From: Marseilla massiliensis
GTDB lineage: Bacteria > Bacteroidota > Bacteroidia > Bacteroidales > Bacteroidaceae
NCBI RefSeq assembly: GCF_016899855.1
Contig: NZ_JACJJG010000005.1
Location: 1-64,000 of the forward strand
Direction: 5' to 3'
Length of the DNA: 64,000 nucleotides
Shown here piece by piece: positions 1 through 64,000 of this stretch (position 1 is its first letter; the number at the start of each line of letters is the position of its first letter). The notes below the pieces were generated by a model, which ran no database searches, had not been told where the DNA came from, and saw only the letters and a list, made by a program, of their open reading frames with translations. A program made the position numbers and the translations under genes.

Positions 1-76
1 CTTATCCATACTTCAAATTATATAACAAAACTATTGATTTTTAATCTTTTAAAAGAAAAACTCGATGTGCTCAATT

Positions 77-1363
77 TTATGTTGCTGAAAGGCCATCCAA
101 CAAAACTGCGGAAGAACCGAACTTTCTCTCCGAAGCTCCTCCGTTTACAGGGTACTTTTTGAGGGTACTGTTTACCCTATCAGCCACCTCTTCTACGGAG
201 ATTCTACCATTCTCACCCCAATTTAAATTATAGAAGGTGGTGAAAAAAGAGGATGCTTCAGTTTTATAGAGAGGTTCTTTGCCGGGTAAGAAGTTGGGCA
301 GCTTCTCGGTCAGTTCACGCATTTTGCGCAGGCCGGAGCCACGTTTCTCCATGTAGTCGAGCTGGGTAAACATATCGGCAATGACGGGGTTGCGACGTAT
401 GGACGGAACATTGTAAATATCGCGGTCTTGAATCTGTGTGCCGTCGAGCATCGCGCCGGGCGAAACTAATTCTACACGGTCATCGTAGATGTCGATATGT
501 ACCTCACCGCCCATCACCGTATAATCCCGATGGATAAGGTGATTGACCAATCCCTCAAAGATAGCTCGGTCGGAATAGTCGGGCAGATTGAGGCGGTAGT
601 TTGGCATCTTCACCCATCCGCTCATGGTGTAGTTCTTAATGAAATCCATGCCATATTTCAGAAGCAACACAAGATTGGCACGATGCTCCACGGAGCTGAT
701 GGCATCATCTTTATAAAGCCCCGTCCAACGGGTACAGAATATGCGGGATTGAAACACGGTGCAATTATCCACAAATAACAGTCCGGCATTGGTAAGTTTT
801 CCGTCAGAAGTTACCAAGCCAAATGATTCAAGATATTTGTCGTTCCATTCTTGATGCGTCTGTTCGCGGAACGTATTAGCAAGGATGATGAAAGAGTGCT
901 TGCGTGCGTCCACTTGCGTGGGGAGTGAATCCCATGTCATGTGTGTACCTTTCAGTACCAACGAGAGAAGTTGTTGCGAATTGCATTCCACGCTTTCATT
1001 GCCAACTCTTACAAAAGCCGTGCGCGTTCCGTCTTGGTAATAATAATAAGGTGTCAAAACACCAGCCTTGACTTTCACTTCAAGCAGGATGCGTCCTTCG
1101 TGCTCAATCGATATAAGCTGCACCTCCGGTACAGGGTCAAGCCTTGCCTTTATCATTTCGCTGATAAAGTCGGCATCCGCCTGTACGTTCTTCAATCCCA
1201 CAATTTCACCTTCATCGTTTACGCCATAGAACAAGCTGCCGCCCTCCGTATTGGCAAAGGCCGACACGGATTTCAGCCACGACTTCACTTTCTTGCGTTC
1301 CAGCATCTCCTTGAAATCGTAAGACGTACATTCTGCTATAAGTCTGTTATCGTGTATCTGCAT
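77..1363 (-). CDS. AlbA_2 / HATPase_c_4 family protein (Schlafen-like putative regulator)
   Basis: The predicted protein has 428 residues. The N-terminal part has the AlbA_2 (Schlafen-type) pattern: an acidic DFKEMLE stretch followed by KSWLKSVSAFANTEGG and FYGVNDEG. The C-terminal half carries a divergent HATPase_c_4-like segment (LVNHLIHRDY, ELVSPG, NPVIADMF, EKRGSGLRKM). Proteins of this build are usually annotated as putative DNA- or RNA-binding regulators with an ATP-binding domain; the true activity is not known. The frame is open up to 1441, but a TATGTTTG -7 element at 1408-1415 puts the transcription start inside that extension, so the ATG at 1363 is preferred. The gene is AT-rich compared with the rest of the window and diverges from a RhuM gene, which suggests horizontal acquisition. 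The C-terminal tail (about the last 30 residues) lacks a recognisable winged helix and may be shortened. Confidence 0.75.
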   Translation of the reverse strand: MQIHDNRLIAECTSYDFKEMLERKKVKSWLKSVSAFANTEGGSLFYGVNDEGEIVGLKNVQADADFISEMIKARLDPVPEVQLISIEHEGRILLEVKVKAGVLTPYYYYQDGTRTAFVRVGNESVECNSQQLLSLVLKGTHMTWDSLPTQVDARKHSFIILANTFREQTHQEWNDKYLESFGLVTSDGKLTNAGLLFVDNCTVFQSRIFCTRWTGLYKDDAISSVEHRANLVLLLKYGMDFIKNYTMSGWVKMPNYRLNLPDYSDRAIFEGLVNHLIHRDYTVMGGEVHIDIYDDRVELVSPGAMLDGTQIQDRDIYNVPSIRRNPVIADMFTQLDYMEKRGSGLRKMRELTEKLPNFLPGKEPLYKTEASSFFTTFYNLNWGENGRISVEEVADRVNSTLKKYPVNGGASERKFGSSAVLLDGLSAT

Positions 1364-1407
1364 GATTTTCTCGTTGTTATAAGGGTGTAATACCCCAATA
1401 TCGTTTA

Positions 1408-1415
1408 CAAACATA
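1408..1415 (-). promoter_or_regulatory. -7 element of the AlbA_2 gene promoter
   Basis: The minus strand reads TATGTTTG, an exact match to the Bacteroidetes -7 consensus TAnnTTTG. It gives a leader of about 40 nt before the ATG at 1363. No clear -33 TTTG is seen. Confidence 0.5.
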
Positions 1416-1533
1416 CGGAAAAAAGTCCGTTTTCCGTTCAATTAGAATGGGAAAAAACGGATTAGGGAGAAGAAATCTTCGTAAAATCCATTCCTAAATG
1501 TGATTATATGATAGATTTTCCTAAGATTTTCTA

Positions 1534-1541
1534 TACCTTTG
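1534..1541 (+). promoter_or_regulatory. -7 element of the RhuM gene promoter
   Basis: TACCTTTG matches TAnnTTTG, 30 bp before the GTG start at 1572. The -33 box is not evident. Confidence 0.5.
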
Positions 1542-1571
1542 TATTTGTGATAATTAATAACCAAAGGAGTC

Positions 1572-2618
1572 GTGGCAAAAAATTTTGAAATACGGAACAG
1601 TACGGCAGAGTTTCTTACCTTTATTGCCGAGGGTAAGGAGAATGGTGTTCAAGTGTTGTATAAGGATGAAACAATTTGGGCAACACAAAAAGCAATGGCG
1701 ACATTATTTGATGTAGGTGTTCCGGCCATCAGCAAACATTTGAAAAATATCTTTGAGAGTGGAGAGCTTGATAAGAATACGACTATTTCCAAAATGGAAA
1801 CAGTCGTGAATAGGGGCTTCCGTGGAGAATCAAAAGAAGAAGTTGAGTTCTACAATCTTGATGCCATCATATCCGTAGGCTATCGTGTCAATTCTGTTCG
1901 TGCCACGCAATTCCGCCAATGGTGTACATACGTTCTACGTCAGTTTGCCATCCGTGGATATGTCATAGATAAAAAGCGGATGGAAAACGGCTCATTTATC
2001 GGAGAGGATTATTTTGAGCATCTGCTTGCCGAAATTCGTGAGATACGACTGAGTGAACGGCGTTTTTACCAGAAACTTACAGATATATATGCCACGGCCA
2101 TAGATTATAACAAGAGTGCGCCCACAACACGGCTGTTTTACAAAAAGGTGCAGAACAAAATGCACTATGCGGTACATGGGCATACCGCTGCGGAATTGAT
2201 AGTTGACCGTGAGGATGCACAGAAAGAGCACATGGGTTTGACCACATGGGAGAAGGCTCCGGACGGAAAAATAGTAAAACCGGATGTAAGTGTTGCCAAG
2301 AATTACCTTAAAGAAAATGAACTGGAGGCAATGGGACGTATCGTCAACAGTTTTCTTGATATAGCGGAAGATATGGCGAAACGCCATATTCCGATGACGA
2401 TGGAGGATTGGGCGAAACGTATTGACAAATTTCTGGATATAACGGACAGACCTATTCTTTCCGATGCAGGAAAGGTCACGGCTGAATACGCCAAAGAGTT
2501 TGCCGAAACGGAGTTTGAAAAGTATCGTGTCATTCAAGACCGCCTGTTTAAGTCCGACTTTGATAAATTGGATGACAAAGATTTGCCTTCACTTGATTTT
2601 ACGCCAGAAAACTCTTAA
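1572..2618 (+). CDS. RhuM family protein
   Basis: A 348-residue protein with the RhuM pattern. The N-terminal half has a KilA-N/Bro-like DNA-binding look (ETIWATQKAMATLFDV, FYNLDAIISVGYRVNS, TQFRQWCTYVLRQFAIRGY). The conserved C-terminal half contains FYKKVQNKMHYAVHGHTAAELI and a helical tail. RhuM was first named in a Salmonella pathogenicity island; its molecular role is unknown and many copies sit on mobile or defence-rich DNA. Translation starts at GTG, because no ATG lies between the in-frame stop at 1551 and the conserved N-terminus. An AAGGAG-like sequence lies very close (2 nt) to the GTG. The gene is AT-rich and divergent from the AlbA_2 gene, with the two promoters back to back. Confidence 0.75.
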   Translation: MAKNFEIRNSTAEFLTFIAEGKENGVQVLYKDETIWATQKAMATLFDVGVPAISKHLKNIFESGELDKNTTISKMETVVNRGFRGESKEEVEFYNLDAIISVGYRVNSVRATQFRQWCTYVLRQFAIRGYVIDKKRMENGSFIGEDYFEHLLAEIREIRLSERRFYQKLTDIYATAIDYNKSAPTTRLFYKKVQNKMHYAVHGHTAAELIVDREDAQKEHMGLTTWEKAPDGKIVKPDVSVAKNYLKENELEAMGRIVNSFLDIAEDMAKRHIPMTMEDWAKRIDKFLDITDRPILSDAGKVTAEYAKEFAETEFEKYRVIQDRLFKSDFDKLDDKDLPSLDFTPENS

Positions 2619-3153
2619 TCAAAAGCTATGCGATGAAGAGTTTAGAAACTTTTGAAGAAACCTTTAGTGATGCAGTTTTAGGTTATATTTCAATATTGAT
2701 ATTTCCCTCGTTTTTCTTTCGTTATTTTCGGCGGAAAATCGTACTTTTGCGACATAGAGCTGTGGTTGCTTATGGATGCTTATTTTCGGGTTTGCATGAT
2801 ATTTGCAACACGTTCACGCAAGTCGCTGAGGAATATAACGTATTGATTTTGAGGAAGTCAAATAATTTTATAGATAAGACAAACGGTACGTAAAAGCGGG
2901 CAGCTCACCAGAGTTGCACGCTTTTGCGTTAATAGTGGGGATGGACTTCTTGTCGTGTGGAGTTTTTTTGTCGTGGTGGCTTACTGAATGGTGACGGGAT
3001 GATTGCAGCCCACTGACCTTGCGGTAGCGGGCTGCGGTGTCTGTATGATGTTACCGGGCACAATACTCCCGCCCGGAATGGGAGTTCCTTTCTTTATTGG
3101 GGTTATACTTCGGTTATATTCCGTTTCAAGCGGAACTTTTCCCACCCGACGGT
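2619..3153. other. Intergenic stretch without a convincing gene
   Basis: This 535 bp region lies between the RhuM stop and the end of the fimbrial operon. It contains a good plus-strand -7 element (TACTTTTG, 2742-2749) followed by a 24-codon ORF (2772-2846) and a weak AAAAGCG/CGCTTTT inverted repeat (2892-2898, 2919-2925). It may be a remnant of a lost gene at the edge of the AT-rich pair, or a short transcript. A longer ORF at 2633-2893 has no recognisable domain and overlaps the promoter, so it is not called. Confidence 0.3.
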
Positions 3154-4806
3154 TCACTGTTTCTTCAATGTAGGCAATTCTCCAGTGAGTTCGTAACGCC
3201 ACTCTGAACCTGCACTCTGCAAGGCGGTGTTCATGGCATCAACGGCGTTCTGCCAGGTAACGGTTGTGCCGTCCACCTTCGTGGCTCCGCCGTTGTCATT
3301 GTCGGGGAGGCCGCTCCAGTAGCAGGCGGTCACGATGCCGTAGTTGTATCCCACCACGCCGCCTACATTGAGGCTGCCGGAGACGCTGCCCGAGGAGGTG
3401 CAGCCGGTCACGGTGCCGTAGTAGTTGCGTCCCGCCACACCGCCGACATCGCTGTATCCAGAGACATCGCTCGTGTCGTAGCAGGCGGTCACGGTGCCGC
3501 CGTTCCATCCCACCACGCCGCCGACAGAGGAGTCACCGGAGACACTGCCCGAGACGGTGCAGCCGGTCATGGTGCCGCCGTTGTATCCCACCACGCCGCC
3601 GACACGGGAGGAGCCGGAGATGCTGCCCGAGGCGGTGCAGGCGGTTACGGTGCCCTTGTCGTTGGCTCCCACCACGCCGCCGACATACCAGTAGCCAGTC
3701 ACGCTCACATCTGTTAGCGTCACGTTCTGCACCTTGCCGCCGGAGCCGAGGTAGCCAATCAGCCCTACATAGTTTGTCCCTTCTTGGTTGACGGTCAGCC
3801 CCGTGATGGTCTTGCCGTTGCCGTCAAAGATGCCGGTGTATGCGTTATTGTAGTCTGCGCCTATCGGCGTCCACTCCATATCCGTCAGGTCGAGGTCTGT
3901 ATCAAGGGTGATGTTGATGTCGGTCGCTCCGCTGTTCACCAGGCTGGCGATGTTCTTCAGGCCCTCGGCGTTGTAGACCTCGTAGGTATTGCCGTCCTCC
4001 GATACGGTATATCCCTTGTCCTTGTTCAGCGTGATGTTGTAGAACTTGCCCGCTTCGGGGGTGATGGCGGCAGAGAGGTTGCGTTCCTCGGTGCCGTTTG
4101 CCTGCAGCTTGGTTATTGTGTAGCCGGGCACCACGTTCGCCTCCCAGCAGGTGATGGCGTTGCCGTTTTCGGTGTATTCGCACTTCTTCATCTCTATCCA
4201 GCCCTCTTGCGAGCCTTGCACTACCGTGCCCTTTTCATAAGTACACTGTGTGTAGGTATAGAGCTGGAGGCTCTGCACCTGGTCGAGTGCATCGTCCGAA
4301 GGCGTGACGCGCACCTTGGCCAGACGGTGGGCAAAGGTCAGCGTGACGGGTGTCTGGTAGTCTCCCGTGCCCGTACCGCCCAGCAGGTAGGCAAGACTTT
4401 GGCTTTGGTCGCCGAGGTCGAGGGTGCCGTCCGTGGCGGGGTACCAGGCGCTGACGGTGTGGGCCTCGTCCCTGTCGCTCCAATACAGGGGTGTTTCGGC
4501 TTCGACGGAGCCGTCGTCCCGCACGGTGTAGGTGCCGACCTCTCCCTCGCCGTCTATCTGCACGGCGAACCGGTCGCCCGCATCGAACGTGCTGCTTTTG
4601 CCGTCCCCGTTCTCGCTGACGCGCGTCTGCGGTGTGCCCCAGGGCTGCGCTTCGCCGCCCTCCACGCCGAGGGTGATGCGGGCTATCTCCAGCGGGTATT
4701 GTCCTTCGGGCAGACGGTCACCGTCCGCCAGTTCGTCCTTCGTGCAGGCAGCAAGGAGAAGGAGCAGGGCGACAAAGCCTATATGATATGAATATCTTAT
4801 ACTCAT
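3154..4806 (-). CDS. Fimbrillin-like lipoprotein with GLUG repeats
   Basis: A 550-residue surface lipoprotein. The signal peptide ends in a lipobox (LLLAAC, Cys21). It is followed by a fimbrillin-type N-terminal beta domain of about 250 residues (ITLGVEGG, RFAVQIDGEG, LTFAHRLAKV). The C-terminal half has about five GLUG-type repeats of the form VGGVVGxNxGTVTxC, each with a GSVSG-like turn, which should form a beta-solenoid. This is the last gene of the leftward fimbrial operon, 27 bp after the fimbrillin gene, and could be a tip or accessory pilin, or an adhesin. The frame is open to 4833, but the ATG at 4806 directly precedes the signal peptide and is chosen. GLUG repeats are known from bacterial adhesins and peptidases; the ligand here cannot be told from sequence. 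Confidence 0.75.
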   Translation of the reverse strand: MSIRYSYHIGFVALLLLLAACTKDELADGDRLPEGQYPLEIARITLGVEGGEAQPWGTPQTRVSENGDGKSSTFDAGDRFAVQIDGEGEVGTYTVRDDGSVEAETPLYWSDRDEAHTVSAWYPATDGTLDLGDQSQSLAYLLGGTGTGDYQTPVTLTFAHRLAKVRVTPSDDALDQVQSLQLYTYTQCTYEKGTVVQGSQEGWIEMKKCEYTENGNAITCWEANVVPGYTITKLQANGTEERNLSAAITPEAGKFYNITLNKDKGYTVSEDGNTYEVYNAEGLKNIASLVNSGATDINITLDTDLDLTDMEWTPIGADYNNAYTGIFDGNGKTITGLTVNQEGTNYVGLIGYLGSGGKVQNVTLTDVSVTGYWYVGGVVGANDKGTVTACTASGSISGSSRVGGVVGYNGGTMTGCTVSGSVSGDSSVGGVVGWNGGTVTACYDTSDVSGYSDVGGVAGRNYYGTVTGCTSSGSVSGSLNVGGVVGYNYGIVTACYWSGLPDNDNGGATKVDGTTVTWQNAVDAMNTALQSAGSEWRYELTGELPTLKKQ

Positions 4807-4833
4807 GTATTTCAGGTTTAATGGATAATTCAC

Positions 4834-5730
4834 TTAAAGGTCTGCGCTCACGTTGCCACCGGTTACCGGATTCCAATCGGTAATCTTGGCAGATTCGATG
4901 CTCAGGTCCTTGTTGCGGACGGTGACTGTCCAGGTGTAGTTGTTGCCGGCTTTCAGTGCGCCGTCGGGAATGGTGAGCGTGGCGGTGTAGGGCTGGCTGT
5001 TGTAGTACACGCTCAGTTCGATACTTGTCGTTGACTGCGGGAAGAGGATGACCGACGAGGTGAGTGCGCCGTCCAGTTCCATTGTAAGGTCGGCTGTCTG
5101 TGCGTTCGCATCCGTTTCTGCCGTGCCGGTGGTGGTGTCGAAGCTGCCCGTCAGCATCAGTCCGGAGAGCGTGTAGCCGGTGGGTTGGATGGTAGAGAAG
5201 TCCACACTGCTACCCTCCTTGAAAGTGAGCGTAATCTGGCTCATGCAGTGGTGGAAGGAACAGTCCGTGCCGCCTGCATCAGTGTCGTCGGTAAAATTCA
5301 CTTCAGGATTGTGCGTACTGGCAGTGGCACCGGTGGCATAGAGGAAGTCGATGGCGGGCTGGTTCTGCTGCGCCGTGGCATCGGTGGTGGCGGTCAGTGT
5401 CCCGCCGTCCGCATCGTAAGGATAGTAAGCGGAGAAGGTGGTCGGGTCGTCATCTTGGAAGAAGATAATGGTTCCTGTCGGTGTGAACTTCCCGCTTTCC
5501 CACCGGTAGGGCACGTTGGTGTAGCCGAAGCGGCTTTCGGAGATGCCTATCTTGTCACGTTCCGCCCAGGTGGTTCCGCTGGCGCGGGTAGCTACGGCGT
5601 CGGAAATTTCGGCATTAATCACTGCGGCCACGGGGCCGTCGTTCAGGTTCTCGTTGTCGTTGGTGCAGGCGACCGCACAGAGGGCGAGCACTGCGATTGG
5701 AAGTAATCTGGTATTCATCGTATCTTTCAT
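4834..5730 (-). CDS. Fimbrillin family lipoprotein
   Basis: A 298-residue lipoprotein with lipobox AVAC (Cys22) in the FimA/Mfa1-like fimbrillin fold family. Typical features are an early ATRASG segment with an arginine suited to Rgp-type maturation, WAERDKIGIS, TFSAYYPY, SFHHCMSQITLTFKEG, NYTWTVTVRNKDL and the closing ITDWNPVTGGNVSADL. Proteins ending in W-x-P/G-x-x-G-G are frequent in this family and act as pilus shaft or tip subunits. It lies 41 bp downstream of the DUF5119/Mfa2-like gene and 27 bp upstream of the GLUG gene, so it should be co-transcribed. A second Met four codons in (5718) is an equally possible start. Confidence 0.8.
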   Translation of the reverse strand: MKDTMNTRLLPIAVLALCAVACTNDNENLNDGPVAAVINAEISDAVATRASGTTWAERDKIGISESRFGYTNVPYRWESGKFTPTGTIIFFQDDDPTTFSAYYPYDADGGTLTATTDATAQQNQPAIDFLYATGATASTHNPEVNFTDDTDAGGTDCSFHHCMSQITLTFKEGSSVDFSTIQPTGYTLSGLMLTGSFDTTTGTAETDANAQTADLTMELDGALTSSVILFPQSTTSIELSVYYNSQPYTATLTIPDGALKAGNNYTWTVTVRNKDLSIESAKITDWNPVTGGNVSADL

Positions 5731-5771
5731 TTATTGTTTCTTTCCCGTATTTCTTTTTCCATTGTTATTCT

Positions 5772-6644
5772 TTAGATTTCGGCATCCACTCCGCCGCTGT
5801 CCACTGTTTCCCATCCGGTGATTTCACCGGTGAAGCCCGCCTCGTCTGGGGTCTCGGCCAAGGTGCCGCCGAGGGTCAGGGGTGTGGTCTTGTCGTCGTT
5901 GAAGCCATCGAGGGCCGCCGTAAGGTCGCTATTGAGAGATGTAGGCTGCGGGTTGCCGTCCGTGTAGGTCAGTGTGGCGGTGAGCCGCTGCGAGTTGCCC
6001 GCAATGCCGAGCAGCCGGACGGTTGCCATCCACTTGCCCACATCGTCGCCCTCAGTTATCTTCGTGAAGTGCAGCTTCACCTCCGAGGGCGTGCCGTGAG
6101 TGCCCGTGGCGAAGTCAAGTGTCCCTGCCGCTCCGCTCAGCGTGCCCTCGATGCTCTCGATACGCTCTGCCGCATCGCCCGTCGGCTCGATGACGAGGGT
6201 CAGCTCACGCACCTGCTGATGCATGACGGCGGTCAGCGAGTAGTCGGTGTCGGCTTCTATCTCTACCTCCTGCACGGAAGTGAAGAGCCAGCCGGGAGTA
6301 TTCACGATGCAGCCGCCGTCCGCTGCGGCCACAGCAGCCGTCATGCCGCTTACCGTGATGCCGTCGGCAGGGTTATACACCGCAAGGGTATAACTGCCCG
6401 GATTGAAAAGATAGTCCGGCGAGTGGGTCGCACCGGTCTCCGTGCCTGTATAGCCGCCCATCGTCACTGTCCACTCCGCAGGGATGTCCACGCCCTCGCC
6501 GCGGTCGCTCCAGTCGGCGGTGACGGTGACCTTCCCTGTGTCGGGATGTGGCGTGTCATGCAGTTCGTCCTTGACGCAGCCGCCCAGCGTGAGCAGCAGC
6601 GCAAGGGAAAGAATCGTTGTCGTATATCTTGTTGTTGTCTTCAT
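5772..6644 (-). CDS. DUF5119 / FimB-Mfa2-like fimbrial lipoprotein
   Basis: A 290-residue lipoprotein with lipobox TLGGC (Cys23). After it come a short linker rich in Asp/His/Pro (KDELHDTPHPDTGKV) and an immunoglobulin-like beta domain containing FNPGSYTLAVYNPADGI. This is the pattern of DUF5119 proteins that accompany fimbrillins and are thought to anchor or regulate pilus length in the manner of Mfa2/FimB. It sits 15 bp after the DUF3575 gene and 41 bp before the fimbrillin gene, the usual order in Bacteroidales fimbrial operons. The family call is firm as a fimbrial lipoprotein; whether it is the anchor or a second pilin is inference. Confidence 0.7.
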   Translation of the reverse strand: MKTTTRYTTTILSLALLLTLGGCVKDELHDTPHPDTGKVTVTADWSDRGEGVDIPAEWTVTMGGYTGTETGATHSPDYLFNPGSYTLAVYNPADGITVSGMTAAVAAADGGCIVNTPGWLFTSVQEVEIEADTDYSLTAVMHQQVRELTLVIEPTGDAAERIESIEGTLSGAAGTLDFATGTHGTPSEVKLHFTKITEGDDVGKWMATVRLLGIAGNSQRLTATLTYTDGNPQPTSLNSDLTAALDGFNDDKTTPLTLGGTLAETPDEAGFTGEITGWETVDSGGVDAEI

Positions 6645-6659
6645 ATTTTCCTCCTTTCG

Positions 6660-7793
6660 CTAAAACAGCTTCCACACTAAGGTAACACCCGCATTGACCG
6701 GGCCCCACCAGTTCTTCGTCTCCTTGCCGGCACGCACACGCACGCCGTCAATGACCTCATATTTCTCATAGTCCGCGTGCAGGCAGCCCACGGCCACATT
6801 GAAGTCCAGCGACAGGGCATCGCTGAGCCGTAGCTGGTAGCCGCCGGTGATGCCGCCTCCCATCAGGTCGCCCTGCTTGCCGGTTGCGGAAAGCTTGTAG
6901 TTGAACTCGCCAGCCTTGAACATCACGCCCAGATAGCCACGTTTCTCCTTGCCTGTATAGTAACGCACTCCCGGCATCACTTCCCACAGGGCGTACCGCC
7001 TGTCCTTGCCGTTCCACGACCACGATGTCCACGAACCGTTTACGAGGATTCCCCACGAGGGATGGACGCGCCACTCCAAACCCAAGTCGGGGGTGAGTGT
7101 AGCCCAACGCAGCAGATTGGCACGCAGGGCAAAATGGTAAGGGGCAGATGATGGGGATTCCAACGAAGTGGCAGTTATCTCTTGTGGCTGTTCTGCTTGC
7201 CTTGCTGCCTGTTCTTTGGCGGGTCTGTCAGCTTCTGCTTTTTCGGCAGCGTGGCGTTCTTCTTCAGCCTTGCGCCTTTCTTCAGCAGCTTTGCGTTCCT
7301 GTTCGGCTCGTTCGGCGGCAAGGCGTTCTTCCTCTGCCTTGCTCAGCCCTGCCGATTCAACGGCGGATGCTTCCGGTGCAGGTACTGTCAGACGGACGAT
7401 GACTAAATCACCGTCGGCAGCATGGCTTTTGGCGTGGGGCTTGGTGATGAAACATTCCTCTTTGATTCCGCCGCGCACAATGAGTTCCGATTTCACCCGG
7501 TTGGAACGGATGGCGGCCATCCGCAGGTTTTCCTTTTCGCTGTCAAGGGAATTGCAGTAGCCGTCCACATAGAGCGGAAGACTGCCGCCGAGTATGCTGT
7601 CCTTGTTCCGGCGCACGCATTCCAGCAGCCGGGCAAGTTCCCGGTCGTTGCCGTCAAGCGGCACATAGAACATATCCTTCTGTGGTACGAAACGGAAGGT
7701 GTAGGTGGTGTCCGCTTTCTGCCGCGTCGCAAACGTGGATACAGCAGTAAGCAGCGAGGCAATAATCAGTATTGTCTTGATTTTTATGCTCAT
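6660..7793 (-). CDS. DUF3575 outer-membrane protein with OmpA-like N-terminus
   Basis: A 377-residue exported protein and the first gene of the fimbrial operon. After a signal peptide (about residues 1-22) comes a region resembling an OmpA-type domain (LPLYVDGYCNSLDSEKENLRMAAIRSNRVKSELI). Then follows a charged Ala/Glu/Arg/Lys coiled-coil-like stretch of about 50 residues and a C-terminal DUF3575 domain (HFALRANLLRWATLTPDLGLEWRVHPSWGILVNG to the end) that should form a membrane beta structure. DUF3575 proteins commonly precede Mfa2/fimbrillin genes in Bacteroidales and are presumed to help pilus assembly or anchoring at the outer membrane. A promoter with near-consensus -33 and -7 boxes lies 43 bp upstream. 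Confidence 0.8.
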   Translation of the reverse strand: MSIKIKTILIIASLLTAVSTFATRQKADTTYTFRFVPQKDMFYVPLDGNDRELARLLECVRRNKDSILGGSLPLYVDGYCNSLDSEKENLRMAAIRSNRVKSELIVRGGIKEECFITKPHAKSHAADGDLVIVRLTVPAPEASAVESAGLSKAEEERLAAERAEQERKAAEERRKAEEERHAAEKAEADRPAKEQAARQAEQPQEITATSLESPSSAPYHFALRANLLRWATLTPDLGLEWRVHPSWGILVNGSWTSWSWNGKDRRYALWEVMPGVRYYTGKEKRGYLGVMFKAGEFNYKLSATGKQGDLMGGGITGGYQLRLSDALSLDFNVAVGCLHADYEKYEVIDGVRVRAGKETKNWWGPVNAGVTLVWKLF

Positions 7794-7835
7794 ATTCGTA
7801 ACATGTTTATGGTTTAAGGATACAGTGCTACTTTA

Positions 7836-7866
7836 CAAAGTAAGCATAAAAATCCCGTATTTCAAA
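7836..7866 (-). promoter_or_regulatory. Promoter of the fimbrial operon
   Basis: On the minus strand a TTTG (7863-7866) is followed after 19 bp by TTACTTTG (7836-7843), one mismatch from TAnnTTTG. The spacing fits the Bacteroidetes sigma factor consensus. The expected leader is about 35 nt. Confidence 0.5.
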
Positions 7867-7903
7867 GTGTAAGTTGTTGAAAAAGAACGGCTTTTGTAGA
7901 TAC

Positions 7904-7979
7904 AGCAAAAAATTGTCGTTACGGCAATGGTACGTTTTGTTGTTAGAGCAAAAATTGTAGTTAGAGCAAAAACGTACGT
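7904..7979. promoter_or_regulatory. Direct repeats upstream of the fimbrial promoter
   Basis: Three copies of AGCAAAAA occur at 7904, 7947 and 7965. Two of them are extended to GTTAGAGCAAAAA (7942-7954 and 7960-7972, 18 bp period), and two share the continuation AATTGTnGTTA. They lie about 40-110 bp upstream of the fimbrial -33 box. Direct repeats at this distance are typical of AraC-family activator sites, and a membrane AraC regulator is encoded next door, so they are candidate operators. A TACGTTTT/AAAACGTA inverted pair (7931-7938, 7969-7976) overlaps them. Confidence 0.4.
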
Positions 7980-7990
7980 GAGTAAAATTA

Positions 7991-8102
7991 ACGTGAGTTC
8001 GGTATAAAAATAATACTTCTTTTTGAATAAAGAACTTACATTGTTTTGTAGTTCAAGCGGTCGGTGGGTATCTGTCACATCATTATTATACCGAACTCAC
8101 GT
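7991..8102. repeat. Inverted-repeat element A
   Basis: A 112 bp element bounded by perfect 17 bp inverted repeats (ACGTGAGTTCGGTATAA at 7991-8007 and its complement at 8086-8102). The interior is related to element B at 8505-8586. It encodes nothing. It could be a MITE-like mobile remnant or a recombinase target; no transposase or invertase is in the window. Confidence 0.7.
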
Positions 8103-8130
8103 GTTATTATCAATTGATGTGCCTCATTCT

Positions 8131-8217
8131 GACGGTAAAAGGCAGTCTTTTGCCTCATGAAAGGCGGCCTTTTAGCTTGTCAAAGAGTATGTATTGGAAA
8201 GCAAAAGATGGCCTGTT
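8131..8217. repeat. 22-23 bp palindromic-unit array, copy 1
   Basis: Degenerate array with cores such as AAAAGGCAGTCTTTT and AAAGGCGGCCTTTT at about 22 bp spacing. This is the least regular of nine related intergenic arrays in the window. It lies between elements A and B. Confidence 0.6.
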
Positions 8218-8294
8218 GCATCTTCATAGTTTTCCCGTTGTTGTTTATCTTCAAAATGTTCTTTCATCTTTCAGCCTTGCTCTTAATAGCCTGG

Positions 8295-8453
8295 CTGTCA
8301 GTTGTTTATGAGCTGACAGATATCTGACGGGCATCTGTCAGCCCTTTCCTGTCAGTTGCCGGCATAAAAGAAGCTGAAAGATTCACTCTCAATCTTTCAT
8401 TGTCCAACTTTTTGATAATCAGTGAGTTATCCTCTATGCTGACAGACTGACAG
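8295..8453. repeat. Cluster of CTGACAG/CTGTCAG motifs
   Basis: Six exact CTGACAG or CTGTCAG heptamers (8295, 8313, 8335, 8349, 8439, 8447) plus a CTGACGG variant (8324) lie within 160 bp in both orientations. A smaller cluster recurs at 29747-29829. The function is unknown; they could be protein-binding sites or part of a dispersed repeat. Confidence 0.45.
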
Positions 8454-8504
8454 ATGTTTAGCGAAAATTATTATTATTTGTTTACTTATAAAACACAGTC
8501 TTTA

Positions 8505-8586
8505 AAGTGAGTACGGTATAAGAATGATACCCACTGACCGCTTGAAGTAGGATTATTATCACATCATCATTATACCGAACTCACGT
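8505..8586. repeat. Inverted-repeat element B
   Basis: An 82 bp element with 15 bp terminal inverted repeats (GTGAGTACGGTATAA, 8507-8521, and complement 8570-8584, one mismatch). Its left half matches element A in inverted orientation (including GACCGCTTGAA), and its right half matches A directly (ACATCATnATTATACCGAAC). Together with A it frames about 400 bp. Confidence 0.65.
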
Positions 8587-8658
8587 TTTTTATAGTACAA
8601 AGCCTTACCTGTTGAAGGGCATAATGCTTATATCTGTTTTTTTACTTTCCCCATACAC

Positions 8659-9789
8659 CTAAACTGCCGATGAGCTGTTTTTCCTCCATTTGGAGGGAGA
8701 GCAGCCTTCCTTGTCAGTGAAAATCTTGGTGAAATAGCTCAACGAAAGGAATCCCGACGCTTCCGATATTGCCGACACTGTAAGTTCGGGCTGTTGAACC
8801 AACATCCGCTTGGCGTATTCAATACGGAGTCCCGCAATCCATTCGCGGAAAGACATGTGGTAAGTTGACTTGATGTAGGCAGCCAGATAAGTGCGGTTAG
8901 TGTCGAGCGTGCCGGCCAGTTCCTCAATGTTAAGTCCCGGGCTGGTATATCCCTCCATGCCGACCCATGAGTCAAGTTTCTCTCCAATGCCAGCATAATA
9001 AGCCGGCGTTATCTGTGGCGGCTCTTTACGGGTCTGCCGATTTTTACCCCCCCCAATGGGCTCCGGCGCCATCTTTTCGAGAATGGTCTCCACCTGTTCG
9101 TAAAACAGAAGGTAGTTCATGTAAGACCAGTAGAGGTAGATGTAGAAGGGGATGGACGAAATAATCCACAGGAATACATACCTGTCAGGCAGGAATGTCA
9201 ACAATCCGCAGCTGATACCGTATATGACCGCCCACCAAGTGAAGACGGACATCCACTGTATGTAGGCGGCGATGTGCTCGGAATGGGTGTCGTCAAACAG
9301 TCGTACGGCACGGCGGTAGGTCATGATGAGCCTCCGTGCCAGGTGTATGCCGTAGGCGAGCAGCCACAGGGCCATGACGAACAGGCCCGCGTATTGCCAC
9401 GCTCCTTTTGGCATAAGCTCGAGTATAACCGCCGAAAGGGCAGTGAACGCCAGCCAATATATAATATGCCTCATAAAGCGTTGCCTCGTAAGGTACGTTC
9501 TGTCGAGCAAGGCTGTAAGTGCCGAACTGAACAGCCAGTAGGACAGGAAATACGTTGATAGGTTCATCAGGATGGCCACTCCCGGGCGGTAGAAGCGCAC
9601 TCCGAGAAACAAATGAACCGAATAGTTTGCCGAAAGCGCCATCAGCGCCACGCCCATGATACGTCGTGAGCGTACGTAGTTGGCGAAGATGGGCTTGTCG
9701 GGAGTCTTTGCGGCAAGGAAATAGGCGGCAAAGAAGAGCATCAGCACCAGTGCCGTGCCAAGTGAGAATTCATATATCGTATAATCCAT
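8659..9789 (-). CDS. Membrane-embedded AraC-family transcriptional regulator
   Basis: A 376-residue protein. Residues about 5-235 contain around seven hydrophobic segments (for example LGTALVLMLFFAAYFLA and FLWIISSIPFYIYLYW). After a polar linker (about 236-262) comes a C-terminal AraC helix-turn-helix pair (LNIEELAGTLDTNRTYLAAYI, VSAISEASGFLSLSYFTKIF, SPSKWRK). Such 7TM-AraC proteins often lie beside Bacteroidales surface-structure operons and are thought to pass a membrane signal to DNA. It is encoded on the same strand as the fimbrial operon and directly upstream of it, so it is the likely regulator. A G8 tract encodes Gly246-248 in the linker; a one-base change there would cut off the DNA-binding domain. 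Confidence 0.8.
   Translation of the reverse strand: MDYTIYEFSLGTALVLMLFFAAYFLAAKTPDKPIFANYVRSRRIMGVALMALSANYSVHLFLGVRFYRPGVAILMNLSTYFLSYWLFSSALTALLDRTYLTRQRFMRHIIYWLAFTALSAVILELMPKGAWQYAGLFVMALWLLAYGIHLARRLIMTYRRAVRLFDDTHSEHIAAYIQWMSVFTWWAVIYGISCGLLTFLPDRYVFLWIISSIPFYIYLYWSYMNYLLFYEQVETILEKMAPEPIGGGKNRQTRKEPPQITPAYYAGIGEKLDSWVGMEGYTSPGLNIEELAGTLDTNRTYLAAYIKSTYHMSFREWIAGLRIEYAKRMLVQQPELTVSAISEASGFLSLSYFTKIFTDKEGCSPSKWRKNSSSAV
9047..9054 (-). repeat. G8 homopolymer tract inside the AraC regulator gene
   Basis: Eight consecutive C on the plus strand (G8 on the coding strand) encode Gly246-248, at the junction of the membrane part and the DNA-binding part. The gene is in frame as sequenced. Homopolymers of this length are classical slipped-strand mispairing sites. 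Confidence 0.85.
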
Positions 9790-10014
9790 CGTTGCTTGTT
9801 TTAGTGCGCCGGCCGTTTTCTGGAAAGGCGCCTCCCCGGTGTCTTTTCAGCGGATTGGCGTTGTGCGGACCGAATGTCACGGCGTAGCAGGTACAAAAAT
9901 ACAATGTTTTTACGTCTTTATGAATTTTCATGCCATGTATTTTATGTTAATACGGCATAAAGGCGGAAAACCGGAGTCACGTTAATGCGCTGGCGGGATG
10001 GTACGGAATATGTT

Positions 10015-10053
10015 AATATGCCAAAATGGAGACACTCCCCATTTTGGCATATT
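10015..10053. promoter_or_regulatory. 15 bp perfect palindrome downstream of the alpha-galactosidase gene
   Basis: AATATGCCAAAATGG (10015-10029) and its exact complement (10039-10053) flank a 9 bp centre. There is no T-run, so it may be an operator rather than a terminator, although it lies about 130 bp past the GH36 stop. A shorter relative, GCCATTTTGGC, occurs at 23896-23906. The rest of the 390 bp gap (9790-10180) shows no gene. Confidence 0.4.
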
Positions 10054-10180
10054 CTCTGTAGACAAGACGAAATCTTGAGGTTATTGTGGTTCTGCGGTAT
10101 GTCCTCTTACGTTGTATGCGTGCATACGGCATGTCCCGTTTACAGTGCTTGCCGTTCGTGTGGCAAGGATGTTATTTGTG

Positions 10181-12388
10181 TTATTTCACTTCCTCGAGAT
10201 ACAATACCCGGCTGGCGTAATCGTTCAGCTTGTTGTAGTCTACGTCGTGTGTGTATGGAATCTCGAGTCCCGTGTCCATGAGGAACGCGCCGCTGAAGGT
10301 CTTTCCCTCGAATTTCAACGGGTTGTTGTCTATTCTGTCAAGCTCGTGTACGCGGTAAGTCTTTGTCCTGTCGAGGCCGGCCATCTTGACGCGTGGCAGG
10401 TGCTGGTTGACGAAAGTCTCGGTCTTCCACCAGTAGAACACGGCTTTGTCCTTAGCCTCTGATGTGTACATGAGCGACGCAACGCCCAGTCTGTCGTACG
10501 GAGATACGAGCCGGTAGATGTCGCCGAACTGCACGACGGGCCTGATTTGCTTGTACTCGGCAATGGCCTTGCGGCACAGCTCCTTCTCTTCGTCGGTCAT
10601 GTTCTTTGGCTGTATCTCCATGCCGAGCCGTCCGCTCATGGCCACGTCGATACGGAATTTGATAGGTATGGTGCGGAACGTCTGGTGGTTGGGCTTTGAG
10701 CTGATGTGCGACGCCATTGCTATTGCCGGGAAGAAGTATGACGTGCCCCACTGCATGTAAATGCGTTGCAGCGCGTCGGTGTTGTCGCTTACCCAGAACT
10801 CGTCGAAGTATGGCAGCACGCCCCAGTTTGCCCTGGCACCTCCACTGGCGCAAGCCTGTATTATGAGGTCGGGATACTTGGCCCTGATACGCTGGCATAC
10901 CTTCTCGAATCCGCGGTGGTAGTTGATGTACAGATGGCTCTGGTTGTCCTTTGTAAGGTATGTCGAGCCGTGGCTCTGTATGCCCATGTTGGCGTCCCAC
11001 TTGATGTATGCTATTTCGGGATATTTGGTCATGAGGTTGTCAACCACGCCGAACACGAAGTCTTGAACCTCGGGGTTGCCCAGGTCGAGCATTAGCTGTG
11101 TGCCCCCTCGGCCTGTCGCCGGCTGTCGGTTGGGCGCGTTTACAATCCACTCAGGGTGTTTCTCGTACAGTTCGCTCTTGGTGTTGGTAGCCTCGGGCTC
11201 AATCCAAATACCGAATTTCACGCCGTTTTTCTTTGCGTCGCGCAGCAGTCCCTCAATGCCTTCCGGCAGTTTCCGCTTGTCGACTGTCCAGTCGCCGAGC
11301 GCTGCGTTGTCGCTGTTGCGCTGGTATTTCGTGCCGAACCATCCGTCGTCCATGACGAACAGCTCTCCGCCCATCGATGCAATGTCGGCCATCATCTGGT
11401 CCATGCCCTCCTGGTTGATGTTGAAGTACACGCCCTCCCAGCTGTTGAGCAGTATCATTCGTTCCCTGTCGCCGTGCATGAGCCGGTATTTGCGTCCCCA
11501 TCGGTGGAAGTTGCGGCTGGCTCCGCTAAGTCCTTCACGGCTGTATGTCAGGGCGAGTGCAGGAGTGGCGAATGTCTCGCCCCGTTTCAGGTTGTACGTA
11601 GAGTTCTCCTCGTTGATACCCGCGAAGAAGTGGTGATACTCGCTTTCGTCGGTGTCAACACGGAGTTTGTAGTTGCCTCCGTAGCACAGCGCCGCGCCGA
11701 TTGTTGCTCCGGTGTTCTCCTGTGGGCGTCCGTCGAGCGAGAACATAACCTCGGCGTGCGCGGTGTGCGAGTTGCGGATGCCGTCCTTGTTCTTGATGAC
11801 TTTCATGCCCGGTTCGAGCGGTTCCTGCAATAATCTCCCTTCATTAGCCCATGCACCGTACAGCGACGACAGCCATACCGTGCCCCGGCGTATAGGCAGG
11901 TAGCCCGAGGCGAACTGGTTGAGCGCCACCTCTCCTTTCTCGTCATGGCGTATCTCTGTCCACGTCTCGATGATGTCCACGTCGTTGTATGCCCTGTAGC
12001 ACACGTCGACATAGAACGGATATACCTTGTCTTTCATGCTGACGCGTGTCACGGTGGCGTTGCCCTCCGTAGCTGTTGTAACATTCTCAACCGCCATTTG
12101 CAACGACATGTTGCCGTCGGCGTGCTTCACCGCCAGCGCGGTCTCGCCCTGGCAGTTCATGCCGTACACGGGATAGGCGGCGTATGTGGCGCCCCCGGCG
12201 TTGGAAAGTGCGGCAAGGTCGGCGGCCGACAGCCTGTCGCCATAGTACATTTGCTTAAGTTCGGCGCCCTCGGTGGCGTCGATTACCAATGAAGTATGTG
12301 GCGTGGCAACCTCTATTGGGGCCGCCGCCGCGCCGCTTATGAGTGCCAACGCACCCGCAAGCAAGCCAAGTCTTTTCATGAAGTCCAT
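10181..12388 (-). CDS. Alpha-galactosidase, GH36 family, exported
   Basis: A 735-residue glycoside hydrolase that should remove alpha-1,6-linked galactose from galactomannan or related oligosaccharides. It has a signal peptide (KRLGLLAGALALISGAAAA), an N-terminal beta-sandwich, and a TIM barrel with the GH36 landmarks: MDDGWFGTK, KFGIWIEPE, the nucleophile Asp in YIKWDANMG, CASGGAR, and the acid/base Asp in SDNTD. The frame extends to 12427, but the -7 element TAACTTTG at 12425-12432 excludes that start; ATG 12388 (or 12379) gives the signal peptide. It diverges from the AraC gene that precedes the mannan operon, so it is probably co-regulated with that operon, and it fits galactoglucomannan breakdown. 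Confidence 0.88.
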   Translation of the reverse strand: MDFMKRLGLLAGALALISGAAAAPIEVATPHTSLVIDATEGAELKQMYYGDRLSAADLAALSNAGGATYAAYPVYGMNCQGETALAVKHADGNMSLQMAVENVTTATEGNATVTRVSMKDKVYPFYVDVCYRAYNDVDIIETWTEIRHDEKGEVALNQFASGYLPIRRGTVWLSSLYGAWANEGRLLQEPLEPGMKVIKNKDGIRNSHTAHAEVMFSLDGRPQENTGATIGAALCYGGNYKLRVDTDESEYHHFFAGINEENSTYNLKRGETFATPALALTYSREGLSGASRNFHRWGRKYRLMHGDRERMILLNSWEGVYFNINQEGMDQMMADIASMGGELFVMDDGWFGTKYQRNSDNAALGDWTVDKRKLPEGIEGLLRDAKKNGVKFGIWIEPEATNTKSELYEKHPEWIVNAPNRQPATGRGGTQLMLDLGNPEVQDFVFGVVDNLMTKYPEIAYIKWDANMGIQSHGSTYLTKDNQSHLYINYHRGFEKVCQRIRAKYPDLIIQACASGGARANWGVLPYFDEFWVSDNTDALQRIYMQWGTSYFFPAIAMASHISSKPNHQTFRTIPIKFRIDVAMSGRLGMEIQPKNMTDEEKELCRKAIAEYKQIRPVVQFGDIYRLVSPYDRLGVASLMYTSEAKDKAVFYWWKTETFVNQHLPRVKMAGLDRTKTYRVHELDRIDNNPLKFEGKTFSGAFLMDTGLEIPYTHDVDYNKLNDYASRVLYLEEVK

Positions 12389-12424
12389 TTTTGTTCGTAT
12401 AGTTTTCAGATTATTTTCCGCTTG

Positions 12425-12432
12425 CAAAGTTA
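12425..12432 (-). promoter_or_regulatory. -7 element of the GH36 gene promoter
   Basis: The minus strand reads TAACTTTG, an exact TAnnTTTG match about 37 bp before the ATG at 12388. It decides against the longer ORF start at 12427. Confidence 0.55.
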
Positions 12433-12700
12433 GTGATTGTAATCCGAAAAGGGCGATATTATTTTGTCAGATATTGGTATAAAATCGCCATGTTCACGAT
12501 CTTCGGCATTTTATTGTGGCTGAGAGGTGCCGCCGGCGGCCGAGTCCCAATGCAGAAGTCGGCGGCCGCTCCACGACGCCGGCCGTGCCGCTGAGGGGAT
12601 TATCGTGGTATGTAACGCGCCGTGATGACTTTTGGGACACTATATATGCATATTTGTATCGTTTTTGTCAAAAAAGTATGACAATTCAAAAAAATAGCAT

Positions 12701-12708
12701 TATATTTG
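12701..12708 (+). promoter_or_regulatory. -7 element of the mannan-locus AraC gene
   Basis: TATATTTG matches TAnnTTTG, 38 bp upstream of the ATG at 12746. The gap 12433-12700 between the divergent promoters also holds a GC-rich palindrome (GCCGCCGGCGGC, 12530-12541) but no gene. Confidence 0.5.
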
Positions 12709-12745
12709 CGTATATTTTTTAATTGACCTTAAATACCAACGTATC

Positions 12746-13639
12746 ATGACCAAGAATAATTCCGAGCATTATATTCTCAGGGAAATTACGCCGCTGTCGG
12801 AGAAGGACTGTTTCTACATCGTTGACCGTCACAAAAAGGAATTCACTTATCCCATACACTGTCATGATGAGTACGAGCTGAACTTCGTTGAGCACGGCAG
12901 GGGGCTTCAGCGCATAGTGGGCGACTCGGTCGAGACCGTTGACGACTATGACCTTGTGCTCATTACCACGCCCGAGCTGGAGCATGTATGGGAGCAGGGC
13001 ACTTGTGACTCGGAGGACATACGCGAGATAACGATACAGTTCTCGCCGCATTTTTTTGACAGCCTTGCCACTACCAACCAGTTCGACCGCGTCAAGACAA
13101 TGCTTGACAAGGCACGCAACGGCCTGAGTTTTCCGATGGAAGCCATCATGAAGATATACTTCCTGCTCGACACCCTGCCCGAGACAAAGGGGTTCTATGC
13201 CGTAACCCAGTTTCTTACGCTGCTCTACGAGCTGTCGTTCTTTACCGACAAGGCGCACAGCCTGTCGACGTCGTCGTTCGCCAAGGTGAACGTACAGGCC
13301 AACAGCCGGCGTGTGCTGAAGATACAGCAGTACATCAGCGACCATTATCAGGACGAGGTGCACCTGTCGAAACTGGCCGACATGGTGGGCATGTCGCCGG
13401 CGGCTTTCAGCCGTTTCTTCAAGCAGCGCACTGGCAAGAAGCTGTCAGACTATATCATAGACATACGCCTCGGCCATGCAGCCCGTATGCTGGTGGATAC
13501 GACAATGTCGGTAGCCGAGATATGTTATGACTGCGGTTTCAATAACCTGTCCAACTTCAACCGTATCTTCAAGCGCAAGAAAAACTGCTCGCCTACGGAG
13601 TTCCGCGAGACGTATTTCAAGAAGAAAATCATTATTTAG
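12746..13639 (+). CDS. AraC-family regulator of the mannan locus
   Basis: A 297-residue cytoplasmic regulator. The N-terminal cupin-like sensor domain shows FTYPIHCHDEYELNFVEHGRG, and the C-terminal AraC domain (about residues 190-290) has two helix-turn-helix units (VHLSKLADMVGMSPAAFSRFF and VAEICYDCGFNNLSNFNRIF, closing CSPTEFRETY). It sits between the divergent alpha-galactosidase and the mannanase operon, so it probably senses a mannan-derived sugar and activates both sides; that role is inferred from position. An intrinsic terminator follows 10 bp after the stop, so the gene is transcribed alone. Confidence 0.85.
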   Translation: MTKNNSEHYILREITPLSEKDCFYIVDRHKKEFTYPIHCHDEYELNFVEHGRGLQRIVGDSVETVDDYDLVLITTPELEHVWEQGTCDSEDIREITIQFSPHFFDSLATTNQFDRVKTMLDKARNGLSFPMEAIMKIYFLLDTLPETKGFYAVTQFLTLLYELSFFTDKAHSLSTSSFAKVNVQANSRRVLKIQQYISDHYQDEVHLSKLADMVGMSPAAFSRFFKQRTGKKLSDYIIDIRLGHAARMLVDTTMSVAEICYDCGFNNLSNFNRIFKRKKNCSPTEFRETYFKKKIII

Positions 13640-13649
13640 TTTCTTTACG

Positions 13650-13685
13650 GCGTGCCTTCAATATGCGAAGGCACGCTTATTTTTA
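13650..13685 (+). terminator. Intrinsic terminator after the AraC gene
   Basis: A 10 bp stem (GCGTGCCTTC at 13650-13659, complement at 13667-13676) with a 7 nt loop is followed by TTATTTTTA. Confidence 0.75.
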
Positions 13686-14100
13686 TCCAGACGTCAGTTG
13701 TAGGGTGTTGCTTTCCAGACCATTTATAACTTGTTGCGTACTTCTATAGTAGCCAGATTTGCGACCGCCTGGCTACGATGAGGGGATAAGATATAAAGAA
13801 AAAGGTTTATGATGTCATGATTGTTTGTACCTGTTTATGATGAAAATGCACGATGAATGATGTGTGTCCGTATTATATTTGTTTCCTGTTGGCGAAATGT
13901 CAGCCATTATTTGCTGTACCGCCTGATGTGTAATGTTTATGCGGCATTTGGCTTGCATGTTGATTTGCGTTGACGTCTCTATACGGCGATATTCTAAAAT
14001 AAAATACTGACGGACGTGAATATGGCCTGAAATGTGTGCATAATTAAATACTTGATAACCAGTAGTTTAATCCTTGTTTGCGTATGAATGTGCAGTTTTG

Positions 14101-14264
14101 CGACGCAAAATAGCCCATGAAAAGCCGTGTTTCGGTCTTCAAAATGCGGCTTTTGGGTGCGGTAAAGACGGTCTTTCAAGTTGTAAAAGGCCGTCTTTTG
14201 TGTCATGAAAGACCGTTTTTAGGGTAGCTAAAGGCCGTTTATTGTCATGCTAATGACCGTATAT
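14101..14264. repeat. 22-23 bp palindromic-unit array, copy 2
   Basis: About seven consecutive units with cores such as AAAGACGGTCTTT, AAAAGGCCGTCTTTT, AAAGACCGTTTTT and AAAGGCCGTTTATT, spaced 22-23 bp. It is the longest of the nine arrays. The surrounding 933 bp gap (13640-14572) has no gene. Besides this array it contains a GTAGCCAG/CTGGCTAC hairpin (13749-13776) and the operon promoter. Confidence 0.8.
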
Positions 14265-14422
14265 GGCATTGCCGACGTTCTATTTCGGCTGTTCAGACGG
14301 ACATTTTTGTTTTGACATTTTGTTACTTCGGGCATAACGTCAAGAATCAGGTGATTGTGCCGGTCGAAAAGTAAGAAATTATATGTGCGGGCGAAAAAGT
14401 ATTATGATGTGGTAAAATTGTA

Positions 14423-14454
14423 TTTGTCAAAGATAATATAAGAATGTAACTTTG
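14423..14454 (+). promoter_or_regulatory. Promoter of the mannan operon
   Basis: TTTG (14423-14426), a 20 bp spacer and TAACTTTG (14447-14454) form a full consensus Bacteroidetes promoter. The leader before the GH26 ATG is about 110 nt, long enough to hold regulation, although no known riboswitch fold was recognised. Confidence 0.7.
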
Positions 14455-14572
14455 CAACCGAAAATATGTTGAAAACTTGACCTTGACAGTCAAATCTGGT
14501 ATTGACATAATCTAAAGCGGCCCGCGGAGAGGTACGCATTTAAGTAGAAAACCAATAATTTAAGCAATTATT

Positions 14573-15661
14573 ATGAACCTTGTATCAGCAATAACTTTAG
14601 GGGCATGTATGCTGGTTGCCACTGCATGCCAGGCACAGAAGCAGACGAGAACGCCTGAGGCCGTAGCCATGCTCAAGACTCTTGAGAATATGCCGCGTGA
14701 CGGTAAGTTCATGTTCGGACACCATGACGACACGATGTACGGCATAGGCTGGGTGGGTGATGAAGGCCGCAGCGACATCAAGAGCGTGTGCGGCGAATAT
14801 CCCGCTGTGATGTCTTTCGACCTTGGCGACATTGAGCTCGGGCACGACGTCAACCTTGACAGCGTGCCGTTCGACAAAATCAGGCGCGAAGCCGTGGCTC
14901 AATACCGTCGCGGCGGCATGGTTACGATGAGCTGGCACGCCAACAACCCACTGACGGGAAAGAACGCGTGGGACGTGTCCGACTCGTCCGTGGTGCGCTC
15001 GGTGCTGCCCGGCGGGGCCAATCATGAGAAGTTCTTGGGCTGGCTCGACCGTGTGGCAGACTACCTGAACTCGATAAAGACCGCCGACGGCGTTAAGGTG
15101 CCGGTGCTCTTCCGCCCGTGGCACGAGCATACGGGCAGCTGGTTCTGGTGGGGACAGGCGCTCTGTTCTACCGAAGAGTACAAGGCCCTGTGGCAGCTTA
15201 CGTACGACCGTCTGGCGGCCAAGGGCACCGACCAGTTGCTTTGGGCGTACTCGCCCGGCATAGAGCCGAAGGACACTGCCGAGTATCTTGAGCGTTATCC
15301 CGGCGACTCGAAGATAGACCTTATCGGCGCTGACGCTTACCAGTATGGCACGAATGCCGAATATATGGCTACGCTCGACCGCATTCTCGGCATCATGGAG
15401 CAGGTAAGCCGTGAGCACGGCAAGGCCATGGCGCTGACCGAGGCGGGCCATGAGTCGATACCCGACAGCACGTGGTGGACGCAGACTTTGCTGCCCGTAA
15501 TAGCAAAATATCCCATAAGCTACGTGCTCGTATGGCGTAATGCGCACAACAAGCCCGGACATTACTTTGCCCCGTATCCCGGCGAACCGTCGGCAAAAGA
15601 CTTTGTCAAGTTCCATGCCGACAGGCGGACAGTGTTCGTAAAGGCCGGAGGCGAAAAGTAA
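14573..15661 (+). CDS. Beta-mannanase, GH26 family, exported
   Basis: A 362-residue endo- or mannobiose-releasing beta-1,4-mannanase. The hydrophobic leader ends in VATAC (Cys19), which may be a lipidation site or a plain signal peptide. The GH26 barrel shows MFGHHDD, VTMSWHANNP, the acid/base Glu185 in FRPWHEHTGSWFWWG, IDLIGADAYQ and the nucleophile Glu290 in ALTEAGHE. It is the first gene of an operon followed by a GH130 phosphorylase, a symporter and an epimerase, the same order as the B. fragilis mannobiose pathway, so mannobiose is the likely main product. A full consensus promoter lies 120 bp upstream. Confidence 0.9.
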   Translation: MNLVSAITLGACMLVATACQAQKQTRTPEAVAMLKTLENMPRDGKFMFGHHDDTMYGIGWVGDEGRSDIKSVCGEYPAVMSFDLGDIELGHDVNLDSVPFDKIRREAVAQYRRGGMVTMSWHANNPLTGKNAWDVSDSSVVRSVLPGGANHEKFLGWLDRVADYLNSIKTADGVKVPVLFRPWHEHTGSWFWWGQALCSTEEYKALWQLTYDRLAAKGTDQLLWAYSPGIEPKDTAEYLERYPGDSKIDLIGADAYQYGTNAEYMATLDRILGIMEQVSREHGKAMALTEAGHESIPDSTWWTQTLLPVIAKYPISYVLVWRNAHNKPGHYFAPYPGEPSAKDFVKFHADRRTVFVKAGGEK

Positions 15662-15741
15662 AAAGGTAAAAAAGTAAGAAGGTAAATATATAAGGTGAGA
15701 GATTGAGGAAGAAATAATAACCAAAAATAAAATAAGCAACA

Positions 15742-16914
15742 ATGAGTCTGTTTGATGAAAAAGTAAAAGCCCTGTTCGCAGAACATGAGGCCCTGATTAC
15801 CCGCAAGAACGAGCCCGTAAGCCAGTCAAACGGTATTTACACAAGATATAAATACCCCATATTGACTGCTGCCCATACGCCGGTGTTCTGGCGTTATGAC
15901 CTTGACGAGAAATCCAATCCTTACCTGATGGAGCGCATCGGCATGAACGCAACGATGAATTCGGGCGCCATCAAGTGGAACGGTAAGTACGTGCTCGTTG
16001 TACGTGTTGAGGGTGCCGACCGCAAGTCGTTCTTCGCCGTGGCCGAGAGTCCCAACGGTGTGGACAACTTCCGCTTCTGGGATTATCCCGTAACAATGCC
16101 CGACGACGTGATTCCAGCCACCAATATCTACGACATGCGCATTACCGCACATGAGGACGGATGGATTTACGGAGTGTTCTGCGCCGAGCGTCATGACGAC
16201 AACGCGCCCGCCGGCGACCTGTCGGCGGCAACGGCAACGGCTGCCATCGCCCGCACGAAAGACCTCAAGACGTGGTACCGACTGCCTGACCTCAAGACAA
16301 AAAGCCAGCAGCGCAACGTTGTGCTTCACCCCGAGTTTGTTGACGGGAAGTACGCGTTCTACACCCGCCCGCAGGATGGATTCATCGACACCGGCAGCGG
16401 TGGTGGCATCGGTTGGGCGCTCGTTGACGACATAACCCACGCCGAGATAACCGACGAGAAAATCATAGACCTGCGCTATTACCATACCATCAAGGAGGTG
16501 AAGAACGGCGAAGGCCCCCATCCTATAAAGACTCCGAAGGGCTGGCTGCACCTTGCCCACGGCGTAAGAGGGTGTGCGGCAGGCTTGCGTTACGTGCTCT
16601 ACATGTATATGACTGCCCTTGACGACCCGACGAGAGTTATCGCCGCGCCCGGCGGTTACTTCATGGCGCCGGAGGGAGAAGAGCGTATCGGCGACGTGTC
16701 GAACGTGCTGTTTGCAAACGGTTGGATAGCCGACGAGGACGGCATGGTGTACATCTATTATGCGTCTTCCGACACCCGCATGCACGTAGCGGTGTCAACA
16801 ATCGACAAACTCGTCGACTATTGCATGAACACTCCCGAAGACGGACTGACCACAACGGCGTCGGTTGAAACATTGAAGAAGCTGATTGACCGTAATATGA
16901 AGATAATGAAATAA
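15742..16914 (+). CDS. 4-O-beta-D-mannosyl-D-glucose phosphorylase, GH130
   Basis: A 390-residue cytoplasmic enzyme without a signal peptide. It should split beta-1,4-mannosylglucose with phosphate into alpha-mannose-1-phosphate and glucose. The GH130 five-bladed propeller pattern is clear ([49 protein letters not shown]). Asp131 in [13 protein letters not shown] sits at the position of the proton donor of the characterised Bacteroides enzyme, which also has about this length. The gene follows GH26 by 80 bp and precedes the transporter by 27 bp. Its substrate is made by the epimerase encoded two genes downstream. Confidence 0.92.
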
Positions 16915-16941
16915 CATGGAATATAGTCTAACTATGGAAAA

Positions 16942-18345
16942 ATGATAAAACTAAGGGAAAAGATAGGTTACGGCTTCGGAGACATGGCGTCGTCCATGTT
17001 CTGGAAACTCTTTGGAGCCTACCTCATGATATTTTATACAGACGTGTTCGGTTTGCCTGCCGCCATGGTAGGAACGATGTTCCTCGTAACCCGAATATGG
17101 GACTCCGTGTTCGACCCTGTCGTAGGAATCGTTGCGGACCGGACCAACAGCCGCTGGGGTAAGTTCCGTCCTTATATACTATGTCTTGCCGTGCCGTTCG
17201 GTATTGTTGGCGCGCTTACGTTCTACACCCCGTCGTTCGGCCTTACCGGAAAGCTGGTTTACGCTTACGCCACTTACTCGATTATGATGATGGTTTATTC
17301 AGCCATCAACGTGCCTTACGCGTCATTGCTTGGCGTGATGAGCCCTAATCCGAGCGAACGCAACACGCTGTCTACCTTCCGTATGACGTTTGCCTACATC
17401 GGCAGTTTTATCGCGTTGCTGCTCTTTATGCCAATGGCCAACGCCTTCAGCGGGCACAGTAAGGACATAGCTGACCAACAGACGGGATGGTTTATGGCTG
17501 CAGCTACCATCGCCGTGCTGTGTGTTATCCTCTTCCTGGGCTGCTTCTCTTGGACAAGGGAGCGTGTAAAGCCCATCAACGAGCAGAAAACGTCACTCAA
17601 GACGGACATCAAAGACCTGCTGCATAACCGTCCGTGGTGTATTCTTTTCGTAGCCGGCGTGGCGGCGTTGGTGTTCAACTCTATCCGTGACGGTGCCGCC
17701 GTGTACTACTTCAAGTACTATATTGTCGAGGATAATTTCCATACTGTCAATCTGTTTGGCGTCTCGTTCGTGCTCAGCGGACTGTTTCTCGCCGTTGGCC
17801 AGGCAGCCAATATCATCGGAGTTGTGCTCGCCGCGCCTGTCAGCAACAAGATAGGAAAGAAGCGTACGTTTGCTCTTGCCATGCTGTTGACCGCCGTTCT
17901 AAGCGTGATCTTCTTCTGGTTTGACAAGGACGACATTGTTCTTATCTTCGTGTTCCAGTGCCTTATCAGCATGTGTGCCGGCAGTATATTCCCGCTGTTG
18001 TGGTCGATGTACGCTGATTGCGCCGATTATTCCGAGCTGAACACTGGCAACCGTGCCACCGGACTGATATTCTCGGCCTCGTCGATGAGCCAGAAATTCG
18101 GCTGGGCTATAGGCACCGCGCTCACCGGTTGGCTGCTTTCCTATTTCGGATTCCACGCCAATGCCGCGCAGAGTCCCGAGACAATACACGGCATAAAGCT
18201 GTTCCTGAGCTGGCTGCCGGCAGCCGCTTCGGTTGTGTCGGTTGTCTTCATCCTATGTTATCCGTTAGGAGAACAGCAGGTATCTAAAATCATAGATAAG
18301 TTAAACATTAAGCGTTCACAATCTAATGAAGGAAAAAATAAATAA
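16942..18345 (+). CDS. GPH/MFS-family sugar:cation symporter
   Basis: A 467-residue inner-membrane protein with about 12 hydrophobic segments and the MelB-like glycoside-pentoside-hexuronide signature near the N-terminus (KIGYGFGDMASSMFW, TRIWDSVFDPVVGIVADRTNSRWGKFRPYI). By position in the operon it should import mannobiose or mannosylglucose from the periplasm. The orthologous gene in B. fragilis occupies the same place between the phosphorylase and epimerase genes. Its stop overlaps the epimerase start by 20 bp, which points to translational coupling. Substrate assignment is by context only. Confidence 0.85.
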   Translation: MIKLREKIGYGFGDMASSMFWKLFGAYLMIFYTDVFGLPAAMVGTMFLVTRIWDSVFDPVVGIVADRTNSRWGKFRPYILCLAVPFGIVGALTFYTPSFGLTGKLVYAYATYSIMMMVYSAINVPYASLLGVMSPNPSERNTLSTFRMTFAYIGSFIALLLFMPMANAFSGHSKDIADQQTGWFMAAATIAVLCVILFLGCFSWTRERVKPINEQKTSLKTDIKDLLHNRPWCILFVAGVAALVFNSIRDGAAVYYFKYYIVEDNFHTVNLFGVSFVLSGLFLAVGQAANIIGVVLAAPVSNKIGKKRTFALAMLLTAVLSVIFFWFDKDDIVLIFVFQCLISMCAGSIFPLLWSMYADCADYSELNTGNRATGLIFSASSMSQKFGWAIGTALTGWLLSYFGFHANAAQSPETIHGIKLFLSWLPAAASVVSVVFILCYPLGEQQVSKIIDKLNIKRSQSNEGKNK

Positions 18346-19519
18346 GCTTTGCATGGAGGTTAGGGCCGAACTCGAGAACGACATCCTGCCGTTCTGGAGC
18401 GGTAAGATGGCCGACAACGTGCGTGGAGGATTCTACGGGCGCATTGACGGCAACGACGTTCTCGACACCGAGGCGCCCAAGGGAGCGATACTTAATGGCC
18501 GCATATTATGGACTTTCTCGGCCGCTTACCGCCTGTTGGGCAAGCAGGAGTATCTCGAGACGGCCACGAGGGCCAAGCGTTACCTGATAGACAAGTTCTA
18601 TGACAAGGATTTCGGGGGAGTATATTGGTCGTTGAATGCCGACGGCAGTCCGCTCGACACAAAGAAACAGATATACGCTTTGGGCTTCGCGATATACGGA
18701 TTGAGCGAATATGCCCGTGCCACCGGCGACGATGAATCCCTTGACTATGCCGTGAAACTGTTTGAGACGATAGAGGAATACAGTTTCGACAAGGAGAGAA
18801 ACGGATATATCGAGGCCTTCATGCGCGACTGGCAGCCCATAGCCGACATGCGCCTTAGCGACAAGGACGAGAACATGAGCAAGACGATGAACACCCACCT
18901 GCACATCCTTGAGCCTTACGCCAACCTCTACCGTGTGTGGAAAGACCCGCGTCTGGAGCGGCAGTTGAGGAATCTTATCGAGCTGTTTATCAAGAAGATA
19001 CTGAACGGAACGACGTATCATCTCGACCTGTTCTTTGACGACGACTGGACGGTTAAGGACGAAATAATATCCTACGGGCATGACATCGAGGCGTCATGGC
19101 TCATCCACGAGGCAGCGCTTGTGCTTGGTGATAAAGCCCTTTTGAAGGAAGTTGAGCACATAATAAGGCATATCGCCATGGCTGCGGACGAAGGACTGAA
19201 CCCTGACGGCAGCATGATTTACGAGACTTTTGTAGCCAAGGACAAGACCGACCGTGAACTCCACTGGTGGGTTCAGGCCGAAAACGTAGTAGGTCACTTC
19301 AACCTTTACCAGCATTTCGGTGACGTGAATGCTCTTGACACGGCCATTGACTGCTGGCTGTTTATCAAGGACAAGCTCGTTGACCATGAGCACGGGGAGT
19401 GGCATTGGAGCATAATGCCCGACGGAACGGTGAACCGCAAGGACGACAAGGCCGGCTTCTGGAAGTGTCCTTACCACAACGGAAGGATGTGCCTGGAGAT
19501 AATCGAGAGAACGAGATAA
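18326..19519 (+). CDS. Mannobiose/cellobiose 2-epimerase (AGE family)
   Basis: A 397-residue (alpha/alpha)6-barrel epimerase. It should convert beta-1,4-mannobiose into 4-O-beta-mannosylglucose, the substrate of the GH130 enzyme encoded two genes upstream; cellobiose could also be used. AGE-family landmarks are NGRILWTFSAAYR, the histidines in NTHLHILEPYANLYRVW (191, 193), SYGHDIEASWLIHEAA (His252), HWWVQAENVVG and GEWHWSIMPDG (His360). The start overlaps the transporter stop by 20 bp; an internal Met at residue 10 is an alternative. There is no signal peptide, so it acts in the cytoplasm. Confidence 0.9.
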   Translation: MKEKINKLCMEVRAELENDILPFWSGKMADNVRGGFYGRIDGNDVLDTEAPKGAILNGRILWTFSAAYRLLGKQEYLETATRAKRYLIDKFYDKDFGGVYWSLNADGSPLDTKKQIYALGFAIYGLSEYARATGDDESLDYAVKLFETIEEYSFDKERNGYIEAFMRDWQPIADMRLSDKDENMSKTMNTHLHILEPYANLYRVWKDPRLERQLRNLIELFIKKILNGTTYHLDLFFDDDWTVKDEIISYGHDIEASWLIHEAALVLGDKALLKEVEHIIRHIAMAADEGLNPDGSMIYETFVAKDKTDRELHWWVQAENVVGHFNLYQHFGDVNALDTAIDCWLFIKDKLVDHEHGEWHWSIMPDGTVNRKDDKAGFWKCPYHNGRMCLEIIERTR

Positions 19520-19542
19520 TTCATAATTGTATCAAAGTGTAT

Positions 19543-20976
19543 ATGAAGAGAACAGTATTGGCAGTCTGTCTGTGCGCCCTGGCACATTCGGTAACGTGGG
19601 CAAAGGTCGACTTACCCGATATATTCAGCGACAATATGGTGTTGCAGCAGCAGACTGACGCACGCATTTGGGGCTGGTCCGAGCCTGGCGCAAAGGTTAC
19701 GGTGGGCACGTCGTGGAGCGGCAATGCCGTGACCGTTGACGCCGACAAGAACGGCAAGTGGACTGCCACGGTAAAGACTCCGGCAGCCTCTTACGCCCCG
19801 CAGACGCTGACTATCGCGGATAAGGACGGGCAGGTGAAACTCTCTAACGTGCTCATCGGCGAGGTGTGGTTCTGCTCGGGACAGTCTAATATGGAAATGC
19901 CGCTTGCGGGTTTCGACAACTGTCCCATATCCGGAGCCAACGAAGTGATAGCCACGTCGGCGCAATATAAGGGCATACGCATGGCCACTGTCGAGAAGAA
20001 CGGCCAGCTTTCGCCCGTAGACCGTTGTCAGGGCAAGTGGAAAGTGTGCAATCCCGAGAACTCGCCGCGCTTCAGCGCCACGGCGTTTTTCTTCGCACGG
20101 ATGGTCAACAGCGTGCTCGATGTGCCCGTGGGCATTATCAACTGCAGCTGGGGAGGCACGATGGTAGAGGGCTGGTTGCCGCGCGACACCGTGGCAAAGT
20201 ATCCTGACATCGACCTGAAACGCGACATCCGCAAGGAAGAACCGCACGACTGGTGGCACTACCTGAGCCCCACGCTGATGTATAACGGCATGCTCCGTCC
20301 GCTTGAAGGATATACAATCAAGGGCTTCCTGTGGTACCAGGGCGAGTCGAACGTTGGCAAACACAAGACCTACGCCCAGCGTCTTAAGACCATGGTAGAC
20401 CTCTGGCGCAAGGAGTGGGGACAGGGAGAGCTGCCCTTCTATTTCGTCGAGATTGCCCCGTTCGGCAAGTACGAGGGCAGGGCGTCGGCCTTCCTGCGTG
20501 AGGCGCAGTACAAGGCTCAGTCGCTGATTGCCAACAGTGCGATGGTATCTACCAACGACCTTGTAGAGCCTTACGAGGCCGAGAACGTACACCCGAAGGA
20601 CAAGCGCAGTGTAGGTTCGCGCCTGGCTTACCAGGCGTTGGCCAAGACATATGGCGTAAAAGGCATAGAGGCCGACTGTCCGGCATACCAGTCGATGGAA
20701 GTGAAAGGCGACACCGTGGTGCTCAGCTTTGTTCATGCAGACAACGGATTCAACCGCATGAAGGGCATGGAGGGCTTTGAGGTGGCCGGCGCCGACCGTG
20801 AGTTCTATCCCGCCAAGGCCGAGCTGATGGGCAAGAACCAGATAGTCGTGGTATGCGACAAGGTCAGCAGTCCCGTGTCGGTACGCTACGCGTTCCACGA
20901 TTATTCGCCCGGCAACGTGGCAAACCTGCGCGGACTGCCCCTCGTGCCGTTCCGTACGGACGACTGGGAGTGGTGA
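19543..20976 (+). CDS. SGNH-family acetylesterase (sialate O-acetylesterase-like), exported
   Basis: A 477-residue secreted esterase. It has a signal peptide (residues 1-20), the serine block FCSGQSNMEMPL (Ser115), the oxyanion block INCSWGGTMVEGW, the block LWYQGESNVGKH, and the His block NVHPKDKRSVGSRLAYQAL. Databases usually call this family sialate O-acetylesterase, but in a mannan operon an acetyl-mannan esterase is more likely, clearing 2-O/3-O acetyl groups that block mannanases. The frame opens at 19399 inside the epimerase gene; the ATG at 19543 precedes the signal peptide and is chosen. It lies 23 bp after the epimerase, so it belongs to the same operon. Confidence 0.85.
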   Translation: MKRTVLAVCLCALAHSVTWAKVDLPDIFSDNMVLQQQTDARIWGWSEPGAKVTVGTSWSGNAVTVDADKNGKWTATVKTPAASYAPQTLTIADKDGQVKLSNVLIGEVWFCSGQSNMEMPLAGFDNCPISGANEVIATSAQYKGIRMATVEKNGQLSPVDRCQGKWKVCNPENSPRFSATAFFFARMVNSVLDVPVGIINCSWGGTMVEGWLPRDTVAKYPDIDLKRDIRKEEPHDWWHYLSPTLMYNGMLRPLEGYTIKGFLWYQGESNVGKHKTYAQRLKTMVDLWRKEWGQGELPFYFVEIAPFGKYEGRASAFLREAQYKAQSLIANSAMVSTNDLVEPYEAENVHPKDKRSVGSRLAYQALAKTYGVKGIEADCPAYQSMEVKGDTVVLSFVHADNGFNRMKGMEGFEVAGADREFYPAKAELMGKNQIVVVCDKVSSPVSVRYAFHDYSPGNVANLRGLPLVPFRTDDWEW

Positions 20977-21051
20977 TGCTTGTGCCGTTTGCATGCGATG
21001 ATTTTACACAATAGGTGTTTTTTGATGTTTATATAAGGATTGTTTTTTTGC

Positions 21052-21156
21052 TTGAGACGGTCTTTCGCCTTGTGAAAGGCCGTCTTTTAGCTTGTAAAAG
21101 GCCACCTTTTGGCGTGCAAAATACGGTCTTTTGGGAAACAAAAGGTGGCCTTTTGC
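21052..21156. repeat. 22-23 bp palindromic-unit array, copy 3
   Basis: Five units at 22-23 bp spacing. Unit 3 (AAAAGGCCACCTTTT) and unit 5 (AAAAGGTGGCCTTTT) carry a changed core in compensating form, giving a perfect 16 bp inverted repeat with a unit between. The array lies in the 284 bp gap between the esterase and GH3 genes. Confidence 0.8.
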
Positions 21157-21260
21157 TAACGCATTGAATATCAGGTGTTTGCAAAACGACAGCCAAACCC
21201 TTTCCAGGCCGTGCCAAACGGCCGTTAATCGAGTCATGAAAACATTATAAACCAACAATT

Positions 21261-23603
21261 ATGAATAAAGTAAAACAAATGGCAATGACCACCGTTATGT
21301 GTGCCGGGGCGATAGCTTTGGCCGTCGGGCAGACTGCGCCGGCTATCCCGTCAGACCCCGTTATAGAAGCGAACATTCAGCAATGGCTCAAGAAAATGAC
21401 CCTTGAAGAGAAAATAGGGCAGATGTGCGAGATAACCATTGACGTGGTGACCGACTTCGAGAAGAGCCGCGACGGGTTTACCCTTAGCGAGGCAATGCTC
21501 GACACTGTAATCGGCAAATACAAGGTAGGCTCGCTCCTGAACGTGCCCCTGAGCGTGGCGCAGAAGAAGGAAGTGTGGGCGAAAGCCATCCGGCAGATAC
21601 AGGAGAAGTCGATTAAGGAAATCGGAATACCCTGCATTTACGGCGTTGACGAAATCCACGGCACCACATATACGCTTGACGGCACCCTCTTTCCGCAGGG
21701 CGTCAACATGGGCGCTACGTTCAACCGGACTCTCGTAAGGCGAGGAGCCGAGATCTCGGCGTACGAGACCAAGGCCAGCTGCGTGCCCTGGACGTATGCT
21801 CCCGTGGTAGACCTCGGGCGCGATCCACGCTGGCCCCGCATGTGGGAAAACTATGGCGAGGACGCTTATCTTAACACCGTAATGGGCGTTGAGGCCGTGC
21901 TCGGATTCCAGGGCAGCGACCCCAACCACATCGGCCGGTACAATGTTGCCGCCTGCGTGAAGCACTACATGGGCTACGGAGTGCCCGTATCGGGCAAGGA
22001 CCGCACGCCGTCGGCCATACCGAGAAGCGAACTTCGCGAGAAGCATTTTGCCCCTTACCTGGCCGCGATACGTGCGGGGGCGTTGAGCGTGATGGTCAAT
22101 TCGGCAGTAGACAACGGCATGCCGTTCCACGCCAACAAGGAACTGCTGACTGATTGGCTCAAGCGTGACCTCAACTGGGACGGTCTTATAGTGACCGACT
22201 GGGCCGACATCAACAACCTCTGCACCCGTGACCACATAGCCGCGACCAAGAAAGAGGCCATCAAGATAGCCATCAACGCCGGCATTGACATGTCGATGGT
22301 GCCTTACGAAACGAGCTTCTGCACGTACTTGAAGGAGCTGGTGGAGGAGGGCGAGGTGCCAAAGAGCAGGATAGACGACGCCGTAGCCCGTGTGCTTCGC
22401 CTGAAATACCGCCTCGGATTGTTCGATAATCCGTATTGGGACATCGCCGAATACGACAAGTTCGGTTCGCCCGAGCATGCCGACGGGGCCCTGTGCGCCG
22501 CCGAGGAGAGCGAGGTTCTGCTGAAGAACGACGGCAACCTGCTGCCCTTGAAACAAGGAACCAAGATTCTGCTTGCCGGCCCTAACGCCAACTTAATGCG
22601 CTGTCTTAACGGCGGATGGTCGTATTCGTGGCAGGGACACCGCGCCGACGAGTTTGCCGGAGCGTACAATACGATATACGAAGCGTTGTGCAACAAATTC
22701 GGAAAGGACAACATCACGTACGAGCCGGGCGTTACTTACGCGCCGTATAAGAACGACAACTGGTGGGAGGAGAACCCCGTTGAGATAGAAAAGGCCGTGG
22801 CCGCTGCCGCCAACGCCGACGTTATAATAGCCTGCATCGGTGAAAACTCGTATTGCGAGACGCCCGGCAACCTTAACGACCTGACCCTCTCGGCCAACCA
22901 GCGCAACCTTGTGAAGGCGCTCGCTGCCACCGGCAAGCCTGTAATCCTTGTTTTGAACGAAGGCCGTCCGCGCATTATCAATGACATAGAACCGCTTGCC
23001 AAGGCCGTGGTTCATGTTATGCTGCCCGGCAACTATGGCGGTGACGCACTTGCAAACCTGCTCGCCGGAGACGTTAATTTCAGCGGAAAGCTGCCTTATA
23101 CGTATCCGAAGTACATCAATTCGCTTGCCACTTACGACTACAAACCTTGTGAAAACGTAGGTCAGATGGCCGGAAACTATAACTATGATGCCGTCATGGA
23201 CGTGCAATGGCCGTTCGGTTTCGGCCTCAGTTACACGTCGTATGCCTACTCAAACCTCAAGGTCGACAAGTCTTCTTTTGCTCCGGGTGACGTTATAACC
23301 GTGTCGGTCGACGTGACAAATACCGGCAGTGTAGAAGGCAAGGAGAGCGTGTTGCTGTATTCGAGCGACCTTGTGGCAAGCTCAACGCCGGACATCAAGC
23401 GGCTTCGTGGCTTCGACAAGATAAGCCTTAAACCGGGAGAGACAAAGACGGTAACGCTGAAACTTGCTGCCGACGACCTTGCTTTCGTTGGCTATGACGG
23501 CCTTTGGCGCCTGGAAAAGGGCGACTTCGTGCTGGCATGTGGCGGCAAAACCGTTACCGTAACGTGTACTGATACAAAGGTGTGGAATACGCCTAACCGA
23601 TGA
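21261..23603 (+). CDS. Beta-glucosidase-type glycoside hydrolase, GH3, exported
   Basis: A 780-residue GH3 enzyme with a signal peptide (about 1-23), an N-terminal TIM barrel ([49 protein letters not shown]) and the nucleophile Asp313 in GLIVTDWAD. Then comes the alpha/beta sandwich ([20 protein letters not shown]) and a fibronectin III-like C-terminal domain ([29 protein letters not shown]). In this locus it probably removes beta-1,4-glucose from glucomannan oligosaccharides in the periplasm; a beta-mannosidase or xylosidase activity cannot be excluded. It is separated from the esterase gene by a repeat array, so it may have its own promoter or be attenuated. Confidence 0.87.
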
Positions 23604-23608
23604 AAAAA

Positions 23609-23644
23609 AGGTCGTGCAACGGTTGACTGTCCGTTACACGACCT
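23609..23644. terminator. Bidirectional intrinsic terminator
   Basis: A 14 bp stem (AGGTCGTGCAACGG at 23609-23622, complement at 23631-23644, one mismatch). On the plus strand it follows the GH3 stop by 6 bp and is followed by GTTTCTTTT. On the minus strand it is followed by seven T, a better U-tract, which suggests that it also ends a leftward transcript such as the small gene at 23693-23785. Confidence 0.8.
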
Positions 23645-23692
23645 GTTTCTTTTATATTGTTGTGTCTGGTCTTGCTGTCTAAGTATGGCGGC

Positions 23693-23785
23693 TTAGCGGT
23701 TGAAACGTGCGCCATACATTACGTTCGCGCTCCACGCAAGATTCTTCCTGAAACTGCGGAGCAAGCTTTTTACATTCTTTTTCAT
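23693..23785 (-). CDS. Putative 30-residue basic small protein
   Basis: This ORF is too short for usual gene calling. It starts MKKNVKSLLRSFRKN, ends NVMYGARFNR, has nine Lys/Arg and no acidic residue, and could form an amphipathic helix. A minus-strand -7 element (TATTTTTG, 23877-23884) lies about 90 bp upstream, and the hairpin at 23609-23644 with a strong minus-strand U-tract lies about 50 bp downstream, so the unit looks like an independent short transcript of roughly 265 nt. It lies in the 342 bp gap between the convergent GH3 and GH5 genes. I do not recognise the family. It could also be a non-coding RNA with a chance ORF. Confidence 0.4.
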   Translation of the reverse strand: MKKNVKSLLRSFRKNLAWSANVMYGARFNR

Positions 23786-23876
23786 AATACCTATTGTTTT
23801 TGTTATCCTAAGAAATACTGCCCTTGCGAGCCAATCCTTTTACTTGTTATCCGTTGTTTTCGAGTGCAAAAATACA

Positions 23877-23906
23877 ACCGTTCCGCTAATGTTACGCCAT
23901 TTTGGC
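23877..23906 (-). promoter_or_regulatory. Candidate promoter/operator of the small gene
   Basis: The minus strand carries TATTTTTG (23877-23884). Just upstream is the palindrome GCCATTTTGGC (23896-23906) near the -33 position. The same motif occurs as a longer palindrome at 10015-10053, at the other side of the mannan locus. Confidence 0.35.
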
Positions 23907-23945
23907 ACATGATATTTTTGTTGGAGCCCACTTTTTTGACATGGG

Positions 23946-25253
23946 TCAAAAGCTGCCGAGTTTCCTGTTAGCCATCCTGATCAGGTTTGTCGTTGTAGTG
24001 TCGGTGCTGAACACGGAGTTAAGTCCTTGTGCCTCTTGTGCCGGGTCGCCGGTATAGTCGTCGCCGGGTTGCCAGTAGTCGTGCCCTACGGGAAGGCTGG
24101 CCGTGCCGCCCCACCCCCAGAAGTTGCATCCTGCAAGCAGTCCGCCGTTGCGCGCGTTGCCTTCTACGAGGCTGAATATATATTCGTAATAGCTGTCACG
24201 CGCCGTCGTTGCGGCGTCTTTGGTGAACCTGAATCCGTCGCGCGGATAGCCGAATTCCTCAAGCACGAGCGGCTTGCAGTATTTGCGGGCTATGTCAAGA
24301 TGGTTGTCGATATATTCCTTTGTGGCTTCTTTGGCATGCTTGAGATTGTCCGTCAGCTTGTCTTGCGGCGCCCATCCCCAGTTGTACGGCCAGATGTGTA
24401 TGTTCATGTAGTCGACATGCGGGCAGGCATGTATGCGCTCGAACAGGGCCATGTCCTCCTCGCAACCGTGTTGCCCCTCGCTGCCTGTCGACACAAGCTG
24501 CCGCGGGGCGAGCGAGTCTATCAGTGCTGCGGCCTCTTCCATCCATTCGGCGAAAGCCTCCTTGCCGTCAGTTGAGAATGCCCTTGGCTCATTGCCTATT
24601 TGCCATGACATGATGGTCGGGTCGTCGGCATAGCGTATTCCGGTGTACCTGTTCGTGCGTGAGATGATGTCGCGTACGTAGCCGGCAAATAGTTGTTTTG
24701 CCTTCGGCGACTTGGGAAACTGGCTTACGAAGTCCATGAAGGCGGGGTAGCCGTCCTTAGCCGGTACGGGAGCTTTGCCGTGGCCGGCCCATTCGAGGTA
24801 TTGGCCGTAGCCGCCGCTCCATTCCCATGAGTTGTTGAGGTATAGCACGGCTACCATGTCCCTTTTCCTCATTTCCGCCAGCAGGTAGTCGAGGCCGGCA
24901 AGGATAGTGTCGTTATATTCGCGCGGAGCGGTCTGTAGCGTAGGCTCAACCTTGGTTGGCACGCCGCGCTTTCCGTCAGAGCCTACCAGAATGCGCAGGT
25001 TGTCAACTCCGATGGCTTTCAGTGAGTCGAGTTCCTGCTTCAGTCGCCGCCGGTTGCCGCCCGTTCCTTCGGACGCGAGGATGGCTCCGTACCAGAAGTT
25101 GGCGCCTATGTAATAGTACGGTTTGCCGTTGCGGACAAACTGTCCGCCGCTTACGCTGATGAAATTGTCATTACTTGCCGTGTGGCTTGTTTGCGCATTG
25201 CCCTGTGTCGTGCCGAGGGCAAGCGCGATAAGTGCTGATAATAGTTTCTTCAT
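23946..25253 (-). CDS. Endo-beta-mannanase, GH5 family, exported
   Basis: A 435-residue secreted enzyme with a signal peptide (residues 1-20). The GH5 barrel shows FVRNGKPYYYIGANFWYGA at the start, typical of subfamily 7 mannanases, DNLRILVG, the acid/base Glu222 in SWQIGNEPRAF, MNIHIWPYNWGW, and the nucleophile Glu (332/333) in LVLEEFGYPRDG. It should cut internal beta-1,4-mannosyl bonds at or outside the cell envelope. The open frame reaches 25286, but ATG 25253 directly precedes the signal peptide and a -7 element overlaps the longer start. It converges with the mannan operon and completes the locus with a second mannanase type. Confidence 0.88.
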   Translation of the reverse strand: MKKLLSALIALALGTTQGNAQTSHTASNDNFISVSGGQFVRNGKPYYYIGANFWYGAILASEGTGGNRRRLKQELDSLKAIGVDNLRILVGSDGKRGVPTKVEPTLQTAPREYNDTILAGLDYLLAEMRKRDMVAVLYLNNSWEWSGGYGQYLEWAGHGKAPVPAKDGYPAFMDFVSQFPKSPKAKQLFAGYVRDIISRTNRYTGIRYADDPTIMSWQIGNEPRAFSTDGKEAFAEWMEEAAALIDSLAPRQLVSTGSEGQHGCEEDMALFERIHACPHVDYMNIHIWPYNWGWAPQDKLTDNLKHAKEATKEYIDNHLDIARKYCKPLVLEEFGYPRDGFRFTKDAATTARDSYYEYIFSLVEGNARNGGLLAGCNFWGWGGTASLPVGHDYWQPGDDYTGDPAQEAQGLNSVFSTDTTTTNLIRMANRKLGSF

Positions 25254-25283
25254 GATTATTGTCTTTCGGTTTTTCCGGTGTGG

Positions 25284-25291
25284 CAAAGTTA
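25284..25291 (-). promoter_or_regulatory. -7 element of the GH5 gene promoter
   Basis: The minus strand reads TAACTTTG, the same variant as at the GH26 and GH36 promoters, about 31 bp before the ATG at 25253. Confidence 0.5.
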
Positions 25292-25400
25292 CGTTATTAA
25301 TGTCTTATCATATAGCACAATTTTGCCGGATGCTGGTACTATGTTGACGGCTTGTTGCATGTAGGGCGCCGTGCGTGATTGTGCAACAGATTCGGCTATA

Positions 25401-25490
25401 ATGTAAAAGGCCGTCTTTCGCATTATGAAAGACGGCCTTTCAGGCGTTAATAGGCGGCCTTTTGCATTGCGAAAGACGGCCTTTTGCGTC
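25401..25490. repeat. 22-23 bp palindromic-unit array, copy 4
   Basis: Four units. Units 1 and 2 (AAAGGCCGTCTTTC and GAAAGACGGCCTTT) are perfect complements and would form a 14 bp hairpin. It lies between the cysK stop and the GH5 promoter. Confidence 0.8.
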
Positions 25491-25560
25491 GGCGCTTTAT
25501 GTCGCGCGGTTTTCAACAGGCTACGGGGTGCCTGCCGCTAAGCGCCATGCGTGTATTCGG

Positions 25561-26487
25561 TCAGATGTTGAACAACTCGGTGGAGAGGTATCTCTCGCCC
25601 GTGTCGGGCAGGAGCGTAACTATTCGCTTGCCGCTGTATTCAGGGCGCTTGGCTACCGCAAGTGCCGCCGCAAGTGCCGCTCCTGACGATATTCCTACGA
25701 GCAGTCCCTCGTTGCTGGCAGTGAGGCGTGCCGTGCGCATTGCCTCGGCGTCGGTTACGGTCACTACTTCGTCAACTACTCCGGCGTCGTATGTCTTAGG
25801 TATGAAGTTCGCACCGATACCCTGAATCTTGTGTGGGCCGCTGTGCCCGGCCGACAGCAAAGGCGACGATGCCGGCTCAACGGCTATTATCTTGATGTCG
25901 TGGTTGTATTCCTTGAGGCGTCGGCCCGTGCCCGATATTGTGCCTCCGGTGCCTACGCAGGCAACGAAAGCGTCTATATTTCCGTCAGTCTGTTCCCAAA
26001 TCTCGCGTCCCGTGGTGTCGTAGTGGCACTGAGGATTGGCCTGGTTGTCAAACTGTCCGAGAATAACCGAGCCCGGAATGGAGCGTTGCAGGCTCTCGGC
26101 TGCCTTTACGGCTCCGCCCATACCCTCGGCCGCCGGCGTAAGTCGGACCTCCGCTCCGTATGCGGCCACGAGCTTACGGCGCTCAATGCTCATTGTTTCG
26201 GGCATTGTCAGTATCAGTTTATATCCCTTGACGGCGGCCACGAGGGCAAGTCCTATGCCCGTGTTGCCGCTCGTAGGCTCGATTATCGTGGCTCCCGGCG
26301 TGAGCAGTCCGCGGCGTTCGGCATCGTTGACGAGAGCCAGTGCCACGCGGTCTTTTACGCTACCACCGGGGTTGAAGAACTCTACTTTTGCCATGACAGG
26401 CGTGCTTACGCCTTCATGTGACGACAAACGACCCAGCTCTACGAGCGGGGTGTTGCCGATGAATGAAAGAATATTTTTGCTTTGCAT
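25561..26487 (-). CDS. cysK: Cysteine synthase A
   Basis: A 308-residue PLP-dependent O-acetylserine sulfhydrylase that makes cysteine from O-acetylserine and sulfide. It has the PLP lysine Lys45 in FFNPGGSVKDRVAL, the substrate loop EPTSGNTGIGLA, the PLP-phosphate loop VGTGGTISGTGR, and the late SSGAALAAALA motif. Length and motifs match CysK rather than CysM. It is encoded alone on the minus strand, with a long palindrome (26501-26640) between it and the preceding exporter gene, so it is probably not co-transcribed with that gene. Confidence 0.93.
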   Translation of the reverse strand: MQSKNILSFIGNTPLVELGRLSSHEGVSTPVMAKVEFFNPGGSVKDRVALALVNDAERRGLLTPGATIIEPTSGNTGIGLALVAAVKGYKLILTMPETMSIERRKLVAAYGAEVRLTPAAEGMGGAVKAAESLQRSIPGSVILGQFDNQANPQCHYDTTGREIWEQTDGNIDAFVACVGTGGTISGTGRRLKEYNHDIKIIAVEPASSPLLSAGHSGPHKIQGIGANFIPKTYDAGVVDEVVTVTDAEAMRTARLTASNEGLLVGISSGAALAAALAVAKRPEYSGKRIVTLLPDTGERYLSTELFNI

Positions 26488-26500
26488 GATGGAAGTTATT

Positions 26501-26640
26501 AAATTAAGAATTAAGAGTTAAGAATTAAGAAAATATGCCTTGTGGTGACATAGCTGAGGCCTAATAAGCCGAATGGGATAAATAAGCCATATAAAAGAGG
26601 AATACATATTTTCTTAATTCTTAATTCTTAACTCTTAATT
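26501..26640. repeat. Long palindrome of AATTAAG words, copy 1
   Basis: Arms 26501-26539 and 26601-26640 are near-perfect inverted copies built from AATTAAGAATTAAGAG-like words and an AAAATATG end. The distal arm overlaps the last codons of the EamA gene. It is placed directly after that stop, so it probably serves as a terminator. Confidence 0.7.
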
Positions 26641-27555
26641 TTTCATTTCTTTCTCCATGTCCCGACGTGACTTGGAATGGGTTACGAGCCATACGCCAAG
26701 GCACACGAGTATGACGGCAAGTCCTTGTGACGGCTTGAACACGCCTATTCCCGTAAGAACGCTCACCGTGACTGACACGAGCGGCTGCACGTAATTGTAT
26801 ATGCTGACTACGGTAGGACGGAGTGTCTGCTGGCCAACCATCATCAGGATGTAGCTTACGTATGTTCCGAAGAATACAACGAAGCCTGTCTCGAGCCATG
26901 TTGATACAGGTATGGCCGAGTAATCAATGGACGACACGCGGCCGAAGGTGAACGGCAGTATGAAAACAGACGCGTAGGTGAACATCCACTTGTTGATTGT
27001 TATGACGGAATAGCGGCGTATGAGGTCGCGGAATATCGTAAGATAAAACGCGAACGACAGTTGCGCGCCGAGGCAGAGCAGGTCGCCGCGGATGTCGCCT
27101 ACCTTCGAGCTCGTGGCGGCCGCGCTGGTGGCGATAAGTATTATGGCGCCGGCGCAGCCTATTGCTACGCCTCCTGCCTTCTTGCCGGTTATGGGCTCTT
27201 TCAGTATTAAGGCTGCAAGGAGCATGGCGAAGATTGGCATTGATGTGGTCACGATACTTGCGTTGACGGGTGAAGTTATGCTAAGGCCGATGGTATAGCA
27301 GCACTGGTTGAACACAAGGCCGAGCAAGGCGGCGCCTATAAGCATGAGCAGGTCGCGCTTTGGAACGTGCTCTTTTTTGACAAACAGCGACGTGAGCCAG
27401 AATAGCACGGCACCGCCCGTGACGCGGAACGTCACTACGTCAATACCGGTAAAACCGTGGGTCATGGCATCTTTGCCCAGAGGCGCCATTAACCCCCAGA
27501 ACGCACAAGCCAAGAACATGCACAAGTGCGCGATTAGCGGACGATTGTTAGTCAT
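26635..27555 (-). CDS. EamA-family (DMT) transporter
   Basis: A 306-residue inner-membrane protein with ten predicted hydrophobic segments in two EamA repeats (for example FLACAFWGLMAPLGKDAM and VVFFGTYVSYILMMVGQQTLRPTVVSIYNYVQPLVSV). Members export amino acids or metabolites or have unknown substrates; nothing here fixes the substrate. It diverges from the ATPase/DUF4435 pair with back-to-back promoters. The C-terminal KEMKN lies inside one arm of the long palindrome. Confidence 0.85.
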   Translation of the reverse strand: MTNNRPLIAHLCMFLACAFWGLMAPLGKDAMTHGFTGIDVVTFRVTGGAVLFWLTSLFVKKEHVPKRDLLMLIGAALLGLVFNQCCYTIGLSITSPVNASIVTTSMPIFAMLLAALILKEPITGKKAGGVAIGCAGAIILIATSAAATSSKVGDIRGDLLCLGAQLSFAFYLTIFRDLIRRYSVITINKWMFTYASVFILPFTFGRVSSIDYSAIPVSTWLETGFVVFFGTYVSYILMMVGQQTLRPTVVSIYNYVQPLVSVTVSVLTGIGVFKPSQGLAVILVCLGVWLVTHSKSRRDMEKEMKN

Positions 27556-27585
27556 GAAAATATAAGTTTATTATTATTTTGCGTG

Positions 27586-27622
27586 CAAAGGTACACAATT
27601 CAAAATAAAATGACTATATTTG
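27586..27622. promoter_or_regulatory. Divergent promoters of the EamA gene and the ATPase/DUF4435 pair
   Basis: The minus-strand TACCTTTG (27586-27593) serves the EamA gene. The plus-strand TATATTTG (27615-27622) lies 30 bp before the ATPase ATG. The two -7 elements are 21 bp apart, so the polymerases would compete. Confidence 0.5.
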
Positions 27623-27652
27623 CCATGAATAAGTAAGGATAAAATCAATATT

Positions 27653-28474
27653 ATGCAAAAATACGCCGACTACATAAAAGAAATAGAGATAGACTCCCTT
27701 TGGAGCGGCCGCCGACACGTTGTATGGAAGCTCGACAGACGCGTGAACATACTGAGCGGAATCAACGGCGTAGGCAAAAGTACCATTATAAATAAGGTGG
27801 TGAAGAGCGTGGGTCCCAACGGCGACATAACCAACCATCTTATGAAAGGTGTACACATAACCGTATGCCCGGAAGATGCGGGCTTTATACGTTATGACGT
27901 AATACGCTCTTTCGACCGCCCCCTGCTTAATGCTGACGTAATAGGCGAGATGGGGGCGAATCTTGCCACGGAGCTTGACTGGCAGTTGTTCAAGTTGCAA
28001 AGGAAATACCTTGATTACCAGGTGAACATCGGCAACCGTATAATTGCCGTATTGCAGAGCGGACAGCCCGACGCGGCGATAATGGCGCAGCGCATATCGG
28101 AGCCTAAAAAGAAATTCCAGGACCTGATTGACGACCTGTTCTCGGATACCGGAAAGACAATAATACGTACCGAGAACGAAATCAAGTTCTCGCAGATAGG
28201 CGAGGCCTTGTATCCTTACCAGTTGTCGAGCGGAGAGAAACAGATGTTGGCCATATTGCTGACGGTGCTCATCGAGGACAACCAACCTTACGTGTTGTTC
28301 ATGGACGAGCCCGAGGTAAGCCTGCACATCGAATGGCAGAAACGGCTTATCGACCTTATACTCGAACTGAACGACAATGTACAGATAATACTAACGACAC
28401 ATTCGCCTGCCGTGGTGATGAACGGATGGATAGACAAGATTACCGAGGTCAGCGACATAACGGACAATGAGTAG
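27653..28474 (+). CDS. ABC-type AAA ATPase paired with DUF4435 (AriA-like candidate)
   Basis: A 273-residue soluble ATPase of the AAA_21/RecF-OLD type. It has Walker A GINGVGKST (36-44), the ABC signature LSSGEKQ (191-197), Walker B YVLFMDEP (213-220) and a switch His250 in TTHSP. There are no membrane segments. The stop overlaps the start of the DUF4435 gene by 8 bp (ATGAGTAG), so the two are translationally coupled. An ATPase next to a DUF4435/TOPRIM-like protein is the arrangement of the PARIS anti-phage system (AriA/AriB). This ATPase is shorter than I would expect for AriA, and a housekeeping role is also possible, since the flanking genes are ordinary chromosomal ones. Confidence 0.75.
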   Translation: MQKYADYIKEIEIDSLWSGRRHVVWKLDRRVNILSGINGVGKSTIINKVVKSVGPNGDITNHLMKGVHITVCPEDAGFIRYDVIRSFDRPLLNADVIGEMGANLATELDWQLFKLQRKYLDYQVNIGNRIIAVLQSGQPDAAIMAQRISEPKKKFQDLIDDLFSDTGKTIIRTENEIKFSQIGEALYPYQLSSGEKQMLAILLTVLIEDNQPYVLFMDEPEVSLHIEWQKRLIDLILELNDNVQIILTTHSPAVVMNGWIDKITEVSDITDNE

Positions 28475-29489
28475 CTCTAAACGTCTTGGAAACAATATTA
28501 CTTCAGCGTATTTCAGCGCTGCCAACAGCCTGAAGCCGAAGAACGCCCGGCGCAAGATAGTTGCTTACGTCGAGAGTTACGATGACGTGTTGTTCTGGAG
28601 GACGCTGCTCGGCAATTATGAGGACGACACGAGGTATTTTGAGGTAATGCTGCCGTCGCACAGCACTCTGGAGCGCGGCAAACGTTCAGTGCTGATGAAT
28701 CTGCTGTACGGCAACGTCGGACAGGATATGATAGCGTGTGTCGATGCCGACTATGACTACCTTATTCAGGGAGCTACGCAGACGTCAAAGGAAATAATCT
28801 CCAATCCGTATGTTTTCCATACCTATGCCTACGCGATAGAGAACTTGCAGTGTTATGCCCCGTCGTTGCATAATGTATGCGTCATGGTGACGCTTAACGA
28901 CCATGCCGTGTTCGACTTCCAGACTTTTATGAGGCAGTTCAGTGAAGCTATTTTCCCGCTGTTTGTATGGTCAATCTGGCATTACCGCAGGAACATATAC
29001 GGGCAGTTTACCATCACAGACTTCAACAAGGTGGTGGAGATAGGCGGTTTTAACGTGTATTCTCCCGAAATTGCAATTACCAACATAAGGAATAAAGTGT
29101 GGAAGAAAACCAACTGGCTGCGCAAGAAACATCCTGACGCCAAGGATTCGTACTTGGCCCTTAAACGTGAACTTATAGAGCTTGGGGTAACTCCCGGGAC
29201 TACTTATCTTTATATTCAGGGACACCACTTGTTCGATAAGGTCGTCATGCCGCTAATGACCAAGGTCTGTGGAATACTGATACGCGAGCGCGAATCGGAA
29301 ATACGCCATCAGGCAGTGCATTCCACGCAAATGCGCAATGAGCTGTCCTGCTATTCGCACAGTGTGCAGGATATCGAGCAGATGTTGAAGAAAAACATGG
29401 GATATGTCATGTCGGAACCTTTCCGCAGGACGCAAAAGGACATAGAACGTTTCCTTGGAATCAAGGAGCGGGAAACTAATGGCGAGTGA
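28467..29489 (+). CDS. DUF4435 protein, TOPRIM-like putative nuclease (AriB-like candidate)
   Basis: A 340-residue protein. The N-terminal third has the DUF4435 acidic pattern: Glu36 in AYVESYDDVLFW, then Asp93, Asp95 and Asp97 in ACVDADYDYL, and YAIEN at about 122-126. This resembles the metal-binding Glu and DxD of TOPRIM/OLD nucleases. The rest is mostly helical, with no recognised domain. In PARIS systems the DUF4435 effector is released by the ATPase on phage infection and acts as a nuclease; here that is only inferred from gene pairing. Coupled start with the ATPase, and a repeat array 22 bp after the stop. Confidence 0.75.
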   Translation: MSSSKRLGNNITSAYFSAANSLKPKNARRKIVAYVESYDDVLFWRTLLGNYEDDTRYFEVMLPSHSTLERGKRSVLMNLLYGNVGQDMIACVDADYDYLIQGATQTSKEIISNPYVFHTYAYAIENLQCYAPSLHNVCVMVTLNDHAVFDFQTFMRQFSEAIFPLFVWSIWHYRRNIYGQFTITDFNKVVEIGGFNVYSPEIAITNIRNKVWKKTNWLRKKHPDAKDSYLALKRELIELGVTPGTTYLYIQGHHLFDKVVMPLMTKVCGILIRERESEIRHQAVHSTQMRNELSCYSHSVQDIEQMLKKNMGYVMSEPFRRTQKDIERFLGIKERETNGE

Positions 29490-29510
29490 GCGCGGCATGT
29501 GCGGCGTTCG

Positions 29511-29570
29511 TAATATGCCGTCTTTTATCGTGTGAAAGACGGCTTTTTGCAGTGTGTTTGACGGTCAATT
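29511..29570. repeat. 22-23 bp palindromic-unit array, copy 5
   Basis: A short array in which GCCGTCTTTT and GAAAGACGGC face each other as a hairpin, plus a third partial unit. It directly follows the DUF4435 gene and may act as its terminator. The rest of the 399 bp gap to manA holds only the CTGACA cluster. Confidence 0.7.
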
Positions 29571-29746
29571 ACGGCGCGATAGGCCGTCGGTTATAATCAG
29601 GACACTTGTTTTTATCCGTTTATCAGCCTGTACAGTGGTTAAAATGTATTTGGCTTGTTGTTGCCTGTCGGCGGCTGCCGGGCATGCGTAAACATGCCAG
29701 CCATATGCCGGCGGGTTTGCCCCTGCATGGAGCCGGGGCATGTCCG

Positions 29747-29829
29747 CTGACATAGGGCTGACACATTTAAAGAATGTCTGTCAGCATGTAATCGCCTTGT
29801 TTTCAGTAAGATACATGCAAAACTGACAG
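29747..29829. repeat. CTGACA/CTGTCAG motif cluster, second copy
   Basis: CTGACA at 29747 and 29758, CTGTCAG at 29778 and CTGACAG at 29823. This is the same heptamer as the larger cluster at 8295-8453. Function unknown. Confidence 0.35.
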
Positions 29830-29888
29830 AAAATGGTACAACGACAGACTTTTTGCGCCTGTTGGTTATTGTTTGTTGACGTTGCTGT

Positions 29889-30854
29889 TTACACGTAAGT
29901 CTCGAGAAACTTGATTTCTCCGTTCACGTTCAGTGTCTTTGTCGTTGCAGGTACGAGCATGGTCTCGCCTCCACGTAATGTAGTGGCGTTACCCTCGTTG
30001 TCGGTGAAAGTAGCCTCTCCCTTCAGCCCGATGATTATCACGAAGCTGTCAAGTTCGCTGTAGTCGAGGGTCATCGGCTCGTCAAGGTCGTATACGGCAG
30101 TGTTGAAGTACCTGCATTGTACGAGCGACACGCCTTGGTTTTTTGCCGGTACATATTCCGTCCTGTAATCTTCCTGCACGTTGTAGTCAATGCATTCGGC
30201 CGCCTGCCTGGTGTGCAGTTCGCGCAGGTTGCCGTTCTTGTCACGACGGTTAAAGTCGTAAATTCTGTACGTTGCGTCTGACGTTTGCTGTATTTCGGCG
30301 AGGAAGCAGCCCTTACCAATGCTATGGATTCTGCCCGCCGGTATGAAGAAACAGTCATCGGCCTTGACGGGAAACTCGGCAATGGCATCGCAAATGGTCG
30401 TGTCGGCAACCATTTCCTTATACTGTTCCGGCGTTATAGCCTGTTTTAGTCCGCAGCGCAATGTGGCGTACGGCTCTGAGTCCATAAGGTACCACATTTC
30501 CGTCTTGCCGTTTTTCATGCCTTGCTGCCTTGCCTTTTCGTCGTCTGGGTGTACCTGTATGGATAATGCCTGGCGTGCGTCAATGAATTTTATCAGTAGC
30601 GGAAAATCGTTGCCGAAGCGTTTGTAGTTTTCAGTTCCAACTAACCGGTCTTGCATTTCGGCCACCATTTCGGGCAATGTCTTTCCTTCGTAAGGGCCGT
30701 TGGCTATTATGCTTTCGTTGCCTTTTACGCCGGATATTTCCCAACTCTCGCCGATTTGTTCGTCATCATGTCCTTCAACACGCTTGAACTTGGCGATTTT
30801 ATTGCCTCCCCAAATAGTCTGTTTGAGGATAGGCTTGAATTTTACAGGTTGCAT
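29889..30854 (-). CDS. manA: Mannose-6-phosphate isomerase, class I
   Basis: A 321-residue zinc cupin enzyme interconverting mannose-6-phosphate and fructose-6-phosphate. Landmarks are QTIWGGNKIAKF at the N-terminus, LSIQVHPDDEKARQ (zinc and substrate ligands), FFIPAGRIHSIGKGCFLAEIQQTSDATYRIYDF, and a C-terminal cupin that ends ALNVN-like as in short bacterial PMIs. It is the last of four same-strand genes (dxs, trkA, trkH, manA) separated by 9-49 bp. It could feed mannose from the mannan locus into glycolysis after conversion of mannose-1-phosphate, but it is not part of that locus. Confidence 0.9.
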   Translation of the reverse strand: MQPVKFKPILKQTIWGGNKIAKFKRVEGHDDEQIGESWEISGVKGNESIIANGPYEGKTLPEMVAEMQDRLVGTENYKRFGNDFPLLIKFIDARQALSIQVHPDDEKARQQGMKNGKTEMWYLMDSEPYATLRCGLKQAITPEQYKEMVADTTICDAIAEFPVKADDCFFIPAGRIHSIGKGCFLAEIQQTSDATYRIYDFNRRDKNGNLRELHTRQAAECIDYNVQEDYRTEYVPAKNQGVSLVQCRYFNTAVYDLDEPMTLDYSELDSFVIIIGLKGEATFTDNEGNATTLRGGETMLVPATTKTLNVNGEIKFLETYV

Positions 30855-30903
30855 ATTAGTTTAATTTTTTTAATTGAAGTGTGGCTTAAAGCCTATTATC
30901 TTA

Positions 30904-32361
30904 TCAGTTCTCTTTCCAGAAAGCTTTTGTGAACAGCACTATTACGCTGAAAAACTCAAGTCGCCCCATCAGCATCAGCATGGAGCAAATCCATTTGCCG
31001 ATGTCCGGCAATGAGCTCCACGACATCGTCGGCCCAATCTCGAGGCCCAACGTAGGCCCTACATTGCTTGCGCTGCTTATTGCAATTGTCATTGAGTTTG
31101 TGCTGTCGACGCCGAGTAGCGTGAACGTAAAGTACGAGAAAAATACGGCTGCTATGTATAATGTGAAGAATACAAGAAGTGTCGGAACAGACTGGTTGGG
31201 CACGATGTTGCCGTTTATTTTGACCGGGAGCACGGCCCTCGGGTGCAGCAGCCGCTTGAATTCGTTGCGTATAATCCTGAACAGTATGGCGCATCTTATA
31301 CATTTTATTCCTCCGCTTGTACTTCCTGCGCAGGCTCCGAACACCATGCACAGGCTGAGGATAATCCACGTTATATGCGGCCATTTTGCTGCATCGTCGT
31401 TGAAAATACCGGTTGTGGTGATAAATGCCGCTACCTGGAATAATGAGTTACGCAAGGCTTTGGATATGCTGTAATCGTTGTGCGTGATGAGGAAATACAT
31501 TATCGTAGCGGTGGAAAGGAGTACTACGAGCATGTAAAACCTGAATTCTGCGTCCTTGAAGAACTCCTTTATCCTTCCTTTTATTACGACAAGGTAGAGC
31601 AGGCTGAAGTTGGCTCCTGAAAGAAGCATGAACACTATTGACGTATAGTCTATCGCAGCGGAGTTGAAGTAAGCAGTACTTTCATTGTGGGTGGCAAAGC
31701 CTCCTGTGGCGATTATCGACATTGCGTAGTTTACGCTGTCGAAAAGTCCCATCCCGAAAATGTAAAAAAACGCGGCACAGCTTATCGAAAGCACGATATA
31801 CACGGCCCATATCGTCTTTGCGCTGGTGCTTAGACGGGGATGCAGCTTCGATTTTATCGGGCCGGTTGACTCTGCGGAGAAAACCTTGACGCTTCCCCCT
31901 ACAAGCGAGGGTAGTATGGCTATGGTGAAGAATACGATACCAAGACCGCCAATCCAGTGTGTCAGTGAGCGCCAGAACAGCAGGCCATGCGGCAACGCCT
32001 CGACATCATCTATTATCGTGGCTCCGGTCGTAGTGAAGCCCGACATTGTCTCGAAGAAAGCATCCGTATAGCTTGTGAGGTATCCGCTGATTACGAACGG
32101 CAGCGCGCCGAGCCCACTGAAGATGATCCATATAAGTGTTACAAGCAGGTATGCCTCGCGCCGCCCCATGCTGTTTTCGGCTCCGTAGCCCTTGTATTTC
32201 AGGCCGATGGCCGCAAGTACCGTGATGGTTATCGTTATGAGGAACGCGGGAATGTCGTCTTCCTTGTAATAAACTGATACAAGCAGGCATGACAACATCA
32301 TTATTGCCTCGATGAAAAGAAGCGAGCCTATTACCTTGTATACAAGCTTAGCGTTAATCAT
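30904..32361 (-). CDS. trkH: TrkH-family potassium uptake membrane subunit
   Basis: A 485-residue inner-membrane protein with repeated membrane-pore-membrane segments. Selectivity-filter regions are recognisable as MSGFTTTGATI, IATGGFATHN, FITTTGIFND and SASNVGPTLG. A C-terminal GRLEFFSVIVLF is typical. It forms the K+ channel part of the Trk system together with the cytoplasmic TrkA encoded 9 bp upstream, which supports co-expression. K+ uptake coupled to H+ or Na+ is known for the family. Confidence 0.92.
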   Translation of the reverse strand: MINAKLVYKVIGSLLFIEAIMMLSCLLVSVYYKEDDIPAFLITITITVLAAIGLKYKGYGAENSMGRREAYLLVTLIWIIFSGLGALPFVISGYLTSYTDAFFETMSGFTTTGATIIDDVEALPHGLLFWRSLTHWIGGLGIVFFTIAILPSLVGGSVKVFSAESTGPIKSKLHPRLSTSAKTIWAVYIVLSISCAAFFYIFGMGLFDSVNYAMSIIATGGFATHNESTAYFNSAAIDYTSIVFMLLSGANFSLLYLVVIKGRIKEFFKDAEFRFYMLVVLLSTATIMYFLITHNDYSISKALRNSLFQVAAFITTTGIFNDDAAKWPHITWIILSLCMVFGACAGSTSGGIKCIRCAILFRIIRNEFKRLLHPRAVLPVKINGNIVPNQSVPTLLVFFTLYIAAVFFSYFTFTLLGVDSTNSMTIAISSASNVGPTLGLEIGPTMSWSSLPDIGKWICSMLMLMGRLEFFSVIVLFTKAFWKEN

Positions 32362-32370
32362 GTTCGTGGC

Positions 32371-33714
32371 TTAATTGAAGAATTTTTCTATCTTTGACAT
32401 GTTTATGTTGTGACAGAATACCACAACTATATCACCAGCTTCAATCTGCGAACCTCCTGATACGAGGTGTCCTTCGCCGTTACGGACAAGCCCTCCGATT
32501 GTTGTACCGTGGGGAAGACCGAGCTCATACACTTTTTTCTTTGTCACTTTCGAGCCCTCCTGTGCAGTGAACTCGGCCACGTCGGCATTAGCAGTCATAA
32601 GGAATCGTGTGTTCTTGACATCGGAATCGAGCATCATCTGGTATATATGACTGGCCGCGATGGCTTTTTTGTTGATGATGGTGCCGATGTCAAGGCTCTC
32701 GGCCATCTTTACGTAGTCTATATTTTCGACCATGGCTATGGTCTTGCGCACGCCGAGCCGTTTTGCCGTAAGGCACGCCAGGATGTTTGTTTCGGCATTG
32801 CCTGTCAGTGCAACGAAAGCCTGGGTGTTCTTCACTCCCTCCTCGATGAGTAACGGGATGTCGCGGCCGTCACCGTTGATTACCATTACCTTGTCAGTGT
32901 CAATAAGCTCGTTGATTTGTTCGCAGCGCCTTTCGTCGTCTTCGAGGATTTTCGCGTTCATGTATTCCGGCATCATCTGTACCGCCCTTATGGCAGTGTT
33001 GCCACCTCCCATTACCATAACGTTCTTCACGTCAACGTAATGTTCCTTTCCAACAATTTTCCTTATGTATGGAATATAGTTACGGGTGGTCATGAAATAA
33101 GCCATGTCGTATATTTTCAATACATCGTCTCCTCGTGGTATTATAGTTTCGTCACCCCGCTTTACTGCAACGATATGGTATGGAGATTCAGGCTTGCAGA
33201 GGTCTTTCAGAGGCTCGTTCAGTATTTCGCATGTTTCCCTCAACTTTATACCGAGCATTACCAAAGCTCCGTTATGCACGTCCCATCGTTGCCTTACCCA
33301 GCTCATTTTCAGCCCGTTAACGATGTCGTATGCCGCAAGGTTCTCCGGATAGATAAGCGAGTCAATGCCAACCTTGCCGAACAAGTTTTTCAGTTCCGGT
33401 TCCATGAACTCGTAGTTGTTGACCTTTGCCACTGTTTTCTTTGCTCCGAGAGCTTTGGCCATGATACAGCTGTTCATGTTCATGTTTTCGTCAGGTGTCA
33501 CTCCGATATACAAGTCGGCATTGCCGGTACCGGCGTTTTTCAGCGCCTTGACGCTTGAAGGCGACGCATGTACCGTCATTAGGTCGTAGTCACCGGTTAC
33601 ATTGTTAAGGCGTTCTTCGTCTTCGTCAATCAGGACAATATCCTGATCGTTGCGCGACAACAGTTTAGCCAAGTGGGTTCCTATGGCGTAAGCGCCTGCA
33701 ATGATTATTTTCAT
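32371..33714 (-). CDS. trkA: Trk system potassium regulatory subunit TrkA
   Basis: A 447-residue cytoplasmic protein with two tandem RCK modules. The first NAD-binding fold starts KIIIAGAYAIGTHLAKLLS with acidic VLIDEDEERL; the second starts NVMVMGGGNTAIRAVQMM. Each is followed by a TrkA-C domain (for example IGGLVRNGEGHLVSGGSQIEAGDIVVVF at the end). It binds nucleotides and gates TrkH. It lies between dxs and trkH with gaps of 39 and 9 bp. The first glycine motif reads GAYAIG rather than GxGxxG, a small deviation common in TrkA. Confidence 0.92.
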   Translation of the reverse strand: MKIIIAGAYAIGTHLAKLLSRNDQDIVLIDEDEERLNNVTGDYDLMTVHASPSSVKALKNAGTGNADLYIGVTPDENMNMNSCIMAKALGAKKTVAKVNNYEFMEPELKNLFGKVGIDSLIYPENLAAYDIVNGLKMSWVRQRWDVHNGALVMLGIKLRETCEILNEPLKDLCKPESPYHIVAVKRGDETIIPRGDDVLKIYDMAYFMTTRNYIPYIRKIVGKEHYVDVKNVMVMGGGNTAIRAVQMMPEYMNAKILEDDERRCEQINELIDTDKVMVINGDGRDIPLLIEEGVKNTQAFVALTGNAETNILACLTAKRLGVRKTIAMVENIDYVKMAESLDIGTIINKKAIAASHIYQMMLDSDVKNTRFLMTANADVAEFTAQEGSKVTKKKVYELGLPHGTTIGGLVRNGEGHLVSGGSQIEAGDIVVVFCHNINMSKIEKFFN

Positions 33715-33753
33715 TTCCTTATCTTATATGTTATTTAAAGTCTTGGGCGGAGT

Positions 33754-35670
33754 TTAGGATTCGTGTACCTCAAGAATTGCTGAGGCAATAGCGTCAGCGT
33801 CAGTGCCTGTTATGTGGCGTAATTCGTCAACAGTGCCATGTTCTACGAACATGTCCGGCAGTCCGATGCGTATCATCCTGCATTGGTGTCCGTGGTCGGC
33901 CATCCATTCAAGCACTGCCGAACCGAATCCGCCGGCACGTACTCCGTCCTCAACAGTCACTATCTTATGGAATTTGCGGCCTATCTCTTCGAGCAACTTT
34001 TCGTCCATGGGCTTTATGAAGCGCATGTCGTAATGCGCTATGCTAATCCGTCCGTCAGTGTCTTTTTCGACCTTGGCTATTGCCTTGGCGGCGATGTTGC
34101 CTATAGGCCCCACGGTCAAGACAGCTACGTCATTGCCGTCTTTCAATCTGCGGCCGGTGCCTACTTTTATTTCCTCGAATTTGTTACGCCAGTCCACAAG
34201 CACTCCGTGTCCGCGCGGATATCTTATTACGAACGGGCCTTTACCTTCGAGTTGTGCCGTGTACATGAGGTTGCGCAACTCGTGTTCGTCCATAGGAGAG
34301 GCGATGGTAAGGTTGGGTATGGGGCGTAGCGCTGCTATGTCGAAAGCTCCGTGGTGTGTCGCCCCGTCTTCGCCTACAAGTCCGGCACGGTCAAGACAGA
34401 GCACTACGGGCAGCCGCAGGATGGCCACGTCGTGTATTATATTGTCGTACGAGCGTTGTGCGAACGAGCTGTATATGTTGCAGAAAGGCAGCAGTCCGTC
34501 TTTTGCCATGCCTGCCGCGAAGGTCACGGCGTGGCCTTCGGCTATGCCGACGTCAAACGTGCGGTTGGGCATTGCCTTCATCATTATGTTCATCGAGCAG
34601 CCCGTAGGCATGGCCGGTGTCACTCCTACTATGCGCGAATTGGTCTTTGCAAGCTCTAAAAGAGTCTCGCCGAACACGGTCTGGAACTTCGGCGGAATGC
34701 CAGTCTCGTCAGTTTCGATACGTTTTTCCGCGTCGATATTGAAACAACCGGGGGCGTGCCACGTAGTAGGGTCTTTCTCCGCGGGGGCGTATCCGTGTCC
34801 TTTTATCGTGTGCAGGTGCAGCAGTTTAGGCCCTTTCATCTCCTTCAGCTGCCGCAACACGCGCACGAGCTCTATGACGTTGTGCCCATCAAACGGGCCG
34901 AAATACCTGATGTTAAGTCCCTCGAAGATGTTTTGCTGGTGGCTTATGGCCGACTTTAGCGCATTGTTCAGGCGTATTATGCCTTTGCGGCGGTCGTCAT
35001 TCAGGTATCCTTTAGAATTCAGCCATTTCGAAGCCTTGAATCTCACACGGTTGTACGTCTCGTTGGTGTTGAGCTTGATGAGCGACTGTTTCAGTCCGCC
35101 CACACTTCGGTCAATGCTCATGTTGTTGTCATTGAGCACTATGAGCATGTCGTTCGGCGTGGTTGATACGTTGTTGAGGCCCTCGAAAGCCAGGCCTCCG
35201 CTCATGGCGCCGTCTCCTATTATCGCTATGACATGCCTGTCGTCATGTCCGGTTTTCTTCGCGGCCACGGCCATGCCTAGTGCCGCCGATATTGAGTTTG
35301 ACGCATGTCCGCACACGAACGAGTCGTATTCGCTTTCAAATGGTGACGGGAATGGTCTTATTCCGTGCAGTTTCCTGTTGGTGCAGAAACTGTCTTTGCG
35401 CCCCGTGAGAATCTTGTGTCCGTAAGCCTGGTGGCCCACGTCCCAAACCAGTCTGTCGTAGGGCGTATTGTAGACGTAGTGCAGTGCAACGGTAAGTTCT
35501 ATAGCCCCGATACTTGACGCAAGATGGCCGGGATTCACTGACAGCTCTTTAAGAATGTCGTTGCGCAGTTCCTTGCATAGTTGCGGTAGCTGCTCCACTT
35601 TCAGCTTTCTCAGGTCGTCAGGGTATTTTATGGTATTAAGAAGTGTAAAATCGTTAGTTCCTGCTGCCAT
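33754..35670 (-). CDS. dxs: 1-deoxy-D-xylulose-5-phosphate synthase
   Basis: A 638-residue thiamine-diphosphate enzyme that condenses pyruvate and glyceraldehyde-3-phosphate, the entry step of the MEP isoprenoid pathway. Clear features are [37 protein letters not shown]-type N-terminal region, the ThDP motif [29 protein letters not shown], the transketolase pyrimidine domain ([34 protein letters not shown]), and the C-terminal [16 protein letters not shown]. First gene of the run with trkA and trkH, with a full promoter immediately upstream. Confidence 0.95.
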
Positions 35671-35690
35671 TACATTAATTTATATGAATG

Positions 35691-35721
35691 CAAAGTTAAT
35701 GTAAACAAAGGTAAGAACAAA
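35691..35721 (-). promoter_or_regulatory. Promoter of the dxs-trkA-trkH-manA run
   Basis: On the minus strand TTTG (35718-35721), a 19 bp spacer and TAACTTTG (35691-35698) form a consensus promoter about 20 bp before the dxs ATG. A second TACCTTTG overlaps at 35706-35713. Confidence 0.65.
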
Positions 35722-35829
35722 ATAAATTCTGTTATTTTTTATATTCGTGTCGGCCGTGTTTCTTTCTTGTTATCGTGCTTTTGCTTGCAAAATGATTGTC
35801 TTGGCGGCAGTTTTTTCAATAAAAAAGAT

Positions 35830-35837
35830 TAATTTTG
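35830..35837 (+). promoter_or_regulatory. -7 element of the C1 peptidase gene
   Basis: TAATTTTG, 25 bp before the ATG at 35863. The -33 box is not clear. Confidence 0.5.
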
Positions 35838-35862
35838 CCAACAAGAAACATTTTTTATCATT

Positions 35863-37278
35863 ATGACGACAACCAAGACTTTAATTACCGCAGGCATGAT
35901 GATGGCCGCCTTTATGTTGCCGGCCAATGCCCAAGACAGTAATGGGGGCATATCTAAGGATATGCTACGTGTTATCCAACAGTCACAGCAACGCACTCCG
36001 GCCGACAAGGCCCTGTTTAACGCCTTGGCCGCAAACAGCATTGATGCTTTGGCCGCCAACCATGCCAACAAGGGTTCACTGGACACCTATTTCAGCATTG
36101 AGACACCCTCGCAGAGCATTACCGACCAGAAGCAGAGCGGCCGTTGCTGGATGTTCAGCGGTTTCAATGTGTTGCGCTCGGAGTTTGCTGAACGTACAGA
36201 CTCGCTTACCGTTAACCTGTCGCACGACTATCTGTTCTTCTGGGACCAGCTCGAGAAAGCCAACCTCTTCCTTCAGGGTGTTATTGATTGCGCCGACAAA
36301 CCCATTGACGACGAACGTGTGCGCTTCTTCTTCAAGAGCCCAATCAACGACGGAGGCACTTATTGCGGTGTAGCCGACCTTGTGGCCAAGTATGGTCTGG
36401 TGCCTGCCGAGATAATGCCCGAGACTTATTCGAGCGACAATACGTCAAAGGTGGCAAGCCTGCTCAAGTCAAAGTTGCGTGAGTATGGTCTCCAGCTTCG
36501 GGATATGGTGGCAAAGGGCAAGAGCAAGGCCGACATCAAGGCCGAGAAGACAAAAATGCTTTCGACCGTGTACCGCATGCTTTCGCTCACGATGGGTGAG
36601 CCTCCTTCGGAGTTTACCTATGCTTTCAAGAACAAGCAGGGACGTACTGTTACCGAGCCGAAAAAATACAATCCCGTTACGTTTGCTGCCGAAATATTGG
36701 GTGAAAAGCCTGTTTATGGCTCGTTCATAATGGTGATGAATGACCCGCGCCGCGAGTATTACAAGACGTATGAGGTGGAGTATGACCGCCACACATACGA
36801 CGGCACCAACTGGAAGTATCTCAACCTTCCGATGGAAGACATCGCCAAGTTGGCTATTGCCTCGCTGAAGGACGGTCGCAAGATGTACAGTTCATACGAC
36901 GTAGGCAAGTTCCTTGACCGCAAGCGCGGCTATTGTGACGTTGAGAACTTCGACTACGGCACGCTCTTCGGCACTACTTTCGGCATGGATAAGGCGCAAC
37001 GTATCATGACATACGACAGCGGAAGTACCCACGCCATGACCCTTACGGCGGTTGACCTTGACGCGGACGGCAAACCCGTTATGTGGAAAGTGGAGAACAG
37101 CTGGGGCCCGGATTACGGCCAGAAGGGTTGCCTTATCATGACCAACGAGTGGTTTAACGAATATATGTTCCGTCTCGTTGTCGACAAGAAGTACGTTCCC
37201 GCCGACATGCTAAAGCAATATGAGCAGAAACCTGTAATGGTAATGCCTGAAGATCCGTTGTTCCTGCCGGACGAATAA
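35863..37278 (+). CDS. Secreted C1-family cysteine peptidase (aminopeptidase C / bleomycin hydrolase type)
   Basis: A 471-residue papain-fold peptidase with a signal peptide (cut near ANAQ, residue 24). Catalytic residues are visible: Gln and Cys95 in DQKQSGRCWMFSGFNVLRSE, His in DSGSTHAMTLTAVD, and Asn in WKVENSWGPDYGQKGCLIM. The RCWMFSG form and the late position of His/Asn are typical of bleomycin hydrolase/PepC, but those enzymes are cytoplasmic in many bacteria while this one is exported. It probably trims peptides in the periplasm or outside the cell. It is monocistronic, converges with ddh, and a 40 bp-arm palindrome begins at its stop codon. Confidence 0.87.
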   Translation: MTTTKTLITAGMMMAAFMLPANAQDSNGGISKDMLRVIQQSQQRTPADKALFNALAANSIDALAANHANKGSLDTYFSIETPSQSITDQKQSGRCWMFSGFNVLRSEFAERTDSLTVNLSHDYLFFWDQLEKANLFLQGVIDCADKPIDDERVRFFFKSPINDGGTYCGVADLVAKYGLVPAEIMPETYSSDNTSKVASLLKSKLREYGLQLRDMVAKGKSKADIKAEKTKMLSTVYRMLSLTMGEPPSEFTYAFKNKQGRTVTEPKKYNPVTFAAEILGEKPVYGSFIMVMNDPRREYYKTYEVEYDRHTYDGTNWKYLNLPMEDIAKLAIASLKDGRKMYSSYDVGKFLDRKRGYCDVENFDYGTLFGTTFGMDKAQRIMTYDSGSTHAMTLTAVDLDADGKPVMWKVENSWGPDYGQKGCLIMTNEWFNEYMFRLVVDKKYVPADMLKQYEQKPVMVMPEDPLFLPDE

Positions 37279-37383
37279 ATTAAGAATTAAGAGTTAAGAA
37301 TTAAGAAAATATGCCTCTTTTTGTATGTAGAAAAATAATTTGCGAGGCATATTTTCTTAATTCTTAACTCTTAATTCTTAATT
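37278..37383. terminator. Long palindrome of AATTAAG words, copy 2 (bidirectional terminator)
   Basis: Arms 37278-37317 and 37344-37383 are perfect 40 bp inverted copies. They fill the whole gap between the convergent C1 peptidase and ddh stops and start at the last base of the peptidase stop. The right arm is A/T-rich enough to give U-rich tails both ways. Confidence 0.7.
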
Positions 37384-37386
37384 ATT

Positions 37387-38286
37387 TTATACCAAGTGGC
37401 TTATCAGCTCCTCACGGTCGCCGGGCAGGAGGTCGATTACCGGAATCTCGATCATGGTGTAGCAGCCGGGTTGCTGGCGCATTGAGGCGCGTGCCACGTT
37501 GACGAGAACCTGACCCGTAAGTGCTGGGTTGTTGATGCTCATGTTGAATTCGAGGCGCTGGTTCTGCGTCTTTCCGCTTACGCCTTTGCGCACGAGGTTC
37601 ACTCCGTGGCCCATATCCTGTACTTCATCAACGCTCTTTACGGGGATAACGTAGGTCTCGTCGCTTGCGAAGTACGGGTCAGCCTTGATAGCCTTGGTCA
37701 CTTCTTCAAGGCTTGCGCCTTCTTCCAGTTCTACGTAAACCATGCGGCGGTGTATGCCTTCACCTTTGGGGATGGTCATCGAGAGGGCGTTCTTCACACC
37801 TTCCTTAGAACGTACGCATACAGAGTGGCCCATACTCATACCCGGGCCGAAGTTTGTATAGCTCAGTCCTTTAGGCGCAAGACTCTGCATGAGGGTGCGC
37901 ACCACGCTGTCCGAACCCGGGTCCCATCCTGCTGCAATCACCGCAACGCGTCCGTGCTCCTTGCATATCTTCATCAGGTTGGCGCGGTATTGGCGTATGT
38001 CCGTGTGTATGTCGAAGCTGTCAACGGTATTGATACCCAGCGGCAGAATCTTGCTTGCGTACTCTTCGCAGCTGCGTGTCGGTGTGGCGAGTATCGCCAC
38101 GTCGACGTCTTTCAGTTCGGTTATGTCCTTTACGACGTCATACTGTGCCAGTTCGGCGGGCTTGTTGTCGGCGCCGTTGCGTCTTACGATACCTGCGATT
38201 TCAAAGTCTTCAGCTGCTTCGAGAGCCTCTACTGTGAATTTTCCTATGTTGCCGTAGCCCACTACGGCCGCTCTGATTTTCTTCAT
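37387..38286 (-). CDS. ddh: Meso-diaminopimelate D-dehydrogenase
   Basis: A 299-residue NADP-dependent enzyme making meso-diaminopimelate from tetrahydrodipicolinate in one step, for lysine and peptidoglycan. Features are the nucleotide motif AAVVGYGNIGKFTVEAL, VDSFDIHTDIRQYRANL, AAGWDPGSDSVVRTLM, NFGPGMSMGHSVCVR, and ARASMRQQPGCYTMIEIPVID. Length agrees with the Bacteroidetes and Corynebacterium enzymes. Monocistronic, with its own -7 element at 38328-38335. Confidence 0.92.
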   Translation of the reverse strand: MKKIRAAVVGYGNIGKFTVEALEAAEDFEIAGIVRRNGADNKPAELAQYDVVKDITELKDVDVAILATPTRSCEEYASKILPLGINTVDSFDIHTDIRQYRANLMKICKEHGRVAVIAAGWDPGSDSVVRTLMQSLAPKGLSYTNFGPGMSMGHSVCVRSKEGVKNALSMTIPKGEGIHRRMVYVELEEGASLEEVTKAIKADPYFASDETYVIPVKSVDEVQDMGHGVNLVRKGVSGKTQNQRLEFNMSINNPALTGQVLVNVARASMRQQPGCYTMIEIPVIDLLPGDREELISHLV

Positions 38287-38327
38287 AATTGGTGTGTTTG
38301 TTTATCCTTACTTGTTTAATTTGTCTG

Positions 38328-38335
38328 CAAAATTA
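38328..38335 (-). promoter_or_regulatory. -7 element of the ddh promoter
   Basis: The minus strand reads TAATTTTG, about 42 bp before the ddh ATG. A CTTG sits 20 bp further up as a weak -33. Confidence 0.5.
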
Positions 38336-38650
38336 CTGCAACTTAGTCAAAAATGCAAGACAAAAGCATGAAAAACGAGTGTTTGTAAACATTTCTTTTC
38401 TTTCTTTGTTATTTTGTTAATCCATGGATTGTGCGGTTCAAAGCGTTGTTTTCAATGTGCAGGTTTCGTGTTGCCTGTATTTTAACAAGGATTATAACTC
38501 ATAACGGTTCAAGTGTTAACGGCGGGCGCGTGAGAAGGGCCTCCGTTCAAAATAATTGTCTAGGTGCCGTGAATACGCCAAAATATGCGTTTTAGTAAAC
38601 CGTTGACACACAGGACGTTGCATATATGTAGAAATTCAGGTGTGTTTGTA

Positions 38651-38746
38651 TGGCCGCTAAAATGCCGCAAAACGCAGCGCTGATGGCCATCTTTTACACT
38701 GCAAAATGCCATGTTCGGCAGTGCGAAAGGCCGTCTTTTGCGCTCC
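38651..38746. repeat. 22-23 bp palindromic-unit array, copy 6
   Basis: A degenerate array with cores GATGGCCATCTTTT, AAAATGCCATGTTC and AAAGGCCGTCTTTT. It lies in the 1.29 kb gap between ddh and the lipoprotein gene. That gap otherwise contains the ddh promoter, a G8 tract, a putative small RNA and the lipoprotein promoter, and no ORF that I can support. Confidence 0.65.
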
Positions 38747-39018
38747 TGCACACCTTTCGTGGCCTGATAAGCTGACACATACGCTCGTTTTTGTTAATAT
38801 GTTTAATATTTCCGTTCTGTTTTGTCTATTATTTGACTGTTAAACTATGACATTCAAATTGTTAATAAAGTAAAATACCAGTCGCGACTTTTAGTCCGGA
38901 TGAATCAACACGTTTATTGTTTGTTGACTGATTTTGGCCGTGATATATGATGATGGTTGTTTTTCAATCCGTTTACATATCAAACGGGTATTTAATATTT
39001 AACATTAATTAGTCAATC

Positions 39019-39026
39019 GGGGGGGG
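39019..39026 (+). repeat. G8 tract upstream of the putative small RNA promoter
   Basis: Eight consecutive G, ending 18 bp before the -7 element TAATTTTG. The tract covers the place where the -33 box would be. Confidence 0.8.
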
Positions 39027-39044
39027 TAATTTATGTTATTTTTA

Positions 39045-39052
39045 TAATTTTG
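39045..39052 (+). promoter_or_regulatory. -7 element of the putative small RNA
   Basis: TAATTTTG matches TAnnTTTG and is followed after about 110 bp by a strong intrinsic terminator. Confidence 0.5.
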
Positions 39053-39057
39053 CAGCC

Positions 39058-39199
39058 GGATATATAATGCAGATGTAGATGTTATCATCCTGTTCGTTGC
39101 AACCAACATAATCTAAATATAGAAAGAGAATCAAGCGATATTAATCGTTACTCAGTAGACTGCCTCCCGTTATTTCCACACTTGGCGGGAGGCTTTTTT
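39058..39199 (+). ncRNA. Putative small RNA of about 140 nt
   Basis: Inferred from a -7 promoter element (39045-39052) and an intrinsic terminator: stem GCCTCCCG (39162-39169) and CGGGAGGC (39186-39193), 16 nt loop, then six T (39194-39199). The only ORF longer than a few codons has 10 codons, so a structured RNA is more likely than a peptide. It lies 380 bp before the lipoprotein gene, which has its own -7 element, so it should be a separate transcript and not that gene's leader. I do not recognise an RNA family. Confidence 0.5.
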
Positions 39200-39441
39200 A
39201 TGGATTATGCCGGTCGTGGCCGATGAGTTGCCGGCCAGTGTGTTGTCCGGCTCAAGCAATACATTTGGGCTGTTTTTTTTGAATTGCTGGTTGTCTTTGT
39301 CATGCCTTTTCGTATGTGGCATTGCGCCCCGATGTTACAAAAGTTTTAACAAACCTTTTCGTTGTGTACACTGTTTTAATACATAATAATATATTTAATA
39401 CATGTTAACACAAAATCTGCCAGTAAATAAAAATAAACTTG

Positions 39442-39449
39442 TAAATTTG
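39442..39449 (+). promoter_or_regulatory. -7 element of the lipoprotein/DUF5723 operon
   Basis: TAAATTTG, giving a leader of about 125 nt before the ATG at 39581. Confidence 0.5.
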
Positions 39450-39580
39450 CAAAAAAAGTTAATGAGGCGGTAAGCCAAGGGATTTGGTTTTGCAACATAT
39501 AAAGCGGAACTGGACAAGTACACGTTAGTATCATAATAGAATAACCAACATACTTATATTAATTAACATTACCTAATTAA

Positions 39581-41320
39581 ATGAATTGTAATCGATTAAA
39601 GAAAGTAATCCTGCCATGCGTTGTATTGGCAGGAACACTTGCGTTGACCGGTTGTATGGATGACGGCTATGATTTCAACGAAGTGGACATGACAGTCGGT
39701 ATTGGCGGCGACGGACTTTCGTTGCCTGTCAGTTCTACCGACACAATCAAGTTAGAGGACGTTCTCGAACTCGACGGTTCGGAAAGCGTAGTTGTCAAGG
39801 ATAACGGTGACTATGTATTCGAGCAGACCGGCGACGACGTGGCTCCAGTACACCCGGCGATAGACCCCATAGTGGTAAGCCAGGCCGGCGCGCCTGAGGC
39901 TGGCGAGATAGTCATCAGCGCAGTTCCCGCAGTGGGCGGAGGCTACTATGAAATAACGGCGGGCGGCAGGGCGCAGTCGTTTACCTACACAGGCTCTAAG
40001 CCGGACGAGGTTCTGTCACTGACAAGTGTAGGCGTTGACGGCGCAATTTCGTTTACTGTAGAATTCCCGCGCGAGCTGAGCCAGGCCGTGCCCACGGTCG
40101 ACAGGCTGACGGTAACCCTGCCGTCGTACATGCAGCTTGACAACGCAGGACAGGGCACCGACGGACATACGCTTGTCTACACCGACGTGCCTACCACCGC
40201 CTCGTTAACCGTTGATGTACCCATAAGCAGTCTTGACTTCACCGTAAGCGGCCAGGGTAACGACCGCCTGGCCATAGAAGGTGACAGAATCGTAATGGCC
40301 GGCGACATCCGTGTGGATGTTTCTGCAACCGCGTCAACCGCAGCCGGTGTGGACGGAAGCCGCATAACGAGCTCTATGAGGATGGACGATATAACGGTGA
40401 CAAGCGCCTACGGCAAGTTCAATCCAGACATTGACCTTAACGAGCTTGGTAATGTTGAGATTACGGGCGTGCCCGACTTCCTTACTGACGGCAACGTCGT
40501 GGTAGACCTTTACAACCCGCAAATACTCCTTACCGTGACCAACGACATGGCCATCGGCGGTGTCATCAACGGTGTTATCACTTCACACAAAGAGGGGAAC
40601 GACCCTGTTTCGATTCCCGTTAACGGCATAAATGTCAAGCCTTCAGGCACTACTAACGTGTGCATCTGCCGCAGGGCCGAGGCCGTTGACGCTACGCTGT
40701 ACGACCAGGTGTTGCCTATAGCAAACCTGTCAGACCTGATTTCGACCATTCCGGACAATATAACGTTTGATGCTGAGGCTACCGCCGACTCTAAAACTGA
40801 TGGCAGCTTTGACTTCGGCAAGCAATATACCATACAGCCGAATTACCGCATTGAGGCACCTATTACTTTCGATGCTGATGCCCGTATAGTATATAAGGAC
40901 ACCCTTGACGGATGGAACGACGACATCAGCGACTTTGAACTGGCCGAGGATTCGTATGTAAGCATGAGCGCTACGGTGGAGAACCGTGTGCCGGCTTATC
41001 TTGACCTGCAGGTCAGCGCGGTTGATGTTGACGGCAACGTGATGTCGGAAAACGACATCACCGTTGAGGTAAGCACTACTGTCCTGGCCTCGGCTGACGG
41101 CGAGAACTCAGCCGAGACGCCCCTTACCGTAAACATCCGGCAGAAAAGCGAGGGCGCGTTCAGCCGTCTTGACGGCCTGGTGTTCAATGTCGAGGCACGT
41201 GCTTCCGAAGATGGACAGAACCCGGTAGTGGGCAAGACCCTTAACTCCAAGAAGCACTTTATCATAGCACGTGACATCAACGTGAAACTTGTTGGCAAGG
41301 TAATAGGTGATTTCAACTAA
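39581..41320 (+). CDS. Large lipoprotein of unknown function
   Basis: A 579-residue protein with lipobox ALTGC (Cys25). It is followed by an acidic, Asp/Val-rich protein dominated by beta-strand patterns (for example VDVPISSLDFTVSG, IDLNELGNVEITGVPDFLTDGNVVVDLYNPQILLTV). No known catalytic motif is visible. The alternation of short conserved strands suggests several immunoglobulin-like or beta-sandwich domains exposed at the outer membrane. It is 21 bp upstream of a DUF5723 outer-membrane protein gene and near sprA, so a link to the cell envelope is likely but not proven. I do not recognise a specific family. Confidence 0.75.
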   Translation: MNCNRLKKVILPCVVLAGTLALTGCMDDGYDFNEVDMTVGIGGDGLSLPVSSTDTIKLEDVLELDGSESVVVKDNGDYVFEQTGDDVAPVHPAIDPIVVSQAGAPEAGEIVISAVPAVGGGYYEITAGGRAQSFTYTGSKPDEVLSLTSVGVDGAISFTVEFPRELSQAVPTVDRLTVTLPSYMQLDNAGQGTDGHTLVYTDVPTTASLTVDVPISSLDFTVSGQGNDRLAIEGDRIVMAGDIRVDVSATASTAAGVDGSRITSSMRMDDITVTSAYGKFNPDIDLNELGNVEITGVPDFLTDGNVVVDLYNPQILLTVTNDMAIGGVINGVITSHKEGNDPVSIPVNGINVKPSGTTNVCICRRAEAVDATLYDQVLPIANLSDLISTIPDNITFDAEATADSKTDGSFDFGKQYTIQPNYRIEAPITFDADARIVYKDTLDGWNDDISDFELAEDSYVSMSATVENRVPAYLDLQVSAVDVDGNVMSENDITVEVSTTVLASADGENSAETPLTVNIRQKSEGAFSRLDGLVFNVEARASEDGQNPVVGKTLNSKKHFIIARDINVKLVGKVIGDFN

Positions 41321-41341
41321 TCCATAAAAACAGGAAATACA

Positions 41342-42751
41342 ATGAAACAATCATATACAAGGCTTGCGGCTGCCGTCATAATGATAGCCGCGGCGGGCGG
41401 AGCCATGGCCCAGGGACTTAATTCGGCTTATTTCACCGACGACTATAAGTTCCGCCACGACATGAACCCCGCGTTCGGTAATGAACAGAACTATGTCTCG
41501 ATACCGGCGCTCGGCAATATCAGTGTCAACACGCACGGCAACTTCGGATATGAGGATGTAGTGTTTGACAACCCGATGTATCCCCATGGCAGCGACAAAA
41601 AGCTGACCACATTCATGAATCCCTATATCTCTACGGGAGCGGCGCTCGACGGATTCAGCAAGGGCAACAACCGTATCATGGGTGATGTCGGCATAATGTT
41701 GTTCTCCGGCGGATTCAAGGCTTTCGGCGGATACAACACCATTGAAATCAGTTCAAAGACAACTTTCGGCATTTCGTTGCCGTACGAATTGTTCGAGTTT
41801 GCCAAGAATACGGGCAACAAGACTTATGACATTGGCGACATTAATGCCCATGCAATGTCGTATGCCGAACTGGCTTTCGGCCATTCACGCCAAATAAACG
41901 AGAAGCTGCGTGTCGGGGCGAAGCTGAAGTTCCTGTTCGGATTGGGCCGTGCCGACCTGAAGTTCAGTGACGTCAAGGCCGACCTTGCGGCTAACGACAA
42001 GTGGACGGTATCTGGCAAGGCTACGGCCGACGTTTCGCTGAAAGGCTTTTCATTTGTGTCCGAAACTGATGAGTACAACAATCCCGACAAGGGCGAGTAT
42101 GAGAAAGTCAGCGATGTCGACGTCGACGGTTTCGGGCTTGGCGGTTTCGGTATGGCCATCGACCTTGGTGGCGTTTACCGTATAAATGATGACTGGCAAG
42201 TGAGCGCTGCGGTACTCGACCTCGGCTTTATAAGTTGGAGTGAGAATGCTCAGGCCGTTAACCGCTCGGATAAGTTCGAGTTTGATGGTTTCCATGACAT
42301 TTCGGTAAACGACGGTTCAGGTGTGTCGTTTGACGACCAGGCAGACAATTACGGTGACCAAATGACCGACTTCCTTAATCTTAGGGATAATGGCGACCAA
42401 GGCGGGCGCACGACGGGAATCGGCGCAACGCTTAATTTCGGCGCTGAATATAACCTGCCGGTTTACCGCAAGATTACGTTCGGATTGCTCAGCAGTACTC
42501 GCATAAAAGGGGCTTATACATGGACGGAAGGACGCCTGAGCGCTAATTGGACGCCTCTGAAATGGCTCGATGGCGGTGTAAATCTTGCGGTGAACAGCTT
42601 TACGACAAGCATGGGCTGGGTGCTGAATATACATCCAAAGGGATATAACTTCTTTATCGGTATGGACCATCTGCTCGGAAAACAGAGCAAGGAGAGCATT
42701 CCTCTCAGTTCCAACGCAAGTTTAAATATAGGTATGAGCGTTACCTGGTAA
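41342..42751 (+). CDS. DUF5723 outer-membrane protein
   Basis: A 469-residue exported protein with a signal peptide (about 1-23). It begins LNSAYFTDDYKFRHDMNPAFGNEQNYVSIPALGNISV, the typical opening of DUF5723 proteins. The rest is amphipathic beta strands with aromatic ends, such as HSRQINEKLRVGAKLKFLFGLGRADLKF and PLKWLDGGVNLAVNSFTTSMGWVLNIHPKGYNFFIGMDHL, as expected for an FadL/PorV-like beta barrel. Function unknown; co-transcribed with the lipoprotein gene upstream. A 30 bp-arm palindrome follows the stop. Confidence 0.8.
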   Translation: MKQSYTRLAAAVIMIAAAGGAMAQGLNSAYFTDDYKFRHDMNPAFGNEQNYVSIPALGNISVNTHGNFGYEDVVFDNPMYPHGSDKKLTTFMNPYISTGAALDGFSKGNNRIMGDVGIMLFSGGFKAFGGYNTIEISSKTTFGISLPYELFEFAKNTGNKTYDIGDINAHAMSYAELAFGHSRQINEKLRVGAKLKFLFGLGRADLKFSDVKADLAANDKWTVSGKATADVSLKGFSFVSETDEYNNPDKGEYEKVSDVDVDGFGLGGFGMAIDLGGVYRINDDWQVSAAVLDLGFISWSENAQAVNRSDKFEFDGFHDISVNDGSGVSFDDQADNYGDQMTDFLNLRDNGDQGGRTTGIGATLNFGAEYNLPVYRKITFGLLSSTRIKGAYTWTEGRLSANWTPLKWLDGGVNLAVNSFTTSMGWVLNIHPKGYNFFIGMDHLLGKQSKESIPLSSNASLNIGMSVTW

Positions 42752-42764
42752 GGAGCAGAAAAGA

Positions 42765-42850
42765 TAAGAGTGAAAAGTTAAAAGTGAAAAATCCGTTAGG
42801 CTTAAACCTTCAAGCCACATGGATTTTTCACTTTTAACTTTTCACTCTTA
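42765..42850. terminator. Long palindrome, copy 3 (probable terminator)
   Basis: Perfect 30 bp arms (42765-42794 and 42821-42850) built from GTGAAAAGTTAAAAG-like words, beginning 14 bp after the DUF5723 stop and followed by ACTCTTTTAT. Confidence 0.65.
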
Positions 42851-42919
42851 ACTCTTTTATACAATAAAAAGATATCTGTTGCGTTTTTAGTTAAGGTGTA
42901 ATTGTAATTTTTTCAGATA

Positions 42920-43525
42920 ATGATAGAATACGTAAAGGGTGAATTGGTTGAACTTTCTCCGGCGTATGCGGTAGTGGAAGTTGCCGGGGTAGGTTACGGT
43001 CTTAGTATCACCCTTAATACATATACGGCCGTTCAAGGCAAGAAGGATGTCAGGTTGTACGTCTTTGAGAGCATTCGCGAGGATGCTTATACGCTGTTTG
43101 GCTTCGCTTCGAAGCAGGAGCGTGAGATGTTCCTCCTGCTCATAACCGTATCAGGCGTTGGTGCCAACACCGCACGCATGATACTTTCCGAAATGACTCC
43201 TTCAGAACTTTGCGGCGTCATTTCATCCGGCAACGAGAAAATATTGAAGGGCGTTAAGGGCATAGGACTCCGTACAGCGCAGCGAATTATAGTAGACCTG
43301 CGTGACAAGATTGCCGCATTGGGTATTACGGACGAACTGCCTGAACAGGGCGGGAATACAGTCGTGCAGGTTGATAAGGAGATTAAGGATGAGGCTGTGG
43401 GGGCTCTTACCATGCTCGGTTTTGCGCCTGCGCCTTCGGCAAAAGTTGTGGTAGCCATATTGAAAGAGCAACCAGGCTTGCCTGTTGAACAGGTTGTTAA
43501 GTTGGCATTGAAACAGATAAAATAA
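42920..43525 (+). CDS. ruvA: Holliday junction DNA helicase subunit RuvA
   Basis: A 201-residue RuvA of normal length. It has an N-terminal OB-fold ([28 protein letters not shown]), two helix-hairpin-helix motifs ([18 protein letters not shown] and [24 protein letters not shown]), and a C-terminal RuvB-binding domain ([21 protein letters not shown]). It binds four-way junctions and loads the RuvB motor. A long palindrome separates it from sprA. Confidence 0.95.
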
Positions 43526-43539
43526 GCATTTGAGTGAAT

Positions 43540-43669
43540 AATGAAAAATGAATAATGGATAATACTGGTGGTTGCTGGCGCAGGTGTTGTTGCTTACACT
43601 GGTATTCGCGCACCTTGTTAGGCTCGTTTCGTTGAATGATTTTTCATTTTTAATTATTCATTTTTCATT
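43540..43669. repeat. Long palindrome, copy 4
   Basis: Core arms AATGAAAAATGAATAAT (43540-43556) and its complement (43653-43669) follow the ruvA stop by about 15 bp and end 10 bp before the chosen sprA start. It probably ends the ruvA transcript; sprA must then be expressed by read-through or from a promoter inside. Confidence 0.6.
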
Positions 43670-43679
43670 TAGATTATTG

Positions 43680-46600
43680 ATGGTTCGTAAGTCGATATAC
43701 ACGGTTTTGTTTGTTTTGCTGGCCGTAAGCACGGTCGGTTTTGCCGTTGGTGTGCCTTTCCGTCAGGATGTACGGACGGCCCGTCCTGTACAGGGTGGGG
43801 CAGGGCAGGGCGCTACGGCTGCCGATGACAGCGCGCGACAGGCCGTGACGGCGCTTTCGAAAATTGTAGTTGAGGAGGATACCATTCCCGATTCATTGCT
43901 TCATCCACGTTGGAAAATCCAACGGATAACTCCCGTTACGCAGGCTGACCTTGACACTTATTCTGCCGACTTGTCGTTTCCCGACAATATAAAGCAGGAA
44001 GTTGTTTATGTGGATTCGTTGGATCGTTACTACATAGGTTCAAAGATGGGTGACAGTTATTTGTCAACGCCTATTGCGATGACGCCGGAAGAGTATCGTA
44101 AATGGAGCGAGCGGAGAGAGTTTGAACGCTTCTTCCGCGAGAAGAACGATACGATGATAAAGGAAAAGGGCAAGGATAAGTTCTCGTTTGCCGACATGCA
44201 CTTTGACCTTGGGCCGGCAGAGAAGATCTTTGGACCTGGAGGAGTGCGCATAAAAACTCAAGGAACGGCCGAGCTGAAGTTCGGAGCAACATTGAAGAAT
44301 ATAGACAATCCATCGCTCCCGATACGTAACCGTAAGACGACAACGATGGATTTTGACGAGAAGATAAACCTGAGCGTCAACGGAAAAGTGGGTGATAAGG
44401 TGAACATGAACCTTAACTACAACACTGACGCGACGTTTGATTTCGACTCGCAGAATCTCAAGCTAAAGTACGAAGGTAAAGAAGATGAAATCATCAAGCT
44501 TGTTGAGGGCGGAAATGTGTCGTTTCCAAGCAACTCGTCGCTTGTTACCGGAGCCACGTCTTTGTTCGGTATACGTACTGACTTGCAGTTTGGCAAGCTC
44601 TCGCTGCAGACCGTAGTGTCGCAGAAGAAGTCTTCATCCAAGAATGTATCGTCTAAAGGGGGAACGCAGGTTACGCCATTTGAATTTGACGTTACCGACT
44701 ATGAGGAGAACCGTCACTTTTTTCTTTCGCGTTATTTCCGTGACCGTTATGATGACGCCATGTCACGATTGCCGAACCTTACTACGGGTATTACAATCAA
44801 TAGAGTTGAAATCTGGGTGACCAATAAAACCGGAACAACGACAAATTCACGTGATATCGTTGCCCTGACCGACCTTGGCGAGAATACGTCTGTCAGCAAC
44901 CCGATGTGGGGACTGACCGGACAACCAGTTCCGAGTAACACCGCCAACAGCGAGTATAGCACGATGGTGAACAGTTATGCGGCAGCCCGTGACATCAACC
45001 AGACAAGTACCGTACTTGATGCCGTGCCCGGATTTACAGGCGGAGTCGACTATGAGAAACTTGAAAGCGCACGCCTGCTCAACAGTTCTGAGTACACTGT
45101 CAATACCGCCCTCGGCTATGTGTCGCTAAGGACGTCGTTACAGACGGACCAGGTAATAGCGGTTGCTTATGAGTATACTTACGGAGGAGTTACTTATCAG
45201 GTCGGCGAGTTCGCTTCAGACATTCAGGATGTTAGCCAGGCTTTGTTCGTCAAGTCGCTTAAGAACACAAGCAACAACCCGCAACAAGGCAACTGGGACC
45301 TGATGATGAAGAACGTTTATTATCTTGCTTCGTCAGTCGAGAAAGATAAGTTCCGCCTCGATGTAAAATACCAGAGCGACACAACGGGCGTATATCTTTC
45401 TTATATTCCCGAGCAACAGGTTAAGGACCAGCCTATCATTCGCCTCATCGGGGCTGACCGTTTGGATAATAATAACAAGGCTAACAGCAACGGCTACTTT
45501 GATTACGTCGACGGTTACACTGTAAGTAACGGCCGCGTGTTCTTTCCTAAAGTAGAACCTTTCGGTGATTATATGTACACGGCATTGATGAGTAAGGGCG
45601 TTTCATCAGCTGTGGCCCAGCGTTATAGTTTCACTGAGTTGTATGACTCGACAAAAACAACAGCGAAGCAGATCGCTGAAAAGAACAAATACCAGATCAG
45701 CGGACAGTTTAGAGGCACGCTGGCCAATGTCATTTCGCTTGGCGCATATAATGTTCCGCAAGGCTCGGTAGTGGTTACTGCCGGTGGGGTGACGCTCACT
45801 GAAGGCACGGACTATACTGTTGATTACTCGGCCGGAGAGGTTACGATACTTAATCAAAGCATCATTGATGCGGGAACGACAGTCAACGTATCGCTTGAAA
45901 GCAACACGGACTATGCCCAGGAACGAAAGACTTTCCTCGGATTGAACTGGCAATATGACTTTTCAAAAAACTTCCAGCTTAGCGGAACCATTCAACATTT
46001 GTCCGAACAGGCGCTGACCACGAAGGTTTCGATGGGTTCAGAGCCTTTGAACAACACTCTTTGGGGACTTAACATTAACTGGAAACAGGAGAGTCAATGG
46101 CTTACCAATATGCTTGACAAACTGCCTTTCCTGCATTGTACTCAGCCTTCCCAGATTTCGTTTACAGGCGAATTTGCCCAGCTTATAGCCGGACAAGCCA
46201 GTGGTGTGCAGGATAACGCTTCGTATATTGATGACTTCGAGAATACTAAAAATGCCATCGACGTGTCCACGCCTACATCGTGGATTTTATCGAGTGTACC
46301 TTCGATGTTTCCTGAGCATAGCGACAAGACCACGCTCCAGAGCGGATACAACCGCGCGTTGCTGGCTTGGTATACGATAGACCCATTGTTTACGCGGCGC
46401 AGCTCGTCGTTAACTCCGTCGCATATCAAGAGCGACCTTGACCAGTTGAGCAATTACTACGTGCGCGAGGTATATGTCCGTGAGTTGTTCCCGGCCCGTA
46501 GCGAGAATTCGTACAGCGGCTCGGTATCCACTATTCCTATACTAAACCTTGCATATTATCCGGACGAGCGCGGTCCGTATAACTTCAACCCGAACCTCAA

Positions 46601-49600
46601 TTATGACGGAACCTTGCAGAATCCGCAGCAACATTGGGGCGGAATGATGCGCAAGCTCGATACCAGCGACTTCGAGACGGCCAATATTGAGTATATAGAG
46701 TTTTGGCTGCTTGACCCTTTTATTTATTCCAACCAACAGTCTGATGCCAATCAATACGGTGGTGATTTGTATATCAACCTCGGTGAAGTGAGTGAAGATG
46801 TGCTTCGTGACGGCCGTAAGTTCTATGAGAGCGGCATGCCTGTGGACGGCTCGGAGAGTTACACTACAACTCAATGGGGTAAGATTCCGACGCAGGCTAC
46901 CGTAACGTATGCCTTTGCCACAACCGACGGTTCTCGTGAGTTGCAGGACGTAGGATACAATGGATTGACGGATGAGGAGGAACGTGAGTTCGGGGCTTAT
47001 CAGGAATTTTTGTCCGCGATACAAGGTAAAGTGTCGCCGGCGCAGCTTGATTCAATAATGAACGACCCCGCAAACGACGACTATCATTATTTCCGTGGTT
47101 CTGATTTCGACCGTATTGAGGCTCCGATCCTGCGGCGCTATAAACGAATCAACAATCCGCAGGGCAACTCGCCCGACAGCAACAGCCGTACCGAAAGCTA
47201 CGATACGTCATATAAAACTACGCCCGACGTCGAGGACATCAACCAGGATTACACCCTGAACGAGTACGAGAACTACTACCAGTACCGCATAAGCATGCGC
47301 CCTGAAGACTTCGTTGTCGGCCAGAACTTCATCGTTGACAAACGTGAGACTTCCCCTACGTTGCGCAACGGCGATGAGGGACATGCTACATGGTATCAGT
47401 TCCGCATACCGCTTGACGACTTTGAGGAGAAGGTCGGCTCCATCAACGATTTCTCCTCCATACGTTTCATGCGAATGTTCCTTACCAACTTCAGCAAGCC
47501 TATAGTTCTCCGATTTGCCACGTTGGACCTTGTCCGTGGCGAATGGCGCATGTACGAGCAGCCGTTGAGCAACACTTCAAGCGAAAGCGGAAGCATGTCG
47601 GTAAGCGCCGTGAACATCGAGGAAAACAACGATAAGACCCCGGTAAACTACATTCTGCCGCCAGGTATCACCCGTGAACAGGATCCTACGCAGCCGCAGC
47701 TGGCCGAGGAGAACGAGCAGGCATTGAGCTTTACGGTAAACAACTTCTCTACAAACGAGGCGAAGGCCGTTTACAAGAATACAACTCTTGACATACGCCA
47801 GTACAAGAGGTTGCAGATGTTCGTCCACGCAAATGCTTTCGAGCAGAACACGACCAATCTTTCTGACAACCAGCTGGCTCTGTTCATACGTCTGGGAAGC
47901 GACTACCGCAACAATTATTATGAGTACGAAATACCCCTGAAGCTTACCCCGCCCGGCATTTACGGCCGCTATTCGGTGGAGGATGCACGCATGGTATGGC
48001 CTGAGGAGAACATGCTCGACATACCACTGAGCGTGTTCACCAACATTAAGAAGGCCCGCAATACGGCCAAGTCACAAGGCCTGGCGTCGTTCGTCAGCGT
48101 GTACAGCGCTTACGATGAAGACCATCCTAACAATAAGGTAAGCATAGTCGGTAATCCGACGCTCGGCGAAGTGAAGACTATGATGATAGGTGTGCGTAAC
48201 CTGTCGGGCGAAATCAAGTCGGGTGAGGTATGGATAAATGAGTTGAGGCTCAAGGAATACAACAACGAGGGAGGCTGGGCTGCCCAGGGAGCTCTCAATG
48301 TCCAGCTTTCAGATATAGGCTCGTTAAACGCTACTGGAAAGATAGTAACCAACGGTTTCGGAGGTATAGAGGACGGCGTAGCCGAGCGTTCGCAGGACGA
48401 CTACAAGACTTACAGCTTTACGGCGAATATCGAGCTTGGCCGGTTCTTCCCCGACAAGGCAAAGGTCACGGCTCCGCTTTACTACTCGATAACCCAGGAG
48501 GAGACGCGGCCGAAGTACAATCCGCTTGACACCGACTTGCTGCTTGACGAGTCGCTCGACGCTATTTCCGATTCGCACGAGCGCGATTCGATAGAGAGCA
48601 TAGCCGTTACAAAGACCACGAACACCAACTTCTCGCTATCAAACGTGCGCGTAGGCATACAGACCAAACGCCATCCTATGCCGTACGACCCTGCCAACTT
48701 CTCGTTCAGCTACAGCCACAGCCATCGTTATACTACGGGCCAGACCACCGTGTACGAGCGCGAGGACAACTGGCGCGGTGCGCTCAACTACAGTTACACG
48801 CCGGTGTACAAGCCTTTTGAACCGTTCCGTAAGCTTATTAAGAGCAAGAGCAAATGGTATGACATACTAAAGCGTTTCGGACTTAACTGGCTGCCGCAGA
48901 ACATCTCGTTCGACACGGAAATGACGCGCAACTATTACGAACTGCAGGAGCGCGACATGGAAAGCACTGAAGGTAACATGCTGCCGCTCACGTTCAGCGA
49001 ACAGTTCCTGTGGAACAGGTCGTTCTCTGTCAGGTGGGATTTGACCAAGAACCTGCACATGAACTTCAGCAGCGCTACCAACGCCGAGATAGAAGAGCCT
49101 TACACGCCTATTAACAAAGACCTGTATCCCGACAGTTACTCGGCGTGGAAAGACTCCGTATGGACGAGCATAAAGGACTTCGGGCGTCCGCTCGACTACA
49201 ACCAGACGTTTACGGCTTCATACCAACTGCCGCTCAACCTTATCCCTATTTTCGACTGGGTGAACGCCGACGGCAATTATAACGCGACCTATAACTGGAC
49301 TCGCGGAACCGAACTTGAGGACGGAACGTCGCTCGGCAATTCAATCACGATGAACCGTCAGTACAATATCAACGGTACGTTCAACCTCGAGAAGTTGTAC
49401 AACCATGTACCGTTCTTGAAGAAAACCAACGACAGGTTCAACAAGACCGTGCGTTCGTCAAGGCTCTCTTCGTCAAGGCAGCGCAACAACCGTAAGGCCC
49501 GGACAACGGCGAAGGGCGGCAAGGGCAGCAAGGACGACGAGAAGGAAAAGAAGGTGTTGCCGAAGAACAAGCGCAGTTTTGAGAAGGAAATCGTGCTCAT

Positions 49601-51269
49601 GCCCGACACGTCGGTCATCATATCACACGGCAAGAACAGCAAGCGGCTGATGGTAAGCGCAAGGACAAAGGACGGCCGTAAGTTCAACTTGAAGTACAGG
49701 AAGCTTGACAACAACCGCATACGCATAATCTCAAAGGTTGACACGGCTACCACGTTGAAGCTCACCGTTACTCCGAAGGCTCCCATTGAGGACACAAAGT
49801 GGTACAAGACGGCTCAGTGCATAGCCCGCGGACTAATGCTTGTGCGCAACGTAAGTTTCTCTTACCGCAACCAGTACAGTATGTACCTGCCCGGTTTCAT
49901 GCCCGAGGTGGGCGACATGTTCGGCCAGCGTGGCGGCGACATAATGGCTCCGGGACTTGGCTTTGCTTTCGGTTTTGCCGGCGACGACTATATCAACAAG
50001 GCGGCCGACCGTGGCTGGCTGCTCATGGCCGACAGCGTTGCCACGCCGGCTACGACCAGTCTTACCGAGGATTTCCAGCTGCGCATGACGCTCGAACCGG
50101 TAAAGAACCTGAAGATAGACCTCAACGCCAGCCGTACGGAGACTAAGTCGAAGAGCATTCAGTACATGTATTCGGGCATGCCTACCACGCAGAGCGGCAC
50201 GTTAACCATGACCACCATAAGTCTTGGCAGCGCCTTCGAGAGCATGGGCGACGCCACCAACGGCTACCGCTCGGCTACGTTCGAGAAGTTCTGCCGTTCG
50301 CTTGACGGCTTCCGTGACCGTGTTGAGGCGCAGTATGCCGGCGCCACATATCCTGATGGTACAACGCTTGCCGGGCAGAAGTTTGACCCGGCCAACGGCT
50401 CCGTTAGCAAGTACAGTGCCGACGTTATGATACCGGCGTTCCTCTCGGCCTACACATCCATGGGCGGCAATTCGCTCTCGATATTTCCCACGCTGGCGCG
50501 CCTGTTGCCCAACTGGACGGTGCGTTACAGCGGACTGGTGCAGCTGCCGTGGTTCCGCGACGTGTTCAAGAGCTTCAACATCAACCACGCTTACAAGAGT
50601 ATTTACGCCGTAGGCTCGTACAGCTCGTACAGTTCGTACATGGAGTACATGAACGGTCTGGGCTTCATCAACGACGCCACGACGGGCAATCCTGTGCCAA
50701 GCAGCATGTACAACGTCAGCACAGTGAGCATTAACGAGTCGTTCTCGCCGCTGCTGGGTATTGACATGACGTTTAACAACAACCTTACATGCAAGCTGGA
50801 GTACCGCAAGACGCGCGTGCTGAGCCTTAGTATGACGAGTATACAGATAAACGAGGCAACCAGCAGTGACTGGGTTGTGGGCATGGGATATAAAATCAAC
50901 AACTTCAAGCTGTTCGGCGGACGGCGCAGCCGCAGGGTGCGCTCGAGCGGCAGAAACAATGACGAGAGCACTGGCAGCACTACGTCAAAGTCGGGCAGTG
51001 GATTCAATACCGACCTTAACCTGCGCCTCGACCTGTCTTACCGCAAGCAGGCTTCAATATGCCGCGACATAGCCTCGATGACCAATTCGGCCAGCAGCGG
51101 CAACACGGCATTCAAGCTGTCGTTCTCTGCCGACTATACCCTGTCGCGCCTGTTGACGATGAGCTTCTATTATGACCGCCAGACAAACACGCCTCTCTTG
51201 TCGTCGAGCAGTTATCCGACCACGACCCAGGACTTCGGCCTCAGCCTGAAGTTCTCGCTCACGAGATAA
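43680..51269 (+). CDS. sprA: SprA, type IX secretion system outer-membrane translocon
   Basis: A 2529-residue protein, the usual size for SprA/Sov. It forms the very large beta-barrel through which T9SS cargo crosses the outer membrane. The N-terminus has a signal segment (VRKSIYTVLFVLLAVSTVGFA). Conserved SprA stretches include GPAEKIFGPGGVRIKTQGTAELKFG, INLSVNGKVGDKVNMNLNYN, a long middle with SYIDDFENTKNAIDVSTPTSW, and C-terminal barrel strands ending FGLSLKFSLTR. The open frame begins at a TTG at 43572, inside the upstream palindrome; ATG 43680 is chosen because the signal peptide starts there. Its presence means T9SS secretion, and perhaps cargo with C-terminal sorting domains, elsewhere in the genome. 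Confidence 0.93.
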   Translation: MVRKSIYTVLFVLLAVSTVGFAVGVPFRQDVRTARPVQGGAGQGATAADDSARQAVTALSKIVVEEDTIPDSLLHPRWKIQRITPVTQADLDTYSADLSFPDNIKQEVVYVDSLDRYYIGSKMGDSYLSTPIAMTPEEYRKWSERREFERFFREKNDTMIKEKGKDKFSFADMHFDLGPAEKIFGPGGVRIKTQGTAELKFGATLKNIDNPSLPIRNRKTTTMDFDEKINLSVNGKVGDKVNMNLNYNTDATFDFDSQNLKLKYEGKEDEIIKLVEGGNVSFPSNSSLVTGATSLFGIRTDLQFGKLSLQTVVSQKKSSSKNVSSKGGTQVTPFEFDVTDYEENRHFFLSRYFRDRYDDAMSRLPNLTTGITINRVEIWVTNKTGTTTNSRDIVALTDLGENTSVSNPMWGLTGQPVPSNTANSEYSTMVNSYAAARDINQTSTVLDAVPGFTGGVDYEKLESARLLNSSEYTVNTALGYVSLRTSLQTDQVIAVAYEYTYGGVTYQVGEFASDIQDVSQALFVKSLKNTSNNPQQGNWDLMMKNVYYLASSVEKDKFRLDVKYQSDTTGVYLSYIPEQQVKDQPIIRLIGADRLDNNNKANSNGYFDYVDGYTVSNGRVFFPKVEPFGDYMYTALMSKGVSSAVAQRYSFTELYDSTKTTAKQIAEKNKYQISGQFRGTLANVISLGAYNVPQGSVVVTAGGVTLTEGTDYTVDYSAGEVTILNQSIIDAGTTVNVSLESNTDYAQERKTFLGLNWQYDFSKNFQLSGTIQHLSEQALTTKVSMGSEPLNNTLWGLNINWKQESQWLTNMLDKLPFLHCTQPSQISFTGEFAQLIAGQASGVQDNASYIDDFENTKNAIDVSTPTSWILSSVPSMFPEHSDKTTLQSGYNRALLAWYTIDPLFTRRSSSLTPSHIKSDLDQLSNYYVREVYVRELFPARSENSYSGSVSTIPILNLAYYPDERGPYNFNPNLNYDGTLQNPQQHWGGMMRKLDTSDFETANIEYIEFWLLDPFIYSNQQSDANQYGGDLYINLGEVSEDVLRDGRKFYESGMPVDGSESYTTTQWGKIPTQATVTYAFATTDGSRELQDVGYNGLTDEEEREFGAYQEFLSAIQGKVSPAQLDSIMNDPANDDYHYFRGSDFDRIEAPILRRYKRINNPQGNSPDSNSRTESYDTSYKTTPDVEDINQDYTLNEYENYYQYRISMRPEDFVVGQNFIVDKRETSPTLRNGDEGHATWYQFRIPLDDFEEKVGSINDFSSIRFMRMFLTNFSKPIVLRFATLDLVRGEWRMYEQPLSNTSSESGSMSVSAVNIEENNDKTPVNYILPPGITREQDPTQPQLAEENEQALSFTVNNFSTNEAKAVYKNTTLDIRQYKRLQMFVHANAFEQNTTNLSDNQLALFIRLGSDYRNNYYEYEIPLKLTPPGIYGRYSVEDARMVWPEENMLDIPLSVFTNIKKARNTAKSQGLASFVSVYSAYDEDHPNNKVSIVGNPTLGEVKTMMIGVRNLSGEIKSGEVWINELRLKEYNNEGGWAAQGALNVQLSDIGSLNATGKIVTNGFGGIEDGVAERSQDDYKTYSFTANIELGRFFPDKAKVTAPLYYSITQEETRPKYNPLDTDLLLDESLDAISDSHERDSIESIAVTKTTNTNFSLSNVRVGIQTKRHPMPYDPANFSFSYSHSHRYTTGQTTVYEREDNWRGALNYSYTPVYKPFEPFRKLIKSKSKWYDILKRFGLNWLPQNISFDTEMTRNYYELQERDMESTEGNMLPLTFSEQFLWNRSFSVRWDLTKNLHMNFSSATNAEIEEPYTPINKDLYPDSYSAWKDSVWTSIKDFGRPLDYNQTFTASYQLPLNLIPIFDWVNADGNYNATYNWTRGTELEDGTSLGNSITMNRQYNINGTFNLEKLYNHVPFLKKTNDRFNKTVRSSRLSSSRQRNNRKARTTAKGGKGSKDDEKEKKVLPKNKRSFEKEIVLMPDTSVIISHGKNSKRLMVSARTKDGRKFNLKYRKLDNNRIRIISKVDTATTLKLTVTPKAPIEDTKWYKTAQCIARGLMLVRNVSFSYRNQYSMYLPGFMPEVGDMFGQRGGDIMAPGLGFAFGFAGDDYINKAADRGWLLMADSVATPATTSLTEDFQLRMTLEPVKNLKIDLNASRTETKSKSIQYMYSGMPTTQSGTLTMTTISLGSAFESMGDATNGYRSATFEKFCRSLDGFRDRVEAQYAGATYPDGTTLAGQKFDPANGSVSKYSADVMIPAFLSAYTSMGGNSLSIFPTLARLLPNWTVRYSGLVQLPWFRDVFKSFNINHAYKSIYAVGSYSSYSSYMEYMNGLGFINDATTGNPVPSSMYNVSTVSINESFSPLLGIDMTFNNNLTCKLEYRKTRVLSLSMTSIQINEATSSDWVVGMGYKINNFKLFGGRRSRRVRSSGRNNDESTGSTTSKSGSGFNTDLNLRLDLSYRKQASICRDIASMTNSASSGNTAFKLSFSADYTLSRLLTMSFYYDRQTNTPLLSSSSYPTTTQDFGLSLKFSLTR

Positions 51270-51324
51270 GCCTTTTGCCGGGCGTTATGGGCAATCGGCA
51301 TTTTAAGACATATTCCTTTCAAAT

Positions 51325-51412
51325 CCGAAAGGCCGCCTTCTGCGTTGTCAAGGACGGCCTTTTACCGTGTTATATGCCGTCTTTCGGACGGTTAAAGGCG
51401 GCCTTTTAAAAC
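51325..51412. repeat. 22-23 bp palindromic-unit array, copy 7
   Basis: Four units with nested complementarity: unit 1 (GAAAGGCCGCCTT) pairs with unit 4 (AAAGGCGGCCTTTT), and unit 2 (GGACGGCC) pairs with unit 3 (GCCGTC). It lies between sprA and rhaD, 56 bp after the sprA stop. Confidence 0.8.
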
Positions 51413-51590
51413 CGTAAGGATTATACCTTGTTGCGCTTACGGTCTGTATTCGTATGGTGTACGGCCGTGGCTGACTGTAAGGATAGTCGCGCCTCGGCTT
51501 ATAATTTTCAACTGGCGTAGTTGCTTGCGGCGTGTCAAAAAATGGAGTTTATATATCAATTAACATTGAACAGTTTGTCATATTTTTTCA

Positions 51591-51598
51591 TATCTTTG
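51591..51598 (+). promoter_or_regulatory. -7 element of the rhaD promoter
   Basis: TATCTTTG, 13 bp before the ATG at 51611. The start at 51521 of the longer frame lies upstream of it and is rejected for this reason. Confidence 0.5.
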
Positions 51599-51610
51599 CA
51601 ACATAAAACT

Positions 51611-52429
51611 ATGAACAATATGAAAAGTATACTTGACGGACGTCCCGCTCTTAAGCAGGAAGTAGACAAGGTGGCCGAGGTAGCCGGCTATCTGTGGCAA
51701 AAAGGCTGGGCCGAGCGTAACGGCGGAAACATTACCGTGAACATTACCGAACTTGTAGACGATGATATAAGGCAAATGCCGGCCATCAGCGAGGTTAAGC
51801 AAATCGGCGTTACCCTGCCACATCTTAAGGGCGCTTACTTCTTCTGCAAGGGCACCAACCGCCGCATGCGCGACCTTGCTCGCCGCCCTATGGAGAACGG
51901 AAGCGTAATAAGGATACTTGACGACTGCGCAAGTTACGTTATCATAGCTGACCAGCCGGTCAATCCTACAAGCGAGCTGCCTTCTCACCTCATGGTTCAC
52001 GACCATCTCATCGAGAAGGGGTCGCCTTACCGTGCGTCGCTGCACACTCATCCTATCGAACTCGTCGCGATGACGCATATCCGCAAGTTCCTCGGCAAGG
52101 ACGTGCTTACCAAGCTGCTCTGGAGCATGATTCCCGAGACAAAGGCGTTCTGTCCGCGTGGCTTGGGCATAATACCATACGAGCTGCCAAGCAGTGTTAA
52201 ACTGGCTGAAGAGACCGTACGCCAGCTTGACGACTATGACGTGGCTATGTGGGAAAAGCACGGCGTGTTTGCAATCGACAAGGACATAATGCAGGCTTTC
52301 GACCAGGTTGACGTGCTGAACAAGAGCGCCCTGATATATATCGCAGCCAAGAACATGGGCGAGGAGCCGGAAGGAATGAGCGACGAGCAGATGGCCGAGA
52401 TGACCAAAGCGTTTAATTTACCGAAATAA
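51611..52429 (+). CDS. rhaD: L-rhamnulose-1-phosphate aldolase
   Basis: A 272-residue class II (zinc) aldolase. It splits rhamnulose-1-phosphate into dihydroxyacetone phosphate and L-lactaldehyde. Typical features are KGWAERNGGNITVN, CKGTNRRMRDLA, a glutamate in TSELPSHLMVHDHL (Glu122), the zinc pair in RASLHTHPIELVAMTH (His145, His147), and WEKHGVF near the end. It is transcribed toward the rhaT-rhaA-rhaB genes on the other strand and ends with a strong terminator. Confidence 0.93.
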   Translation: MNNMKSILDGRPALKQEVDKVAEVAGYLWQKGWAERNGGNITVNITELVDDDIRQMPAISEVKQIGVTLPHLKGAYFFCKGTNRRMRDLARRPMENGSVIRILDDCASYVIIADQPVNPTSELPSHLMVHDHLIEKGSPYRASLHTHPIELVAMTHIRKFLGKDVLTKLLWSMIPETKAFCPRGLGIIPYELPSSVKLAEETVRQLDDYDVAMWEKHGVFAIDKDIMQAFDQVDVLNKSALIYIAAKNMGEEPEGMSDEQMAEMTKAFNLPK

Positions 52430-52512
52430 GTAAGGATGGATATCATCAATGTAGCTAAACGATAAAATCTTATCATTCTCAGATAATATTAGTTTAAGAG
52501 TCTATTTAGACG

Positions 52513-52553
52513 CGTGCCACCAATGTTGTGAAACATCGGTGGCACGTTTTTTT
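52513..52553 (+). terminator. Intrinsic terminator of rhaD
   Basis: A 15 bp stem (CGTGCCACCAATGTT at 52513-52527, complement at 52532-52546, one G-U pair), GTGA loop, then seven T. It sits between the convergent rhaD and rhaT genes. Confidence 0.85.
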
Positions 52554-52559
52554 ACTTTT

Positions 52560-53573
52560 TTACTTGATGACTTGCGGCAGGAACGACGATATGATAAGTA
52601 TCACGAGGCCAGCGATCAGCACAGCGATTGTCTTGCGTGAGCAGCCTTTCCACTCCTTGAGAATTATTCCCCATACGTTGCTGAACGTAACGTTGAGCGC
52701 CATCAGTATGCACCACGAGAACGTAAGCAGCACGGCCGAGTCGGTAAGGAAGCCCTTGCCAAGGCTCAATCCGAAGAACTGGCTGTACCATAACAGGCCC
52801 GCGAGGGCGCAGAAGATGATGTTGTTGGCGTAAAGTCCGGTCTCACGGTAGTCTTTCCATGTGTTGTTCTTGCTGTTCTGCATAAAGCAGTACACGGCAT
52901 TCGTGATGAATCCTCCTGCCGTAACGAGCAGGGTAGCGGGCAGGGTCTTGAACATCGGAGCCGTCGCATCGCCGAAATTAAGGTGCTCGCCGAAGCCCAG
53001 GCCTATGCTGAAACAGGCGCTCATAAAGCCCGCGAGCAATGCCACTATTATGCCCTTGGTAAAGTTGAAGTCCTTAACAGCCTTCTTCTTTTCCTCCTCG
53101 CTTAGCGACTGCGACTTCATGTTGCCTGCCACTCCGATAACTCCAATGCCTATCAGCGTGACCACCACGCCTACTATAACCGGTGTGGTAAGGTCTTGGG
53201 TGTTACCCGTGAACACAGGGGTAAGTATCGTTCCAAGTCCCGCGCACGTGCCGAGGGCTATGCTTTGGCCAAGAGCTACGCCGAGATAGCGCATGGAAAG
53301 GCCGAATGTCAATCCTCCTATACCCCACAGGACGCCGAAGAACATCGTGAGCAGCGACGCTTTCGGGTCGGCCGTGTACAGCTCCATGAGCCCGTGCCCT
53401 TCGGGTACGGCCAGCAATGCGCCCAACAGCGGGAATATCAGCCATGCGAAGATGCCCTGCACGAGCCAGTAAGACTCCCAGCTCCATGCCTTTATCTTAT
53501 TGATAGGCACGTAGCAGCTTGACTGGCAGAAGGCGCCGATGGCGATTATCAAAAGTCCGATAAATATTTCCAT
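52560..53573 (-). CDS. rhaT: L-rhamnose/proton symporter RhaT
   Basis: A 337-residue inner-membrane protein with about ten membrane segments, opening with EIFIGLLIIAIGAFCQSSCYVPINKIKAWSWESYWL, the RhaT signature. Further conserved parts are WGIGGLTFGLSMRYLGVALGQSIALG and FSWCILMALNVTFSNVWGIILKEWKG. The longer frame to 53612 is not needed, because ATG 53573 begins the first membrane helix. Third gene of the leftward run rhaB-rhaA-rhaT, 84 bp after rhaA. Confidence 0.93.
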   Translation of the reverse strand: MEIFIGLLIIAIGAFCQSSCYVPINKIKAWSWESYWLVQGIFAWLIFPLLGALLAVPEGHGLMELYTADPKASLLTMFFGVLWGIGGLTFGLSMRYLGVALGQSIALGTCAGLGTILTPVFTGNTQDLTTPVIVGVVVTLIGIGVIGVAGNMKSQSLSEEEKKKAVKDFNFTKGIIVALLAGFMSACFSIGLGFGEHLNFGDATAPMFKTLPATLLVTAGGFITNAVYCFMQNSKNNTWKDYRETGLYANNIIFCALAGLLWYSQFFGLSLGKGFLTDSAVLLTFSWCILMALNVTFSNVWGIILKEWKGCSRKTIAVLIAGLVILIISSFLPQVIK

Positions 53574-53657
53574 GATATAAAGTTTGCCTGTAAAAAGATA
53601 ACAAGCAGGCAAGGGCTTTATCCTTGTCTGCTTGTTTCTTGACTGTTTGTTGTGTTA

Positions 53658-54914
53658 TCAGTTTCTCTTTGACGTTACGTCGTTCTCGTATTTCTCCACC
53701 TCGGCGATGAAGTCCTGGCCTACGGGAACGTTGTTGCGCAGGCAGAATTCGTCGTAAACCGCGTTCCAAGGCAGGGCTTTCTCTTCCTCGAGCAGTGCCA
53801 GACGCTCGAATCCCTTGCCCTCGTCCTCGTATTTCCTGAGCGTAGCCAATGGCTCCAACAGGGCGCGGAGCATGCACTTCTGGGCTGCGCGGCTACCGAT
53901 GACGTACGCTCCGATACGGTTGATTGAAGCGTCGAAGTAGTCGAGACCGTAGTGAACACGGTCAAGCGCACCTGCCCTTACAATCTCGTTGAAGAGGTCC
54001 ATGGTCGGGTCGTCCATGATGGTTACGTGGTCGGAATCCCAGCGGATAGGACGGCTTACGTGGAGCATAAGCTCCGGAACGTACAGCAACATGGCCGAAA
54101 CTTTGTCCGCAACGCTCTCCGTCGGGTGGAAGTGGCCGGTGTCGAGGGTTATCATCTTGCCTGTCTGGGCTGCGTAAGCGGTATAGAAGTCGTTTGAACC
54201 TACGGTGTAGCTTTCCAGTCCTATGCCGAATACTTTGCTCTCGATGCAGTCCTTCATGTTGTCGTACTTCGTGGCGAAGATATCGTCAAGCGAGGCTTTA
54301 AGCAGTTCACGGTACTTCAGCTTGTTTACTGTCATGTCCTTGCTTCCGTCGTGTACCCATACGTTCATTATGCATGGATCGCCCTGCGCCTTACCCATTT
54401 CTTCTGCGATGGCGCGGCAGCGCTTTGTGTGTTCAATCCAGAAGTTGCGTATTCCGTCGTCCGGGTTAGCCAGGGTAAGGTTCCCGCTCTTCGGGTGTGA
54501 GAACGATGTTGAGTTGAAGTCGAGCTTCATGTTGTTTTCCTTAGCCCACTCAATCCAGCTCAGGAAGTATTCGGGAGTTACCTCGTCGCGGTCAACGGAC
54601 TTGCCCTTGAAGTCTCCGTATATTTCGTGCAGGTTCAGTCTGTGTGTGCCCGGTATGAGGCTTTTTGCCTTCTCTATGTCCATGCGCACCTCGTCGATGT
54701 TGCGTGCACGGCCGGGATAGTTGCCTGTTGTGGCTATACCGCCGCTAAGCGAGCCCGTAAGGTTCTCGAATCCGATTACGTCATCGGTCTGCCAGCAGTG
54801 CAGGCTGAGGTGGAAATCTTGCATTTGCGCGATTACTTTCTCCGTGTCGACGCCTATTTCGGCGTAACGCTCTTTGGCTATTTCATAAGCCTTGGTTATA
54901 AGTTCTTCCTTCAT
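53658..54914 (-). CDS. rhaA: L-rhamnose isomerase
   Basis: A 418-residue metal-dependent TIM-barrel isomerase that converts L-rhamnose to L-rhamnulose. Typical stretches are FHLSLHCWQTDDVIGFE, MKLDFNSTSFSHPKSGNLTLANPD, CIMNVWVHDGSKDMTVNK, MITLDTGHFHPTESVADKVSA and HVSRPIRWDSDHVTIMDD, which contain the metal ligands. Size matches the Bacteroides RhaI and E. coli RhaA enzymes. It lies between rhaB (112 bp gap) and rhaT. Confidence 0.95.
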   Translation of the reverse strand: MKEELITKAYEIAKERYAEIGVDTEKVIAQMQDFHLSLHCWQTDDVIGFENLTGSLSGGIATTGNYPGRARNIDEVRMDIEKAKSLIPGTHRLNLHEIYGDFKGKSVDRDEVTPEYFLSWIEWAKENNMKLDFNSTSFSHPKSGNLTLANPDDGIRNFWIEHTKRCRAIAEEMGKAQGDPCIMNVWVHDGSKDMTVNKLKYRELLKASLDDIFATKYDNMKDCIESKVFGIGLESYTVGSNDFYTAYAAQTGKMITLDTGHFHPTESVADKVSAMLLYVPELMLHVSRPIRWDSDHVTIMDDPTMDLFNEIVRAGALDRVHYGLDYFDASINRIGAYVIGSRAAQKCMLRALLEPLATLRKYEDEGKGFERLALLEEEKALPWNAVYDEFCLRNNVPVGQDFIAEVEKYENDVTSKRN

Positions 54915-55026
54915 GTTGTTCGTTTTAAGGTTTATGTTATTTGATTTTATTCTGCCGTAATAAATGGGTTGGTCGGCAGGCTGCGGGTACGCATGCTGTT
55001 CCCTGTCTGTTTTTCCGGTAGTGTGG

Positions 55027-56508
55027 CTACTGCTTTCCTGTCACCTCCAGATATCTGCCGTAGGCTTTGTCCCATAAGTCGTGGTCTTGCGGGTCAAAAC
55101 GCTTTATGCTTACGCTGTCGGCGATAATCCGTCGCATGTCGAATATGTCGCCGGCCTGGCCTGAAGCCTTGGCCTGAAGCATGATGTTGCCCAGTGCCGT
55201 GCATTCTTGCGGCCCCGCGAGGACGGTCAGTCCCGTAGCGTTGGCCGTAAACTGGTTGAGCAAGTCGTTCCTTGAGCCTCCGCCTATTATGTGCAATGTG
55301 TCGATAGTGAACGGTGCCATCTCCTTCAGCCAGCCTGCCACTTGGCGGTAACGCAGGGCAAGGCTCTCGAAGATACAGCGGCAAATCTCGGCGTATCCCT
55401 CTGGAACGTGCTGCCCTGTGGTGCGGCAGTACGCCTTGATTGCTTCCTGCATGTCTGCCGGATTGGCGAATGTCTCGTCGTCAGGGTTGATTATGCTTTG
55501 GAACGCCGGTGCCTTCATGGCGTCTGCCAGCAGCGTTGCGTAGTCGGCGGGAGCGTCCTCGCCCCATTCCTTGCGGCATCTTTCGAGCAGCCACATGCCG
55601 CAGATGTTCTTCAGGAAGCGTGTCGTTCCCTCTATGCCGCCTTCGTTGGTGAAGTTGCGGTCGTAGCTTACATTATTAATAATAGGCTCTTTTGTCTCTA
55701 TGCCCATCAGGCTCCACGTGCCGCTGCTGAGGTACGCGAAGCGTTCGTCCTTGGCAGGAACCGCCGCCACTGCGCTTGCCGTATCGTGTCCGGCCACGGC
55801 TATTACCGGTACGGGGCCGAGTCCCGTCATCTTCTGTACTTCTTCGGTAAGCGTGCCGATACGGTGTCCCGGGGTAACCATCTGGCCGAACATGTCGCCC
55901 GACAGTTCCAGACTGTCAAGCAGCCTTGGGTCAAGTTCCTTGGTTACGGGGTTGAGCAGCTGGCTGGTTGACGCTATTGTATATTCGCAAACGGCTTTTC
56001 CCGTGAGCATCCAGCTCAGCGCATCGGGCACGAAGAGTATCTTGTTGGCATTGTTGAGGGCTGAGTTGCCGGCAAGGCGCATGGCGTAGAGCTGGAACAG
56101 TGAGTTGAAGTTCATGAACTGTATGCCCGTGGCGCGGTAGACGTCTTCCTTGGATACGGCATTGGCGAAGTACTCCTCGGGCACTCCGAAGGTGTATGGG
56201 TCGCGGTAGGATATAGGGTTGCGCAGCAGCGCTCCGTCGTTACCGACGCACACAAAGTCTACTCCCCATGTGTCGATGCCTATGCTTTCTATCTCAAGTC
56301 CGCGCTTTGCCGCAAGCTTGAGGCCCTTGATTATCTCGAAGTAGAGGGCGTAGATGTCCCAATAGAAGTGTCCGCCCGTCTCGATAAGGTTGTTGGGGAA
56401 GCGGGTGAGCTCCTCAAGTTCCACTTTGCCGTCGCCAATCGTCCCGACAATGGTTCTGCCGCTTGTCGCCCCGAGGTCGACAGCGAAGTAGCAGTGAGAA
56501 TTGTTCAT
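55027..56508 (-). CDS. rhaB: Rhamnulokinase
   Basis: A 493-residue FGGY-family sugar kinase that phosphorylates L-rhamnulose. It shows the phosphate-1 motif FAVDLGATSGRTIVG, SIGIDTWGVDFVCV, AVAGHDTASAVAAVPA, SSGTWSLMGIETKEPI and the adenosine motif HIIGGGSRNDLLNQFTANATG. The frame is open to 56556, but the family usually starts a few residues before FAVDLGATSGR, and the ATG at 56508 has an A/T-rich upstream sequence; the longer start remains possible. First gene of the leftward rhamnose run. Confidence 0.92.
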   Translation of the reverse strand: MNNSHCYFAVDLGATSGRTIVGTIGDGKVELEELTRFPNNLIETGGHFYWDIYALYFEIIKGLKLAAKRGLEIESIGIDTWGVDFVCVGNDGALLRNPISYRDPYTFGVPEEYFANAVSKEDVYRATGIQFMNFNSLFQLYAMRLAGNSALNNANKILFVPDALSWMLTGKAVCEYTIASTSQLLNPVTKELDPRLLDSLELSGDMFGQMVTPGHRIGTLTEEVQKMTGLGPVPVIAVAGHDTASAVAAVPAKDERFAYLSSGTWSLMGIETKEPIINNVSYDRNFTNEGGIEGTTRFLKNICGMWLLERCRKEWGEDAPADYATLLADAMKAPAFQSIINPDDETFANPADMQEAIKAYCRTTGQHVPEGYAEICRCIFESLALRYRQVAGWLKEMAPFTIDTLHIIGGGSRNDLLNQFTANATGLTVLAGPQECTALGNIMLQAKASGQAGDIFDMRRIIADSVSIKRFDPQDHDLWDKAYGRYLEVTGKQ

Positions 56509-56671
56509 TCTTATGTTTTTATGTATTAAATTTTCTTTTTGCGGCCGGTTTGCCATGTTGTATATGGCTTAGCTGAGCGTGCTTTTCCGCCGCTGCTTAT
56601 GTAGTCTGATAGGATATGTGTGAGCGCCGGCGAATGTCTGTCAATAGTTTGCCTGCACTACTTGTCATTGG

Positions 56672-56679
56672 CAAAGGTA
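56672..56679 (-). promoter_or_regulatory. -7 element of the rhamnose operon
   Basis: The minus strand reads TACCTTTG, giving a leader of about 155 nt before rhaB. No -33 TTTG is visible, as expected for an activator-dependent promoter. The 760 bp gap 56509-57268 also contains repeat array 8, a plus-strand TATCTTTG (57004-57011) with only a 23-codon ORF after it, and the nhaD promoter. Confidence 0.45.
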
Positions 56680-56884
56680 AGTATTATTTTATAAAATATC
56701 GTATTGTAATTTGATATTTTGACAATAAGTTTTGAGAATTTTACAAATGACGGCTTTGCGGCCTGTTTGTGGGCATGCTCAGCCTTGGTTTTGCCTGCGG
56801 CGGTTAAGGCGTTGCGCATCAGTGTTTTACATGTCTTGCGGAGAGTCTTGCCGTGTGTGCCGTAGGGCCTTGTTGCCGAGGTGT

Positions 56885-56972
56885 TTGTAAAAGACGGCTT
56901 TTTGTAAGCCGAAAGGCCGCCTTTCAGCCTGTAAAAGGCCGTCTTTTGCGATGCGTTTGACGGCCTTTTGCG
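56885..56972. repeat. 22-23 bp palindromic-unit array, copy 8
   Basis: Four units: AAAAGACGGCTTTTT, GAAAGGCCGCCTTTC, AAAAGGCCGTCTTTT, TTTGACGGCCTTTT. Units 3 and 4 are complementary. It lies between the divergent rhaB and nhaD promoters. Confidence 0.8.
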
Positions 56973-57221
56973 TGTCGTCCGGAATTGGGCAGGACGATAA
57001 GTGTATCTTTGTTATTTGCCATTCCGCTGCATTGCCGTAGGTTAAAGCCGTCATGCCAAATGGCCGGCAGGCTCTTTCCGCGAGGTGGCACGGCGGAAGG
57101 GTAGTGGTGTACAGGCCTCTCTAATGGCGCTGGTGGCGTATAGGCACTATAAAAACGGTGGTAAAAGAAAGTAAAATACGTGAATGTTTATTAATAAAAC
57201 GAAGTTTTCAGAAATTATCAT

Positions 57222-57229
57222 TAATTTTG
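57222..57229 (+). promoter_or_regulatory. -7 element of the nhaD promoter
   Basis: TAATTTTG, 39 bp before the ATG at 57269. It excludes the longer frame starting at 57158. Confidence 0.55.
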
Positions 57230-57268
57230 CAATCTGGAAATAGCAATCTTAACTTAAAAACAAACTTA

Positions 57269-58615
57269 ATGTCAACACTTACACTTACAATTGTCGTAGT
57301 ATTCGTATTCGGATACTTATGCATCGCCCTTGAGACCCTGACCAAGGTCAACAAGGCTGCGGTAGCCCTGCTAATGCTGGTGGCCTGCTGGACTCTCTAC
57401 ATGTTCGACCCGGGCAACTTCCCGGCGGAAATCACTGCCGACGGCATTGCCGCCTATGCTGGTTCGGTGATTGAGGGACATCTCGGAAGCACCGCCACCA
57501 CGCTGTTCTTCCTTATGGGAGCCATGACTATCGTCGAGACGGTAGACCAGAACGGTGGCTTCAACTTCGTGCGCGACATGCTCAAGACCAGGAGCAAGAA
57601 GGCTCTGCTGTGGCGTATCACCATCATGACCTTCTTCCTTTCGGCCATACTTGACAACATGACTACCGCCATCGTCATGGTAATGATTCTACGCAAGCTC
57701 ATCGACGACCGCAAGGACAGGCTTATCTATGCCTCGCTTATCATCATTGCGGCCAACTCAGGCGGAGCGTTCTCGCCGATAGGCGACGTCACTACGATTA
57801 TGCTCTGGAACAAGAGCCTCATCACCGCCGCCGGCGTTATCAAGGAACTGTTCATACCTTCGCTCGTATCAGTAGTATTGCCTGCCTATATCCTGTCGCT
57901 CTCGCTTAAGGGCAACGTCAACGCCGGAGCCGACCTCGGCACCGTTGTCGTGGATAACGACTTCACCGACGGCCAGCGCAAGGCTGTATTCTGGATAGGA
58001 GTAGGCGGCCTGATTTTCGTCCCCATATTCAAGTCTATAACCCATCTGCCCCCGTTCGTCGGCATACTGCTCGTGCTTGGCGTGCTTTGGCTGTTTACCG
58101 AGATATTCTACCGTAAGGCTCCCGAGCACAACGAGGAGGGCGGAACGCAGAAGAGGATAACAAATATCATCTCCCGCATCGACATGGGCACCATCCTGTT
58201 CTTCCTCGGAATACTCATGGCAGTGTCGTGTCTCCAGGAGATAGGCGTGCTGTCGGCGCTCGGCACTGGCCTTAATGACGTGTTTGACGGCAACCATTAT
58301 CTTATCACCGGTATTATCGGCGTACTCTCGAGCATTGTTGACAATGTACCCCTTGTAGCGGGATGTATGGGAATGTATCCCCTCGCTGAAGTCGGCGACA
58401 TGGCCCAGGACGGCATATTCTGGCAGCTGTTGGCTTACTGTGCCGGCGTGGGTGGCTCAATGCTCATCATCGGCTCGGCAGCTGGCGTAGTAGTCATGGG
58501 CCTTGAGAAAATCACGTTCATCTGGTACATGAAGCGTATCTCATGGATAGCGTTTATCGGATACGTGGCCGGAATCCTGGCTTACTGGGTTGAAAAAACA
58601 GTCATCGGACTGTAG
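57269..58615 (+). CDS. nhaD: NhaD-type Na+/H+ antiporter
   Basis: A 448-residue inner-membrane protein of the IT superfamily with about 12 hydrophobic segments. NhaD hallmarks are LTKVNKAAVALLMLVACW, FLMGAMTIVETVDQNGGFNFVRDML, FFLSAILDNMTTAIVMVMILRKL, NSGGAFSPIGDVTTIMLWNK and SSIVDNVPLVAGCMGMYPL. It exports Na+ (or Li+) in exchange for protons. It sits between the rhamnose operon and its AraC gene; a functional link with rhamnose uptake is not evident. The 3' end meets a palindromic terminator shared with the convergent AraC gene. Confidence 0.9.
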   Translation: MSTLTLTIVVVFVFGYLCIALETLTKVNKAAVALLMLVACWTLYMFDPGNFPAEITADGIAAYAGSVIEGHLGSTATTLFFLMGAMTIVETVDQNGGFNFVRDMLKTRSKKALLWRITIMTFFLSAILDNMTTAIVMVMILRKLIDDRKDRLIYASLIIIAANSGGAFSPIGDVTTIMLWNKSLITAAGVIKELFIPSLVSVVLPAYILSLSLKGNVNAGADLGTVVVDNDFTDGQRKAVFWIGVGGLIFVPIFKSITHLPPFVGILLVLGVLWLFTEIFYRKAPEHNEEGGTQKRITNIISRIDMGTILFFLGILMAVSCLQEIGVLSALGTGLNDVFDGNHYLITGIIGVLSSIVDNVPLVAGCMGMYPLAEVGDMAQDGIFWQLLAYCAGVGGSMLIIGSAAGVVVMGLEKITFIWYMKRISWIAFIGYVAGILAYWVEKTVIGL

Positions 58616-58618
58616 GAA

Positions 58619-58713
58619 AATTAAGAATTAAGAGTTAAGAATTAAGAAAAACACTTTTGCCGTTATATCAGATGAGGCATATTTTCTTAATTCTTAACTC
58701 TTAATTCTTAATT
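58619..58713. terminator. Long palindrome of AATTAAG words, copy 5 (bidirectional terminator)
   Basis: Perfect 32 bp arms (58619-58650 and 58682-58713) fill the 103 bp gap between the convergent nhaD and AraC stops. The loop includes the GAGGCATATTTT end also found in copies 1 and 2. Confidence 0.7.
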
Positions 58714-58718
58714 ATTTA

Positions 58719-59594
58719 TCATCTCATCCTCGAGCGGTATTCGCTCGGTTTGCAGCCAATCTTTGTCTTGAATTTGCTTGAGAAATAGTCAGGAGAGTCG
58801 AAGTTCAGCCTGTACGCTATTTCCTTAATGCTCATGTCGGTAGTTGATAGCAGCTCCTTGGCGCGCTGGAGTTTCAGGTCTTGCTGGTAGAACGCCGGCG
58901 ACAGGCCCGTGTACTCCTTGAAAAGCTTGCGGAAGTTGGAGTAGCTTGAGCCCAGTTCCGCCGCTATTTCCTGCACCGTAATCTTTGACTCAACCCCCTC
59001 GCGGATACGCAGTCGCGCCCTGTTAATCATGTCGACGTAGCCTCCTTTGCGGCTAAGCTCCATGTTGCGTTCGAGCGAATACATCAAGCCTATCAGGTTG
59101 TTGGTTATTCCCGCGAGTATCTGTTGCATGTGTGCGGGCTCCTCCTTTGCCGTCTCTATGGCCGACTTGTATAGGTGTACAATGTCGTTGCTGAAGCCAA
59201 CGTGGTAGATTGGCTTTTCGAGCGACAGGAAGTTGTACTTCAGTCTGTCGTCCATGTTGCGCCCTTTGTAGCCTATCCAGTAACTCTTCCAGAACGTTCC
59301 GGGCAGTGGGTGGTATGTATGCCATTCTCCGGGGAACAGTAGGAATATGTCTCCGGCCTTTATCGGTACGTCGGTAACATGCCGTGAAGAGAACACTCCC
59401 TCACCTTCCACCAGGTAAAGCATCTGGTATTCATCAAGAATTCGCCCGCGCTCGGGGTCAAAATAATAGCCGTCGCCGTGTCCCTTGGTAGGGTACGGTT
59501 CGTCAGGTCCTACCTCATCGTATCCCACGGTGTTGACAACGAGGCCCCATTGTGCGTCACGGTCATTGGCGACCAAATACTTGCTGTCTTGCAT
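58719..59594 (-). CDS. AraC-family regulator, probable RhaR-like activator
   Basis: A 291-residue regulator with an N-terminal cupin (RILDEYQMLYLVEGEGVFSS, GDIFLLFPGEWHTYHPLPGTFWKSYWIGY) and a C-terminal AraC DNA-binding domain (ITVQEIAAELGSSYSNFRKLFKEYTG, IKEIAYRLNFDSPDYFSSKFKTKIGCKPSEYR). It lies beside the rhamnose genes on the same strand, and Bacteroides rhamnose loci are controlled by such a protein (RhaR), so it is the likely rhamnose-responsive activator. That link is from position only. Confidence 0.82.
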   Translation of the reverse strand: MQDSKYLVANDRDAQWGLVVNTVGYDEVGPDEPYPTKGHGDGYYFDPERGRILDEYQMLYLVEGEGVFSSRHVTDVPIKAGDIFLLFPGEWHTYHPLPGTFWKSYWIGYKGRNMDDRLKYNFLSLEKPIYHVGFSNDIVHLYKSAIETAKEEPAHMQQILAGITNNLIGLMYSLERNMELSRKGGYVDMINRARLRIREGVESKITVQEIAAELGSSYSNFRKLFKEYTGLSPAFYQQDLKLQRAKELLSTTDMSIKEIAYRLNFDSPDYFSSKFKTKIGCKPSEYRSRMR

Positions 59595-59723
59595 ATTATT
59601 TCATGTTATACGGTTATCATAGGTCATTTGTTATCCTGTTATAAGGCTGTCGGGCGTGGCCTTATAGCCTTGTGTTGGCTGTGGGGCTCCTTGCCGCCTT
59701 ACGGTACGATCTTTTCCTGAAGC

Positions 59724-60296
59724 TTACAACTGGTATTGCAGGTGCTTCATGGGGTGTCCTCCCCAAGTGTTTTCACCTACATATTTGAATCCTATACGGC
59801 CGTACAGTTTTTCGGCCTTTGGGTTTCCTTTGTCAACAAGCAGTCCGACGGCTGGTATGTCCATCTTTTTGGCTTTGTCGATGGCGGCATTGAGCAGCGC
59901 GGTTGCCACGCCCTTGCCGCGGCAGCTTTCGAATACGGCAATGCTGTCGATGTAGAGTTCGCCTGGCCCCGTTTCGTCTTCCATGCCAGTCAGTTCGCGG
60001 CCGAAGTTCTCTTTTGCCGCTTTTATGAATTCCGCCCTCAGTTCGTGCAGGCGTGCCCCGTCGTAGGATACGCACATGCCGCATAGCTTCCCGTCCTCGT
60101 CTATGGCAACGATGGTGTTGCGATAGCTGTACTGTGTGTTGTCTGCGAGCACGAGTTCCGTCATTACCCGCTCGAAATCGTCAAGTGTATGCTCAGGACC
60201 GGTAAAGTAACGGCAGCAGTCATAGTTCATCGCGAGCATGATAAGCCGTGCTATTGATAATGCCTGATGTTCCTGGGCAGCTTGAATTTCTATCAT
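59724..60296 (-). CDS. GNAT-family N-acetyltransferase
   Basis: A 190-residue protein with the GNAT core: LYIDSIAVFESCRGKGVATALLNAAIDKAKK contains the acetyl-CoA loop (R-x-x-G-x-G/A), followed by VGLLVDKGNPKAEKLYGRIGFKYVGE. The N-terminal half (SIARLIMLAMNYDCCRYFTGPEHTLDDFERVM) is of the type found in Bacteroidetes GNATs of unknown substrate. Monocistronic with its own promoter. Confidence 0.85.
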   Translation of the reverse strand: MIEIQAAQEHQALSIARLIMLAMNYDCCRYFTGPEHTLDDFERVMTELVLADNTQYSYRNTIVAIDEDGKLCGMCVSYDGARLHELRAEFIKAAKENFGRELTGMEDETGPGELYIDSIAVFESCRGKGVATALLNAAIDKAKKMDIPAVGLLVDKGNPKAEKLYGRIGFKYVGENTWGGHPMKHLQYQL

Positions 60297-60332
60297 TTTG
60301 TAAAAGATTTAAGTTATATAATAATGTCTTTG

Positions 60333-60363
60333 CAAAAATAAGTAAAATAAGGCGAACGACAAA
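60333..60363 (-). promoter_or_regulatory. Promoter of the GNAT gene
   Basis: On the minus strand TTTG (60360-60363), a 19 bp spacer and TATTTTTG (60333-60340), a full consensus about 37 bp before the ATG. Confidence 0.6.
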
Positions 60364-60364
60364 A

Positions 60365-60484
60365 ATAATTATGAATTAAGAGTCAAGAATTAAGGAAAAT
60401 ACGTCGGAAGCTTGCTTCCGGCTGCGTGTTTTCTCGTCCTGCTTGACGCAGGGCGTTGCTTCTTGGCTCTTGATTCGTAATTAT
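60365..60484. repeat. Long palindrome, copy 6 (degenerate)
   Basis: Arms of about 25 bp (around 60365-60389 and 60462-60484) with several mismatches (GAATTAAGAGTCAAGAATT versus the complement of CTTGGCTCTTGATTCG). It lies directly after the CNNM/CorC stop on the minus strand and may terminate it. A small CGGAAGC/GCTTCCG hairpin lies inside. Confidence 0.55.
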
Positions 60485-60491
60485 ATCAGTC

Positions 60492-61781
60492 TTAGTCTCT
60501 ATCCTTTTCGTCTTTCAGCGTTACGAGTACCTTGTCGATACGGGCGCCGTCCATGTCGACGATTTCAAGGTTAAAGCAGTTCCAGTCCGTATGTTCGCCG
60601 GCTTGCGGTATATGCTTCAGCTGCTCGATGATGAGCCCCGCGAGTGTGTTGTAGTCCTGTTCGTTGTCGTAAAGGTCCTCTTTGTCGAAGTAAGCAAGGA
60701 AGTCGTAGAAAGAGCATTGGCCGTCGACGAGCCAGCTTTCCGAGCCTTCACGTTTTACAATCTCGGGTTCGTTGTTCACCTCGTCGATTGTGCCGACGAG
60801 GCCCTCGAGGATGTCACGCAGTGTTATCAGCCCCTGGAAACTGCCGAATTCGTCGCATATGAACGCCTGAGCCAGTCGTTTTTCCTTCATCTGTTCGAGG
60901 GCTTTGTACACGGTCATGTTCTCGTAAATGTAGACCGCCGGGCGCATTATCTGCCTCAGGTTTACCGATTCGTCGCTGAGGCGGAATATCAAGTCCTTGA
61001 GCGACACTACGCCAACGATGTTCTCAAGGCTGTGGTCTATTACGGGGTATGACTCGTACAGGTCGTCGTTAAGAACCTGGCGGATTTCGTCCTTAGTCAT
61101 GCTGACGTCGAGCGTCACCACCTCGGAGCGGTGGGTCATCAGCGAGTCAACTTTCAGGTCGCCGAGCATGAAGACACGTTCTACTATGTCCTGTTCAACT
61201 TCCTGCACCTCGCCGTCCTCCTTGCCTTCCTGCACGATGGACTTGATGTCCTCCTCGGTCACTTTCGTTTCCGCGTCCTTGACGCCGAGCAGGTTGACTA
61301 TTGTCTCGGTGCTTTTTGACAGAATCCATACGAAAGGCGACGCGATGACCGACAGGAAGTTCATCGGGCGCGATATGATTTCAGACGCCTTCTCGGCCAC
61401 GCTCATGCCGATACGCTTCGGCACCAGCTCGCCGAACACTATAGTGAGGTACGTCACGATGATTACTATCAGTCCCTGTGCCAGCGGATAAGCCCAGCGC
61501 TCGGGCATGCCGAGGCTCTCGAACACGTCGGAAAACCGCCCGGAGATGGAGGCTCCGGAATAAATACCCGTCAGGATTCCTATGAGCGTGATTCCAATCT
61601 GTACTGTTGAAAGAAAACGGTCAGGGTCGTTGGCCAGTCGCAAAGCCGTCTTTGCGCCCTTGTTGCCTTTTTTCTCGTCGTTTGATAAAGTAGTTTTTCT
61701 TGCTTGAATTACTGCTATTTCAGACATGGCGAATATGCCATTGAGCATGATTAATAGCAGAATGATGATAATTTCGTCCAT
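60492..61781 (-). CDS. CNNM/CorC-type membrane protein (hemolysin family)
   Basis: A 429-residue protein. It has an N-terminal DUF21/CNNM membrane domain (about 1-190: LLIMLNGIFAMSEIAVIQARKTTLS, FLSTVQIGITLIGILTGIYSGASIS), two CBS motifs (about 205-330: DSLMTHRSEVVTLD, YPVIDHSLENIVGVVSLKDLI, FICDEFGSFQGLITLRDILEGLVG) and a C-terminal CorC_HlyC domain (SWLVDGQCSFYDFLAYFDKED to the end). Members are linked to Mg2+/Co2+ efflux; the hemolysin name is historical. GldE of gliding bacteria has a related build, but nothing here points to it specifically. Confidence 0.88.
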   Translation of the reverse strand: MDEIIIILLLIMLNGIFAMSEIAVIQARKTTLSNDEKKGNKGAKTALRLANDPDRFLSTVQIGITLIGILTGIYSGASISGRFSDVFESLGMPERWAYPLAQGLIVIIVTYLTIVFGELVPKRIGMSVAEKASEIISRPMNFLSVIASPFVWILSKSTETIVNLLGVKDAETKVTEEDIKSIVQEGKEDGEVQEVEQDIVERVFMLGDLKVDSLMTHRSEVVTLDVSMTKDEIRQVLNDDLYESYPVIDHSLENIVGVVSLKDLIFRLSDESVNLRQIMRPAVYIYENMTVYKALEQMKEKRLAQAFICDEFGSFQGLITLRDILEGLVGTIDEVNNEPEIVKREGSESWLVDGQCSFYDFLAYFDKEDLYDNEQDYNTLAGLIIEQLKHIPQAGEHTDWNCFNLEIVDMDGARIDKVLVTLKDEKDRD

Positions 61782-61809
61782 TAATGGTTACAAATATTCG
61801 TTTCCGTTG

Positions 61810-61817
61810 CAAAGATA
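61810..61817 (-). promoter_or_regulatory. -7 element of the CNNM/CorC gene
   Basis: The minus strand reads TATCTTTG about 28 bp before the ATG at 61781. Confidence 0.55.
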
Positions 61818-61988
61818 GTGCAAAATTTCGGTTAAACGAAGCGAAAGGGAAACTTTTTCACTTTTGTTGGTGTGAGAATCTTATTATTGTTGGATGGAAT
61901 ATAAAATAAATGTTAGTGAAGCGGATTTTTGTTCTTGTTCCCGTGTTTCCGTAGTACCTCTTTCAGTTCGTCCAGAGGCTGCCTGCGT

Positions 61989-62081
61989 TGTGGAAAGCCA
62001 CCTGTCGGAATGTAAAAAGCCGTCTTTCATTTTGTGAAAGACGGCAAAACGCAAGCCGAAAGACGGCCTTTTGGATTGTAA
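61989..62081. repeat. 22-23 bp palindromic-unit array, copy 9
   Basis: Four units. GCCGTCTTTC and GAAAGACGGC of units 2 and 3 form a perfect 10 bp hairpin, and unit 4 is AAAGACGGCCTTTT. It lies in the 413 bp gap between the CNNM/CorC promoter and the histidine kinase terminator. Confidence 0.75.
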
Positions 62082-62151
62082 GGAAAGCCAGGCTGCTTCG
62101 TTATATATTAGCGTCAGGCTTATATTATGTCTTTTAAAACGTAACCATAAA

Positions 62152-62180
62152 CAGGGCGAAATGTTACGGTTTTCGCCCTG
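62152..62180 (-). terminator. Terminator downstream of the histidine kinase
   Basis: A 10 bp stem (CAGGGCGAAA at 62152-62161, TTTCGCCCTG at 62171-62180), 15 bp after the kinase stop on the minus strand. The following T content is moderate. Confidence 0.55.
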
Positions 62181-62194
62181 CCGTGTTTTGGCTT

Positions 62195-63604
62195 TTATCG
62201 TTTCAGGGTGAATTCGAAGCGGAGTCCGCCCGTTATGTTGTTGCTTACGGAGATTGTTCCGCCGTGCAGCAGCACGGCGTTCTTTACGATAGCCAGTCCG
62301 AGTCCAGTGCCTCCCATCTTTCGGCTGCGGCCTTTGTCCACGCGGTAGAAGCGCTCGAACAGGCGCGGCAGGTGCTCGTACGGCACGCCAACGCCGTTGT
62401 CGCTGAACGTAAAGCTCCAGAACTCGTCCTTGGGTTCTACCGACAGGGTTATCGTCGTGCCTTCGCCAGCGTATGCCACGGCGTTGTCTGTCAGGTTGCG
62501 GAACACGCTGTACAGCAGTGACTGGTTGCCCTTTACTGTTATGCCGTCAGGCAGTTTGTTGTCGAATGTCATGCCGCGCTCGCTCATTTCCAGCGACGTG
62601 TCCTGTATTATGCTGGCCACCATGGCGCTGATGTCTACCTTTTCGAAGTCAACCATCTCGGGCGCGTCGTCAAGACGGTTGAGCGTCGAGATGTCGCGCA
62701 GCAGCGAGGCGAGCCGTTGCGACTGGGCATAGCACCGCTGGAGGAACTGCTGTTTCATGGCTTCGTTTATGTTCGGGTTCTCCAGTATTGTCTCAAGGTA
62801 CCCCTGTATGCTGGCTACGGGCGTCTTCAGCTCGTGCGCAATGTTTTGCGTGAGCTGGCGTTTCAGCACGTTCTGCTCCTCTTTCGTCTTTTGCAGCCGC
62901 TTGTAAATTTTGATTATCCGTTCGGCTATTTCGCCCAGCTCGTCGCCCGGAAAACCTACGAGGTCTTCAGTGTCGAGGCTCTCGTTGTGGTCGGCCCGGC
63001 TGGCAAAGAGGCGCAGGCGCGTTATGTTGTCACCCAGGCGGCTGGTGAAACGGTAGAGGATGAACACCAGTATGAGCATGGCGACAAGCGCGAACCACAG
63101 GTAATGCTGGTCAGCCTTGAGCACTTGCGCAAGCCCGTTGTCGTAGGGCAGGGCGCTGCGCACTACGAGGTTGAACTCCGGTACGTATGTAGCCGAGTAG
63201 AAATAGTCCTGGTGCAGGGCCGAGCTTATGCGGCTGAAGTCATACCCGCTGCCGTTGGCGAATGCCTCCCTTACCTCTTCGCGGTTCTTGTGGTTGTCCA
63301 TCTTTTCGTATTCCTTATACATATTGTCGTAGACAACCTGCCCGTCACGCCTTATCATCGTGACGCGCAAACCGCGTATGTGGTGGCTCTTTACGTACTG
63401 GTCTATGGCCTCTTCGGAATTATTGCCCATGTATTCGAGCGTTTCCATCATCCTTGAGTTATAGTCCTGCAGCCTCGTGTTTAGCGAGTTTATCTTGTAT
63501 TCGCGTTCGCGCGCGTGCTGGAATATAATGAACGCGGCGGCGAAGACAATGAATACTGACAGTACGCTGACATAAAGTCGTGTTCCAACAGAAGTCCTGA
63601 ACAT
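62195..63604 (-). CDS. Membrane sensor histidine kinase
   Basis: A 469-residue kinase with TM1 (about 9-28), a periplasmic sensor region (about 30-165) and TM2 (about 167-185). A HAMP-like linker follows, then a HisKA domain with His257 in TQNIAHELKTPVASIQGYL and an HATPase domain (N box FRNLTDNAVAYA, G1 FSDNGVGVP, F box LFERFYRVDKG, G2 GGTGLGLAIVK). It is encoded 177 bp downstream of the response regulator on the same strand, so the two form a two-component system. The sensed signal is unknown. The gap to the regulator stop holds no gene. Confidence 0.9.
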   Translation of the reverse strand: MFRTSVGTRLYVSVLSVFIVFAAAFIIFQHAREREYKINSLNTRLQDYNSRMMETLEYMGNNSEEAIDQYVKSHHIRGLRVTMIRRDGQVVYDNMYKEYEKMDNHKNREEVREAFANGSGYDFSRISSALHQDYFYSATYVPEFNLVVRSALPYDNGLAQVLKADQHYLWFALVAMLILVFILYRFTSRLGDNITRLRLFASRADHNESLDTEDLVGFPGDELGEIAERIIKIYKRLQKTKEEQNVLKRQLTQNIAHELKTPVASIQGYLETILENPNINEAMKQQFLQRCYAQSQRLASLLRDISTLNRLDDAPEMVDFEKVDISAMVASIIQDTSLEMSERGMTFDNKLPDGITVKGNQSLLYSVFRNLTDNAVAYAGEGTTITLSVEPKDEFWSFTFSDNGVGVPYEHLPRLFERFYRVDKGRSRKMGGTGLGLAIVKNAVLLHGGTISVSNNITGGLRFEFTLKR

Positions 63605-63781
63605 TGCTTATTCTGTGTGTTTAATGGTGGGTAGGGGCTGGGATGGTTTCGGGTTGGGAGTGCGTCGGGTGCCCGGCAGGCCGTAAAAACAGGTTTCGGC
63701 GCCTTCCTTGACCGCGCGTAGTGGCGGGAGGAACACGCCTTCAAACCCTTTTTGTGACTTTCCCTCGTCTGCGGCTAACGG

Positions 63782-64000
63782 TTATGCATCGAAATAATAG
63801 CCGAATCCGAGTCGTGTGACAATGCACTTCGAGAACTTGCCTATCTTTTTTCTCAGGCGCGTTATGTTTACGTCCACGGTGCGGTCGAGCACGAGCACGT
63901 CTTTCGGCCATATCCTGTCGATAAGTTCCTGGCGTGAGAATACGCGGCCTTTCTCGTCGAGAAGCAGGTGAAGAATCTCGAATTCCGTCTTTGTGAACGG
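63782..64000 (-). CDS. OmpR-family response regulator, partial (C-terminal end)
   Basis: Only the last 72 codons are in the window; the gene runs past position 64000. The visible part is a winged-helix trans_reg_C domain (TEFEILHLLLDEKGRVFSRQELI, DVLVLDRTVDVNITRLRKKIGK, IVTRLGFGYYFDA). It is the partner of the downstream histidine kinase. The receiver domain is not visible. Confidence 0.88.
   Translation of the reverse strand, partial: PFTKTEFEILHLLLDEKGRVFSRQELIDRIWPKDVLVLDRTVDVNITRLRKKIGKFSKCIVTRLGFGYYFDA

Follow-up and report, generated by a model that had tools for sequence, protein, structure and literature searches.

A G8 tract as a probable contingency switch in a membrane-anchored AraC regulator beside a type V fimbrial operon

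A run of eight Gs in the gene of a membrane-anchored AraC-type regulator is probably a simple-sequence contingency switch for the adjacent type V fimbrial operon. It is most likely one of many such switches in this genome, although neither switching within a population nor an effect on fimbriae has been shown. Phase variation had been proposed in a sequence-only reading of the window (the whole 64,000-nucleotide stretch of DNA that was analysed), and it is now supported by an out-of-frame G9 in the nearest relative found, by G-runs elsewhere in the regulator family and by a genome-wide excess of G8 to G11 tracts. These observations, together with the surface-gene contexts of the tracts, are our reasons for placing the G8 in a larger set of switches.

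Results

The tract is read on the minus strand as GGG GGG GGT and encodes Gly246-248 of a 376-residue open reading frame, as first noticed from the letters alone (9047-9054 within 8659-9789; Table 1). Membership of the AraC family is supported by an HTH_18 score of 68.8 bits against a Pfam cut-off of 33.6, and at E up to 0.001 the PDB yields three matches, all of them AraC-type DNA-binding domains. An AlphaFold2 model, computed from a 22-sequence alignment and with a mean pLDDT of 76, has helices at residues 3-26, 33-62, 69-95, 102-125, 130-166, 171-197 and 202-238, followed by a linker and a C-terminal helical domain, and the N-terminal part is predicted to be a seven-helix membrane domain. 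When relatives of the regulator are aligned, the tract-encoded glycines occupy gapped linker columns. The sequence-only reading had placed the tract between a membrane sensor and the AraC domain, and this position is borne out by the linker at residues 237-260 (pLDDT <50) and the HTH_18 match at residues 291-370.

Table 1 Positions of the features in the window, with the evidence for each.
Feature	Coordinates	Strand	Evidence
Mfa-like protein with GLUG motifs, possible tip subunit (inferred)	3154-4833	-	PF13149 2.9e-09, PF07581 2.3e-17
Mfa-like fimbrillin	4834-5730	-	PF13149 7.9e-50
Mfa2-type anchor fimbrillin	5772-6644	-	PF08842 1.5e-08
DUF3575 protein, first gene of the fimbrial operon	6660-7793	-	PF12099 6e-35
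Candidate operator, four direct repeats TTTGCTSTAWCNACAA	7894-7970	-	Exact at 7955-7970, 7937-7952 and 7894-7909; 7913-7928 with 2 mismatches
MITE-like element, inverted ends GTGAGTTCGGTATAA	7993-8100		Ends at 7993-8007 and 8086-8100
Second MITE-like element, same GTGAGTTCGGTATAA ends, mismatch in one	8507-8584		Ends at 8507-8521 and 8570-8584
Membrane AraC-type regulator, 376 aa	8659-9789	-	HTH_18 5.1e-19; seven long helices at the N-terminus of the AlphaFold2 model
AraC DNA-binding domain, residues 291-370	8680-8919	-	HTH_18 match; best PDB matches are AraC-type DNA-binding domains
Disordered linker, residues 237-260	9010-9081	-	pLDDT <50; gap-rich alignment columns
TAAA directly 3' of the G8 tract	9043-9046	-	Flank common to most long G tracts of the genome
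G8 tract	9047-9054	-	Codons 246-248; G9 in orthologue L012
Second G8 tract	39019-39026	+	Promoter-like region, 18 nt before TAATTTTG box

Past the tract, the other two frames read into a TAA immediately in one case and into a stop after 11 codons in the other, so the gain or loss of a single G would remove the DNA-binding domain and leave a membrane protein without it, as had been claimed. A contingency locus would be expected to carry a slippable homopolymer in a reading frame or promoter, to toggle frame with a change of length, to belong to a class of long tracts over-represented against the run-length decay of the genome, and to differ in length among close relatives at the same site. The first expectation is met by the G8 within the regulator frame and the fourth by G8 here against G9 in the orthologue L012. 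The second is met at the level of frame only, without expression data, the G9 allele being truncated; the third holds for the genome, although the window alone does not go beyond its shuffles. An immediate stop in another frame just past the run would also yield two products if RNA polymerase or the ribosome slipped there in a programmed manner, giving full and truncated regulator from one allele. Across species, however, it is the DNA length itself that differs, and we regard programmed slippage as very improbable.

The regulator was also said to stand upstream of a fimbrial operon, and the same-strand genes downstream of it (DUF3575, Mfa2-type anchor, Mfa-like fimbrillin and Mfa-like/GLUG) agree with this. 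Two of the families, PF13149 (170.6 bits) and PF08842 (35.1 bits), score above cut-off within one operon and identify it as a type V (Mfa/FimA) fimbrial operon. The stop codon of the regulator and the first ATG of the operon (7793) are 865 nt apart. Judged from gene order, the pairing of this regulator with a type V (Mfa) operon recurs in other Bacteroidales. A DUF3575 homologue lies downstream of the regulator in 17 of 34 loci examined and another fimbrial homologue in 2 more; no fimbrial homologue was found there at E 1e-4 in the remaining 15. In some of these 15 the contig ends soon past the regulator, while L040, L041, L047 and L056 extend for several kb downstream, still without a fimbrial match at that threshold. 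Positions 10181-23603, next to the fimbrial locus, may be a mannan-type utilisation locus: they encode glycoside hydrolases (GH36, GH26, GH130 and GH3), a sugar transporter (MFS_2) and another AraC regulator.

Four direct repeats of TTTGCTSTAWCNACAA precede the operon and are a candidate for the regulator's operator, binding being inferred from sequence. The window contains 4 matches where 0.48 are expected, and none of 100 shuffles reaches as many. The core pattern is present in 21 of 264 loci, each one containing the regulator, although the 21 include several copies of a single place; its absence elsewhere is weak evidence, because many of the other loci are short. The spacing between repeats and operon start is almost unchanged in L119, L039 and L042, differing by no more than 4 nt; similar arrays, built from a different sequence, occur in remoter relatives. 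The same intergenic gap holds both MITE-like elements. An invertible promoter between regulator and operon was considered and set aside without being excluded, the inverted repeats here being the ends of a multicopy element: GTGAGTTCGGTATAA-type ends occur at 44 genome sites with at most one mismatch, while the reversed-sequence control gives 0. About a dozen of these 44 MITE or IS-like element ends are close to a contig start.

Taken together, these features suggest how a switch could operate. Replication slippage at the G8 would add or remove one G, slippage in living populations being inferred. G8, or lengths differing from it by three, would give the full regulator, comprising the seven-helix membrane domain, the flexible linker and the AraC domain, and this protein would act at the direct repeats. 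Other lengths would give the membrane domain alone, and for this reason the operon would lose its regulator. Fimbriae would then be off if the regulator is an activator, a role that we infer in preference to that of a repressor.

Counting the own genome, matches to the regulator at E 1e-40 occur in 21 of 398 genus, 21 of 399 family and 6 of 393 order genomes, a distribution that on these matches is patchy. The closest relative found, L012 in genome G053, is 83% identical over residues 1-250 and carries G9 at the same codon as the G8, with a TAA at codon 249. In another frame the DNA-binding half of L012 can still be read through and is 77% identical, so the frame break is recent. The alternative is a neutral run in a glycine-rich linker, with the sister's G9 reflecting ordinary pseudogene decay or an assembly error and no switching at all. 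The G9 allele does rest on one assembly, a draft of about 50 contigs that may be a MAG. The orthologues L050, L065 and L066, and also L080, have frame breaks or stops away from G-runs, so gene decay or assembly error is at work in the family as well. The open DNA-binding half of L012 nevertheless speaks against this alternative, as do runs at other codons of the family and the run lengths of whole genomes.

Runs of at least 6 Gs or Cs are found in only 5 of 71 regulator genes, so the tract is not a family trait, and that idea was rejected. Besides G8 in the window regulator and G9 in L012, both at codon 246, these are G9 at codon 45 of L055 and G8 at codon 127 of L059, each in frame, and G7 at codon 45 of L063, out of frame. 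The nearly identical gene L057 has no run at the site of the L063 G7. Mapped onto the regulator tree, the run requires four changes (gains or losses), with the window regulator and L012 as sisters (support 100/94). The 71 genes (78,039 nt) contain 178 G/C runs of length 4, 42 of 5, 0 of 6, 1 of 7, 2 of 8 and 2 of 9, and their flanks (524,371 nt) contain 31 of 6, 4 of 7 and 1 of 8. With the window regulator and its sister removed, there are 2 runs of at least 8 against 0.14 expected (Poisson P 0.009; Fisher on kb 0.045) and 3 of at least 7 against 0.72 (P 0.037; Fisher 0.07), a modest enrichment. The count includes five added order-level genes and the partial genes L064 and L101. It leaves out loci with a best tblastn score below 180 bits (distant AraC proteins) and the near-copies L067, L071, L081, L082, L083, L084 and L086; L068 and L069 are fragments without a match.

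Within the window, the two G8 tracts are not beyond chance, as the neutral account would have it: dinucleotide shuffles give a mean of 1.0, and at least 2 in 23 of 100. Runs of length 4 number 137 in the window and runs of length 5 number 20; lengths 6 and 7 are absent, and length 8 occurs twice. Geometric decay at the ratio of 20 runs of 5 to 137 of 4 predicts about 7 G7 and 1.3 runs of at least 8 for the genome, against 1 G7 and 17 longer runs found in the own genome (G000: 51 G6, 1 G7, 12 G8, 4 G9 and 1 G11). Among other genomes of the genus, run lengths also fail to decay in G053 (4 G7, 8 G8, 6 G9) and in G006 (13 G7, 15 G8, 10 G9, 2 G10). In G024 they decay (15 G7, 5 G8). Five of the 8 runs of at least 7 in G084 (3 G7, 3 G8, 2 G9) and 4 of the 9 in G102 (5 G7, 1 G8, 2 G10, 1 G11) reach 8 or more. 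All runs were examined in G006, G024, G102 and G084, and 17 of 29 in G273, 4 of 22 in G164 and 4 of 24 in G016. Weighing the absence of decay in three genomes with the family runs and the open half of L012, we consider a neutral run unlikely.

Long runs share a flank. In G000, 13 of 17 long runs have TAA directly behind them, and in G053 8 of 14 do; for runs of 4-6, within the sequence portions examined, the figures are 11 of 310 and 3 of 263. At 44 tracts of at least 8 in three genomes (G273 included only in part), T occupies position +1 in 38, A position +2 in 37 and +3 in 33, and A or T position +4 in 41, while T is found at -2 in 30 and C at -1 in 22. Across 299 genus genomes G8TAAA is counted 287 times, or 277 times when the own genome is excluded, and the reversed pattern 80 times; 124 genomes contain G8TAAA, 15 of them in at least 5 copies. 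Some genomes have no clear excess over the reversed pattern (G125, 12 vs 7; G290, 1 vs 4), and the flank is little seen at runs of at least 8 in G102 (0/4), G084 (0/5) and G024 (1/5). Long G-runs alone do not mark one system, because G102 and G084 possess them without the flank. A G16 tract with the TAAA flank was seen at L138, in another genus genome.

Such a flank could mean that G8-TAAA serves as the binding motif of a regulator or as a promoter element, in which case the copy within the araC gene would be incidental and length change secondary. The skew towards TAA after long runs and the G8TAAA excess fit this account, and so do the promoter-type tracts. At 39019 and at the orthologous promoter regions L172 and L260 of two other genomes the tract is retained as G8, G8 and G9, and the 18-nt distance to a TAnnTTTG box, which we take to be the Bacteroides -7 box, is kept. 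The same flank is nonetheless found at coding tracts, tract length varies between 8 and 16, as would not be expected of a fixed binding site, and genes change frame exactly at tracts. A bound motif thus remains a still more doubtful reading than a neutral run. Where the tract is coding, one of the frames is closed at once by the TAA; this does not account for the TAA at promoter sites. Other orthologous sites differ in length (L115, G9; L166, G8) or do not (L004, L167 and L259, all G8).

By our reading of predicted genes, 12 of the 17 long tracts of G000 are in or before surface-type genes, and five (L001, L112, L113, L116 and L118) have no clear surface-type target. At L108 two GT4 glycosyltransferase genes and one for a hexapeptide acyltransferase contain tracts, and at L109 a tract lies 3 nt before another hexapeptide acyltransferase gene. 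The L110 tract is at a frame break between an upstream piece with a Gly_transf_sug domain and a downstream piece without a Pfam match, and the L111 tract falls near the N-terminus of an RGI-lyase-domain protein, probably within its signal peptide. Further tracts precede a SusC-type receptor gene (L117), an outer-membrane barrel gene (L114) and two probable lipoprotein genes without a Pfam match, one at L004 and one downstream of the 39019 tract (39581-41320). The L115/L203 tract (L203 is G000:C278:1-7000) precedes a DUF3575-DUF3868-fimbrillin operon. This is a second fimbrial operon of the own genome, with G9 upstream; the sister genome has G8 at that site. Within L108 (4775-5345), one GT4 gene has a G9 close to its end, and beyond the tract an orphan C-terminal half of a GT4 protein is encoded in another frame; this arrangement may reflect a deletion or a fusion involving two glycosyltransferase genes.

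A polysaccharide-type locus of G006 (contig C107, 6000-40000; L205 and L206) has ten runs of at least 7 in 30 kb, neighboured by glycosyltransferase, acyltransferase and ATP-grasp protein genes. One Acyl_transf_3 gene there is split at a G9, with profile positions 3-67 before the tract and 120-321 after it; at another G9 a frame opens, and an MBOAT piece follows from profile position 80.

Discussion

Beyond the single tract, part of the Prevotella group may use poly-G switches genome-wide, in control of fimbriae, polysaccharides and outer-membrane receptors, with a common TC-Gn-TAAA/T context at coding and promoter sites and one process that recognises or makes it. We put this forward tentatively, as a possibility rather than an expectation. 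A common process, for example a factor that binds or destabilises the run, would take the place of tracts that arose independently.

In the portions of two papers available to us, Bacteroides phase variation is presented as a matter of DNA inversion (PMC11868660, PMC12632263), and the latter, as far as those portions go, reports invertible capsule promoters and a phase-variable fimbrial locus in Bacteroidales. The present case is like these in order and in concerning capsules and fimbriae; capsule variation there proceeds by recombinase inversion, whereas the inverted repeats beside the regulator here are the ends of multicopy MITE-like elements. No poly-G slippage switch in Bacteroidales was found by title or abstract start among the matches listed, which cover open-licence literature only. 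Nearest among those matches is a remark, in the accessible part of PMC3090145, on an acetyltransferase-related gene of B. fragilis with a frameshift in a run of 4 Cs, for which slippage is offered as a possibility. If a set of slippage switches exists, tools restricted to inversions overlook some of the group's surface variation. If the switch within the regulator is real, the fimbrial on/off state could be read from the length of one tract in metagenomes.

Poly-G and poly-C contingency loci are familiar from Campylobacter, Neisseria and Helicobacter, where genes are turned on or off by frame or by promoter spacing. As in those genera, tracts of at least 8 Gs are found here in reading frames and promoters of surface genes; the differences are a Prevotella-group host, the common flank TC-Gn-TAAA, and one tract within a fimbrial regulator. 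The promoter repeat switch of meningococcal NadA, as given in the available text of PMC2791445, provides a second parallel. Its repeat length alters the spacing of promoter elements, as we propose for promoter tracts here, but repeat and regulator are different and the repeat is not intragenic. The regulator switch of Bordetella pertussis is said to lie in a poly-C run of bvgS. As in that frameshift switch in a two-component regulator (Stibitz 1989, as relayed by the accessible part of PMC11868660), a slip in a regulator gene would alter surface factors; the Bordetella protein is a sensor kinase, whereas here sensor and DNA-binding domain are predicted to be joined in one AraC protein whose likely target is one adjacent operon.
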